Source: Limonium bicolor (Eukaryota > Streptophyta > Magnoliopsida > Caryophyllales > Plumbaginaceae). From it: a DNA stretch of 64,000 nucleotides. The notes under the pieces were generated by a model. The model searched no databases. It had not been told where the DNA came from and was given only the letters and a program-made list of their open reading frames with translations. Of the stretch, positions 1-64,000 are shown in pieces. How positions within the stretch are numbered: position 1 is the stretch's first letter; each line of letters opens with the position of its first letter. The stretch is from contig CM041779.1 in the NCBI GenBank assembly GCA_023374045.1, positions 302,322,167 to 302,386,166 of the forward strand, written 5' to 3'. A program made the position numbers and the translations under genes.

Positions 1-191
1 GCCTTACACTAACTAGTGGTTAGTAAGTGTGGCGGTAACCCCCGGTGATAGTATTAGGGGACCTTTGTAAAAAGAAGACTGACGCATGTATAATATAAGC
101 AGTTACTTTAGTTATAACATGTCTCTCTAGAATCAGAAAAAAAGAAAAAAAAGGGGATAAGTAAATGGTGGTGGTAAACCGGGGCGTTACA
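1..191 (-). mobile_element. Edge of an LTR-like insertion (start TGTAACGCCCC on minus)
   Basis: Read on the minus strand, a sequence beginning TGTAACGCCCCGG starts at 191 and runs off the window. It interrupts the leader of the gypsy element at 192-600. The TGTAAC start followed by a C-run is common for plant LTRs, but the other end is outside the window, so LTR or TIR status cannot be shown. No coding sequence is visible. Confidence 0.35.
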
Positions 192-600
192 CCAGGTTTC
201 CGGAAATTCCATTCTTCTATACATAAGATTCTTCATTCTTCGCTATGAAATGCGGTTAACATTGTTCAGATGGAAACCGTCTCCGGGATTCCCAGTTTTC
301 GGGATCTACTGTATGACAGGTTCTCCGTACTTACAAATATGCTTTACAACAGCCAGATCGGGTTTTCCCGAGTATGAGAGAACTTTCATCTCTCTGGCGT
401 TCATCCCCGAGTTATAAAACAGGGATTGTGGAGGGCGGGAAGGATATTGTAGGTTTCCAGTACACGCTGGTAATTCCTAACTAGCGTATCTCTCACGCTA
501 TCACTCAACCCTTAACCCAAAGTACTAAAATCCTAACTCGGTACTTCCTAAGCTCGGTAATTCAGTCATCAGAGCGATACTTCGCTCTGATACCACTTTT
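192..600 (-). mobile_element. 5' leader of a minus-strand Ty3/gypsy element
   Basis: This stretch directly follows, on the minus strand, the LTR at 601-4921. It begins with a tRNA primer-binding site and continues as untranslated leader. The first 60 bases align with the leader of the AlkB-bearing element at 33786-33850 (shared PBS, shared hairpin, and the CCGAGCTTAGG and CCGAGTTAGGA blocks). The two leaders then diverge. No ORF is present. The body of the element would lie left of the window, so whether it carries an AlkB domain cannot be seen. Confidence 0.7.
583..595 (-). other. Primer-binding site, tRNA-Met type
   Basis: On the minus strand the sequence TGGTATCAGAGCG starts five bases inside the LTR end. 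Twelve bases match the TGGTATCAGAGC site used by many plant retrotransposons primed by initiator tRNA-Met. It overlaps a perfect 9-bp inverted repeat at 569-590. Confidence 0.8.
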
Positions 601-3600
601 TGTAACACCCCAACTAACAACAACACACTTATCAACAAACTGCAGCGGAAAACAGACTTCATCACATTACTTAACTCGTTAGTGTTACACGCCGTTAACC
701 ACCCACGTGGCTAACAAGGCTATTACATATACATTGTATCGGTCTGATGGACTAGATTCCCGAGCGACTACACATTACTATTCCTTTCCATAAACAACAA
801 CAATATACATATACCTTCCTACTGTACCGAGTATTTACAAACTAATGCCGATAACATTTTCGTCTTACTATACCTACTGTACATATACAACTTAAATGGC
901 TACCCATGTACAAACGACTACCCCGTCCTCCTCTCGAACGGCTTCCAGCTCCATGTACCTGAAATAGAATTGGAAGAAAGGATGGCCCCCAAGGGGCTCA
1001 GCACCTTTGCTGGTATGGTAATCCCGCAGCCCGCATGCTACCGGGCCACGCACAACTACTTGTCGTCTTAGCATGCGGTTGATTACGTTTGAATCATGCA
1101 TGTACACCATTAACACAAAACACAATACAATCCACAACAATGGTCACAAAAAACACAGACAACACGTTTACACCTAATTAATCACTCTTCGTGTTCCTGA
1201 CCCTAGAGTGTTTCTCCCTTAATGGGGCTACTTCCTTAATAGACGACACTTACCCACTAGTCGGGTTATCCATAAACGTCACTTAATAAACTGGGATTCA
1301 TATCCATGATCCACATACTTCACATTAAAACAACATATAACATCACATTGCAAATAACATTGCAGTACATCAATAACACATAACATAACGGGTACGGATC
1401 TCTTCCGGAACCGCCCCAAACATAGTTAGTTCACTGGGAGAGCCTAGAGGATGCTGTCAAACTCTTGCTAAGCTCGTTTACATAACTCGTCACCGTCCTG
1501 TTAGACGAACGGATAACTTAACATAAAGATGGATCGGATATAGTGATCCGAACACAACATACATAATCCCCAACAGACGTGAGTCAAGAGCCTTGGTTAA
1601 GCTCAGGGGTGATCGAAGACCAATGAAGGAAGACAACAACAGAGAGGAACTGAAGAAACTGTAAACAACAACTCCAACACCGGCTACGCGGAAATACTGG
1701 ATTCCTCACCCCCCATAATATAAATATTCACAAATAAAGACTCGCGGGAACTTTCACACAGCACATAATACAGTGTGTACAACACTGTTAATCATACAAA
1801 GGAGGGTCATACATTTACAGCATACATCACCACAACATCACCAACTAACTCACACAGTCGTGGTTAGAACGTTCCTTAGGTGGAAACTTTTACCGGATAC
1901 ATTCTCTTACTTCACAACTAATAATGTTAACTATCCCTTCATGCCCGTTCGAGGTTACCGTATCGGGCACGCAACGCATAACACAAAACTACTAAGCTTG
2001 TTTCATGATTTATCTTATAACGTGGCAAACATACAGAAAAACACATTGGCATACAAGCCGTGTAATCCGGTAGGACACAGGTTGCAAGAAAAACCATACT
2101 TGTCACCGGAGTCCACTCTATCATTCCACTTATGTTCCTCGACATTCTCGAACCACTGTATATTACATTTACTTTTTTAACATCGGGTACATGATTGTTT
2201 AAAGTCTAATGCTCATAACTTATCCCCGTTGACTAGTTAATAACTTGACATTTTTAGCTTGTTTTACTTTCATTCATTACAATTTTTCACCCACTTAATT
2301 GTCTTTATAACCCACCTAACATGTCCTTAACAACTCATAACATCGTTACTCATCAATCCCCATCATTAGACAATCATTTTCCAACCTTAAATCACATTTT
2401 AAGTGGTCCGGGACTGGTCCCCAACTAAGGTCCTGACCTTGTCATTGTAAAATCCTCGGGCTGTTTTCATGGGGTGGTCCGGAACTTCATACAGGTCCTA
2501 GTCCCGACCAATGTAGGCAATGCTCTCGGGGTAAACAGGGGTGGTCCGGAACTTCATACAAAACTTGAGTCCCGAACCAAGGCTGTGTAAGAACTCTCGG
2601 CCCCTTTTTGATGCATGGTCCGGGACATTACCCAAGACCTAGGTCCCGGACCACTACTACAGATTTGCATTTTTAACATTTTCTAAGTCTTGTTGCAATG
2701 GTTCTCCTTACCCATTATATGTATAGGCTTCCCAAATGATCTTAGGTATATTCTAATGCCAATATCATCTTAAACACACCTAGTTCCTTGTCTAACTTGT
2801 TACACAATTTTCTCATAAAATTCACCAACACTTATAACATTTCTTACAAGGTTTCTAAATGGTGTTTCTCACCTATGATAACCACTATCCCAAATGCTTT
2901 CTCCTTACCATAACATCATCTCCCAAGCATCTTTTCTTACCAACCTAAACTCCTAGTGATGTCTAAGTCCTTTTTGTTTCCTAGAACACCTTAAGACATG
3001 TTTTCCTCTCTAGTAAAACACTTGTTCATTTCTAACACTTCCTAGTTCACCAAAATTAATTTATCACACTTAGAACTTCTTATACATTTTCCAAATTTTG
3101 CCATGGCTTCTCCTAGCACATCAACACTCCAAAACACATAGTTTTCACCATTAAACATTCAAGAACACCTAAATCCATCAAGCGCTTTCTCACACATAAA
3201 ACTTCACCAAATTTACACCACATCACAATATAGTGTACAATTTAATGGCTTGGCACTTAGGCCCTTAAATACATAAACCTTAAACACTGAATTTCCACAT
3301 TTAAATGCCTTCAACCTGCGAATACACTCAACATCACATATGCCCATTAATAGTTTCCTTGAGAGCATTTTACTAGGTCATTCACCATTGGCTCCTTAGG
3401 TATTTTATTAAGCAAATCAAGCTCACTTTTCCTAAGGCATTTAAACTACATTGAGATAGTTTGTTTACCTCTTTTCCTCTCAACTTCTTTCTTGTTTCCT
3501 TGAACCAAAAATCAGCAAGGAGTTTGATCACTTGTCAACTTTCCAGTCAGTATACATATAAGGGTAATGAGCATTAAGTTTCATACTTAAACTCACATAT

Positions 3601-4921
3601 AAACCCTAAATTTACATAAGTCTGTTAAACATTTAAAATAGAAGTTTACCTTGGAATTTGAAAGAGAGCTTGAATATGTAACAAGAGAGGACACCTCCTA
3701 GTCCATTAGAGATCATTTCAAGCTAAATGAAGTGCAAGAGAATGCACCATTAAGTGCTGAATTTTCGGCCATGTATGGAAATGAAGGAAACATGGATTTT
3801 CTTTGATCTTTATTACCTTAGAGCAAAGGAGAACAACAATGTGCAAGAAGGTGAGCTTTTCCTCCTTCAATGGAGATTATCCATGGAATCAAACTTGAGC
3901 TCTTGAAGATTTGAAAAGATAGAAGTGTAGAGCTTGGTCTAACTAAGACAAATATGGTCTTAGAATTTGATTTGGAGCATGGAGTTGGATTTGGCAAGGA
4001 AATGAAGATGGAGAAGAGAGGTTACTATAGCAAATCGTTTTTGAAGAAGAGAGGAGAGGATGAAGACGGTGGGAAGAAGGAGAAAAGAAGAGAATGAGGT
4101 GAGAGGTCTACCTTTGAAGATATTTATGTCAAAAGCAAAAGTAACCTTTTACTTACTTTTCTTTCTTTCTTTTAATTTACTAGCACATGGTGGTGAGTTA
4201 CCACATAGGAAACCGTCCCCCCTCCTTTAATTAATATACTTAAGGCCTTGCTTGACCATCAAAATAACTTATGTTGACTTATATTGTAAAGTAGCTTATT
4301 TTTGTTACTATTCATAAACTAAGGCACATATTTGTGAAATTTTTGATTTCGCATTGATTTAGACTTTCAAATGTGATACTAAGTAGTACACATGTTAATT
4401 AAAGAGTAATGACGGACATTTAGCCACTCAAAACTCATTTACAAGACAATTTTTCAAAAATGTGCTTTAAGACTCCTTAAAGCACATTTTGTGTTTTAAC
4501 TTGTTTTCAAGCTTGGTTTTCTTTAGTAATTGGTTTAATATGTTCATTAACACATAATTAAGGTATATGTATGACCTTTAGGTCTTATACAAACTTATCC
4601 CAAGCTTAGAGCACATTTTTGCCCATATTGACTTTAAGGTATTTATTTGTGTTTTGTTTGGTTTAATTGTCTACCAAGGTTTCCTAAGGACTTAATTAGC
4701 CTTATTAAGTCATAATTGAATAGTATTATGTCTTGGTAGGCTCTTGGGTCCTAACCAAGCTCACTCCAAGCTTAGAGCATGTTTTTGCTCAAACTGTATT
4801 TATGGTACTTTATTGTTTTTACCATGGTTTCAATTGTACACTGATGCTTCTAAGGCACTTTTTAGCCTTTAAATATCATAGTTTAGCATTTAAACAATAT
4901 ATCAAGGTTTGGGGTATTTCA
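601..4921 (-). repeat. 5' LTR of minus-strand gypsy element, large-LTR family
   Basis: Minus-strand sequence from TGAAATACCCCAAACC (ending at 4921) to GGTGTTACA (601), about 4.3 kb. It is followed by the PBS. It is collinear with the plus-strand LTRs at 19870-28573, 20048-24164 and 29934-33785. Shared blocks are the GGGCCTAAGTGCC block (near 3260), the GGTCCGGGAC hairpin array (2403-2660), the CCGGATTACACGG-type block (near 2060) and a double hairpin near 983-1014. It is inserted in another copy of the same LTR, because the sequence after 4921 resembles the LTR interior near 1387. No credible protein is encoded; short ORFs here are chance. Confidence 0.85.
2403..2665 (-). repeat. Hairpin array GGTCCGGGAC...GTCCCGGACC (minus LTR)
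   Basis: Four imperfect inverted repeats begin or end with GTCCGGGAC/GTCCCGGAC and recur about every 70 bases, separated by spacers containing CTCGG. They occupy the same LTR position as the arrays at 17331-17515, 22393-22650, 26569-26740 and 32029-32343. Confidence 0.75.
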
Positions 4922-5253
4922 GGTACGGATCTCTTTAGGAACCGACCCAAACATAATTAATTCACTTGTGAGCCTAGAGAATGTTGTCACCCTCATGTTA
5001 AGCTCGTTATACAACACTCGTTACTGTCCTAATAGTCGATGAGTAACTTAACTTAAAGATGGATCGGATATAGTGACCCGAACACACCACACAAACACAT
5101 GTTCCCCCTAAACCGATCATAAGTTAGAATAGTTAAGCTTTGGAGTAAGCTAATGCGAGATCGTATTCCAAGAAGGAAAAACAACCATAACAGAGAGGAA
5201 GGTAAAGCAAGGATGGACACCCACTCCCAAACAATGCGTGACCGGAATGACCA
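4922..5253 (-). repeat. Partial LTR, large-LTR gypsy family (left of copia insertion)
   Basis: Starts with GGTACGGATCTCTT, matching the interior of the LTR at about 1387, so this is the 3' half of a second minus-strand LTR split by two insertions. It continues at 10753 after the copia element. No gene. Confidence 0.75.
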
Positions 5254-6465
5254 TGTTGGAGTATGAAGGTGTTGCTGAGATAGTCAACCAGATCAAAGGA
5301 GTCAATCACACTTCTCAAAACAAGACAGAGTCAGTCAACCTCGAAAGAGCGAGAGAGTCCATCTATGTGAAGTCATCAATCAGTTATGAAATTCAAGGAG
5401 CAACGTCCACTAAACCATAATAGTCATCAACTATCATCCTTGGCCGAAATTCATGCAAAATGTGAGCTAAATCCAAAGCCTTGACTTTCTGATAATTCGA
5501 GGAGTCTGTCGGTCAGTTGCGAAAATTAAGGAGCAAGTACAGCAACTACATTGACTTACAACGGTCATCAACGTTCAGACTTGGACCAAAATTCTCTCAA
5601 CATGGCACTAATCAGAAGACTTGGCTCCAGCTTCCGAAATATGGCTCCAGCTTCCGAAATTCAAGGAAAGAGTCGTTGGTTCCTGAAATTTCGGAACTGA
5701 CAGAGTCAGTCTACTACATCAGACGTGAAAGTCATAATTGAACGTTGCCAAGTCGTCCAATGGATTGGTAATTGTCCGAAAATTAAGGGCCAAGGCTTAA
5801 CAACGTTCACAAAGAAGTTAGGACCGGATTTTAAGCAACTACAAGTTCAGATGGCAGAAATTTCGGAAGCAGACTCCCTCAACGGCTCCACTATATAAGA
5901 GAGTTGTCATTTCGTTTCTCATTGCAGCTTTCCAGAGAGAATCATTCATAGCATTTGTTTAGAGAAAGCTTTGCCTATTTTAGAGAGAGAGAGAACGAAA
6001 AAGAGAGGAGAAGTACTAGTTTCGTTTGTGCATATCGATAGAGTCTTTCTAGGTAGGACCTAGTTTTCACTACACTTATCATTGAGCTGATCAGATTGTA
6101 TTGGGTGAGTGAGTGAAAACCACGAAGTAGATCTCATCTACTGAGTGGGCATTATAAGTTGTTTTGTTTTGACCAGGAAATAAAATAACTTATATTGTGT
6201 ATCCTGCTGAGTTCGACAGAGTCCTCCACCTTTCGAGTGTTAATCCATTTAGCTCCGCTAAGTCTATCTTACTTTACTACCTTGAGCAACTGCTTCCGCG
6301 CACTTAGTTCGACTAAGTGTTTCACGTCTCAAGTGTTTTCACAGACGAAGTTCGATTGAGTGCCTCTACATCACAGAGTGCTTCTCACTTACGAAGGCTG
6401 ATTGAGTCAAACCAACTCTTAGACTCACACCTTGGGTTGGTTTGAGTTAGCCACCCGATCCTACA
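5254..6465 (+). repeat. Copia 5' LTR
   Basis: Begins TGTTGGAGTATGAAGG and ends CCGATCCTACA. It is nearly identical to 9538-10747 apart from small indels, so insertion was fairly recent. A TATATAAG motif lies near 5891-5898 and is a plausible TATA box. The transcript start would be about 30 bases downstream. Confidence 0.9.
5890..5900 (+). promoter_or_regulatory. Putative TATA box of copia LTR
   Basis: CTATATAAGAG occurs in the LTR, and the second LTR has the same motif at about 10177-10187. Downstream lies a purine-rich leader with many GAGAGA repeats. This is a motif match only. Confidence 0.5.
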
Positions 6466-6467
6466 TG

Positions 6468-6480
6468 TGGTATCAGAGCC
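6468..6480 (+). other. Copia primer-binding site, tRNA-Met
   Basis: TGGTATCAGAGCC begins two bases after the 5' LTR end and matches the plant initiator tRNA-Met 3' end. Confidence 0.85.
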
Positions 6481-6510
6481 TTGCTTAGGCTGACAGTCAA
6501 TCAACGAGAA

Positions 6511-7893
6511 ATGGCAACCGTCGGTTGGGGTGACTCAGACTCCGACGATCAAGACACGGAGTCCAGCGACTTGGTATGTCTCATGGCACATGATACGACT
6601 GAGTCCATGATCCCCGACAATGAGGTAACTCGTTCTCATCTTGAAACAGATCTTTATCGTATATCTCCTATGGGTTTTAAGACTTTAATTGCTAAAATTG
6701 TCTCTGAGACTAACTCTCTCAAAGCTAGTCTCACCAGTAAAATTTCCGAGTTAACTGAGGAACTCGAAATCTCAAAGGGTCTCATGTATGCTTTAAGAGA
6801 CGAAGCTGAGGAACACAAGACTATCTCTTGCTCTCTTAGATTAGACTTACGAGACTCTCGGCGTCGTGTTGACTCCCTTAAAAAGGAGCTCAACAAAACC
6901 AAGAGTCCTACTGAATCCAACCAAAGGGAACAGGAAGAGTCACTCACTGAGATTGACTCTCTCAAACATGACCTCATTGTTTTCGCTGACAAGTGTTGTT
7001 CTTTGCAGAATGAGTTAAATAGTTCAGAATCTCAAGTTATCTCTCTAACCTCTTCTGTTGAGCAACTCTCTCGAAAACTGAAAGAAAAGGAACATGCACT
7101 CTCTCTCAAACCAGTCAACTTCATCAAACAGGTAACTCCATCAGAATTGCCCGAGTGGGCTAACTCCAAGATCAAGGAAGTTAGTCAAGATCGTGATAAT
7201 CTTCGAAAGGAAGTTGAAAAACTCTCCCAAGAGATAGTCAATATACGATCTGGAGTTGGATCCACTCAATCGAAGCCCAAGTGGCATAAAGGTAAATTCG
7301 ATATCCCTAAAAATATGTCCAAATCCAACAACAAACCCAAGCGCCAGCAACAAAAAGAAAATTTTGATTCTTGGTGGAAAGGACAGCAAAAATACGTCAA
7401 TCTTCCTCCCACTAAGATTTGTGGTTATTGTGGGAGTCTTGGACATCGAGATAGTGCCTGTGAAAAGCTTCACAAGGATGTGTCATTTAATGTCAAGAGA
7501 CTCAATCTTATCCTTGAGGCACGAGAAAAGCTGAAAAATCTGGTTCAAAAAGGGGACCCAAGTATATTTGGGTTCCCAAAACTACCAAGTGATTTTTTGC
7601 AGGTGGAAGCGAGCGTGGAGATGGACTATGTGTACTTGGACAGAGGGTGCTCCAGAACTGGAAATCCTGACAAATTCAGCTCGCTTTCATCCTACAAAGG
7701 AGGTAAGGTCACCTTTGGAAACAACAACCAAGGTGAAATCATGGGAGTTGGCTCCATAGGTAACCCCTCCAAGTTTAAGGTAGATGGAGTCCATCTGGTC
7801 ACTGGACTTCAACCAAGTCTGTTAAGCATTTTTCAAATTTGTGAAAAGATTCAATTTAGTACTTCTCTCATATGTCGTTTGCAAAGTTTTTGA
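6511..7893 (+). pseudogene. Copia Gag/protease remnant
   Basis: The open frame starts at ATG 6511. The usual N-terminal Gag fold is missing and the protein opens with an acidic stretch (DSDSDDQDTESSD). From about residue 45 to 245 it is a long heptad-rich coiled coil, as in C-terminal parts of SIRE-type Gag. A basic linker follows, then a CCHC zinc knuckle (C-x2-C-x4-H-x4-C at 7420-7461), then the protease start. The protease motif reads LDRGCSRTG where an active enzyme has LDSGCS(R/H): the serine of DSG is replaced by arginine. The frame stops at 7893, just after the protease, and integrase is absent. As Gag it might still bind RNA, but the protease is expected to be inactive. Confidence 0.85.
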
Positions 7894-8025
7894 TGAACGT
7901 ACAGGATCTCTAGAACCACAGGACGTAAAGAAGGAAATACGTACAAGAAGTGTCTAAATGCCATACACTCTGACGACCAAGTCTGTCTATGTGCTCGCTT
8001 TCAAGCAGCACCCAAACAGTCCCAT

Positions 8026-8471
8026 ATCAAGACGGTCAAGCGAATCTTTCGATACTTAAAAGGAACCAGTCAACTTCATCTATGGTACATTCGTTCCCCT
8101 ATATTATTTTCTGGTTTTAGTGATTCTGATTGGATAGATTCCCTCCATGATCGAAAGAGTACATCTAGCAATGCAAATTCCTTGGTCTATGCTTAGTCTC
8201 TTGGCCCTCTACAAAACAAAATTTTGCTGAGATCAAATTGGCATTTTTTGTGATAACAATTGCGTATTTAAAATCTCTGAAACACAACATTCGAGAAACC
8301 AGACACATTGAAATACATTTCCATTTCTTGAAGGACTGTGTTGAGAAAAAGCTAATTCAACTTGACTTTGTTCCAATAGAGGATCCGCTAGCAGATATCT
8401 TTGCCAAGCCTCTTCCTACCACCAGATTCGAGGCACTCCGTTCAGCAATTGGAATGACTCAATCAACGTAA
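8026..8471 (+). pseudogene. Copia RT-RNase H C-terminal remnant
   Basis: The first part reads like VKRIFRYLKGTSQLHLWY followed by FSDSDWIDSLHDRKSTS, the end of copia reverse transcriptase and start of RNase H. It is broken by a stop at about 8195. Another frame (8238-8471) then carries the RNase H tail, with HIEIHFHFLKDCVEKK and a PLADIFAKPLPTTRFEALR segment. All of integrase and the RT palm are missing. This confirms the copia assignment and shows the element cannot replicate alone. Confidence 0.85.
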
Positions 8472-8623
8472 GACGGTAGTCTCTCTCCTTCTTTGGCTGT
8501 ATAATTAGTAGGTGTGTGTTTGCGTACTGTTTGAGTCAATCCGTGTTCTCATATTGATAGACTGTGTCTGGTCTTTGTGTCCCTTTGCGATTTTCTCCAA
8601 AAAAAAAAGAAAGGAGGAGGACA

Positions 8624-8960
8624 AAGGCAAGGTACTCCGCTAACTTGTTTCTGAACCAAAACGACCTCGTCCACTCGGTTATTAAGCCTTTAAGGGTGCT
8701 TCATCACCTAACTTCCTAAGGATGCGAACCTGGGAAAGTTGGCCCAAAGCTGTTACATGGGTGGAGAGAAAAGTCTGGGGGATGGAGACAGTCCCTGTGT
8801 GCTTAACTTGTAAATATCTATGCATTGCAAATATAGAGCTATAAAGTCTTCAAAAATACAATGCAATGCAACAGGGATCATTACAAGTTATGAGTATGTG
8901 GCAATGAAAGGTTTTGTGGAATATGACAATACTTCTTGCCCCTTGTCGTCCATGAGTATG
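8624..8960 (+). other. Non-coding module shared with the Athila-like element
   Basis: This stretch, between the last coding remnant and the polypurine tract, aligns block by block with 46407-46750. Shared blocks include an 18-base identical AAGGCAAGGTACTCCGCT, CGGTTATTAAG, AAGGGTGC, TGGGA(A/T)AGTTGGCCCAA and the 16-base GAGAGAAAAGTCTGGG, plus a CCCCTTGTC(G/A)TCCA block at the end. It has no sustained ORF. Its function is unknown; it may be a conserved RNA element or a small mobile insertion present in both hosts. Confidence 0.75.
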
Positions 8961-9398
8961 TTTGTTATGGATACAGTCTATTTGTTTTTTAATGTACGGA
9001 TTGACTTAGACTCTGTTGCAAACTTCTCTTACTGATGACAGCAAAAAGGGGGAAGTAGTGAATCCCGTCTCTCACGAACGAGGCACTCTGGCTATGTTCT
9101 GGATTGACTCTGTCTCTGTGTGACTAGGTCTTTGGTGAAGTTTGGATATTCTGTTTCGTTTTTACTCTGTTGGTACTAGATCATGTTGGTTGCAGTTTTC
9201 TTAACTTAGTCATATATTCCCTTTTTCCAATCTCTCTTAGTAGGTCGTGGTTTGCCAAAATTGTGCTCATCGATTCAGGGGGAACTCTAACAAGAGTTAC
9301 TCAATCTATGTTGTGATTAAGGGGGAACCTGGACAGGGTTAGTTCCCCAAAATTCTTTTTGCTCTTGTCTTGTTTTGCAGATTGACTCATTCGGGATT

Positions 9399-9537
9399 CA
9401 CAAAAAGAGTTTTGCTATCATCAGCAACAAGGGGGAAACTGTTGGAGTATGAAGGTGTTGCAGAGATAGTCAACCAGATCAAAGGAGTCAATCACACACA
9501 AAAAGAGTTTTGCTATCATCAGCAACAAGGGGGAAAT
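9399..9537 (+). repeat. Tandem duplication of polypurine tract and LTR start
   Basis: A unit of about 98 bases (CAAAAAGAGTTTTGC...CAACAAGGGGGAAA plus the first 59 bases of the LTR) occurs twice, with tracts at 9431 and 9529. The second tract abuts the complete 3' LTR at 9538, leaving a stub of LTR (9440-9498) upstream. Confidence 0.85.
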
Positions 9538-10747
9538 TGTTGGAGTATGAAGGTGTTGCTGAGATAGTTAACCAGATCAAAGGAGTCAATCACACTTCTC
9601 AAAACAAGACAGAGTCAGTCAACCTCGAAAGAGCGAGAGAGTCCATCTATGTGAAGTCATCAATCAGTTATGAAATTCAAGGAGCAACGTCCACTAAACC
9701 ATAACAGTCATCAACTATCATCCTTGGGCCGAAATTCATGCAAAATGTGAGCAAAATCCAAAGCCTTGACTTTCTGATAATTCGAGGAGTCTGTCGGTCA
9801 GTTGCGAAAATTAAGGAGCAAGTATACAGCAACTACATTGACTTACAACGGTCATCAACGTTCAGACTTGGACCAAAATTCTCTCAACATGACACTAATC
9901 ATAAGACTTGGCTCCAGCTTCCGAAATATGGCTCCAGCTTCCGAAATTCAAGGAAAGAGTCGTTGGTTCCTGAAATTTCGGAACTGACAGAGTCAGTCTA
10001 CTACATCAGACGTGAAAGTCATAATTGAACGTTGCCAAGTCGTCCAATGGATTGGTAATTGTCCGAAAATTAAGGGCCAAGGCTTAACAACGTTCACAAA
10101 GAAGTTAGGACCGGATTTTAAGCAACTACACGTTCAGATGGCATAAATTTCGGAAGCAGACTCCCTCACGGCTCCACTATATAAGAGAGTTGTCATTTCG
10201 TTTCTCATTGCAGCTTTCCAGAGAGAATCATTCATAGCATTTGTTTAGAGAAAGCTTTGCCTATTTTAGAGAGAAGAGAACGAAAAAGAGAGAGAAGTAC
10301 TAGTTTCGTTTGTGCATATCGATAGAGTCTTTCTAGGTAGGACCTAGTTTTCACTACACTTATCATTGAGCTGATCAGATATTGTATTGGGTGAGTGAGT
10401 GAAAACCACGAAGTAGATCTCATCTACTGAGTGGGCATTATAAGTTGTTTTGTTTTGACCAGGAAATAAAATAACTTATATTGTGTATCCTGCTGAGTTC
10501 GACAGAGTCCTCCACCTTTCGAGTGTTAATCCATTTAGCACTGCTAAGTCTATCTTACTTCTACCTTGAGCAACTGCTTCCGCGCACTTAGTTCGACTAA
10601 GTGTTTCACGTCTCAAGTGTTCACAGACGAAGTTCGATTGAGTGCCTCTACATCACAGAGTGCTTCTCACTTACGAAGGCTGATTGAGTCAAACCAACTC
10701 TTAGACTCACACCTTGGGTTGGTTTGAGTTAGCCACCCGATCCTACA
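9538..10747 (+). repeat. Copia 3' LTR
   Basis: Matches 5254-6465 over its whole length with a few substitutions and small indels. It is preceded by AAGGGGGAAAT (polypurine tract), ends in CTACA, and is followed by the target duplicate GACCG. Confidence 0.9.
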
Positions 10748-10752
10748 GACCG

Positions 10753-13053
10753 GATTCCTCACCCCCCATAATATATATATATATATATAAACATAGTTAA
10801 GAGCTCCACTGTGGAACCTATCACATTCATACACCATACAGTACTACAACTGGGTTAAACACACAAGGGAGGTCCATACATTCACACACAAACCTCACAC
10901 AATTAACTCACGCATAGCCGTGGTTAGAACGTCCCATGGTTCGGGTCGTTAAATCCGAATACCGATCTCTCATGTGATCCTGGACTCAGTTAGCTATGAT
11001 TTAACACCTTCGAGGTTAAATGGTGCCAGAACTAGACACGCCACATATATGAATTACTGTAAACTCATTACATTCTTTTATCTTATAACGTGGAAAACAT
11101 TCAAAAAAACACATTGGCATACAAGCCGGTGTAATCCGGTAGGACACAGGTTGCAAGAAAACCATACCTGTCATCGAGGTTTCACTCTAACGTGCCATCA
11201 CATGTTCCTCGTAACATCTTTGAACAACTAGTAACATTACATTTACTTTCATTAACACCGGGGTAACTTGTTTGTTTAAAGTCTAATGCTCATGACTTAC
11301 TCCCGTTAATCAGTTAAATAACTTCACATTTTTAACTTGTTTTACTTATACATTTTAACACAACTTTTCACCCATCCAATTATCATTATAACTCACTTAA
11401 CATGTCCTTAACAATCTCATAACATCATTACTTATCAATCCCCATCATTAGATATCATTTTCTAACCTTAAACAAAGTTTTTGGTCAAAACAGCGCCTTG
11501 TCCGAACTTGTGTTCGGACTTCCCAAGTTCGGACACTGTTCGTGGCTCAAAAGGGTGCAAACTGATGAATGTCCGAACATGCGTCCGAGCTTCCCAAGTT
11601 CGGACACTGTTCGAGGCCAAACCAGAGAATAGAGATGGGTGTGTCCGAACTTCCAAATTCGGACGGTAGTTCGGACGTAGCTTTAAAACTCAGGAAACTT
11701 ACGCACAACAGGGCATGTCCGAACGTCCAAGTTCGGACGGTAGTTCGGACGTGCCAGAAACCTCATTTTCTACAATCTTAAGCACTTACTCATTTCTTGC
11801 CAAAATGCTCAACACCTATAATGTTTATAGCATGTTCCCACACATTATTTAGCCCACCAAAATACTTTATGCCCTTCCAAGAATTTTCTCCACAAGTTCA
11901 CACATCTTCCTTACAACACCTTACTTCCTCATTGGTACCAAACATGTATAAATCCTTAACATAATCTCACCATGATCTTGAAGTATCCTCAAATTACTCA
12001 TTTGCATCCTAATTCCTCCAAGATAACACCCAAGACATTTTAACACCTAAGAAGACCTTTTTCACCTTCTTTCACAAATTTAAACCCTAATCATCCCTAG
12101 TTAAACCTAGGTCACCAAACATCATTTTGAACAATTAAAACTCCTTGTTCATTAACCAAATTTCGCCATAGCTTCTCTTGTATCACCTTACACCAAAACA
12201 CATAGTTTTTCCACCATTATACAACCAAGAACACTAAATCTCTTAATACACATTCCTTACACACAAACATATTGTTTTTCATCCTTAAACCACCAAAGAT
12301 ATCCATCTTCACAAGAGATTTTCTTTACACACAACTAAACCTTTAGACAACACTACATCACAATATAGTGCACAAACTTAAATTGCTTGGCACTTAGGCC
12401 CTTAAATTGCATAAACCTTAAACACTGAAGTTCCCACATAATAATGCCTTCAACCTGCAAATACACTCAACAATGCTCCCATGTCCTTTTAGTCCACCTT
12501 GTGGATAGTTTTCTATCTCATTTCCCATTTGCTCTTTAGGTTAATTATTAAGCAAATATAGCTCAATTCCCTTGTACATAAAACCACATTAAGAGAGGTC
12601 ATTTACCTCTTTGTTTTCCAAGCTTTCCTCACTTGTTTTCTCTTGTTTTTCTTGATTGTAAATCCACAAGGAGCTTTTATCACTTGTCAACCTTCTAACC
12701 AATACACATATAAGGGTAATGAGTATTAAGTTTAATACTCAAACTCATAATTAAACCCTAGGTTTACACAAGTGTCTTAAAACACTAAAATTTGATGATT
12801 ACCTTTGGAATTTGAAAGAGAGCTTGGTTAAGTGGCAAGATAGGACTCCTCCTAGTCCCTTGAAGATTAAATTAAGCTAAGAAAATAGCAAGACAAGGCA
12901 CCATTGTAAGGTGAATTTTTGGCTATACAAAGAAAATGATGGGAACTTGGATTTTCTTTGATTTTCCTTACCTTGAAACAAAGGAGAATGAGAAGGCATG
13001 GAAATATGAGCTCAAGCTCCTTCAATGGTGAATCTCCATGGCACCAAAATTGA
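10753..13053 (-). repeat. Partial LTR, large-LTR gypsy family (right of copia insertion)
   Basis: Continues the LTR interrupted at 5253. It aligns in reverse with the LTR at 24170-28573, for instance around 27370-27430, and contains a GTCCGAAC-type hairpin array (11500-11757) and the GGGCCTAAGTGCC block (about 12385). It runs into a gap at 13054. A TA microsatellite lies at about 10770-10790. No gene is visible. Confidence 0.8.
11500..11757 (-). repeat. Hairpin array GTCCGAAC...GTTCGGAC (minus LTR)
   Basis: Four inverted-repeat units with the core GTCCGAAC/GTTCGGAC, spaced about 70 bases. This is the same stem sequence as the array in the AlkB element's LTR (32029-32343), and differs from the GGTCCGGGAC type in other copies. 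Confidence 0.75.
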
Positions 13054-13553
13054 NNNNNNNNNNNNNNNNNNNNNNNNNNNNNNNNNNNNNNNNNNNNNNN
13101 NNNNNNNNNNNNNNNNNNNNNNNNNNNNNNNNNNNNNNNNNNNNNNNNNNNNNNNNNNNNNNNNNNNNNNNNNNNNNNNNNNNNNNNNNNNNNNNNNNNN
13201 NNNNNNNNNNNNNNNNNNNNNNNNNNNNNNNNNNNNNNNNNNNNNNNNNNNNNNNNNNNNNNNNNNNNNNNNNNNNNNNNNNNNNNNNNNNNNNNNNNNN
13301 NNNNNNNNNNNNNNNNNNNNNNNNNNNNNNNNNNNNNNNNNNNNNNNNNNNNNNNNNNNNNNNNNNNNNNNNNNNNNNNNNNNNNNNNNNNNNNNNNNNN
13401 NNNNNNNNNNNNNNNNNNNNNNNNNNNNNNNNNNNNNNNNNNNNNNNNNNNNNNNNNNNNNNNNNNNNNNNNNNNNNNNNNNNNNNNNNNNNNNNNNNNN
13501 NNNNNNNNNNNNNNNNNNNNNNNNNNNNNNNNNNNNNNNNNNNNNNNNNNNNN
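13054..13553. other. Assembly gap, 500 N
   Basis: A run of exactly 500 N, the conventional size for a gap of unknown length. The sequences on the two sides belong to different elements, so the true content may be large. Confidence 1.
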
Positions 13554-14436
13554 TCCATAAGCAACTGAGTTAGATGGATCTCAGTCTCCATAAGCAACTG
13601 AGTTAGATGGATCTTAGTCTCCATAAGCAACCGAGTTAGGTGGGTCTCGGTCTCCATAAGCAACCGAGTTAGGACGGGTTTCACCTCCAAACCTTAGGCA
13701 CCCATAAGACCTACCCTACATTAAATCCTTTCAGGCACCCATAGGACCTACCTTACATTCAACCATTTCAGGCACTCATAAGACCTCCCTTACATTCATT
13801 CACTTTAGGCTCGACATAAGACCTAGATCCAACCTTTAGGCTCGTCATAAGACCTAGCACCATCCTTAGGCTCGTCATAAGACCTAGAATCATCCCTTTA
13901 GGCTCGTAGTAAGACCTAGCACCACTCCTTAGTTTACCTGCTTCCATTGAAAACATTGCATTCATTTCATTCATTATAGGTAGTCAACGCCTTAGAATAG
14001 CTTGACATCATTCTCACAATTTTTTGGGTAGTCAACGCCTTAGAATAGATTGACATCATTTCATTCATTATAGGTAGTCAACGCCTTAGAATAGCTTGAC
14101 ATCATTTCTTCACATATTTTACATCATTATTTTTTCACCACCATTTTTAGGTAGTCAACGCCTTAGAATAGCTTGGCGTCATTTTCATCACTTTAGGTAG
14201 TCAGCGCCTTAGAATAGCTCGACAACATATCATCATTTCAGGTAGTTGGCTCCTTCGAATAGCTCAACAACGTCTCCTTCTCCTTTAGGTAGTCAGCGCC
14301 TTCGAATAGCTCGACACAACCCACTAGATTTCAAACGGCATACGAGGTCTTTTAGGATCCAAAATTTTGGGGTATCACTCAAGCATCAACTAGTCTTTTC
14401 ATCTTCATTACAAAGTCTAGTTGACGGGGGGCAATC
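13554..14436 (+). repeat. Three successive tandem-repeat blocks in the 3' region of a Tat/Ogre-like element
   Basis: Block 1 (13554-13680) repeats a unit of about 33 bases with TCCATAAGCAAC(T/C)GAGTTAG. Block 2 (13690-13930) repeats units of about 30 bases with AGGC(A/T)C...CATAAGACCTA. Block 3 (13975-14315) repeats AGGTAGTCAACGCCTTAGAA units at spacings of about 50-80 bases. A G-rich tract (GACGGGGGGCAATC) at 14424-14436 directly precedes an LTR and serves as polypurine tract. Tandem repeats in 3' untranslated regions are typical of Tat/Ogre gypsy elements. Confidence 0.75.
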
Positions 14437-16304
14437 TGTTATACCCAAAATTTCAACCCCCTCAGAGTAGTCTCAAAGGCATACGTGTTACAAAGGGCAA
14501 AATGGTCAAAGTGCACCAATGCAGGATTTTCCAGGGACATTCTCGGGATTTTCAATTTTCATATGACTTTTTCATCATCTCCAAACATTTCCAATATCAT
14601 AGTCATTATGAAAGGTATTTCATGATTTTCTGATAATGTTTATTCTGGAAATTAAGCTTTTAATAAGCTAGTCTCTTTAATAATTAACACATGAAATAGC
14701 CTCAAAATAGAAATAAAAAGGTTTTCAAAATTAAAATAAAATTGTCACATGGTTTGCATGACTACATACAGTCATAAACCTGAAATTATTTTATTTGGAA
14801 CCTTAGCCCAAAATTTAAAAGAGAAATTCAATCATTTTTGCAATTTTCTCTCTCCTTTGTAAAATACCGAAATCAAAACAAAATGTCATGAAATTTTAAC
14901 ACCACATAGAGCATGATTTTTAGAGACTAATACCATTGGAATTTCGTTATTTCGACTTTCCAATAGTAAGTTATGAATTATGGGAGATTCCAGATTGAGA
15001 GATTTTTATCTAATTGGTTATTTATCGAAATAACCTGATTACAACTCTCAAAATTCCTAAAAATCATTCTTTATCGTTAGTTAAATTTTCATAATTTTTC
15101 TCAGCCTGTAGCGTATTCTAAAAAATCAGATTCCCTTAGAGCACAAAATCATTGTTTTAGATAAAGATCTTGTTCTATCAACATGGCCTTGCTTCTTCTA
15201 TTAAAGGACCTTCCAAGAACGACCTAGGGCAGAGGAGAACATTCCCATAGTCAGAGAACACAGCCATCTACTTGCCTCCCACGTTTTCAACACTCCCAAC
15301 ACCGAAACTCTACCAAAATCATCCCAAAATCACCAAAAACACATTCTTTCTTCTCCCATTGAACTTCCAAGCATCAAAACACCACAAATTCAGAACCAAA
15401 ACGTGCTTAACAACACAAGGAAGAAGAGGTCCGAAGCTCGGGTCAAAGTCGAACCGGATCGGCCACCAACGAAGCTTTCAGAGATTCCCGACGTGAAGGA
15501 ACAACAAATTTTCGAAATCAAAACAGGGTAAAAACCAAATTCTCTAACCCTTCTGGTCTAAATACACTTTTGGTTAAAATTGCCAACAGAATTGATTTTT
15601 CCTTGCTTCTGAATTAGGTTTGGTTGTGTTTCTGCCTTCTAACTTGTTCGTTAAGTTTCGCATTAAATTCGATTTCAAATTGAAAACTTTCAATCACAAA
15701 CATCTTGTATCTTTCAGGCTACACACCCATAAAATTTGAGCTCAAAACACCGTCGGGAACATCCCAAACGCCGCCGTCCGAGGGCGGTCCGCACCCACGG
15801 ACGCTATGTCTGGGGTCCTGGACGCCTTGTCGGTAAGCCCGGACGCCCCCAGACGGTGGCGGTATTTCAAAATTTTCAAAATTTAGGTTTTCTAAAATAA
15901 TGTACGGGCCCACGGACATCATGTCCGTGGCCCCGGACCTTGCAAAATTGTGTTTTCCGTTTAATTCAACTTTTATGTTCACATAGGTTAACTAGGGTCC
16001 GTGGGTTCGGACATTAGGTCCGTAGCCACGGACGGAAACAAAATTTGACCTAATTCATCCTCCGAAACCCTAGTTTAGGAATCTTTAATTTTATTTTAAT
16101 TTTCTGTCAAAAAATGCTAAAAAACACAAAAAAACAGAAGCTCGCGCACTTAGGTTAAAATGACTCGTAATAAGCCGTAATTAAACTAAGTAGAGGAAAA
16201 ACGACTTCTAGGGGTAATGAAAGTAATTGAACCCTAATTAAGTCGAATATCAAGCCCCTGAACCCGAACTCTCCTTTCCTAATTTGATCTAGGTAAAAAT
16301 TAGG
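14437..16304 (+). repeat. LTR of a Tat/Ogre-like gypsy element
   Basis: Starts TGTTATACCCAAAATTTC right after a polypurine tract and ends near 16304, where a tRNA-Arg-like PBS begins; the last bases are not a clean CA, so that end is approximate. Inverted repeats built on GTCC/GGAC (for example CCACGGACATCATGTCCGTGG) lie at 15765-16040. Its last part aligns in reverse with 29462-29933. No coding sequence is evident. Confidence 0.7.
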
Positions 16305-16480
16305 TGGCGACTCATAATAGGTTCCAGTGAGCTGGCCTAGGTTTTAATAATTATTGTTTTATGACATAGTTATTAATCTTAGGTTATAAGTGGACCTAAA
16401 ACCCGACTAGATCCCAATCAACTTAATCCACATAGGATTGAGGTTTAAAATCGAGGCTCACACTAATTAAGGAGTTCTTG
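16305..16480 (+). mobile_element. PBS and start of internal region, Tat/Ogre-like
   Basis: TGGCGACTC at 16305-16313 fits the Arg-type PBS seen in Tat/Ogre elements; a similar junction occurs at about 51853. The following leader is found inverted at 29288-29460. It stops abruptly at GAGGCTCACAC (16480), where gypsy LTR sequence begins. Since a polypurine tract precedes this LTR and a PBS follows it, the LTR is flanked by both ends of an element, as after LTR-LTR recombination of tandem copies. Confidence 0.6.
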
Positions 16481-17330
16481 AGGTTTAGTTTGGCCTAGAG
16501 ATGTCTATGAGGAATTAGAGGATTGGTGGGTATATTGAACCCACCAAAATCATGTTAAGAGGAATATTAAGACTTGAGCAAAAATCTGGATGAAAATGTG
16601 TATTATGCTTTAAGGTGATTTAGGTATGAACTTGAGAATATAACAATGAGAGATCTTGGTAGCTTATATAATTAGTGAAGATGCTAGTGATGGATTAATG
16701 AGGTTCTAGTCTTGATGTTAAGGAGTGGACTTGGAGATGGAAGAGAAATGTGTAAGAGAATGTTGTAAATTGTCAAGGAAAAAGACTAGGAATGTATAAG
16801 AGTGTATGATTATGTGAATGGTGGGTAAGTTGAGTAAAAGAGATGTAGATGTCTAAGAGGGACTAGGGGATTTAATGGTGAAATTAAGGCACCAAAACCA
16901 TGGTGAAGGAAGCTAGGAAACTTGTACAAAGTTTGAAGGAAAAATAAGGTATAATGACTTGTAAGGATGTAAGCATGTGCTAGATTATATATAGCTTTGA
17001 GAAGTGTGAGTAAGGCAAATGGGTTGTGCGATGATGCTTGAGGAGTAGTTAAGATGGTTGTGAAGAAATACTTTGGTTAGTTGAAGTTTTAGACAAAGTT
17101 TACATGTTGGAAATGTAAGGAATTAAGTTATAAGTGTTAAGAGTTTAGTAAGAACTTGAATAATGATCAAGGAATTTAGAGGTGAGTTGATCCATGAGTT
17201 AGGAGGATTTTAAGTGCTAAAATGGTGTTGGAGCATGTGTTAATACATGGGGAAAGATTAGAAGAAGATTGGACAAAAGAACAAGTGTGGAAAGAGGTTC
17301 AAAACTGTAAAATTTGACAGTTTAAGATGT

Positions 17331-17515
17331 GGTCCGGGACTTAGTCCTTGGATAAAGTCCCGGACCAGCACTAAAAAGGTCGAGAATGCACCTAGGGGTT
17401 GGTCCGGGACCTTGGGTAAGTACCAAGTCCCGGACCATAGCTAAAATGTGGCCGAGAGTAAGGACAGACATTGGTTCGGGACCTTAGGTCCGGACCATGT
17501 CCCGGACCAGGGCAA
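17331..17515 (+). repeat. Hairpin array GGTCCGGGAC...GTCCCGGACC
   Basis: Three units starting at 17331, 17401 and 17473. Each is a self-complementary pair of GGTCCGGGAC and GTCCCGGACC arms around a short variable loop. Confidence 0.8.
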
Positions 17516-18816
17516 TTTACAAAGGAAATGTGTTTTTAAGGTGGTAAATGGAGGGGGATTGTTAGGTAATGTGATTATAAGGTTGTTAAGAGTTGTTTGA
17601 TGGAGTTTTAAGGCCATTGGAGGTGTGAACAAGTGTGAGGTAAAATGAGAAATAAGTAACATAAGAGGTTAAGCTTAAACTACAATGACTTAATGGTATT
17701 TAGTTGGAAATCATTAGTGATTAAGTAAGCTAGGTTAATTAAAAGTAATTAACCACCCAATTCGGTGAATGTTTTAGGGTTTGAGAATTTGGACTCCGGA
17801 GGAGAGTAAGCGACCGAACAACCAACGGTGAACGGTACAGTTCTTCTTGTGACCTGCTTGCTAACGAGGTGTCCCTCGGCTTGTGTGCTATTTGTTTTTG
17901 TATGCTCACTAACAAGATAAAGCATGGAACCGGAATATTATGTTTATTGTATTGTTGTGTGATGTTTGAAAACTAACACAGCTTACCGTGAGAACCTACT
18001 AACTAACGTTTAGTAAGGAATGGTGTGAGACTAAGGAACGCTCCCTAACATTAGTTTGTTAGAAACCGAAAGAGGTTTAACCAACAAACATTGTCTTAAG
18101 ACTTCTACTAACTGGTACTTGGGGGGAGTGAGGAACCCGGGACTGACTCCGGTCATGCATGCTAAGGAAAGGGGGTCGGTATCTAAAGTAGATCAAACTT
18201 CCGCTTAAGGACTTGTCTTCGGACTTGTAGCCTAGGGTCGGTTGACCGGCTCAGCTACGTTGGACATCAAGTCCAAGGTAGAAGGCATTAAGATGGCGTG
18301 GGGGGATCTAGCCTACATCCCCAACAATTTAAGAATGTTGTTTATTGTCGGTAAGTGTCCTGCTGCTGGCTAGGGTTAACCAAGCCCTACGAAAATAAAA
18401 AACGAACTAAGGGTTAACCAGTTCCCAATGACAGAATGGTTGGCATATATGAGATAAGGTTTGAGATAAGTTGCAACCATTCCTATTTGAAAAATGGTTT
18501 GTATTATAAGACTGAGGTAAGCTACATCCATTCCATTTTAAAGGTTGGTTGTTTTCTAAGACTAAGATAAGACTATGATTGAGGTAAGATAAGGATGGAC
18601 TAAGATTAAGAGGAAACGTAACTTAAGGAGTGAAATAATTGACTCACTAATTAAGGGAACGCAATTAAGTCGTTCATTGTGTTTGAACTTTGATTGTTCA
18701 TAATTCGTTTGTTGTTTATTGCACTTTCTGTTATGTTGTGCATCTAATCAACCTCCATGCTATCGTCAATTAGTCGCCGTAGCCATGTTAGCTTGGGTGC
18801 CATGAGAGGATCGTAC

Positions 18817-18846
18817 CAGCATTCGTGCTGACCCCCTTTGGGGGCT
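18817..18846 (+). other. Conserved double hairpin near LTR 3' end
   Basis: CAGCATTCGTGCTG (a stem closing a TTCG loop) is followed directly by ACCCCCTTTGGGGGCT and then a T-run. The same pair occurs in the other LTRs of the family (23791-23820, 28164-28193, 33362-33391, and 983-1014 on minus) with changed loops but retained stems. Confidence 0.7.
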
Positions 18847-19156
18847 GTTTTTACTACACAGGTGAACGTTAGGAGGCGGCCGTCACGAGAGTAAGATGGG
18901 GTACAAGCATTACGGGTTAAGTGTGGCCTACGAGTTGTGCATGTAACTCGTATGGCAATTTGAGTTAGTAAGATGTATAGGTTGTGAGAGATTGTAAGAA
19001 GGATATGTATTGGTTAATATTTGTATGTACTAATGTTCGGTATATTCTGTTAGGCGGACCGTGGCAAGGTCCTGGAGTGTATTGAATTCCGCTGTGACAT
19101 GTATATATATGTTGTTAAGTTGCGAAACCACATTTGGATTCAGATGGGGTGTTACA

Positions 19157-19869
19157 CGTAAAAATTATAGTAAATCAGATAACTATAATTAAACATTTTT
19201 GGAAGCTTACGAGCCATTAAAATTAAAGAAACGAGAAAAATCCAGAAAACTGGCCCAGTTAGTGAATAGTGCTAAAACCGGATAATTTACGAGCATCATT
19301 GTAAAAAGACAAAAACGTCCCGAGCTTAATTACTATAGGGGGCCGGTTTATAATGGATGACTCATCCCCTCTCATGAAAGCTAGTTTGTTTAATTAGAAA
19401 AGAAAAGTCAAAAAGTGGAAAAAGTAAAAAGGGTACTTATTTCCCCTTTTTCTCCCTCTCTCTTCCATTTCCCCCTCTCTGTATCCCATTTTATTCTTCT
19501 CAGCCGTCCTTCTCCTCCCTTCTCTGTGCTGGAATGATTTTGAAGCCCCCATCCATGGCTTCTCCTCTTTCTCGTCATGCTCTATCCAACACCAAGCTCC
19601 AAATAAAAAATAAATTGCATATTTGAACTCCCCTCATCAAGAGCTTCATCCCTCTCTTTTCAAAATCTTAAAAGCTTGAAGTTCATCTCCGAGGGTATAG
19701 ACCATTTGAAGAGAAAGTTGGAGTTTCTTGAATCTTGGAGCCTCCTCATTCATTTAAGGTAAAAAGGTCCAAGAAAATTCATTTCTCCTTCCTTTTTGTC
19801 TTGGCCGATTTCCACCCTTTTTAATACCTTGTTTCCTTCCTTGTTTGAGCTATTATCCAAATCTCCAAT
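19157..19869 (+). repeat. Repeat-derived flank carrying a solo LTR insertion (left part)
   Basis: Non-coding sequence sharing the GGGGGCCGGTTTATAA promoter-like block and CTTCTC-rich stretch with the 5' third of the large LTRs, so it is probably a diverged LTR fragment. It ends in CCAAT, the target site duplicated at 28574-28578, and continues at 28579. No gene. Confidence 0.55.
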
Positions 19870-20047
19870 TGAAATACCCCAAACCTTGATATGTTGTATA
19901 AAAATTAAACTATGGTATATTAAGGATAAAAAGTGCCTTAGAAACATTAGTGAACAATTTAAACCATAGTAAAAACAATAAAGTACCATAAAGACAATTT
20001 GAGCAAAAACATGCTCTAAGCTTGGAATGAACTTGGTTAGGACCCAA

Positions 20048-23000
20048 TGAAATATCCCAAACCTATATATTGTGTTTAGATGATAAACTAAGGTATAAGA
20101 AGGTTAAATAATGCCTTAGAAACATTAGTAAACAATTTAAACTGAAGAAAACACAAGGAAACACCATTAGAGCAATTTAAACAAAAACATGCTCTAAGCT
20201 TGGAGTAACTTGGGTTAACATCCAAATATCATTCTCAGACCTTATTAACATCCTAATGGTCATGTTAAATCAATTACCAAAGAAAACCAAGCTCAAAAAC
20301 AATTTAAACACAAATTGTGCTTTAAGGACTGTTAATGCAAATTTTTGAAAAATTGTCTTAGAATGGGGTTTTAAGTGGCTAAATGCCCATTATTACTCCT
20401 TAATAAACTTGTGTACTACTTAGTATCACATTAGGAAGCCTAAATCAATGGGAATCAAAAAGTTCACATATATGTGCACTAGTTTGTGAATAGTAACCAA
20501 ATAGTGCCTAGTTTAGTATTTAGTCAACTAAGTTTAATTAAATGGTCAAACAAGACCATGACTAGCCTTAATTAAATAATGGGGCCGGTTTTCTAAGGGG
20601 ATGAGTCACCACATGAGTAAGCTAGTTTATAAAATAAGAGGGAAAAGTAAGTTAGTTACTATTTGCTTTTAAGAAACAAATATCTCCTTATTACTTACCT
20701 CTCTCCTCCTTTTCTTCATTATTTCTTCTTCCCACCGATTTCATCCTATTCCTCTCTTCTTATTTCACATAAGAACAGCCCCCATACAATCTTGATCTTG
20801 TCTTGCCCATATCTTGCTCATTTTAGCTCCAAAATCAAACCAAGCACATAGTTCTCTTAGTTGGCTCAAGCTCTTTCTTTCTATCCTTTCAAATCTCCAA
20901 GAACTTCATTTTGGTGCCAAGCCAAACCGCCACTTAGAGGAGGAAAAATAAGCATGAGGAGTCCATTAGCTTCTTCATTCTCTTAAGGTAAAGAATATGT
21001 AAGAAAAACTAGGTTTCCACCATCTTTTCTTCATTACCGAAAATTACCACTCATGGGGCTTCATTTTTATGCCTTTTTCTAGCTTTTTTTCTATTCTCCA
21101 AGGGCTGGAGGAGGTCCTTCTTGATTCATATCAAAGCCTACCTTAAGACTTCAAGGTAAAATATTTATTTTAATACCTTAAAACACATTTTTCACCAAGG
21201 GTTTGTTCCTTAAGGTTAGTATATTATTTAGCACTCAATGGAGTCATTGGATATTGATTAGAACATTAACAAGGAGAAATAGATTGGTGACCGAGATTGT
21301 CCAAGGAAAAACCTAAGGAGGAAAGTTTCTGAAGCTTGTAAAAGAACAAGGTAAATTGCTTACGTTATGGTGTTTTATTGTTTAAGGGGATGGGATTTAG
21401 ATATATGATAGCTTAGCTTAGAGTTTACATTAGAAAAGGTCTATAAAACCTAAGAGAAACAATGATCATATTTGAGAACTTATGACTAATGAGCAAATGG
21501 GAAATAAGATAGTTAGACAATTAAAAGGTGAACTACAAGAGCATTTACATTTCAATAGGAACCTTGTTGTGTGTATTCGCAGGTCAAAGGCTAATATATG
21601 TGGAAATTCAGTGGTTAATATTTATGTCATTTAAGGGCCTAAGTGCCAAGCATTTTAAATTTATGCACTATATGATGATGTGGTGTAGTTTTTATGTAAC
21701 TTGAGTGTTAAGTAAGTGTGGAAAGAATTTGGGTGATCAGGATTGTTGAATGGTAAAACCAAGTGTTTGGATGTAGAAATATATACAGAAGCCTGTCAAA
21801 TTTTGGTGAGAAACAAGGAGTTTAAGATGTATAAATGAAGTTTGATGACCTAGAAGGCACTAGGAATGCTTAGGGCTTAAATTGGTAAAAGAAAGTGAAC
21901 TAGAGTGTTCTTGAGTGTTTAAAGGACTTAGGGGTTGTCTTGAAGGAATTAGAGTTTAAATGAGTGAGTTTGATGCTCTAGGGTTTTGGTGGAAGTGTGA
22001 TTGAGTCTTGTGCAAGTTTTAGTAAACAAAGGATGAATAATACCTTGTGAAAATCTAAGTGTAAGCTAGAGGAAAATAGAAAGAGTTTATGTAATGGAGG
22101 TGTTGTGGAGCAATAATGCTTAGGAGTGGTGGTAATGTTTGTGAGATAACATTTTGGTTAGTGTGAGTTGTAGGTATGATGTACCACTTAGAAAACTTAA
22201 GGAAAACATTACAAGTGTTAAGAGATTGTGAGAAATTGGGTAACAAGTTTAGATGAGGAATTAGGTAAGTTTAAGATGTTATTTTGGTGTTAGAAGATTC
22301 CTAAGATCATACATGGACTTTGGGTAAAGCATGGATGAAGAGAACAAGAGCAAACACACTTAGAAAAATATAAATGGCAAAAATCTGTAGCTGGTCCGGG
22401 ACCTAGGTCAAGGGTAAAGTCCAGGACCATGCCTAAATTAGAGCCGAGAGTTCATCCAGCACCCTGGTCCGGGACTTAAGTCCTGTAAGAAGTCCTGGAC
22501 CACCCCTTGAATATCACCCGAGAGTTTTAGCTTGTAATGGTCCGGGACTTAAGTCCCATATAAAGTCCCGGACCACAACATAAAATCAGCCGAGAGATTG
22601 AACAAGTACTGGTCCGGGACTTAAGGTAAGGACCAAGTCCCGGACCACCCTAAAAATGTTGTTTAAGTTTGGAAAATTTTAGGAAATGATGGGGAATGTT
22701 AGATATCGATGTTATAAAGTTATTTAGGACATGTTTAGAGGGTGTAATGGCTACTACGTGGGGGAACAAATATAATAGATGATGAGAAAATGATGCACTT
22801 ACAAGTTTAAGTTAAAAACCATAAGGACTTAGTGAATAACAATGGGTAAATATTGGTGGCTAGGGAAGTCAAGTGGATTGTGTTGGATTTAGCTAAATAA
22901 TAACCTAAAATTGAATGAATGTTTTAGGACTTGGAAGGAAATAAACCAAACAATTGCCGACGGTGAACGGTACAGTTTTCTTGTGACCTGCTTGCTAACG

Positions 23001-24164
23001 AGGTGTCCCTCGGCTTGTGTGCTATGTGTTTATTTGCTATCACTAAACAAGATAAAGCATGCAACCGGTCTATTATTCGTTGTGTGTTTACAAATACAAC
23101 TAACACACCGGGCTTGAGTTAACTTGCTAACTATGTTTAAGTAAACGAATAGATGAGGCGAATACACTTGTTATGATTGGTTGGTTAATACCCGGTAAGG
23201 GTTTAATTAACAAGATCTGACTCTAAGACTCTTGCTAACCGTAACTTGGGGTGGGACTAAGGAATCCGGAATGGTACCGACACATGTGTATTGGGGGAGG
23301 TTGGTATCTGAATCAGATCTGACTTCTAAACTAGACTTGTCCTCGGACTTGTCGCCTAGAGTCAACAAATTGACTCAACCACCCGGACTATTATTTGAGG
23401 TGGGAGGCACATTAAGGATGGAGTGGGGGAATCTAGCCTACATCCCCAACAAATTAAGAAAGGTTGCTTATTGTTGGTAAGTGTACTGCTGCCGGCTAGG
23501 GTTAACCAAGCCCTACAAAAATAAGCAACAAACTAAGGGCTAACCAGTCTAATAGGAGAACGGTTGGCAAATATGAGAATAAGAGGAATGTGGACCTAAG
23601 GGGTTAAAATCTAACTCACTTACCTAAGGGAGGCTTCTAAGCCATGTATTGTGTTTGGACTGTTATTGTTCATTTGTGGATTGTTGTTTTATTGCACTTC
23701 TTATTTATGTTGTGTATCTAATCAATCTCCATACTATCGACAATTAGTCGTCGTAGCCCCGTTAGCTTGGGGGCCACGAGAGGATCGTACCAGCATTCTT
23801 GCTGACCCTCTTTGGGGGCTGTTTTTATTTTGCAGGTAAGCGTCCCATGAAGAGTCACCCTGAGAGTAGGGGCGGGTAGACTTAGGTTGGGCTTTATTTT
23901 GAGTACGGGTTGCGTCTGTGCACCCGTCTGTTGATATTAAGATTATGGTAGTTATGTTGTTGCTCGAGATACTATGAACTTGGTTGGTGGATGTTTTGGA
24001 TAGTTTGTATATTCTTTTTGGATAAGTGTTGTAAATATTTAAGGTTTGGTATATTCTATTGTTCAGACCGTGGCAAGGTTCTGGTGTTAGTTTATTCCAC
24101 TGACGTTTGTGACTAAGTTGTTAAGTTTGCGATAACTACGATTGGCTTAGGACGGGGTGTTACA
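20048..24164 (+). mobile_element. Solo LTR (inner), TSD CCCAA
   Basis: Starts TGAAATATCCCAAACC at 20048 and ends GGGGTGTTACA at 24164 (4,117 bp). It is flanked by perfect CCCAA copies at 20043-20047 and 24165-24169. It lies 178 bases inside the outer LTR. It contains a hairpin array of four units (22393-22650), the GGGCCTAAGTGCC block (about 21640) and a double hairpin (23791-23820). No protein-coding region is supported. Confidence 0.94.
22393..22650 (+). repeat. Hairpin array, four units of about 73 bp
   Basis: Units begin with GGTCCGGGAC at 22393, 22466, 22539 and 22611, a period of 72-73 bases. Each pairs with a downstream GTCC(C/T)GGACC arm. Loops differ among units while arms stay complementary. 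Confidence 0.85.
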
Positions 24165-26568
24165 CCCAAAGAACCTACCAAGACTAAATAATATGCAATT
24201 ATGATTTGATAAGGCTAATTAAGTCCTTAAGAAACATTGGTAGACAATTTAAACCAAACAAAACACAAGAAAACACCATAAAGTCAATTTAAGCAAATAC
24301 TTGCCCTAGACATGGTGTAACCTTGTATAAGACCTAAATGCCATTCCTAGACCTTATTAACATGATAATGAATATGTTAAATCAATTACTAAAGAAAAAA
24401 GCTTGAAAACAAGTTAAAACACAAAATATGCTTTAAGGACCCTTAAAACATATTTTTGAAAAATTGGCTTGGAAATGAGTTTTGAGTGGCTAAATGTCCA
24501 TCATTACTCTTTAATCAACATGTGTACTACTTCACATTAAGAAGTCCAAATCAATGGGAAATCAAAAATTTCATAATTATGTGCACTAATTTGTGAATAG
24601 TGCTCAAATAATGCTAGTTTAAGGCATAAGTCAACTTTAATTAGTTAAATGGTCAACAAAGACCATAAGTATCTTATATATTGAAGGGGGGCAGTTTTTA
24701 TAGTGTGATGCATCACACTTGGCCAACAAATAAAGAGAAGAAGAAAGAATAAAGTAAAAGTTACTATTTACCTTTATAAGTTAAAATATCTTCCAAACTC
24801 ACCTCTCTCCTCACCTTTCTTCATTTCCTCTTGTTCCCTCCGTGTTATTCCTCAATTCTCCCAACCAAAACCGTGCTTGCTATAGCACCTCTCATCTCCA
24901 ACTTCATTTGCTCACCAAAATGTTCAATATTGCTCCAAATCAAAAACTAAGCACATATTTGTCTTAGTTGAGTCAAGGCCTTCCATCCTCTCTTTTCAAA
25001 ATTCCAAAAGCTTAAGTTTGATTCCATGGAGAAACTCCATTGAAGGGGGGAATTCAGTTTGAAGAGCTCTTTTGCTTCTTCTCTCATTCAAGGTAAGAAA
25101 AGTGAAAGAAAAACTAAGTTTCCTTCACTTTTGTGCATTACTGAAAATTATCTTCTCATGGAGTCTTATTTTTACTCCTTCAACTAGCTTGTTTTAATCT
25201 CCAAAGACTAGTGGAGGTCCTCCTTGATTCATACACAAGTCTATCGTAAGACTTCAAAGGTAATTATCCATTTTAATACCTTAAAGCACTCTTTTTTACC
25301 TAGGAATGATTCCTTAAGTTTTGGTGCATCCCTTAGTACTCATTGAGGTAATTGTATATTGGTTAGAACATTGACTAAGGAATTAATGTTGGTTGCCGAA
25401 AACCAAGCAAGAAAATCCAACGAGAGGAGTGTGAGGAAAAGCTTGGAAAAACAAGGTAAATGACTTACCTTAAGGTGGTTTATTGCTTTACGGGATGGGT
25501 TTAGATATGTACTAAGTGTATCTTAGAGTTTACACTAAGTAAGGGCTATAAAACCTAGAAGAAAGAACATAATCGTATTTGAGAACTTGTGGCTAAGGAG
25601 CAAATGGCAAATTGAGCTAATAAAACAATCACAAGGTGAATTACAAGAATACTTCTATTGCAATGGGATCCTTGTTGTGTGTAATTGCAGGTTGAAGGCA
25701 TTTAATGTTGAAATTCAGTGTTTAAGATTAATGTCGTTTAAGGGCCTAAGTGCCAAGCAATTTAAGTTTATGCACTATATTGTGATGTAGTTAAAATGTT
25801 TAGTTGTGTGTGAAGAACATTTCTTGAGAAGATGAATGTCTCTGATGGTTAAAGGATGAAAAACCATGTGTTTGTGTGTAAGAATGTGTATTAAGAGATT
25901 GAGTGTTCTTGATTGTCTAAAGGTGTAAAACAAAGTGTTTGGGTGTAAGGATGTACTAGGGAAGCTATGGCAAAAATTTAGTTGATAAACAAAGGAGTTT
26001 ATGTGTTCTAATGAGATTTTATGACCTAGAAGGTACTAGGAATAGTTAAGTGTTAAGATGGTGAAAGAAAGTGAATTAAGGTGTTCTTAAGTGTTAAGAT
26101 GCTTTGGGCATAGTCCTAGAGATTTAGAGAACTAATGGATGCTTTCTAGATACACCAAGGTCATGGTGGAGATGTGGTAAAGTCTTGTGAAAACTTGGTA
26201 ACAAAGAGGTAAAATGCCTTGGGAGGGATTAAGTATGAACTAGTGGAAAAATCTTAATGAATTGTGTAAAGGAGGTGTTAGTGTGAAATAATGCTTTTGG
26301 AGTAGTGGTAATGTTTGTGAGGGAATACTTTGGTTAGTGATATTGTAGGCATGATTCACCACTTAGAAATCTTAAGGAAAAATGTTATAAGTGTTAAGAT
26401 TTTTTGTAAGAAATTGAGTAACAAGTTAGTGATGATTTAGGAAGGGTTAGTGCATGTTTCAAGGTGTTTAAACATGTAGGAAACATTTGGTAAGATTATA
26501 GAATGATTAGGTAAGGTTTAAGGTTGGATTAGGGGTTGAAAAATGGTGTTTTGACAACTTATTAACAA

Positions 26569-26740
26569 GGTCCGGGACTTAGCCCTTGTATAAGTACCCA
26601 GACCACCCATAAAAATGTGCCGAAAGTTGATTTTGTAAGTGGTCCAGGTCCTTAGTCCAGTTCCAAGACCCGGACCAATGTAAAATAAGGGCCGAGAGTA
26701 CATTTCAGTGATGGTCCGGGACCTTGCGTCCGGGACCAGA
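26569..26740 (+). repeat. Hairpin array, three units
   Basis: Units at about 26569, 26641 and 26713, with GGTCC(G/A)GG...CCGGACC arms and spacers containing GCCGA(A/G)AGT, as in the other arrays. Confidence 0.75.
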
Positions 26741-28578
26741 GCAAAAATTGTCCAAATGTGTTTTAATGACTTCTAATGATGGGGGATTGAATGGTAATGG
26801 TTTTACGTGATGTTTAGGCATTGTTTGGTGACATGTAAAGGCCTTAAAAAGTGTAAACAAGTGTTAGGTTGGATGTGAGAGTTGTGAACTTAAGATCACA
26901 AGAGTAAAATTAAGTATAACGGGATAACGGGGTTAACTACGGGTGCATTAGTCGTTAAACAATCATGTTACCCCAATGTTAATGGAAACAATTGTAATGT
27001 TACCAGTTGTTCGAGAGTCATTCGAGGAACATAAGAGGACACAATAGAGTGGACCTTGGTGACAGGTATGGTTTTCTTGCAACCTGTGTTCTACCGGATT
27101 ACACGGCTTGTATACCAATGTGATTTTCTGAATGTTTTCCACCTTATAAGATAAAACCATGTAATGAGTTTACAGTAATTTAATTTTGTGGCATGTTTAG
27201 TTCCGATACCGTTTAACCTCGAAAGTGTTAAACCTTAGCTAACCAAATCTAGGATCACATAAGAGATCGGTATTCGGATTTAACACCCAAACCATGGGAA
27301 CTTTCTAACCACGGCTATGCGTGAGTTGGTTGTGTGTTTTTTGTGGTGAAAGTATGTTTACCTCCCTTGTGTGGTTAACCCGGTTGTAATACCTTATGGT
27401 GTGTGGATGTGAGGAATCTGGTCGTTCCGGTCGCGCGTGTTGTTTGGGAGTTGATGTTTACAGTTGCTCTAACTCCTTTTTGTTATGTTATGATTGTATT
27501 TCCTTCTTGGATTACAATCACCCACAAGCTTAACCAAAGCTTACCTACCTTGATTATTGTTCGGGGCTAGGGGAAATATGTACGGTGTGTTCGGTACTAT
27601 ATTGAGATCGACACATCTTAGTAAAGTTAATATGTACGGTGTGTTCGGAACTATATGATATCCGACGCATCTTAAGTAAATATATGTTCTCTATGAAGAA
27701 CAATAAGTTATTATATAACGAGCTTAGCATGGGAATAAAAAGATTCTCTAGGCTTCAATGAGATTACTCACATCTTGGGGTACGTGTCCTCACGTGACCC
27801 TCTCCAAGTTATGTTGTATGTTCGTTAAAATGTGATATGAGTTGTTATATGGAGTAGGTGGATCATGGGTATCAGTCCCAGGTCATGATAAGAGGAATTT
27901 AAGTATAACCCGATCAATGGGTAAGTGTCGTCTAACAAGGAATTAGCTCCATTAAAGGAGAAACCCTCAAGGGTTAAAGAACACAATGAGTGATCTAACG
28001 AGTATTGATGTGTTGACTGATTCGTTGAGCCCCATTGTTGTGGGTATGTAAGGTGTTGTGTGTTTATAGTTTTCATGCATGAAATAAATATAAACAACCG
28101 CATGCTTAGACGATAATTAGTTGTGAGTGGCCCGGTAGTATGCGGGCTGCACGATTACCATACCAGCAAAGGTGTTGAGCCCCTTGGGGGGGCCACCCTT
28201 TCTTTCCATTTTAGGTACAAGGAGCTGGAAGCCGTTCGAGAGTAGGATGGGGTGATAGTTTGTACATGGGTAGCTATTTTAATTACTTATGGATTGTAGG
28301 TGTAGTAAGACCAAAATTGTTGTCGGCATTAGTTTGTAAATACCCGGTACAGTTGTAATGTAAATGTATATTCATTGTTGGAAATAGAAAAAGGTTGTAA
28401 TGTATAGTTGCTCACAAATCCGGTCCATCAGACCGATACAATGTATATGTATTAGCCTTGTTAGCCACGTAGGTGGTTAACAGCGTGTAACACCAATGAG
28501 TTAAGTAATGTGATGAGTTATGTTTTCCGCTGCAAATGGTTGTCAAGTGTATTGTTGTAGTTGTGGTGTTACACCAAT

Positions 28579-29287
28579 GGTGGATTGGCGCTCCTCCTTT
28601 GATTTATGGCAAAAAACCCATTTCTATGGTTTCCAAGGTAATGACCAATCTTAGTGCCTTAAGCATTTTTAATTAATGAGTTAAGTGTTTTTACTTAGAC
28701 ATGGCTGATTTTGAGTCAAGAGAAGTGGAGAAGAGGATGAGAAGAATTGATAAGAGAATTTGAGAATCAAGGTAAACCGTCTACCTTAATACCTATCCTA
28801 ATTGTCTTAGAAATTATGGGATGGGTACATAAAAGCATGAACAAAAATATATGTTGGAAGTGTGGTAGGGTGATTATGAGAGAGAATTATGAAATTGATG
28901 GTTGAATTGAGGGCCTTGAAGCCAAATGGTTATGATTGTGTTTATATTGTTGTTTGGTGAATTTTTTATTGAGTTTGTGTGCTGGTAGAACCCTTTATGG
29001 GTGTAGTAAGTTGTGAATGGATTTAGGTGAAAGATTGTGTATTTGGGCAATGTTGGAATTATAGGTGAGTTATGGCAAAATTTGAGAAAAAATAAGGTGC
29101 TTTAAGCAATGATATGAGAGAAGATGACCTAGAGTTCACTAGGTATATCTAGGGATTGATTTGGTTGAAGTAATCACCCATAGATGGTGGTTGAAGGCTT
29201 GGAAATGATAGAACAAAATCTGTTGCAAAATAGTGTTTTAGTGTTTTGAATTCCTAGGAAAGAACTAGTGTGTATAACCTTGTAATA
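28579..29287 (+). repeat. Repeat-derived flank of solo LTR insertion (right part)
   Basis: Continues the interrupted sequence from 19869. It is AT-rich, without a credible ORF, and contains stretches reminiscent of the LTR interior (for example GACCTAGAGTTCACTAGG). It stops at 29287, where an inverted copy of the Tat-like leader begins. Confidence 0.5.
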
Positions 29288-29933
29288 GAGGATGGTGTGA
29301 GCCTCGATTTTCAAACCCTATCCTATGTTGATTCGAGTTGATTAGGATCTGATTGGGTTTTAGGTCCACTTATAACCTAAGTTTAATAACTAAGTTATAT
29401 AACCATAATTATTAAAACCTAAGCTAGCTCACTGGAACCTATTATGAGTCGCCACCTAATTCTAACCTAAATCAAATTAGGAAAGGAGAGTTCGGGTTCA
29501 AGGGCTTGATATTCGACTAATTAGGGTTCAATTACTTTCATTACCCCTAGAAGTTGTTTTTCCTCTACTTAGTTTAATTACGGCTTATTATGAGTCGTTT
29601 TAACCTAAGTGTGCACTTCTGATTTTTTTTTGAAATTTTAACAGTTTTTGACAGAAAATTAAAGTGAAAATTAAAAATACCTAAATTTGGGTTTCAGAGG
29701 CAAAATTAGGTGGAATTTTAATTATGTCAGTAGCCACGGACCTAATGTCTGAGACCACGGACCCCAGGTGAACTACATGATTATGGAAACCGAATTAAAA
29801 TAAAAAATGTAAACTTGAAAAGTCCGAGGACACGGACAGGGTGTCCGTGGGCCCAGACATGTACTGTTAAAAACCCTAAAATTTGAAAAATAAGAAATTC
29901 CGCCACCGTCCGTGGGTGTCCGTGGTCACGGAC
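29288..29933 (-). repeat. Inverted Tat/Ogre-like arm (leader, PBS, LTR end)
   Basis: Reverse complement of about 15830-16480, including the PBS (GAGTCGCCACCTAA at 29447-29460) and the GTCCGTGG/CCACGGAC inverted repeats near 29720-29932. Its breakpoint toward the centre is the same GTGTGAGCCTCG point that ends the left arm at 16480. The AlkB-bearing gypsy element is inserted at 29934 within this arm. Confidence 0.75.
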
Positions 29934-30424
29934 TGAAATACCCCAAACCTTGGTATGTTGGTTAAACATTAAAACATGATTTATTAAGACTAAAAAGAGT
30001 CTTAGAAACATTAGTAAACAATTTAAACAAAAGCAAACACAAAATGTGCTTTAAAGTCAATAAGAGCTAAAATGTGCTCTAAGCTTGGAATAAGCTTGGG
30101 TAAGACCTAATGAACTTACCAAGACCTTACCAAGCTTGAAAACAAGTTAAAACACAAAATGTGCTTTAAGAAGTCTTAAAGCACATTTTTGAAAAATTGT
30201 ATTGTAAATGAGTTTTGAGTGGTTAAATGCCCATCATTACTCTTAAATATATATGGGTACTATATAGTATCACATTTGGGTGGCTATATTAATGGGAAAT
30301 CAAAAATTTCACTTCTAAGTGCCTTGTTTAGGTGAATAGTGATTTTTATAAGCTAGTTTATAACATATGTTGTATTAAGTAATTAAATTGACAAACAAAG
30401 ACTAAAATACCCTCATACTAATAA

Positions 30425-30450
30425 AGGGGGCCGGTTTTTATAAGTGTGGT
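30425..30450 (+). promoter_or_regulatory. Putative core promoter in U3 (TATA-like)
   Basis: GGGGGCCGGTTTTTATAAG occurs here, with counterparts at 19341, 20582 and 24687 in related sequences and at about 4215 on the minus strand. A TATAAG box would be at 30439-30444. If used, R and U5 would form a leader of roughly 3.3 kb. Confidence 0.4.
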
Positions 30451-32028
30451 GACACACCACTCTCTAGTTAATGTAATAAGTAAGTAAAGCAAACTAAGTA
30501 AACTTACTTTTTACTTTATAAGCATAAATATCTTCTTAAAAGCAAATCCTATCTCATTCTCATTTCTTTCCTTCATTTTCCACGGTTCCAAACACCATCT
30601 TCTCCCCCTTCTTGCTGCTCTCTCTCGGTAATACTACTACCTCCATTAGAACTCCCACTTTGACCTCTTGTAAAATCTTGCTCACTTGTTCAAATCAAAA
30701 ACAAACACCATCAATCTCTTCCTCTCATCAAGCTCTTCATTCCTATCTTCTCAAAACTCCAAGAGCCCCATTTCGGTGCCAAGGTGTTCCACCATTGAAG
30801 GAGCTTGAGCTTGTATTTTGACATATTGTTGATATCCTTTGCTTCTAGGTAAGGAATCTCAAAGAAAAATCATGTTTCCTCCATGTTTTGTTGTTGACCG
30901 AAAATACACATTGATGTAGCTCTTTGTGTGACTTTGTTCTAGCTTCATTTCAACCTTTCATGGACTAGGTGGAGTCCTCTCTTCATAGATATTCAAACTC
31001 TCTTCAAAGACCAAGGTAAAACAACTACATTAATGTTTTTGAAACAATGTAAATTAGGGTTTACAATGAGATGAAGCTTATAGCTTGAATACTCATTATA
31101 ATGTTTGTATATTGTTTAGAACTTGACAAGGAATCAAATACCCTACCGGTCTTGTAGTGAAACAAGAAAGGAATTGTTTGGAAAAGAGGTAAATCTATTA
31201 ACCTTATGTTGTTTAATGCCTTAGGAGAAATGAGCTTATAAATGCTTATTAAAACTACCTAAAGAGCAAATGGTGAATGACTTAGTAAAGTGTTCTCAAG
31301 AGACTAGTAAAAGGCATATGTGTGTTGAGTGTATTTGCAGGTCAAAGGCAAATATATTGTGGAAATTCAGTGTTTAAGAGTTAAGCACCTTAAGGGCCTA
31401 AGAGCCATGAATTTTAAGGGCCTAAGTGCCATGCAATTTAGGTTATGCTTTATATTGTAATGTGGTGTGATTTGAGTAAAGTTTTGTGTGGGAGAGTGTT
31501 CTTGGTGATTCTAGATGTTCTTGTGTGTTTAATGGAGAAAACAAAGTGTTTAGGCTTAGAAATGTTCTAGGGGAATCCATGTCAAAATTTAGGTAAGAAT
31601 CAAGAAGTTCCAAGTGTTTAGATAAGGTTTGGTGAGCTAGAGGTGTTAGGAAATGACTAGGTGTTTTACAAGTGAAGGTATAATGTCTTAAGTGTTCTAG
31701 AGTGTAACAAGGACTTAGGCATGAGCTTGAGGTTTTAGTATGTACCAAAGTCATTTTGGACTTAGATAAAGACTTAGGCAAACTTTGGTAAAATAAGGAG
31801 AAAGTGTAAGCCTAGGAAAATGGATTTCAAGGATGACATAAGGAGTTTTAGTTTGTAAGAAATGATGTTTAAGTAATGATGTTGTGTGGAAGAAATATCT
31901 TGGTATAATGGTTAGAATAGGCAAGGAATACCACTTAGAAACTTAAGAAGAAGATACTATAAGTGTTGGAGGCTTTGGGGAAATTTGGTTGAGTGTTTAA
32001 AGGCATAGAAATTTGAGTATAATGCCTT

Positions 32029-32343
32029 GTCCGAACTTCCGTCCGGATGTGGAAGTTCGGACAGGCTCTGTTGGGTAAAGGAATTCTCACTCGCGAGCAG
32101 TGTCCGAACTTGGGAAGTCCGGACACATGTTCGGACGTACCCACCCATCCTTAGGATTATCCTCGAACTGTGTCCGAACTTGGGAAGTCCGGACACATGT
32201 TCGGACGCACGGATTTCTGTCTAAAGTTTTCTCGGCTCACGTCCGAACTTCCGAAGTCTGGACATAAGTTCGGACGTGTGTCTGTTTTCTGTCTAAAATC
32301 ACGGCTTGTGTCCGAACTTGGAAGCTCGGACACAAGTTCGGAC
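32029..32343 (+). repeat. Five-unit hairpin array in the AlkB element LTR
   Basis: Hairpins start at 32029, 32102, 32172, 32241 and 32310, a period of 69-73 bases. The first is a perfect 12-bp stem (GTCCGAACTTCC with GGAAGTTCGGAC). Units 2-5 hold one GTCCGAACTT arm followed by two possible partners (AAG(T/C)(C/T)(C/T)GGAC and GTTCGGAC), so each could form two alternative hairpins. Spacers between units are not repeated. The arms contain GAACT and GGACA pentamers. Confidence 0.9.
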
Positions 32344-33361
32344 AGGCCACTGTATGGGCCAAAAATTATTGTTTTAAGATGGGAATTGTTATCTAAAAAT
32401 AGTAGTTGGTTAGTGATGATATAATAAGGTTATATAAGACATGTTAGGTGGGTTTTAAAGGCAATTAAAAAGGATGAAAAGTTGTAACAAGTGTAAAATA
32501 AAAATAAACTAGTGATGTTGAGTAGATAATGTTAATAATGGACTAGTGCGTTAATTAACCGACGTTACTAATGTGTTTAGGATTCTCTCAAGGTGGAAAC
32601 GAAACGAGGCAAGGACCAAGGTATGGTTTTCTTGCAGTCTGTTGTCTACCGGTTTACACCGGCTTGGGTGTTGTTTGCTTTTTTGTGTGTTACGACCTTA
32701 TAAGATTAAGGCATGAAAAGAGTTTACAGTTGTTATACATTAAGATGTTGTAATGTTGTGACTCCTTTCCCTTGGTTGTCTAACCAGACCTAAATATTTG
32801 CTTGTATGTGACTTAACAAAATATTGTGTGATCACTAACAAGTGCTAATCGGGGGAAGTGAGGAGTCCGGTTGTTCCGGCCACGCGTGTGATGGACGGGA
32901 GTCGATATCATAACCGGTTCGGCTCTCTTGGTGTATGTATAGGTGGTATTCCAATTTGGTTTCTACCTTCCCTTAGCTTATCCAAAGCTAGTTACTGACT
33001 CACGTCGGGCCACAGGGGCATACGTATCTTATTTCGGTGTGCTTGGGATTACTATATCCGACACACCTTTGGTATAAGTTAACCGTCCTATATAACCGGA
33101 CGGTAACGAGGATGGTAACGAGCTTAACATGGGATTGGTAAAAATCTCTAGGCTCACATGGTATACTAACTATGGTGGAAGGTTCCTTGTGAGAACCGAT
33201 GTTATGGTGATATGTATTGTTATGATGCTATGCAAATTTCCCTTGCTATGCTGTGGTACATATATATATATATATGTTGGATGTTCTAAAATGAATGCCA
33301 TGTTATTATGACAATTGGTTGCGCGTATCCCGGTAGCCGATGGGCTGCGCGTTAGCCATAC

Positions 33362-33391
33362 CAGCAAAGGTTGCTGACCCCCTCGGGGGCT
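33362..33391 (+). other. Conserved double hairpin near U5 end
   Basis: CAGCAAAGGTTGCTG is followed immediately by ACCCCCTCGGGGGCT and an AT-rich run ending in TTGCAG. It occupies the same place as the double hairpin of sister LTRs; loops vary and stems are kept. Confidence 0.7.
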
Positions 33392-33790
33392 CCATATTTT
33401 ATTGCAGGATGAGGATCGAAGAAGCAGAGTGGCTCTAGGTCCTAGGTCGTTGATGTACTTTTGGCTATGTTGGTTGTTGAGCCCGGGATGCGCCTGTGCT
33501 CCCGAGGCATTACATTTTGGTACCGTTTGTTAATACTGGTGGATGTTTACGGTTGGAAGGTGTGTTGTAAATTAAATACTCGGTATGGTTGGCTATGTTA
33601 AATATATGGGAGTTAGATTCTATGCTCGGGAGTCTGATCATCAGACCGATACATTGTATTTATTCTGCCTAGTTAATCACCTGGGTGGTTAACGGCGTTG
33701 TAACACCAAGGCGTTTAGTTATTGTTTGGTTGGTTATTTCCGCTGTGATTTTGGTAGTTGTTAGGAGCGTTGTAGTGGTGTTACAAAAAG

Positions 33791-33803
33791 TGGTATCAAG
33801 GCG
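33791..33803 (+). other. Primer-binding site, tRNA-Met type (degraded)
   Basis: TGGTATCAAGGCG begins five bases after the LTR. The first eight bases match the initiator tRNA-Met site, then AGAGC has become AAGGC. The sister element's site at 583-595 is intact. Confidence 0.7.
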
Positions 33804-34004
33804 AAGTATCGCTCTGATGACTAGAATACCGAGCTTAGGGATATACCGAGTTAGGAAACCTAACTACAGATACCTAAGTGAACAGATTTGGAAAGGTTAA
33901 CCACTAACTAAGTGTGGAATTACCTGGTTGTCGGGGAGATGTTATAACCATTGGACCGATAAGTGTGCAAGCATAATGCTAATGAAATGTTCATATGAAT
34001 TCAG

Positions 34005-35464
34005 ATGGCAGGTAGACCACGAGGGAGAGGCCGCGGGCGCGGTACTGGAGGTTTGGGTGACAAGGGCGATGATACTACGGCACAGACTATGGCTGAGGCA
34101 GTTGCAGCCGCCGTAGCCCAGTTGGTACCCGATCTGGTTGCTGCTATACAGCAAGGGCAACAGCCCGGAGTTCAGCCACCACCACCACCGCCACGAGAGA
34201 CCAATTGGGTCAAGGCGTTGGCTGATCTAAGACCGCCATCATTCATTGGGGAGACTGATCCTCGAAAGCATGAGGCGTACATCTCCGAACTGGAGACCGC
34301 CTACGAGACCTTGGCAGTACCTACTGAAGCTAAGGTCCGTCTTGCCGCCTACTACTTGAAGGGTACGGCGCAGAGTTGGTGGAAGTTGGTGAAGGAGGAC
34401 AGGATGGCTGATCCTGAATTTGGTTGGAGGGAGTACACGGCTCTGCTACGAGCCAAGTACTACCCGGTACACGTGCAGGAGGCCAAGCGCCTCGAGCTGG
34501 ATAGTCTGAGACAGGGGGATAAGATGTCGGTTGACGACTACTACACCGCATTCACCGGCCTTATCCACCTGTTACCAGACCTTGGGTATTCGAACCGAGT
34601 GTTGGTGAACCGGTTCTACAATGGACTGAGCCACCGTCTCCGCTATGGGATGGGGCCAGCTGAGTATACCACCTTGCAGGTATTGGAGTACTTTGTTGTG
34701 AATCAGTCTATACCTTGAGTGAATGTTAATGTGAGTTGGTAAGTTGTTTTTGCGGGGCATGACTGACATCCTAAAATTCAGGAGTGCTATCATGCCGCTG
34801 CTAAGGTTGAAATTACCGTCCGTCTGAGGGACGAGGAGAATGCGCACAAGCGCAAGGCCACCAACGAGGGCCTGAGTCAGCAAGGGTATGGGGGAGGAAA
34901 GAAAAAGAAACCCTACCCTCAGCCCAGAAGGGTCAGTACCAGGGTGACAAGGGCCAAGCCCAGACCACTACAGCTGATGAGCCACTGAAGCTCACGTATG
35001 CGTACGCGGCGAAGCCTCTACGCTCCTACCCGCCTAAGGGTAATTACTTAACCATGTGTATCTAGTTGAGGTGTATGTTGTTAAGATGGAAAATGAGTAT
35101 TGATTGTGTGTTGTTGTAGCAGCTAGCGCGGGTGCTGGACCGGAGCGCCACTTTTACTGTAAGTGGTGCAATGGAGACCACCCCGGCAAAGACTGCAAGG
35201 GGAATGATGTGAGGTGTCGTCACTGCCAGAAGATGGGGCACCGTGAATTTGAGTGTTGGACGAACCCCAACAGCAGGAACTACAAGCCAAAGGGGCAGTG
35301 GAAGGGTAATACTACCACGACCACTGAAGGCCCGAAGGCGATCATTCAGCAGACTTCCGACAAGAAGTACACTGAATCCCAGAAGGGGAAGGGTACGGGG
35401 TCCGGCATGGCCGCCCTGAATGTGGTGGACCGGACAGAGGCACCAGGATCCTCTTCGAGACCAG
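34005..35464 (+). CDS. Gag of the AlkB-bearing gypsy element (three exons, one frameshift)
   Basis: Exon 1 (34005-34679) starts with a basic RGRGRGRG stretch after the ATG. A retrotransposon Gag domain follows, with SWWKLV, WREYTALLRAKYYP and QGDKMSVDDYYTAF segments. Exon 2 (34782-35039) follows a GT-AG intron in phase 0 and continues Gag, but the frame must shift near 34913. Exon 3 (35120-35464) joins in phase 1 and holds two zinc knuckles, CKWCNGDHPGKDC and a canonical CRHCQKMGHREFEC. It ends in a GT donor (CAG|GTACC); unspliced, the frame stops at 35475. Gag would bind element RNA and form particles. The introns are inferred from phase and splice sites, not transcripts. Confidence 0.8.
34680..34781 (+). 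other. Predicted intron 1 in gag
   Basis: GT at 34680 (TTGCAG|GTATTG) and AG at 34780-34781 (AAATTCAG|GAG). Removing 102 bases links two Gag-like reading frames in phase 0 and removes the stop at 34716-34718. Confidence 0.7.
35040..35119 (+). other. Predicted intron 2 in gag
   Basis: GT at 35040 (AAGG|GTAATT) and AG at 35118-35119 after a T/G-rich tract. The exons join in phase 1. A second AG three bases downstream (TAGCAG) makes a NAGNAG acceptor. Confidence 0.7.
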
Positions 35465-35594
35465 GTACCGCCTAAATTGTTAAATGAAAAGTGATTGCTT
35501 ACCGCATTTCATGCATGAGTGTTGTATTAGTGAGTCTAATGTACAACCACCTAAGTAATGAGATAAATAATGATGTGAGAGATACCTAAATTAG
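35465..35594 (+). other. Predicted intron 3 between zinc knuckles and AlkB exon
   Basis: Donor CAG|GTACCG at 35465 and acceptor AAATTAG at 35594, or an alternative AACCTAG at 35612. Both acceptors keep the frame, since they differ by 18 bases. Splicing joins Gag and AlkB in phase 1. Acceptor pyrimidine content is weak, so use is not certain. Confidence 0.55.
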
Positions 35595-36352
35595 ACAATG
35601 TGGAAAACCTAGGAACCTTCAATATCTGTTATCCAATCCCGCCCACACCAAACCCTGAGGAGACCACCATCAGCATCACCGAGTTCCCACTGGAGCAATG
35701 TCAGGTTATCCAACCAGGTATGATACTCTTAAGTGGATACCTGACACCGGAAGCACAAATCCACATCATCAGGCGTTGCAACGAACTTGGAGCAGCACCA
35801 GGAGGTTTCTACACACCCGAATACCCGAGCGGTTCGAAGATGAAGCTGAAGATGATGTGCATGGGTAAGGACTGGAATCCCTACACCAAGTCATATTAGG
35901 ATGCGCGAGCTGAAGACGGGGCGACTGTACCAGGTATACCTGAGGAGTTCCTTGCGGTTGTTAACCACACCGTGGGAATTGCTCAGCAACTTGAATCGAA
36001 ACCGATTCCGAACGTGGAAGCAGACTTATGCATTGTGAACTTCTACCAGAAAGGTGGACGGTTAGGGTTACACCAAGATAAGGACGAGTCACCCGAGTCT
36101 CTAAGTAAGGGAGTACCCGTGGTGTCTTGGTCCATCGGTGATACCGCAGTGTTTGTGTATGGCGAGCAGAAGCGTGCTGACCTCGCAAAGAAGCTACTGT
36201 TGAAATCGGGAGATGTATTAATCACGGGTGGGCAATCAAGAATGCTATACCATGGCATCAGGAAGATCAAACTGAATACCGCACCGTCGGCAGTGATCAA
36301 TGCCACACACATGAAACCCGGACGTTTGAATTTGACCTTCAGGCAGTTTTAA
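35595..36352 (+). CDS. AlkB-like 2-oxoglutarate/Fe(II) dioxygenase domain (ALKBH1-like), one in-frame stop
   Basis: One frame runs from 35595 to TAA 36352, broken only by TAG at 35897-35899. The N-terminal half has ALKBH1-type landmarks: a PGMILLSGYLTPEAQ segment, GGFYTP and MMCMGKDWNP. The catalytic core is complete: VNFYQKGGRLGLHQDKDES with iron ligands His 36071-36073 and Asp 36077-36079, VSWSIGDTAVFVYG, the second ligand His at 36251-36253 (LYHGIR), and the 2-oxoglutarate-binding RLNLTFR at 36323-36343. It ends two codons later, as cellular plant ALKBH1-like proteins do. The family oxidatively demethylates nucleic acids; N6-methyladenine or 1-methyladenine are plausible substrates, not shown. 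Absence of introns in the core suggests capture from a spliced mRNA. It lies between Gag and protease in the same orientation. Confidence 0.9.
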
Positions 36353-36463
36353 GCCTTGTATAATTATGTGATGTGATAACCAATGTGTATTAAGGATGTT
36401 GTAAGTGTAAATCATGGCGACAGTATAAGCCAATGAATGTTGTAAAAAGAGAGTGTGTTAATG

Positions 36464-36469
36464 AATAAA
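36464..36469 (+). promoter_or_regulatory. Possible polyadenylation signal after the AlkB exon
   Basis: AATAAA lies 112 bases after the AlkB stop and 66 bases before the acceptor used by the protease exon. It could end a Gag-AlkB transcript. This rests on the motif and its position only. Confidence 0.35.
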
Positions 36470-36535
36470 GTGGAGTTGTTTGAAGCATATAAATCGTGTT
36501 GTTACCCAATACTTATTAGTTTGCCAATGAATTAG

Positions 36536-37606
36536 GCTGTGCACTCGGAACGGGAGGTATACTGAGTGTCTGCAATAAGGCAGAAGCCGGCAAGAGCGGC
36601 ACAATCTTCACCGGTACCTTCCCAGTGAATGGCGTGGATGCATCGATCTTGTTCGACTCTGGAGCCTCACACACATTCATTTCGCTATCATTTGCGAAGA
36701 GGCTGGGGTTAGACGGTGAAGAGATGCCAGACTTCGTGGTCACTCTCCCGTCGAAAGAGCGGATCAGATGTACCCGCTACTACCGAGATGCTGTTGTTCG
36801 AATCATGGATGAGGAGCTTCCGATCGACTTGATAGAGTTCGACGGACTAGGTTTTGATGTGATTGTCGGGATGAACTGGTTGAAGCGGTACAAGGGCAGA
36901 ATCCTGTGTGCCGAGCATCGACTGCTTCTTCGGAGTCCATCTGGGGTTACCATATCTTACCGCCAGAGGCCCAGGGAGCCTTCGACTCAGATCATCACCG
37001 CCATGGCTATGTATCACGAGTTACGACGAGGGAGTGATGTATACCTCTGCTATGTCCAGGACATAGAGAGAGACCCTGAGTTTAGCCCAGATGTGCCGGT
37101 AGTGTCGGAGTTTCCTGATATATTTCCTAAGGAACTGCCGGGCATGCCGCCAGCACGAGAGGTTGAGTTTGAGATTGATCTAATTCCGGGCACCGGACCC
37201 ATTGCAAAAGCGCCTTATCGTATGGCTCCAGCAGAGATGACAGAGCTCAAGGAGCAGCTGAGAGACCTACTCGACAAGGGCTTTGTCCGCCCTAGTGTTT
37301 CACCATGGGGAGCGCCGGTCCTCTTCGTGAAGAAGAAGGACGGTAGCCTCCGCCTGTGTATTGATTATCGGGAGCTGAATACTGTTACGGTGAAGAACCG
37401 TTACCCTTTACCACGCATCGACGATCTATTTGATCAGCTGAGGGGAGGATCAGTTTTCTCCAAGATAGACCTACGTTCCGGATACCACCAGATTGCCATC
37501 CGTGACAGCGATATCGAAAGGACAGCATTCAGAACTAGGTATGGGCATTATGAGTTCACAGTTATGCCGTTTGGCTTGTCAAATGCACCAGCAAAGTTCA
37601 TGGACA
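36536..37606 (+). CDS. Protease and reverse transcriptase start (Tekay/Del-like), truncated by gap
   Basis: Coding sequence extends upstream of the first ATG (36625) to an acceptor at 36534-36535 (GAATTAG|GC), where it is in phase 1 and so compatible with gag exon 3. The protease motif [12 protein letters not shown] (D-S-G) lies at about 36650-36685. The linker with [15 protein letters not shown] introduces RT, with [38 protein letters not shown] and [14 protein letters not shown]. The gap begins before the YxDD box. No stop or frameshift is seen in the visible 1,071 bases. The protein would mature Gag-Pol and copy element RNA into DNA. Confidence 0.93.
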
Positions 37607-38106
37607 NNNNNNNNNNNNNNNNNNNNNNNNNNNNNNNNNNNNNNNNNNNNNNNNNNNNNNNNNNNNNNNNNNNNNNNNNNNNNNNNNNNNNNNNNNNNNN
37701 NNNNNNNNNNNNNNNNNNNNNNNNNNNNNNNNNNNNNNNNNNNNNNNNNNNNNNNNNNNNNNNNNNNNNNNNNNNNNNNNNNNNNNNNNNNNNNNNNNNN
37801 NNNNNNNNNNNNNNNNNNNNNNNNNNNNNNNNNNNNNNNNNNNNNNNNNNNNNNNNNNNNNNNNNNNNNNNNNNNNNNNNNNNNNNNNNNNNNNNNNNNN
37901 NNNNNNNNNNNNNNNNNNNNNNNNNNNNNNNNNNNNNNNNNNNNNNNNNNNNNNNNNNNNNNNNNNNNNNNNNNNNNNNNNNNNNNNNNNNNNNNNNNNN
38001 NNNNNNNNNNNNNNNNNNNNNNNNNNNNNNNNNNNNNNNNNNNNNNNNNNNNNNNNNNNNNNNNNNNNNNNNNNNNNNNNNNNNNNNNNNNNNNNNNNNN
38101 NNNNNN
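37607..38106. other. Assembly gap, 500 N
   Basis: Exactly 500 N. RT of a Tekay/Del-like element is on the left and gag of an Athila-like element on the right, so at least one element boundary is hidden here or unrelated contigs were joined. Confidence 1.
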
Positions 38107-38640
38107 TGAGGAGGCCAATGTCATAGGACAATTCAACAACAGACAACCCTGGGTGCAAATCAGCACCAAAACCTCAGGTACGGAAATCCGAACAACGCAC
38201 TGAACTCACATCAGATGCAGCCTCAGAGGACGAACCAGGGAGGACCACCCGGCTTTGCTAGGCCTCAGTATAATCAATTCAGTCCACAACAGTCTCAAGC
38301 TCAGCAACCCTCATTGAGCTCAAACAATGCCATCTGAAGGAGATGGTGGAAAGTTGATGGCCTCTCAGGAGCAGCAAACTGTAATCAATCAGAGTCTGAC
38401 ATCTGGTCAGCAAAAATTAGAGAATTCCATGGTAGAGATGCAGGGAACGATGAGCCAGTTGACTCAGTTCCTCTTACAGCAGAGACGTTTTGGATCACTG
38501 CCTTCCCAACCAGACCCCAATCCCAAGGAGCAGTTGAAGGCAGTGTCGATCTCAGAAGCAGTAGATTGAGGACTGGGAAGATTTTGGAGAGATAGCAGCA
38601 GTTACCCTAAGGAGTGGAAGGAACTTAATCAATGACAAAG
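38107..38640 (+). pseudogene. Athila-like Gag C-terminal part
   Basis: A glutamine/asparagine-rich stretch (QPQRTNQGGPPGFARPQYNQ) is followed, after a frame change near 38330, by a helical segment with LMASQEQQTVINQSLTSGQQ. A GSLPSQPDPNPKEQLKAV motif comes next, and then AVTLRSGRNL in another frame (38599-38628), which marks the Gag end in Athila elements. At least two frameshifts are needed to read through. Confidence 0.75.
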
Positions 38641-39976
38641 TGGCAGGGAACCATACTGATGAGGAGATCGAGCCCCTTTCTAATACCGCCGGTGCACCAT
38701 CAGGGAATCCTGCCCCTCCTGTGGTAGTTCGTGAGGAGACCCAGGCTCCTATTCCTTCTTCCTCTCATTCAACTGCTATTAAAAATACAAAAGGAAAAAC
38801 ATCTGCAAAAGAACTTCCTTTTCCAAACCGTCTCAAAGAGCGAGAGCTCGATGAGCAATTTGGAAATTTTTAGATGTCTTTCGAAAGCTGACTATCAATA
38901 TTCCTCTTATTGATGCGATCAAACAGATGCCAAATTATGCTAAATTTGTGAAGGATTTGATTTCGAATAAGCGGAAGTATAAGGAGAAGGACACCATTCA
39001 GCTGACTGAGACCTGTTCAGCAGCGATCCTACAGAAGCTGCCTCCAAAGCGTGGTGATCCTGGTCAGCCCATTATTCCTTGCTCAATTGGAGATATGGAT
39101 TGTGGATACGGTCTCTGCGATCTAGGAGCGAGCATCAACCTGATGCCATACACCATGTTCAAAAAGCTTCATGCGGGTGAGCTCGTTCCAATTCATTTCA
39201 AACTCCAATTAGCTGATAGATCATCAATCACACCCAGAGGTATGGTAGAGAATGTGGTTGTTAGTGTGGGTAAGTTTTTCTTCCCAGCTGATTTTGTGAT
39301 CCTCGACATGGATGAGGATGTTGAGGTACCTCTAATTCTTGGTAGACCTTTCCTTAGAACTGCAAAGACTGTTATCGATGTTGATAAAGGAAAGATTACT
39401 TTGAAATTTCATGACGAAGAATTAAGTTTTGATATTAATAAGATGATGCAGAAAAATACTTCTTCTCATGCTGTTTTCTCTGCTGATTTAATTGAGAATT
39501 TTTATGATCTTGAGGATGACTACATCCATAGGAGTACTGATACTTCTAATTCTTTGTTTAAGTGTTCTGACATTTTAGAGCAGGTATTGTGCCTATCCAT
39601 TGAGGATGACAAGGAAAGCTTAGAGATGGCCTCAGTCGTCCAGCAACTTAATCAATGGAGGTCATATTTTCGCTCCTCCACTCCTCTAGTAGAAAAGCTG
39701 GATCGACCCATCCAAAGGCCTATCCCTTCAATACAGAAGCCTCCTACCCTTGAACTCAAATCTCTTCCTTCCCATCTTAAATATATTTTCTTGGCAGAGG
39801 GTAGCACCCTGCCTGTTATTATCTCTGCATCTTTGTCTGTTTCACAGGAAACTAGACTTCTGGAGGTGCTCAAGAGGCATAAAGGTGCCATGGGATGGTC
39901 AGTTGCTGATATCAAAGGATCAATCCTGGTTTCTGCACTCACCGGATCTATATGGAGGATAATTATAAGGCAGTGA
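38640..39976 (+). pseudogene. Athila-like protease region
   Basis: A basic/proline linker (38640-38870) ends in FPNRLKERELDEQFGNF and a stop; the frame changes and continues from 38873. The aspartic protease core carries CDLGASINLMPY (Asp at 39119-39121; D-L-G in place of D-S/T-G, usual for Athila), then LADRSS and VPLILGRPFL. The frame stops at 39974-39976, where an adjoining frame continues into RT. Expected role: cleavage of the Gag-Pol polyprotein. Confidence 0.85.
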
Positions 39977-40800
39977 GGCAGCCCCAGAGAAGATTAAATC
40001 CCAATCTGAAGGAGGTGGTCAAAGCTGAAGTGCTGAAGCTTCTTGATGCAGGCATTATCTACCCGATATCTGACAGCCAGTGGGTGTCTCCAGTCCAGGT
40101 TGTCCCAAAGAAAGGAGGGATCGTGGCAGTTCCCAATGAGAAGGGGAGATGGTTCCTCAGAGGCAGACGACCGGGTGGAGAATGTGTATTGACTACCGTC
40201 GCCTCAACAATGCCACAAGGAAGGACTATTTCCCGCTCCCTTCATCGATCAATGCTGGAGCGGTTGCTGGTCAGGAGTTCTACTGCTTCCTCGATGGCTA
40301 TAGTGGCTACTTCCAGATCCCTATTGCTCCAGAGATCAAGAGAAGACACCTTTACCTGTCCATATGGGACATTCGCATATAGGAGGATGCCTTTTGGCCT
40401 CTGTAATGCTCCTACAACTTCCAGAGATGATGATGGCCATCTTCAATGACTTCATTGAGAAGAGCATTGAAGTTTTTGGACGACTTTTCAGTTTATGGGC
40501 AGAGTTTCGAGGTGTGCTTGGAGCAGTTGGATAAGATATTGGGGATGTGAGGAGACAAACCTTGTGCTGAACTGGGAGAAGTGCCATTTTATGGTACGGG
40601 AAGGTATTGTACTGGGTCACAAGGTTTCTAAGGAGGGCATCCAGGTAGATAAAGCCAAGGTGGAGGTGATAGAGAAGCTCCCCCCACCGACTACAGTGAA
40701 GGATGTCAGGTCGTTCCTTGGTCATGCAGGATTCTACAGGAGATTCATTCAGGACTTCTCAAGATTGCTAAGCCCCTGTCAGACCTGCTAGAAATGTCAA
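39952..40800 (+). pseudogene. Athila-like reverse transcriptase, frameshifted
   Basis: Conserved RT blocks are scattered over several frames: AGIIYPISDSQWVSPVQVVPKKGG, then WRMCIDYRRLNNATRKDYFPLP, FLDGYSGYFQI, and MPFGLCNAP in a third frame. The catalytic region reads FLDDFSVYG at about 40470-40500, where active elements have (Y/F)xDD. LVLNWEKCHFMVREGIVLGH and VKDVRSFLGHAGFYRRFI follow. At least four frame changes show it is non-functional. Confidence 0.85.
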
Positions 40801-40904
40801 GTTCCAGTTCACTGAGGAGTGTTTGAGCCTTTCAGACCATCAAAGATAAGCTCTGCTCAGCCCCAATTGTGGTCCCACCAGAGTGGTCAGAACCGTTCAG
40901 ATCA

Positions 40905-41246
40905 TGACAGATGCGAGCGATTATGCTGTTGGCCGCATTATGTCAGAAGAAGGATAAGATGCTGAGAGTAATCACCTATGCTAGCAAGACCTTGATAGAC
41001 GCACAGAAAAATTATACTACTACAGAGAAAGAGTTGCTAGTTGTGGTGTTCGCTCTGGATAAGTTTCGACCATATCTGCTAGGAAGCAAGGTGATTGTCC
41101 ACACTGATCATACGGCCCTCAAGTATCTTTTCCAGAAAAATGAATCGAAGCCTAGACTTCTGAGGTGGATTCTGCTTCTCCAAGAATTTAATTTGGAGGT
41201 TGTGGATAAAAAGGGAAAGCAAACGGAGTTGCTGATCACTGTCTAG
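40905..41246 (+). pseudogene. Athila-like RNase H
   Basis: Frame 40911-41246 contains [40 protein letters not shown] and [11 protein letters not shown], the usual gypsy RNase H blocks. The preceding catalytic DASD motif (about 40910-40921) is in another frame, so a frameshift separates active-site residues. The stop at 41244 falls before the expected ADHLSRL motif, whose remains follow in another frame. Confidence 0.82.
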
Positions 41247-41269
41247 ACTCGACCTTCCTGATGATGGAG

Positions 41270-42560
41270 TCCCAATCAATGAGTTCTTCCCTGATGAGAC
41301 AGCATTCAAGATTGGAAAGGTAAATGAACCATGGTACGCAGACTTAGCAAATTATCTGGTTTCTGGTTTAATTCCACATGACTACAGTTATAACCAGAGG
41401 AAGAAGTTCCTTTCAGAGACACGCCATTACATATGGGAGGATCCTTATCTGTTTCGGGTCTGTGCTGATGGTCTGATGAGGCGTGTCTCCCATGATGAGA
41501 TTTCAAGTGTGCTAGAATTTTGCCATTCAAAGGAGGCAGGTGGACATCACGGTCCTACAAGGACAGCTGCCAAAATATTAGAGTGTGGTTTTTATTGGCC
41601 CACTCTTCACAAGGATGTTCATCGCTTCTGCTCTCAATGTGATAAATGTCAAAGAATGGGTAATATATCAAGAAGGCATGAGATGCCTCAAAAAGGAATT
41701 CTGGAGGTAGAGTTGTTCGATGTATGGGGATAGACTTCATGGGCCCCTTCCCTTCATCCCATGGGAATCAATACATCCTTGTTGTAGTAGATTATGTATC
41801 TAAATGGGTTGAAGCAATTGCTAGTCATGCTGCTGATGCTAAGACAGTAGTCAAGTTCCTAAAGAAGCATATCTTCACCAGGTTTGGTGTGCCTAGAGCG
41901 ATCATTAGTGATGGAGGCTCACATTTCTGCAACAAGGCCTTTGAATCTTTAATGACCAAGTACGGAGTGACCCATAAGGTAGCATTACCTTATCATCCAC
42001 AAACCAATGGTCAAGCAGAAGTGAGCAACCGTGAGCTTAAATGGATTTTGCAGAAAACTGTTACTGCTTCGAGAAAGGACTGGTCAGTCAAGTTGGACGA
42101 CGCCCTCTGGGCCTACCGTACTGCATTTAAGACCCCTATAGGGACGTCTCCATTCAAGCTTGTATATGGGAAAGCCTGTCATCTCCAGTAGAGCGAACAT
42201 AAAGCATATTGGGCATTGAAAGCCCTAAATTTTGACTTACATGCTGCAGGAGAGAAAAGAAATTTCAGCTGTCTGAACTCGAAGAACTAAGAGAACAAGC
42301 TATGACAGCTCCAGAATTTACAAGGAGCGCACAAGAATCCATGATCAAATGATACAGAAGCGAGAATTTAAAGTAGGGGATCTGGTGTTGCTCTACAATT
42401 CCAGGCTGCGCCTTTTTCCTGGCAAGTTGAAATCCCATTGGGCAGGTCCATTTAAAGTTGTGGGGATCACTACTATGGTGCCTACGAGCTAGAAAACAAG
42501 TCAGGAGAGGTATTCAAAGTGAATGGTGCTCGACTGAAGAAATACCTAGGCGATACCTTT
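41270..42560 (+). pseudogene. Athila-like integrase
   Basis: An N-terminal zinc domain (H-H-C-C with CHSKEAGGHHGPTRTAAKI and CSQCDKCQRMG) ends at 41733, and a frame shift leads into the catalytic core (41724-42191). The core has the triad Asp 41733-41735, Asp 41910-41912 and Glu 42018-42020; the last two are 35 residues apart, the canonical DD35E spacing. The frame stops at 42189-42191 after [10 protein letters not shown]. The C-terminal domain ([19 protein letters not shown]) is read in shifted frames to about 42560. The catalytic triad is intact but the polyprotein is broken. Confidence 0.88.
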
Positions 42561-44010
42561 TCTCAGCCTCCTGCACCGGGTGTATCCTTGATTGAAAGTT
42601 CTTATTCCATTACTTCTGTTTCTGCTATCTGTACTACAGCACCCCTCCAAACATCAAAGAAGCCACGCTCGCAATGGTATTTCAGACTGAAGAAAGCTAT
42701 TGCTAGCTGCTGTGGCGGCCTCCTTGATACTACCTGAAGTCTAGCCAGAGACTCTAACTCCGGGCAGCTTGGTGGGAGGCAACCCACCGGTTTTATCTCT
42801 TTTCGTTTCCTTGGTTTAGTTATTTATTTTACTCTTTTGTTTTAATTTTTGTGTTAATAGTGTTGTGCATATTGCAAGAGCCTTGGCTCTTATTTTTCTA
42901 CTAATAGTTCTGCCTGGTTCCACTTGAGTTCTCCTGTTTTGCAGATTTAATCTTTCAGTCAGCTCACTTTGATGCTAAACTGAACTCAAGTGTGGGGGAA
43001 TATCACGACATTGTTCACCACGGATCAGGGAGTCCTTTAACACTCTTGCTATTTCATTTCTGCATTTCTTGTGTTTATTTTATTTTTGCTTGATTTAGTA
43101 ATAACCTTTTTTATTTTAAACCAATAGGTGTTTTAGAGTATGGTTTTTAATAATTCTAATATAATAATAATAATATATAAAAAAGACTACAACGTGTCCG
43201 GCTAATCCAGCCGGACGCTTGCAAACCTAATCCTCCGGATCCGACGAAAACCGGACTTGACTAAATCGCGCGCCCGATTTCTTTTCTTCTTCTTTTCTTT
43301 TCTTTTCTTCTTTCTTTTCTCTTCTTCTCTTCTTCCTTCTTCCGCCGAACTCGAAGACAAACACCCGACTTACTGCTAAAACTCCTCCATTTTCGCTTCC
43401 AACTTCGCCACCACCATCACATCACCACTCCGACGCCGGCGACCACCAGAACCAACCCAACGCAACAGTATCGCCGTCGCCTGCAACTCTTCTTCCCAAA
43501 TCTCGAACCGCAACCCTAATCGAACAGGTTTTTCTATGTTGGCGATTTTAATTAGATTTTCAGTCAAATTGCAGTAGATTAGGTAGTGTTTGGTAGTTTA
43601 TGATGTTAATGGATGTAGTGGTGTGCAAAAATAAAACATTCTGTGAAGATTTGGGAGTTTCTGCTTGGATATTGCACAGACGACACGGTCAACTTGCGGC
43701 GAAATTTTTTTAGGGTTTATGGGTACATCCGGATCTGCGTTTGGCCAAACTCAACCGGACGTAGATCCGGACATGTACAAAATTTCAAATTTTTCTGCAA
43801 TTGTCTTCTAGGCTTATGTTATACTGTTTAATGCTATTATTTGCTATGTTTAGATGTTTTACTGCCTTGGTTCTCATAGATTAACTATGTGCAAGAATAT
43901 GTTCAAATCGAACTTGCTGCTCGATCGGTTTCGAGTATTTGTGTGTCGTTTGCTTCTCTTTTCCTGCTTCATGTTATTTAGGTTTCTTACTGCATTTGTT
44001 TATCGTATAG
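42561..44010 (+). other. Athila-like spacer between integrase and 3' ORF
   Basis: Non-coding. It contains a line typical of Athila elements (AACTCAAGTGTGGGGGAA at about 42980) and a pyrimidine-rich tract (43280-43340). GTCC/GGAC inverted repeats lie at 43190-43270 (GTCCGGCTAATCCAGCCGGAC) and 43728-43775 (ACATCCGGATCTGCG...). Splice-site-like motifs occur before the 3' ORF, which in this clade is thought to be expressed from a spliced RNA. The short ORFs at 43376-43567 and 43643-43831 are unsupported. Confidence 0.6.
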
Positions 44011-45418
44011 ATGGCTAGAACTAGAGGAGGACGCACTGGTTCTTCTTCGAGGAACCCACGCCTCGACGACCAGTCAGCCAGCCTCTACCCCACTCCGACC
44101 TGACGGCTTCATATCTGCTGACGCCCGGGCCTGGTATGAGTAGGGCGGGTCCTTCGTCATCGAGAGGCGCATCACCACAGAGGCGTCCGATGCTGCTGGG
44201 CTTACAGCTATTTTTGATGATTTCGGCATCACCAGCATCTTGCGCATGGGCGAGGGTGTCTTCTCTACGGACCTGGTACGGGAATTCTATGCTAATGCGG
44301 AGGCGAGCGACACTACGAACATGATCACATCCTATGTGCGCCAGCTCCCAGTTGAGGTAACCCCTGAGACCTTCAGTGTTCTTTTATTCCTCCCGGATAA
44401 TGAGGCTACCCATCTGGATTTTACCGAGGATGAGCTTAGGCAGAGTAAGTCTAGGTGGTTACAGGCGGTCGGGAGTACTACTCGCTGACCGGGTGAGGAA
44501 ATTAAGACCGTACTCCTATATGCTCTCCTCCCCTCCCTTCCCTAGAGGACCCTTGCATAGATCCTCAGTCATCAGATCCGGCCTCATGCCGGAAATGATG
44601 CTTCTAACGAGGATTGTGTTCTCCTCGACTACCTCCTGGCCGCACCACCTGCACCATCTCAGCAGCTTTCGATCCCCTTCATCATGTTTAGGCAGCTGCA
44701 CAAGGTGGTGACCTATCTGAAGACCAAGAAGAAGAAGATCGCCGCCATATTCCCCATCTTTATCCAGCATCTTCTTGTCTCCACACTCCCTGAGGATATC
44801 TTCACCGGTCTCGAGATGAGGGAGGGTGAGACACCCATCTCCCTTGGGACCTTTAGGAGATGGGGCTTTTTGCGCCTCGATGACGGCAGCTGGGTGAAGG
44901 GCAGCTCGGGTCTAGGGTCGACCGGCACCTCTACGAGCTCTAGCTCTACTTCGGCGCCTACTGCTACCATGGTGCCTCCTATGCCCCCAGTGATGAGCAT
45001 CCCACCAGAGATGCAGACTATGATGGACTCCATTCTCCAGCAGTAGCAGAGGATGGAGCAGGGATTTGGGGGTATGGAGCAGCAGTTTGGGGATGTACAG
45101 CAGCAGGTCGGGGATGTCCAGCAGCGTCAGGTGCGCATGGAGGGACACATAGATGACATCCGCCAGACTTAGGAGCACCTCCAGGCAGAGTAGACTTCTC
45201 TCCGCAACACCCAGACTACGCTCACAGAGCGCTTGGAGCGCAGTGATGCTTTTCAGAGAGAGACCGCTCAGTTCATGGCAGAGGCATCTGCTCGGCAAAG
45301 CGAGGCAGCCCGGTTCATGGCCGACTCATCAGCTCATCAGGCCTAGACTAGCCAGCTCCTGCAGATGATCATGGCCCAGATGGGCGCGAGACCACAGCCA
45401 CCACCGCCGCCTCAGTGA
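44011..45418 (+). pseudogene. Extra 3' ORF of Athila-like element (putative plant transposon protein)
   Basis: Starts MARTRGGRTGSSSRNPRLD at 44011. In several frames it shows a conserved region with EGVFSTDLVREFYANAE, SYVRQLPVEVTPETF and PFIMFRQLHKVVTYLKTK, resembling the 'putative plant transposon protein' domain often found 3' of pol in Athila/Tat elements. A serine/proline-rich linker follows, then repeated (G/M)EQQFGDVQQQ segments that look coiled-coil, and a final PPPPPQ before TGA at 45416-45418. Stops at about 44486, 45046, 45171 and 45193 and frameshifts break it. Function is unknown; it has been discussed as env-like, but no signal peptide or membrane segment is visible here. Confidence 0.65.
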
Positions 45419-46406
45419 CACCCATCCTATCTTTATTGCTTTCTTTTATTTTAATTGTTTTTCTGTACTTTTCTTTTTCCTTACTTGCTTTACTTTTGAT
45501 TGTTAAAACTAACGGTAAAACACAAGACTGACAGGTGAAGTGATGGTGTTTATATTTGGCAGTGCTTAAATTCTGAATTGCTAAATTTCCTGTTTCTCTG
45601 AGCAGTGCAGCGTTCATAAATGATTAATTTACATGACACCTCTACTACGAAACAAACGGCTATAAGTATAGGAAATGGAACCACACTACTTTCGAACGTC
45701 TGCTAAGCTTGAATTCTGGGGAGTATTCTTTCTCTAATATTCCTCATACGATTCAAATATTCCGTGTCATTCGAGTTAATGCACTTTAGTTTGTGGTCAT
45801 ACTTGCCAGTGGAAATCTAGCAACTTTTACTCTGCACAAAACGCATATTGTCTGTGACTCAGTGAGGAATATCTCGACCCCTGAAAAACTTCAAGTGTGG
45901 GGAAGGACATTTTCCTCAATCTATGACACCATGGGAGTCTCAGTTCCTACTTTAACTTTTTGATGTTTCACCTTTCTTGCGTTGTGGCTTAATTATTGCA
46001 CATGCATCTATTATGAGTATAGCATGTTTTGAAAGCTCTTTTACCTGCATTTCTTTTCAGACCAATGAGGACATTGCTCCTCTTAAGTGTGGGGAAGGAA
46101 AGACCTTTCCCTGAAAACATGCTAGTTGTTCTTTAATGCCACACTTGCTTTTTGCTGCTTTAATGCCTGTGCACACCAATAAATATGATGAAATAATTAT
46201 AGGAGCATTTGAAATTAAACCAAGTGACAACCGTAAGAATCGTTTTGCTTGATGAGGTTTGGATAAATAGTTTTATTTCAAAAATACTCTATTTTCACTG
46301 AAACCAGGTTGATTAGCTAGTTGTTGGAAACCAGATTATTTTAGCTTGGGATTTTGGAAATGAAGAGAATGTTGGAAATGAAGAGAATGTTTGGAATGAA
46401 AAGGAT
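45419..46406 (+). other. Athila-like 3' non-coding region, part 1
   Basis: AT-rich, with three repeats of the motif CAAGTGTGGGGAAGG or TTAAGTGTGGGGAAGG (about 45890, 46085), resembling extra polypurine tracts. No ORF is convincing. Confidence 0.6.
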
Positions 46407-46750
46407 AAGGCAAGGTACTCCGCTGATCAAAAAAAATTTCCTAACAATAGCAGGCCTCGTCTATCCGGTTATTAAGTCTTAAGGGTGCCTTAACACCTAT
46501 CTACCTAAGGTCTCGGGATCTGGGATAGTTGGCCCAACACCATCTCAAGGATAGAGAGAAAAGTCTGGGTTACGGAATAACTCTGCAAAAAATTTCAATA
46601 TTAGCTTGTTTTATACATAATCCTTGAAGAAGAATGCTTTTGCTTACAGAAGAGATAATTGCAGTTAAATTTATGCTTTTGATCATGAGTGCGTGGTGTT
46701 GAAAGGTATTACGGAATAAGGCATTACTTCACACCCCTTGTCATCCAAAG
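46407..46750 (+). other. Non-coding module shared with the copia element
   Basis: Second copy of the module described at 8624-8960, at the equivalent location between the last ORF and the 3' LTR. The 18-base start and the 16-base GAGAGAAAAGTCTGGG block are identical. A short stem, GGTGC...CACC, keeps its arms in both copies while the loop differs (CTTCAT versus CCTTAA). Confidence 0.75.
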
Positions 46751-46992
46751 GATAGAGGAATGAAAATTGGTGGAAAGTCCCAAGCTAAGCTAACTTGTTT
46801 TCTACAATCTAGTTTCTCTATGCTTTTACAAAATTGTTCTTCATTCACTGTTTGTGCAAACCTACCTCTAAAGAGCAAGATTATTCTTTCATTTGTCACT
46901 TTGCTTGATTTCCCTCTGCACCTGTTTAATCTTGAGATTATGTGATGGTTTTAGAGATATTCTTATTCTTGATTTGCTTGAGGACAAGCAAA

Positions 46993-47010
46993 AGCTTAAG
47001 TGTGAGGAAA
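46993..47010 (+). other. Polypurine tract of Athila-like element
   Basis: TTAAGTGTGAGGAAAT immediately before TGATAAGTG. It resembles the AAGTGTGGGGGAA tracts further upstream. Confidence 0.6.
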
Positions 47011-47011
47011 T

Positions 47012-48757
47012 TGATAAGTGTGAAACATATAGGCTTTTTAGGGTCTAATTACCTTATAATCTGTAGCAATTCAGGCAATGTTTCCCACTTATTATGTGTT
47101 TTTCCTAAGATTGATGTTTTGATATGAACTGATGCATTTTATATGCTAAATATAGGAAAAACCCAGGGAAATGAAGATTTTACATCATAAGGATTTCAAC
47201 ACAACAAACGGGGAACAAATCCGGAAAAAGAGGCAAAAATTGGTCAAGATAGCCGGACGCAAATCCGGACGTCACATGTCCGAATCCGGACGCAAGCCGG
47301 ACGTGACCCAAATTCCAGATCCAAAAGCCTGTGTCTTGTCCGGATCCAGACACAGATCCGGACATAACCCGAGTTTTAGATCTAAAAGTTCTGTGTCACG
47401 TCCGGATCCGGACACAAATCCGGTCGTCTCACAGAAACGAAAAATAAAAATGCATCGCGCTCATAATTGGGCTTTCAGCACAATTATCAGCCGAGCGGCG
47501 GTTTAGCCCATACCTCTACATTAATTAACACGCACCCATACTCAATCAATTACCCAACTCACCACACTCACCACTAACGAATGTTTTCTTCTTAGCCTAT
47601 TTAAACCCTGCTCCTGCTTCCATTTCAATTCGTACCAGACTTGTTAGTCTAACTCCTATTCTCTGACTCTCTACATATCCTCTCATTCACGACACAACCC
47701 ATCTCCATTCATCAATCGCTCTCCATAATCTTCATCCTTCACTCACAGACACAACCCGTAATCACGCAGCTCATTTAGCCACGTCCGGATCGCGTCCGGA
47801 TCCGGACATACCCATTTCACTACGTCCGACCCGATTTAGCCGGACGTCTCACAAACTTTCCAAAATTTTCATTTTCGCTCCATTGCACCAAGTTCACTCC
47901 ATTGTCGCCAAGACCAACCTCCAAACCAGCATAGCGCAAGAACGAAGGGCGGAGCAAGCAAGAAGATCTTCGTAATAGATGATTTCTCCTAACTCTTTCT
48001 TATTTATGCTTTCAATTGCTATGTCTAGCTAAGAGGATATACTCTGGGGGAAGGGATGTTGTAATTAGTTAAACTCTGCATTATTTTACTACTTTTTTGA
48101 GACTATTTGGATTGTTCAGGTTAATGCTTTTAAGTGCTTTTAATAAACGTCATGAATTTATTATAAGCCCTCGAATCGTGTTATGATCAGATAAGGTTAT
48201 TAGCATTGACGGTCCTATTAACCTATTACCTGTGATAATTGTAATCGGATAGACTACATTAGCAGCTAGGTGCTTTAGTCCAGACCAAACAAGACTAGTA
48301 ATTCTGTGCGATAAAACCATCTAGATATACCTGTTAATTCTAGACTAGAACTACGTGTCCTGTCTAGATGAGCTATCTGGAATTAGGACTTAATACAAAA
48401 TAGATAATTAAGAATTACAAGCCGATCCAAGTCTCCGTTTAAGTAGTAGAATATGCAGAACCTAGCTACTGAAACAACTCCCTGAACCTAGAGTACCGTT
48501 CATACTCCCTATCTATCACTTTAATTTATCTGCTATTTAATTTCTTGTCTATTATTGATTCCAAAACCAAAACAACCCCTCTTTAGTTACCTATTGCCTA
48601 AGGCTAGACTTATTTACCTCAAGTCTCGTGGATTGATACCTGGTTGCTTCTTAATTGCTATACTACTATGACCGGGATTTTTGCAACCCGACGGTCTGTT
48701 GATTTATTATCTTCTAGGATTATTTCTTAGTTTTTAATATATCAAATAAACCGTTTG
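47012..48757 (+). repeat. 3' LTR of Athila-like element (right end approximate)
   Basis: Starts TGATAAGTGTGAAACATA after the polypurine tract. It contains two clusters of GTCCGGATCCGGAC-type inverted repeats (47250-47430 and 47782-47845), a CT-rich stretch near 47640-47700 that may follow the promoter, and an ending near ATAAACCGTTTGCAAG (about 48757) typical of Athila LTR ends. No second LTR copy is available to fix the boundary. Confidence 0.55.
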
Positions 48758-51700
48758 CAAGAAACAAAAACAGAAATAAAGAAAAAGTTTAAGAAAATTG
48801 ACGAGTCAATGTAGTTCCAAAAGAAAGAAGAAGAAAAGGAAGAAAGAATTAATGAGCATGATTTCTAGAAAAATAAGAGAAGGAGAAGAAAGAGAAAAGT
48901 GTGCATCAACAGAAGACACAGCTGAAAATGAAACAAAATTACAAGGATGTCCCAGAGAAAGCAACAAAGGAATCTAAAAAACCACCTATCTAATCATTCC
49001 ATCCACAGCAAAGGAAAAACACATCCTATATTGCACAAAATCTCCACAATGTCCAAATAAGTCCTCCATTTCCACTTGGCATAAGTTTCACCCCCAGGCC
49101 CGTTACATCCCAATGAAAGACCTCTAACTTATAAGCCAATAAGCAATAACTAAAAGTAACGCATCTGAAACATGAATCATAAGCTTCATACTTGTTATCC
49201 ACATATCCCATTTCATAAGAAGGGAACCAGGAGTGAATGAGTGTGACCTTACCTTATGAGCCTGAGTGACTCTTTGATCCAAGCACTAAATCATAAACAG
49301 CTTACCCCATTACAGGTGAGGAAATTGTAAGGATTGAAAATTCCACAACCTTAAAAAAGAAATTCGGAGTGGGAAATACAGCCCCAAGCATTAAGAATAC
49401 CGTCACACCATTTATCACACTCTGCCATACTCGCGAGAGTTTGTGTAATAACCCTTCATGAGAACGAATTGATTCACATATTCAGTTCAATAACCACTCA
49501 AGATCAAGCAAAAGATGTCTTATTCTCGTAAACTATGTATTAATATTGATAGGATTGTACCTACTCTCCAAAAAATATGTATTCACACTGCATCACATCT
49601 ATATATATATATCATAACCATTTCATCATCAACACCGTTCGGTAAGAACTCAGCCTAGTCTCATAGAAAGTCAACTTCAGTTGCATGTAGATGAGCCCAT
49701 CTTATGTCCCTACAATCATTAAAGCATAACTCTGGATCAAAAGAAGTCAAAACTCGAACCATCCGAATCCATGTGAAGACCATCCTAAAGCCATTCAAGG
49801 TCATCCTCGAGCCACATTGAAACCAGCCGCGGAGCCATCCAGGGACCATACCGAAGCCATCCCAAATCATATAAAAGCCACATCGAGACCAGCCTCAGGG
49901 CCGTACTGGAGCCATCACGGAGCCATAACCTCTATAATCATAATTCAATTACAAAAAAACTAACCTTCTTGTACCCAGCATTAAACACTTATCATACACT
50001 CTTCAAACGATCCACAAACTCACAAAAATGACTAAGATACTCTTAGAAACATTACAACCTCTATAATAATCTTCAAACTCGCAAAAAACATCTAAAGCAC
50101 TCTTTCAGGAACTGCAACACCTTCTCAAACTCTTCTAATCTTCCTCAAAGCTTCAAAGCATCTTTGCATACTCTAATTCATGAACTTAGCTTGAAAAATC
50201 AAAATCATAGAAATTCTAAATCTCAACAAGCTTTAAAATACTTCAAAACTAACAGAGTTGTAATAATCTTCAGCTAATCCTAACATTTCAATATCCCAAA
50301 TGTTTCTAATTCTCAACTGTCTCGCATACTTGAACTTCTTACAGATTTGAAAATCACGATTGTCTCACAGACACGTGCATCTCACAGACTCAAGCATCTC
50401 AAACCTCAAAAAAAATAAAACAAACTCAAATTAAATTACACTTAAAATCTTCAAGCTGTGCCAATCTTAAACTTCTCTAAATCAAGAATCCTCTTAAATA
50501 TTTTAAACTCCACAAATCCCAAAATCCCTTAAAGTTAAAACCCTTTGAAACCCCAAGTTTCTCGAAACTTTGAACTCCTCTAAATATCAAGCATCTCAAA
50601 CCTCCAATGTCTCAATTGACTCGAATGTCTCAACAGATTTTACTCAAATGTCTCACAAAATAAAACATCTCAACATGACTCAAATGTATTAGCAAACTCA
50701 AGCTGTTCACAAACTTGTACGCTTCAACAGGATCCGGACTCTCCCAAGGACTCGAGCATCTTAGTGTACTTTGAAGACTCTCTCAAAATTCTAGATCTTC
50801 TCTAAGCTCACAAAGATTCCTTAGAAATACCAAAACTCTTCCAAACACCAAGCTTATTAAAAACCTAAATTCCTCAAGACCCGACCTTCTTAAAACCCAA
50901 ACTCTTTACAACATGAACTCGTAAAAACTCAAACTCCTCAAGATCCAAACTCCTTGAAACCCAAACTTCTGAAAACCTAAAACTCGAGAAGTAATTTCAA
51001 CATTCCCTATCAACTCTCACCATTTTCATACAACCATAAAAACCTCCAACTCTCGCTCGCCTCATAGACTCGGATGTCTCAAACTCCAACACCACAAAAG
51101 ACTAAAATACCCCTCAACTTCCCAAAATGATCAAACACCCCTCAAACCATTCAAATGGCTCAAAATACCCTTCAAAGGTATCCAAAGGTATCAAAATCCT
51201 CTTTAAGCTCATGAATGACCCTAATACTTCTCAAAAGCCATTCTACCTTCACATGTCTTTGATACTCTTTTTCTTCCCACCAACAAGGCACTAACCCTTA
51301 TAATTCGCCAAAACCCTCTCAAACTTGTTCAAGATATTATCAAAACATCTCAAATGACCAAAGAGCCTCTTTCAGGCTTCTATGGTTTCAACAAGCCCTA
51401 AATCATTCAAAACTCTTTCATTCTTCTATCAGATCTCATAATTCAGTTTGTCTCGGCCGCTCAAACCCTCAAACTTTTCTTAATCTTCCATCCCGTATTC
51501 ATTCAACTCTCTCAAATCCATCAATTCTCTTTCGTATTAGCTTGGAAGAAAATCTCACCTCATCAAACACCCTCCGCTCTACTCCTTTTCTATTCCTTCC
51601 TCTATGTCCTCTTTGAAGTGAATCTCTTTAAAATGGTTTTTAAAGTAGGCAATCCTAACACTTGGAGAGCAAGATTTTCCTCGAGCCTCATCCGAAGTCA

Positions 51701-51850
51701 TGGTTGTTGCCACTTTCAAGGGGTGTAACCTAGTGCGAACTCGACATAGAATCTTTGGTATAATCAGATAAGTGCTAACCATAGGCAATAAAATCTAGAG
51801 TTGACTAAAGCTTCTTAAAACCCTCCCTCTTCCTTCCTAGTTAATCTTAG
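48758..51850. other. Repeat-derived non-coding stretch, G-poor on the plus strand
   Basis: 49640-49930 holds a loose repeat around GAGCCATC(C/A). 49980-51560 is a long run of CTCAAAC/CTTCAAA-like words with very few G. It ends just before an AGGTGGCGACTC junction (51850-51861) like the Tat/Ogre PBS at 16303, so much of it may be an LTR of another Tat/Ogre-like element. No supported gene. Confidence 0.45.
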
Positions 51851-53391
51851 GTCAAACTAGGTGGCGACTCTATTCATTTCTGCCTATAGAGCATAAGTCC
51901 GCAAGGAGCCCACTGAGAGCAGGTATAGTAAGCTTTTTGGAAAATACGTACGATTAGTATGTATTTGAGGGATGCCAAGTTAACGGGCTTCACCCTCCAT
52001 AGAATGGAAATTTCTAGGATCTAGGCTTTTTAGTCAAGAATTATTTATGTAGACCCCCCCCCCATACCGAAAAAATCATCATCTACACTTGGAAAGTGAA
52101 GGGGGCATGGGAGAGTGAAAGGGTAGCGTGTGAGGCTATGGAGAAGGCCTAACAAGAAGTCGGGGTTACAAGGAATTGGTGAGGCGGTTGACCGGGGAGC
52201 TCCATAGTGCTCGGAGTCCGCAACAAAGTTCAAAGTGCGGAGATATAAGCCGGTTTAGCTGGGGAAGAGTCCAAAAAGGCTAAGTTCCAGGGAAAGAAGG
52301 AGGCGGAGGGGCTTTAGGCGAAGAATAAACGGCTAGTTGAAGAGCTCGACAGGACCCGGAAGGAGTTGGGAGACTCCTCCATGACTAAGGATCATCTGGG
52401 CAAAATAAACAAGATAGATGCATGGTCAAAATTTAAACACTTAAACCATAGCCAGACTCAATCTTATCTCATACACACATCTATCACCTGTCACATTTCA
52501 AGATATTTCATTAACGAATCGTTCATGAAAAATTTATAGGCTGATTACAATAATCCTAAGAATTACTAGACATAATTTTGTACTTACTGGGTAATCCTAA
52601 AAACAAATTCCACCGAACCTAAGTCGTGGTGTTTGATAAGACCGTGAGAGAAAGGAAAATAGCTATGAAAAGAGGAAAATTGTTTTTTATTTTTTGATGG
52701 CCTAGAGAAAGTTTTTTTTCTTTGAAATTTATAGTTTGGATAAGTTATGATTGATATGAAATAAGAGGGTTACATTTTGTATGTGGTGTACTTAATTAAG
52801 CATAGTACTATAACCCAAATTTGTATGAGCAATGTAGCACTTGAATAAGTGGGAGTGGCTCTTTATTGGTTTATTTATTAGATGTTTCATGCAAGTGTTT
52901 ATGTGACATTTAAGATAATAGAATTTGAAATAGTTAAATTTTACAAGATATAAGTTTGAAATATGAAAATTTTACATTATTATACATCTAAATTCAAATT
53001 CTTTAAGATAAAATCAATCATAGTATATTTTGACAAATATGAAAAAGTTATTTTATATATTTTACATAATATACTAGAATGATGCAATGATTTAACAAAA
53101 TTAGTAGTATAATTCATTAAAATTTTAAATTCCTTGTGTTTTATAATAATAGAATGGAGACCCTGGAGGTTACTCCACCTTCTAATATGGCTTCAGTGCC
53201 CCATGTCATTACATTACAGGCCCAATTAAAATTAAGAGAAGAAAAAATAAAATAAAAAGAAAGAGATATGTACCGCGGCGTGTAGAGGAGAGTTTGAGTA
53301 GGAGGAGAGAGAATTTTTTTTCAAAATGTTATAACTCACAAAATATAAGTGCAAAAGTAAAAAAAAAATTATACCATTGTTCATCATTTAT
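51851..53391. other. PBS-like junction, degenerate ORF traces, then AT-rich spacer
   Basis: TGGCGACTC at about 51853 resembles a Tat/Ogre PBS. A run of nine C is at about 52056-52065. From 52200 to 52400 the plus strand shows broken coding-like text in several frames (AKNKRLVEELDRTRKELGDSS), perhaps a gag-like coiled coil of a decayed element. 52700-53290 is AT-rich with no recognisable feature. Confidence 0.35.
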
Positions 53392-54245
53392 TGTAACATA
53401 TAAATTCCTAAAAAAAACTCAGGAAGACAGGCAGCGGAAAACACCAAGCAACATTCGGGCACTTAGCAAACACACATGCGCACAGAAACATTGAACATAT
53501 GCATTAAAGAAAACAAGCATTCACATACTAGCGACGCCAAGCACATAGCTTGACATGCCTTAGGGTAATTTAACCTGAGGTATCGGCGATGCGGCACGAT
53601 ACCAGCATGCCAGAATGTGCCACTCATAACCACAAGGATGAGAGTAGACTTTGTACCACCGTTAACAGATAAGTTTTCTGGCCATCCCAATTCCCTTAAC
53701 TTCAAGCGCCAAGGTCATAAGGGATCTGCGCACCACTTGCAACTCCTGCCCAAGTGCGCAGCCCAAGTACAAGTAAGGCTGGTGTTCGGGTAACAACAAG
53801 GTTAGCCCACACAGTCAATGCAAACACCGACAACAAGCGGGTGAGGGCGTCGGGCGGACACCAACACACTTATCTCCACCCTGATCCAACTCATCCCTGT
53901 GCGAGCCACAAAGGCTCTAACGATGTGTCGCCCGCACATCAGGGTAAGAATAACCAGGGACATACTGAGTTGATGCCGCCAGCTCTCGGCATCAGGGTAA
54001 TAGAAGCTCGCACCGAAGTTCCAAAGCTCTAACCCCAAGGAGCCCCTCAGCTACCCGCACACCTGCAAGTTAGCTTAAAAGGTGTATAACAGAGAGAGAT
54101 CGAGTCATCGCAACGCAAATACGAAAAGGCTACTTCTTTTATTAATTGATATACAAGGTCTGAAGGGTTACATTACATCGTTGAGTATAAATACATTCTG
54201 GTGTCAAGCTTCTTGTCTTTGTCCTCACAAAAATTAGACGTAACA
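53392..54245 (-). repeat. 3' LTR of minus-strand chromovirus-like gypsy element
   Basis: On the minus strand it starts TGTTACGTCTAATTTTTG right after a GGTGGGGGAGG polypurine tract and plausibly ends ATGTTACA at 53392. It carries TTAATAAAAG (about 54140), a probable polyadenylation signal. It aligns in reverse with 56189-56830 and 58167-58808. The distal end is less certain. Confidence 0.7.
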
Positions 54246-55350
54246 AACCTCCCCCACCTAAGTCTTTGCCGTCCTCGGCAAAGATTCTAAGTACTTTTGT
54301 ATCTCATCCCTAAATTGCCATAAATTGCCCTCTCATTCCCACATCACGTCTTCCCTGGCCTTTCCCTTCCAGTGAATCAGAAAGTCTATTCGCTGATTAG
54401 CTTTCCAACTTGCTCGCCGATGGGCGAGTACTTCTTGGATTCCTTTCTCGTATTGAACAGATATAGTCGGTGGGGCCCGAGCATTATCCTCATGCAAACT
54501 TTGTTCATCTGTCGTGTAAGGTTTCAAGAAGCTTACATGAAAGGTAGGGTGCATCCTCAACCTTTCCGGAAGGTCAAGACGGTATGCAGCATTGCTGATA
54601 CATTGAACGACCTCGAAAGGCCCATCAAAACGTTGAACAAGTCCCTTATGCAAGGGTCTTCTGATCTTCTTCAAGATCTGTGGAGTAAGTTTTAGCATCA
54701 CACGATCCCCAACATTAAACTCCAACGGCCTTCACCCTTCTTCATTCGGTTGGAAGCAAGTTCTAAACTCTCATTTGCCATCCTGAACAATTTTTGTCGA
54801 TCTCGAACAAATTCATAGGCAGCTGGGCACTGCCCCATTGCAGCCTGCTTCGCAACTTCCGCAGGAGTTAAGGGTTTCCAGCCCATAACTAACTCGAAGG
54901 GACTCTGCTTCGTGGCACTGTTCTTGTGCATATTGTAGCATAGTTGTGTCGTGTCTAACAGATGTAACCAGTTCTTTTGGGAAGCTCTAACATAATGACG
55001 AAGATACTCCTCAAGGAGCGCGCATATCCTCTTCATCTGTCCATCCGTCTGTGGATGGTTAGCTGTTGAAAATTTCAACTCGGAACCCATTAGACCAAAT
55101 AATGTTACCCAAAACCTGCCGGTGAACCGAGTATCCCGATCACAAATAATATTTCGGGGAAGGCCAAAGTACTTTACCACATGAGAATAGAAAAGCTTCA
55201 CTGCCATTTTAGCTGGACAATTCATTGGCATGGGCATGAAAATAGCAAACTTCGAGAACCGGTCGACAACCACTAGCATTGAGGACTTACCCTCGACACT
55301 AGGGAAGCCCGACACAAAATTCAGGGAGACCAACGCCCAATCCAGGCACA
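54246..55350 (-). pseudogene. Chromovirus-like integrase with chromodomain-like tail, catalytically dead
   Basis: Minus strand, core from about 55350 to 54700. The first catalytic position reads LNFVSGFPS (Asp changed to Asn); the second is intact (IICDRDTRFTG). The third is DGQMKRICALLEEYLR, where the expected Glu is Lys. The core continues through PFELVMGWKPLTP. A frame change near 54720 leads to the C-terminal domain (FNVGDRVMLKL, LKKIRRPLHKGLVQRFDGPFE). A chromodomain-like end follows, with EVLAHRRAS and RIDFLIHWKG and the final aromatic region interrupted at 54333. The element cannot integrate itself. RT and protease are absent. Confidence 0.85.
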
Positions 55351-55459
55351 TGTAAATTATGTATAAAAGTCGGTATGTGGGTGGGAGTTTAGACTTTTGA
55401 GATCTTGGAGTTTCCAAGATTCCCCATGTTCCGGGGATCACCTTTTTTCGGGATCGTTT

Positions 55460-56160
55460 ATGGGCACATGAGCTAGTGTGAAGAGGGAGAAGTGTTCGTT
55501 CGGTTTGGCGAAATATCGATGCAGATGCGGGAAAGGGTTTTCTCATAAGGTACCCCTTTTTACCGACTTGCTCAAAGTGAGCAAAAATGGGATGGGGACG
55601 GGTGCGCGCCCAGGAGGCATTCGAGTGGCTGAAGTGACGTATTTCCTCGGAACCAGTACTTAAGTTGCCTGAGTTTGATAAGTCCCTTGAGAGTCTGAAG
55701 TTATGAGGAGCTGAATCAATTTTATTCGGCTCATGTGCAAGAGATGCTTACAGTAATCCTTTGTCTTATGATTTGGAGCCATTACCTTCCCGGAACTAAG
55801 CAAGCGAGATGTGAAGAGTTTTCGGGTCGGCACAATGGTGTCCCTGGTGCTCTGAGTTGGCATTGTTTTGGGCTAAACAACAATATCTCTCGTGTGGGAA
55901 TTGACATGGTGGTCAGAATCCGGGTAGCATCAAAAACTGACTCGACTTACAAACAAATTCGTGAGAAAGTCCATGATGGCAAATACTCGACGCTACACCC
56001 CGCTTGAGGACCTTGCTACTTGATGAGCGACATTGAGTTGTTGTTCATGCTGGGAAATTTCGTATCAAAATAGGGAGGAAGAAGTTGCGACGTGGGAATG
56101 AGAGGGGAACTTACTGCATTTACGAGATGAGATACAAAAGTACTTAGAATCTTTGCCGGG
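55460..56160 (+). pseudogene. Plus-strand chromovirus-like pol fragment (RNase H and 3' end)
   Basis: Reads on the plus strand, opposite to the neighbour at 54246-55350. A LFTDLLKVSKNG segment (about 55560) resembles the gypsy RT-RNase H connection (PLTDLLKK). RIRVASKTDSTYKQIREKVHDGKYS (55914-55994) resembles the linker before the integrase zinc domain. 56107-56160 repeats the element's terminal LRDEIQKYLESLPGTAKT stretch, adjoining a polypurine tract and LTR. Integrase is deleted between them. Heavily damaged. Confidence 0.6.
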
Positions 56161-56188
56161 GACGGCAAAGACTTAGGTGGGGGAGGTT

Positions 56189-56832
56189 TGTTACGTCCAA
56201 TTTTTGTAAGGACAAAGACAAGCAGCTTGACACCATAATGTATTTATACTCAACGATGTAATGTAAGCCTTCGGACCTTGTATCTCAATTAATAAAAGAA
56301 GTAGCTCTTTCGTACCTGCGTTGCGATGACTCGATCTCTCTCTGTTATACACCCTTTAAGCTAACTTACAGGTGTGCGGGTAGCTGAGGAGCCCCTTGGG
56401 GATAGAGCTTTGGAACTTCGGTGTGAGCTTTTATTACCCAGATGCCGAGAACTGACGACATCAACTGAGTATGTCCCTAGTTATTCTTACCCCGATGTGC
56501 GGGCGGCACATCGTTAGAGCCTTTGTGGCTCGCCACAGGGATGAGTTGGACCAGGTGGAGATAAGTGTGTTGGTGTCTGCCCGACGCCCTCACCCTTCGG
56601 TTATCGGTGCTTGCATTGACTATGTGGGCTAACCTTGCTGTTACCCGAACACCACCATTCCTTGTACTTGGGCTGCGCACTTGGGCGGGAGTTGCAAGTG
56701 GTGCGCAGATCCCCTCTGACCTTGACGCTTGAAGTTAAGGGAATTGGGATGGCCGGAGGACTTATCTATTTAGGGTGGTACAAAGTCCCTCTATCCTTGT
56801 GGTTAAGTGGCGCATTCCTGCATGTTAGCATC
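56189..56832 (+). repeat. Chromovirus-like LTR, plus strand, copy 1
   Basis: Starts TGTTACGTCCAATTTTTG after GGTGGGGGAGG. It contains the same TTAATAAAAG signal. It is truncated relative to 53392-54245 at GCATCG, after which it joins unrelated sequence shared with the copy at 58812. Confidence 0.75.
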
Positions 56833-57594
56833 GACTCTTCAAATAAGATTCGTCATGGATTATGTTTTGGTAACTTTAAAATTTTATAAGTTTAGAATGA
56901 GTAATATATTAGGCATTTTGAAAAGTGAATCTTATTCATTAGCAAAATAAATCTTCTTTAATGATAAAATGAGCCTTATTTCATACAAAATGAATCTTAC
57001 CCCAAGCACTCTAAAAACCACCCTAGAAAGTTAAAAACGTCCGAAGACATTTTTAGGTTTGTAGTGTAGAGACCCTAAACCACAAACCTAAAAACCTGTT
57101 GAGTCAGTAACGATATATAAAGTGTAGAACTAATACCAAAAAGATTACCCTCCCCCAACCACAACCCCTAAAAACCACCCTAGGAAGCTAAAATGTCGAA
57201 GGCATTTTTAAGGTATGTAGTGCAGGGTTTAGGGTAGTCTGTAACACCTATATAAAGTGAGAAACCATACCAAAAGATTACCTTACCCTCAAACACCCTA
57301 AAAACCACCCTAGGAATGCTAAAAACATCGAAGGTATTTTTAGGGTTTGTTAGTGCAAGTTAGGTTCACTTTTAAAAAATGTAAAGATTCACATTGTTTT
57401 ATGAAATGTTTTACTTTTCTTGAACATAAGATTTACTTTTTTAAAACGAATTATCACTTTCAATATGAAAGGTTCATACTGTTCTCGTTAATTTGTGGTA
57501 GGATTAACTTTTACTAGTATTAAATAAAATTTCACTTTTCTTAATTTGATTCACCTTTAAAAAACCTTTGATTCACTTTTCTTAAACCTCTTAT
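56833..57594. repeat. Repeated AT-rich spacer, copy 1
   Basis: AT-rich, with recurring CCCTAAAAACCACCCTAGGAA and TGATTCACTTTTC-like units. It is nearly the same as 58812-59588. It ends at the gap. No gene. Confidence 0.7.
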
Positions 57595-58094
57595 NNNNNN
57601 NNNNNNNNNNNNNNNNNNNNNNNNNNNNNNNNNNNNNNNNNNNNNNNNNNNNNNNNNNNNNNNNNNNNNNNNNNNNNNNNNNNNNNNNNNNNNNNNNNNN
57701 NNNNNNNNNNNNNNNNNNNNNNNNNNNNNNNNNNNNNNNNNNNNNNNNNNNNNNNNNNNNNNNNNNNNNNNNNNNNNNNNNNNNNNNNNNNNNNNNNNNN
57801 NNNNNNNNNNNNNNNNNNNNNNNNNNNNNNNNNNNNNNNNNNNNNNNNNNNNNNNNNNNNNNNNNNNNNNNNNNNNNNNNNNNNNNNNNNNNNNNNNNNN
57901 NNNNNNNNNNNNNNNNNNNNNNNNNNNNNNNNNNNNNNNNNNNNNNNNNNNNNNNNNNNNNNNNNNNNNNNNNNNNNNNNNNNNNNNNNNNNNNNNNNNN
58001 NNNNNNNNNNNNNNNNNNNNNNNNNNNNNNNNNNNNNNNNNNNNNNNNNNNNNNNNNNNNNNNNNNNNNNNNNNNNNNNNNNNNNNNNNNNNNN
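57595..58094. other. Assembly gap, 500 N
   Basis: Exactly 500 N, flanked on both sides by near-identical sequence (56116-57594 and 58095-59588), which suggests haplotype duplication or a mis-scaffolded repeat. Confidence 1.
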
Positions 58095-59588
58095 CATTTA
58101 CGAGATGAGATACAAAAGTACTTAGAATCTTTGCCGGGGACGGCAAAGACTTAGGTGGGGGAGGTTTGTTACGTCCAATTTTTGTAAGAAGAAAGACAAG
58201 CAGCTTGACACCATAATGTATTTATACTCAACGATGTAATGTAAGCCTTCGGACCTTGTATCTCAATTAATAAAAGAAGTAGCTCTTTCGTACCTGCGTT
58301 GCGATGACTCGATCTCTCTCTGTTATACACCCTTTAAGCTAACTTACAGGTGTGCGGGTAGCTGAGGAGCCCCTTGGGGATAGAGCTTTGGAACTTCGGT
58401 GTGAGCTTTTATTACCCAGATGCCGAGAACTGACGACATCAACTGAGTATGTCCCTAGTTATTCTTACCCCGATGTGTGGGCGGCACATCGTTAGAGCCT
58501 TTGTGGCTCGCACGGGGATGAGTTAGACCAGGGTGGAGATAAGTGTGTTGGTGTCCGCCCGACGCCCTCACCCTTCGGTTATCGGTGCTTGCATTGACTA
58601 TGTGGGCTAACCTTGCTGTTACCCGAACACCACCATTCCTTGTACTTGGGCTGCGCACTTGGGCGGGAGTTGCAAGTGGTGCGCAGATCCCCTCTGACCT
58701 TGACGCTTGAAGTTAAGGGAATTGGGATGGCCGGAGGACTTATCTATTTAGGGTGGTACAAAGTCCACTCTTATCCTTGTGGTTATGAGTGGTGCATTCC
58801 GACATGCTGGCATCGACTCTTCAAAACAAGATGCGTCATGGATATGTTTTGGTAAACTTAAAATTTTATATGTTTAGAATGAGTATATATTAGGCATTTT
58901 GAAAGTGAATCTTATTCATTAGCAAAATAAATCTTCTTTAATAATAAAATGAGCCTTATTCATTAACAAAATGAATCTTACCCCAAGCACTCTAAAACCC
59001 ACCATAAGAAAGTTAAAAACGTCGAAGACATTTTTATGGTTTGTAGTGTAGAGATCCTAAACCACAAACCCTAAAAACCTGTCAAGTCAGTAACGATAAT
59101 ATAAAGTGTAGAACTAATACCAAAAAGATTACCCTACCCCCCAAACACCCTAAAAACCACCCTAGGAAAGCTAAAAATGTCGAAGGCATTTTTAAGGTAT
59201 GTAGTGCAGGGTTTAGGGTAGTCTGTAACAACGATATAAAGTGTAGCCAATACCAAAAAGATTACCTTACCCTCAAACACCCTAAAAACCACCCTAGGAA
59301 TGCTAAAAACATCGAAGGTATTTTTAGGGTTTGTAGTGCAAGGTTAAGGTTCACTTTTAAAAAAATGTAAAGGATTCACATTGTTTTATATGAAATGTTT
59401 ACTTTTCTTGAACATAAGATTCACTTTTTTAAAATGAATTATTCACTTTCAATAAATGAAAGGTTCATACTGTTCTCGTATAAGTTTGTGGTAGGATTAA
59501 CTTTTACTAGTATTAAATAAAATATTCACTTTTCTTAATTTGATTCACCTTTAAAAACCTTTGATTCACTTTTCTTAAACCTCTTATT
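58095..59588 (+). repeat. Second copy of pol end, LTR and spacer
   Basis: Direct repeat of 56116-57594 with an offset of about 1,978 bases, including polypurine tract, LTR (58167-58811) and AT-rich spacer. Many differences are single-base indels in homopolymers. Confidence 0.85.
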
Positions 59589-60000
59589 CACTTTTCTTAA
59601 ACCTCTTATTCACTTTAGTTAAACAATCTCTATTTACGAGAATCGCTTTTCTTAAACCTTTGATTCACTTTTCTTAAACCCATTATTCACTTTATAAAAA
59701 CCTCTGATTCACATTTCCTAAACCTCTTAATCACTTTAGTTAAACAATCTATACTTACGAGATTCAGTTTTCTTATTACTCTGATTCACTTTGTAACAAC
59801 TTGTGATTCACTTTTTAATAATCTTTGATTCACTTTTCTAAAACCTCTGATTCATACTAGTCAAACAATCAAAATCACTTTATTTAAACACTCTATTTAT
59901 GAGATTCACTTTTTTTAAACCTCAAATTCACTTTTTAGCAACTCTTTGATTTACTTTTGAACAACCTTTGATTCACTTTTTAACAACCTTTGATTTATGA
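59520..60000 (+). repeat. Degenerate minisatellite, TGATTCACTTTTCTTAAACC units
   Basis: About twenty imperfect units of 20-27 bases, each with (G/T)ATTCACTTT(T/A) and usually CTTAAACCTCT. Spacing varies. Similar units are found before the gap at 57390-57594. Confidence 0.8.
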
Positions 60001-60361
60001 ATCGTAAAAATATATGTACATACAAAAAATTAAAAAAATAAAAAAATTATCAAAACATACTCATGTTAAGTCTTATTTTGAAGAGCTCGAATTATGATGA
60101 ACAATGGTATAAAATTTATGTTATTTGGACTTATATATAATAAAATACATTTTAAAATTTACAAAAGGACAAAGTAGAAAAAGACAAAATAGGTGTCAAC
60201 CTGGCGCTTGCGCCAGATTTGAAATTGCGTATAATAATACACTAAAATTCAAGCTCTTTACTCATAAATTAGTGTTTAATTAAACATTTTTCTGTCAATT
60301 TTTTAAAATTGATGATAGATTATTGTTGTGTAATGTACTTTAATTTTTATATAATGAATCA

Positions 60362-60367
60362 TATATC

Positions 60368-60430
<63 letters not shown>
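60362..60430. repeat. TA microsatellite
   Basis: An interrupted (TA)n run of almost 70 bases in an AT-rich spacer. It is self-complementary and may be prone to assembly error. Confidence 0.9.
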
Positions 60431-60984
60431 GAGTAGATATGAATAATATTTAAATCTATCAAATTATACTTATAATTTTTTTATGTTGAGAGCGTTTACA
60501 TTTCACCTTATATTTATAACTAGTTAAATATTTATACTATTTTTTCTCTAATATCAAATGTATTGTCCGATTGACCGTTCACATAAACAACCGCGCAAGT
60601 GGCCCTGAAAAGCCCGCTCCGTCCAGGCACTGATACAGTGATACTGTATGTATGTGCCCCATATTCAATAACCTGAATATAGAGTGTTGGTTTCGCCAAC
60701 CCAATAAAATGGACACCAAGCGAAATGCATAGTACTTTAGTTTCATTTCATCATATCTGGCAAAAGCTACAAAGTGCTCCGCGGACATGTTACATGATGC
60801 TACAGGATGAATGAGAATTCTTTAATAGCAAGGACGAAATGAGAAACACGGAGAGTGTCCAAGATTACAGGTGGCTTAGATTAGAATAACAGTTAAACAA
60901 AACACGAAAAGACCCTGGCAATTAGAAGAGCAACGCCTTTAGCAGGTGTGTCTTAGATATCCACCCTCAACCTCAAATATATCC
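60431..60984 (-). other. Spacer and probable 3' UTR of the MPB2C-like gene
   Basis: The stretch downstream of the stop codon at 60985 is the expected 3' UTR on the minus strand. The open frame at 60579-60788 does not resemble a known protein and is left uncalled. No clear polyadenylation signal was fixed. Confidence 0.45.
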
Positions 60985-62223
60985 TTATTGAATATCTTTA
61001 TTAGCCCTAAAGACAAATGACTGGAGATGTAGTCTAGCATCCCTTGCAGCTTCAAGAGACTCTTCGTTTGGTCTTTCCTTGACTTCCGCCAAAGCAAGGA
61101 GATACGCTTTTTTTGCCTCTTCCATTTCGAGCATGTCATCTGCGCCAACTTCATCCTATTTTTCACACAATTGAAGGGGCAGTAAGGTCATTTTCTATTT
61201 TCAAACTTAAAACTTAAGTTAACGTGCAACCCATCATCCCTTTCCCTTGTTGGCAATCAACAAGATGTACTAAATTGTGCTTCACGTTGCACTTTCATGA
61301 CAGAACATGTTTACAATAAACAGGAAGATGAATCGGACAGGAAATGCAAAGGATCAAATCACTAGCCCAAATGATAAAATTCACGAATGAACTAAGCGAA
61401 AGAGCCATCAAACTTACTATTTCAGGAACATAGTCAAAATGGAAAGGGGCAATGTCATAGTCATCTTCTCTATTAAAAGATGCATCATCCCTTGTCAAGC
61501 CATCAAATACCGTCATAAATGAAGACATCTCAGTTTGCATGGAATCAATCTCTTCTTGCAGCTTCTCAACTTTCTGGTTGGATGTCATGGCTTCCCATCG
61601 AGTCTTCTCAAGAGCCGCTTGCTTGTCTGCTAGCTTTATCTGCAAGATAGATATGGGAATACAGCATTCTAGTCATCTTTGTTCTCTAAACACCAAGTGA
61701 AGATGTACAGATAACCAATGGTTCTAGTGATCCGCCTAAAAACCAAAATGGCCATGCTGTCATTAGAACGGGATATTTCTATTGTTGCCCCAGTCATATA
61801 CTTCGAAACAGGAAGAGCAATCTTTAAAGTTATGCATTTCAGATACGTGCAAGAAAGACACACCTTAACGTCAGAGAGTTGTTGTTGAATAGATGCAACG
61901 AAAGAATCCTTTTGTGAGGTTTGCAGCTTTAAATCATCGTACTTTGCTTGCACTAGTTTGACTTGGTTTTTAGAGTTCTCAGCTGCTTTTAATATCTCAT
62001 CTTTTTCTAGCAATCTCCTCTGCAAAGTGTCCACTTCTTGCCTCAGCGAAATTAGCTCTTCAGAGTCTCGCTCTGCAACCATATTTGCTGAAGTGATGAT
62101 GGGGAAATTGTCGGTTGCATTGGAATCATTTTCTGATCTCTTGCTCCTGTCTTTCTCTGCACAATCTCTATGTTTCTTTCCAGGAACAGATTTTGAAGCA
62201 ATAACTCTCTTTGAGTCATTATT
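60985..62223 (-). CDS. MPB2C: MPB2C-like microtubule-associated protein, last three exons
   Basis: Three exons fit by splice sites and phase 0: 62223-61864 (120 codons), 61639-61418 (74 codons) and 61155-60985 (56 codons plus stop). The first encodes a basic linker and a heptad-rich coiled coil (ISLRQEVDTLQRRLLEKDEI). The second continues it (IKLADKQAALEK, WEAMTSNQKVEKLQEEIDSM, SSFMTVFDGLT) and ends in an acidic region. The third is a helical tail (MLEMEEAKKAYLLALAEVK, ending LQSFVFRANKDIQ). This matches the C-terminal architecture of plant MPB2C, a microtubule-linked protein that binds viral movement proteins and KNOTTED1-type homeodomain proteins. The recognition is from memory of the family. 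N-terminal exons are not identified; they should lie at higher coordinates or beyond the window. Confidence 0.82.
61418..61639 (-). other. MPB2C-like internal coding exon
   Basis: Acceptor TTGCAG before ATAAAGCTAGC and donor ATA|GTAAGT. 222 bases, 74 codons, phase 0 on both sides. This exon carries the best-conserved coiled-coil text. Confidence 0.82.
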
Positions 62224-62444
62224 CTGAGAAAAAATACCAACTCCAGTCAAAGCATTCAGTAAAAAAAGTTTTAATCCTAGCTATATGTTTCCATACATTA
62301 GCAGGCTGAGGAATGTTGTCGCATAACTCTCTTTGAGTCATTATTCTGAGAAAAAATACCAACTCCAGTCAAAGCATTCAGTAAAAAAAGTTTTAATCCT
62401 AGCTATATGTTTCCATACATTAGCTGGCTGAGGAATGTTGTCGC
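62201..62444 (-). repeat. 122-bp tandem duplication covering an exon boundary
   Basis: 62201-62322 and 62323-62444 are almost identical. Each copy contains the 3' splice site (TTTTTTCTCAG) and the first 23 exon bases of the MPB2C-like exon at 62223, so two equal acceptors lie 122 bases apart. Confidence 0.92.
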
Positions 62445-64000
62445 AGCAGCATATGGTCTAATATTTATGATGTATAGATCCATCTCCCAATTTGATGTTC
62501 GGGCATAAAGCAAACTGATAGCTAGCGGAAATAATTCTAATATGCTCATAAAAGAAACAGAATGAAAAACTAATGAATAAAAATGTACGGTATATTAGAG
62601 CTGTTGGCAAACGATTTCACATAGGCAACTCTAAACAAGTGCACTCAATTCATGGAGGATTTCCTTGAAGAAGAATCCAACTGAAACAATTTTGTGTGAG
62701 CTTTATTTTGACTGGAACCTGAGTTCTATAGTAAATCCTTAATCCAAGACCAGCACTGTTTGGTGACATCGTATGCAACAAGATAGAAATGAGTTAAAAG
62801 GACAAAAAAGGGATGTCAGGTACTTTAGGCTATGAGGATGTTAGTCTATAAATACGAATGTACTTCACTTTATACTAAGCAACTAATGACAAATAACTCT
62901 TTCCTAAAATCTCGCCTCTCTCCAATGTCTATCTCTCTGTTCTTCCTTGCCTCCCTCTCAGCAACCTTATTCCTTGTCACCTTACCCAATTTCCCCTAGT
63001 GTACTTATCAATTGCCATTAATCCCTGTTGCAAGATTCAAGCCTGCTTCAATGGTGCTTTCATCTCAAATTCTATACTCTAACTTCCTAAATCACTCTAC
63101 CCAAACCCTAAAACTTTTATTAGACTCCATTGAAAGACAATGCATAGGACCATACAATGACAGAAATCCCTAGTGATTTAGTACTCAGGAGCTTTCCCCA
63201 CCACTGAATTGACATCCTCATCTTCACCGGCTCTTGAGAGCCTTCTCTCGCAAGACCAAATTGGCTGATTCAGCACCACGGCAAAAGGCGGAGTCAAATT
63301 CCGTCGATCAACTACAATCTCTATCCTATAGATGTGGCCAATGAAGTTCATTGCTGACAAGATCAGACCACACTAGAGGCAACACTCACAAAATACTCAA
63401 TCAAAGCAACATCAACCTCAACACTAGGCCTTCACTACTCCTAAAACGGCTATGCCTGCTGCTCTTATTTTTGCTTTCTTGATTGGTGATTGTACTACTT
63501 TTGACGATACCAAGAGTCAGCTATAATTAACGATTGTTCTTGGTCAAGACAAAACATTCAACCGCAAGCCACTCTTTGATCTCCTATTCCTCAACCCTTA
63601 GCTTCAACTTCCAATGGCACAATTCATTTCTTGAAAATCAAGCTTTTGGGGGTGCGTTCCATTGTTTTTCTTTCAATCTTAGGCTTGCTTATATGTTCAT
63701 TCACTTCTATGTGTCGCATTCCTTCTACTGGCTACTTGGACTTTTGATCTTTGATTGAAGTGGACAGAAAAGAAATGTTCCATGCTAGCCTGTTGGGTCT
63801 GGGAATCAACTAGACCTGAAATTCAGGTAACTCGATTCAGGTTCGGTTCAAGTGCAGTCTAAGTAGGTAATTTTTGGTTAGTGTAAAGTTGTCCAATATT
63901 CGGTTCAAGTTCAAATCAAATAGGGTGAATTCAGTTTTTCGATTATGTTTGGGCTTGTGATACTTCAAGTCGGTGTGGATTGGTTCTAGTAATTCGGGTT
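62445..64000. other. Upstream part of host gene region; exons not resolved
   Basis: Expected to hold introns and N-terminal exons of the MPB2C-like gene on the minus strand, but no matching text was found. One minus-strand stretch, 63178-63360, has protein-like composition (RNLTPPFAVVLNQPIW, then CERRLSRAGEDEDVNSVV) preceded by an AG acceptor-like site and ending in TAA; I do not recognise it. The last 200 bases have a loose GGTTCGGTTCAAGT-like repeat common in plant intergenic DNA. Confidence 0.4.

Follow-up and report, generated by a model that had tools for sequence, protein, structure and literature searches.

The closest described systems are plant LTR retrotransposons that carry an enzyme of the AlkB family and those that, like Ogre and the copia element BARE, use splicing in the making of their proteins. 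In Phalaenopsis, the element Gypsy_Pa_2799 of the Ogre/Tat branch is described as having an ALKBH5-type ORF2 (2-ODD/AlkB) with m6A demethylase activity in vitro, and the same account gives the domain as absent from the other genomes of a 121-genome screen (PMC9289625). In Ogre, partial splicing of an intron between gag-pro and the RT is reported to decide which polyprotein is made (PMC6317226), and for BARE a spliced subgenomic RNA is reported to be favoured for Gag (PMC3735527). In the titles and abstract openings of the leading matches from the CC-licensed PMC literature, neither an ALKBH1-type domain nor a Gag-AlkB splice form was found in an LTR element.

Here we analysed a window of the Limonium bicolor genome (the whole stretch of DNA under study, 64,000 nucleotides) that contains an AlkB-bearing Ty3/gypsy element. 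Our reading, to which we give a probability of roughly 0.6, is that this element belongs to a family present in thousands of copies, that its ALKBH1-type domain is an alternative exon spliced to Gag, and that the predicted Gag-AlkB protein is a particle enzyme likely demethylating the RNA or cDNA of the element. A preliminary description of the locus had recognised the ALKBH1-type domain as the element's own, which holds; it had missed the introns and the spliced Gag-AlkB fusion, and its remark that it knew of no described AlkB-bearing family of plant gypsy elements is corrected by the orchid family, which is apparently of another lineage and enzyme class (PMC9289625).

The element is a Ty3/gypsy LTR retrotransposon with the order LTR, primer binding site, gag and protease, RT, RNase H and integrase (Table 1). 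Pfam matches placed AlkB downstream of the Gag zinc knuckle and upstream of the protease, all on the same strand, as first described, the flanking matches being RVP_2 protease (E = 2.1e-27) and RT (E = 3e-15). The assembly gap 37607-38106 removes the 3′ half of the window element, and the order RVP_2, RVT_1, RNase H, integrase was read in the copy at locus L027, where gag exon 2 is also a single open frame. Past the integrase, a weak PF00385 chromodomain match of 22.0 and 21.1 bits, under the cut-off of 25.1, may hint at a chromovirus (Tekay/Del-like). The LTR termini are common to other copies in the window, with a start at 16462 (-) and ends at 19156, 24164 and 28573 (+) and at 601 (-). Adjoining the minus-strand LTR that ends at 601, the primer-site letters read TGGTATCAGAGC; the primer site TGGTATCA is presumably of the tRNA-Met type, and its word is present in 17 of 20 ten-kb loci.

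Table 1. Features of the AlkB-bearing element and their positions in the window.
Feature	Position	Strand	Evidence or remark
5′ LTR (TGTGAGCC...GTGTTACA), 4490 bp	29296..33785	+	termini common to other LTR copies in the window
Primer binding site, two changes in the window copy	33791..33802	+	TGGTATCAAGGC in the window element
gag exon 1, capsid part	34005..34679	+	PF03732, E = 7.4e-18; CAG/GT at end
gag intron 1, 102 bp, GC 0.38	34680..34781	+	conserved donor and acceptor; genomic exon junctions
gag exon 2	34782..35039	+	frames read; one frameshift near 34907-34930 in the window copy
gag intron 2, tandem acceptors TAG/CAG/ (35119 or 35122), frame kept by both	35040..35122	+	
gag exon 3, zinc knuckle	35123..35464	+	zf-CCHC_3, E = 0.0012, under the Pfam cut-off
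Intron 3, short form, to AlkB	35465..35612	+	holds the Gag stop codon 35473-35475
Intron 3, long form, AlkB skipped, gag exon 3 to pol	35465..36535	+	genomic exon 3-PR junctions
AlkB exon, ALKBH1-type	35613..36352	+	PF13532; TAA at end
In-frame TAG breaking the window-copy AlkB	35897..35899	+	read in frame
pol exon, protease and RT start	36536..37606	+	RVP_2, RVT_1; ended by the assembly gap 37607-38106

The surroundings of the element are rich in repeats. Several gypsy LTR copies of the same family lie in 531-33785, and those ending at 19156, 24164 and 28573, which are without a primer site, look like solo LTRs. Direct repeats of 1.2 kb, 98% identical (5254-6465 and 9538-10747), enclose an inserted element, copia-like by look, that sits in a minus-strand LTR copy of the AlkB gypsy family. 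Right of the 500-N gap, positions 38855-42191 hold a different gypsy element with no AlkB match, and tblastn of the window-element RT against it gave about 28-37% identity. Further on, direct and inverted repeats of 0.2-1.5 kb, mostly 90-95% identical, occupy 53597-59587 around the gap 57595-58094, and an open frame with coiled-coil text at 61669-62280 (-) resembles what we take to be a plant microtubule-binding protein.

The window's own genome (2,924,550,425 bases, 2.92 Gb; 2,686 contigs) was searched with the PF13532 profile, which gave 38,325 first-look candidates, 150 of which were scored, all above the cut-off. The loci examined were 8 returned ones and 20 chosen across the list of 150, one being a duplicate; the 27 distinct loci were thus taken among the best PF13532 matches, which favours intact copies and biases dN/dS downwards, and the window copy was not chosen in this way. 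The copies fall into two subfamilies. In A, which comprises 21 loci plus the window element, AlkB shares 84-91% identity with the window copy; in the 6 loci of B the figure is 67-69%.

The AlkB frame (window 35579-36352, +) extends, with a single in-frame TAG (35897-35899), to the AlkB C terminus and is closed by TAA at 36350-36352. PF13532 matched its C-terminal part with E = 9.5e-36 and its N-terminal part with E = 6e-4, the latter under the curated cut-off. By sequence, the nearest solved chain was rice ALKBH1 (5xeg, E = 2.2e-42, the query being the C-terminal 150 residues only), and in the PDB comparison rice ALKBH1 (5xeg, 5xoi) was the top match in sequence and fold alike. Among the 120 matches listed of 2,805, the relatives named to subfamily were ALKBH1C/1D-like. 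The element sequences formed a clade separate from 29 cellular-type rows with 100/100 support, in trees that contained no ALKBH5/9/10 row, the best AlkB matches being ALKBH1. The element AlkB is assigned to the ALKBH1 type by these nearest relatives in sequence and fold and, by homology, is presumably active as a demethylase. The HxD, distal His and RxNxTxR marks noted earlier are all present in the window copy, and the residues H, D, H, R, T and R (Fe/2OG and RxNxTxR) are kept in 28/28 copies (27 loci and the window); the Asn of RxNxTxR is kept in 23 of the 28 and N251 is changed to S in the other 5. The in-frame TAG of the window copy had gone unmentioned; at least one stop lies inside the AlkB alignment in 7/28 copies, and among the 150 scored matches only L007 has an internal stop. 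The domain lies in a single exon with no interruption, in agreement with a possible capture from spliced mRNA.

The spacers between the coding parts are bounded by GT..AG and have a GC content of 0.32-0.38; the coding parts are richer in GC (gag exons 0.57-0.58, AlkB 0.49, pol 0.52). In the 22 rows of subfamily A, donor 1 (CAG/GTA) and acceptor 1 (AG) are kept in 21, L018 being altered there, donor 2 (GTA) in 21, and donor 3 (CCAG/GTA), the AlkB acceptor (AG/GAA, 35612/35613) and the pol acceptor (TTAG/G) in all. In subfamily B, the AlkB acceptor (AG/GAAGC) and the pol acceptor are kept in 6/6 rows, and donors 1, 2 and 3 and acceptor 1 in 5/6, with L019 altered. The Gag stop is reached within intron 3, shortly after donor 3, and follows PGTA in 21/22 A rows and PGTT in 1/22. 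The joins preserve the frame in A, both in the window (read by eye) and in the junction copies that were fetched; in B, the Gag-AlkB join does so in 5/6 loci. When the boundaries of intron 1 were tested against weak gag relatives, other splice choices slightly outscored the genome-supported one; the gag protein search had given 3 weak matches among 5,825 candidates, and searches of viral contigs and phage records led nowhere.

With these sites, RNA unspliced at intron 3 would give Gag, the stop codon being just inside the intron, joining of donor 3 to the acceptor at 35613 would give Gag-AlkB, and joining to the acceptor at 36536 would give Gag-Pol, so that splicing at donor 3 would determine the relative amounts of coat, enzyme and polymerase. 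Joined to the nucleocapsid end of Gag, AlkB would be brought to the element RNA and into the virus-like particle, where the packaged enzyme would remove methyl groups from the element RNA or cDNA, the candidate substrates being 6mA in DNA and m6A or m1A in RNA. We place at about even odds the full proposal that a one-donor, three-way switch (Gag, Gag-AlkB, Gag-Pol) packages a demethylase that erases host methyl marks before or during reverse transcription. Rice ALKBH1 is reported to act on 6mA and to prefer single-stranded or unpaired DNA (PMC10469495), a preference that would suit minus-strand cDNA as substrate. The m6A on plant LTR element RNA is reported to lead to stress-granule trapping, relieved by the host AtALKBH9B in the case of ONSEN (PMC12786077), which would suit RNA as substrate.

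A possible but clearly less probable alternative is that AlkB, made by the same splicing, acts outside the particle on host transcripts or DNA (e.g., on 6mA or m6A), easing silencing or stress-granule trapping. The OsALKBH1-like fold of the element AlkB and the reported release of ONSEN RNA from stress granules by the host AtALKBH9B (PMC12786077) are consistent with such a role, but the in-frame join to the nucleocapsid end of Gag favours a location in the particle. That AlkB is translated alone, from an internal Met of the unspliced or spliced RNA, with the Gag-AlkB join being incidental, we consider unlikely. An in-frame Met does open the Pfam domain in the window (QPGMILL), and some copies have one a few residues ahead of the domain; however, as far as the ALKBH1 FDIC-like motif the exon continues the frame of donor 3 in both subfamilies, and no Met occurs in its first ~25 codons.

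If the spacers are introns, reverse-transcribed copies of spliced RNA are expected to carry exact exon junctions in the genome. The junction of gag exon 3 to pol, with AlkB skipped, had 11 exact matches in the genome and 3 with one mismatch; that of gag exon 3 to AlkB had 11 exact matches and 1 with one mismatch. Both reversed controls gave 0. Such places need not be separate events, as some lie 10-11 kb apart in tandem. Two-mismatch matches (49 for exon 3-pol and 4 for exon 3-AlkB) were left out as spliced, as they may be variants of unspliced copies. All 11 fetched exon 3-pol copies (10 exact, one mismatched) were joined at 35464/36536, and 3 of them were also without introns 1 and 2. The 5 fetched exon 3-AlkB copies were all joined at 35464/35613, in frame (...PSSRPG-TFNICYP...); among these, L050 has also lost introns 1 and 2, and L049 has nearby stops and lacks intron 2 with inexact edges. 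The decoy acceptor, the other in-frame AG before AlkB (35594), had 0 genomic junction matches, versus 11 exact ones for the conserved exon, which places the start of the feature at 35613, 18 bases later than the 35595 first proposed. Intron 2 was exactly missing in L010, L037, L042, L044 and L050, both spliced junction versions of its tandem acceptor (TAGCAG, 35117-35122) being found (L037, L050), and, with up to 2 mismatches allowed, 581 places in the genome matched the exon junction of intron 1, versus none for the control. In subfamily B, pattern matches gave 4 exact and 7 one-mismatch places for the Gag-AlkB junction and 1 exact and 1 one-mismatch place for the Gag-pol junction, with 0 for the reversed controls. 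These results show that AlkB serves Gag as an alternative terminal exon, and both splice outcomes are represented in the genome by copies of spliced RNA. Tens of intron-3 junctions stand against 7,056 AlkB words, so the isoforms may be rare.

It is very improbable that the intron-free copies are chance deletions or an intron-free ancestral lineage rather than reverse-transcribed spliced RNA. Some spliced copies recur at ~10-11 kb, so that one event may be counted repeatedly, but their edges are base-exact at GT..AG, for three introns, two alternative acceptors and two subfamilies, in partial and full combinations of intron loss and with no match for the decoy, the inexact intron 2 of L049 being the exception.

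The order zinc knuckle, AlkB, protease, RT was found in 27/27 distinct loci, a recurrence far beyond chance; the gag exon 1 query matched 24 of them, not L007, L018 and L019. A 26-base AlkB word had 7,056 genomic places and a protease word 10,913, both with up to 2 mismatches and 0 for the reversed controls, and some relatives may be without AlkB because the protease word is the commoner. In the first 39.4 Mb listed for contig C1, counting exact words only, which makes the figures lower bounds, at least 42 of 78 protease words had an AlkB word 906-935 bp upstream (927 bp predicted from the window), and at least 42 of 100 AlkB words were paired with a protease word. The reading that the preliminary description had set against its own, a chance host ALKBH1 fragment in one decayed element, could draw on the stop codon of the window copy, but is refuted by the 27/27 loci, the 7,056 word matches, the two subfamilies and purifying selection. 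A processed host pseudogene inside the element was likewise rejected by recurrence, and no poly-A run was seen by eye after the stop.

Runs of tandem AlkB matches ~10.1 kb apart were observed at C1:497439466-497470353 and C1:18345180-18385890, resembling head-to-tail repeats of LTR-internal units. Among proteins of other plants, Cinnamomum micranthum P0174 (gag and ALKBH1) was set aside as a separate gene model, its AlkB falling among angiosperm cellular proteins and its gag being 28% identical; it is apparently a separate gag insertion or a model fusion with a cellular-type ALKBH1. In Smallanthus sonchifolius, the AlkB proteins P0121 and P0122 are long, and their scores are suggestive of two consecutive AlkB domains.

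Purifying selection on AlkB, for which a dN/dS analysis had been proposed at the outset, was found by the Nei-Gojobori method, with medians of pairs of 0.12-0.18. The median was 0.167 within A (230 pairs), 0.156 within B (15 pairs), 0.119 between A and B (128 pairs), where synonymous sites are saturated, and 0.176 for the window versus A (21 pairs), the window being free of selection by PF13532 score. Elsewhere in the element, the within-A medians were 0.165 for gag exon 1, 0.245 for the protease and 0.084 for the RT. AlkB is old within the family, because the synonymous differences between A and B are saturated, and the most economical history is a single capture that predates the separation of A and B. 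The two LTRs could be compared in 5 of 8 loci, a sixth (L028) offering 190 bp only and the pair being sought in L011 and L027 and not found. Mismatches per aligned columns, gaps excluded, were 27/1597, 9/1499, 11/1562, 20/1489 and 1/632, and identity with gaps counted was 96.0-98.6%; at the usual plant LTR substitution rate of 1.3e-8, and from substitutions alone, the insertions with comparable LTR pairs are less than 1 million years old.

The orchid Gypsy_Pa_2799, as described, is likewise a plant Ty3/gypsy element with an AlkB-family dioxygenase in many copies and conserved Fe/2OG residues (PMC9289625). According to the same source it has an RT of the Ogre/Tat lineage, a length of 25.5 kb and a tRNA-Arg primer site, whereas the window family has a tRNA-Met-type one; its enzyme is ALKBH5-type in a separate 565-aa ORF2, in contrast to an ALKBH1-type exon between gag exon 3 and pol; and its Gag-Pol is described as one ORF without an intron, whereas the window family has gag introns and makes its predicted Gag-AlkB by splicing (PMC9289625). 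Neither a tRNA-Arg primer site nor a separate AlkB ORF beside a single gag-pol ORF was found in the window family. The two families differ in the class of the enzyme, its position, its expression and the primer site, so that the captures would be independent; plant gypsy elements would seem to have acquired AlkB twice, here with another AlkB class and layout. A second capture points to RNA or 6mA-type DNA methylation as a real barrier to retrotransposons, and a spliced Gag fusion would be a clear delivery mechanism for the enzyme. The exon junctions yield exact RNA and protein predictions, and an abundant family with young copies makes the restraint of plant transposons by epitranscriptomic or adenine methylation directly testable in the host.

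The other known systems differ in single respects. Rice ALKBH1 (5xeg, 5xoi; PMC10469495) is described as a cellular gene, and the element clade stands apart from the cellular-type rows. The AlkB domains of plant RNA viruses, as described in PMC9289625, are also carried by a parasite, but by RNA viruses; the likeness is by description. BARE is reported with no added enzyme, and favours a spliced RNA for Gag, whereas in the window family Gag is expected from RNA that retains intron 3 (PMC3735527). Ogre is reported to have one intron (PMC6317226), whereas the window family has an enzyme exon and three donors, with two acceptors in competition. AlkB in a plant gypsy element was thus already known, and what is new compared with these systems is the presence of spliceosomal introns in gag with AlkB as an alternative terminal exon.
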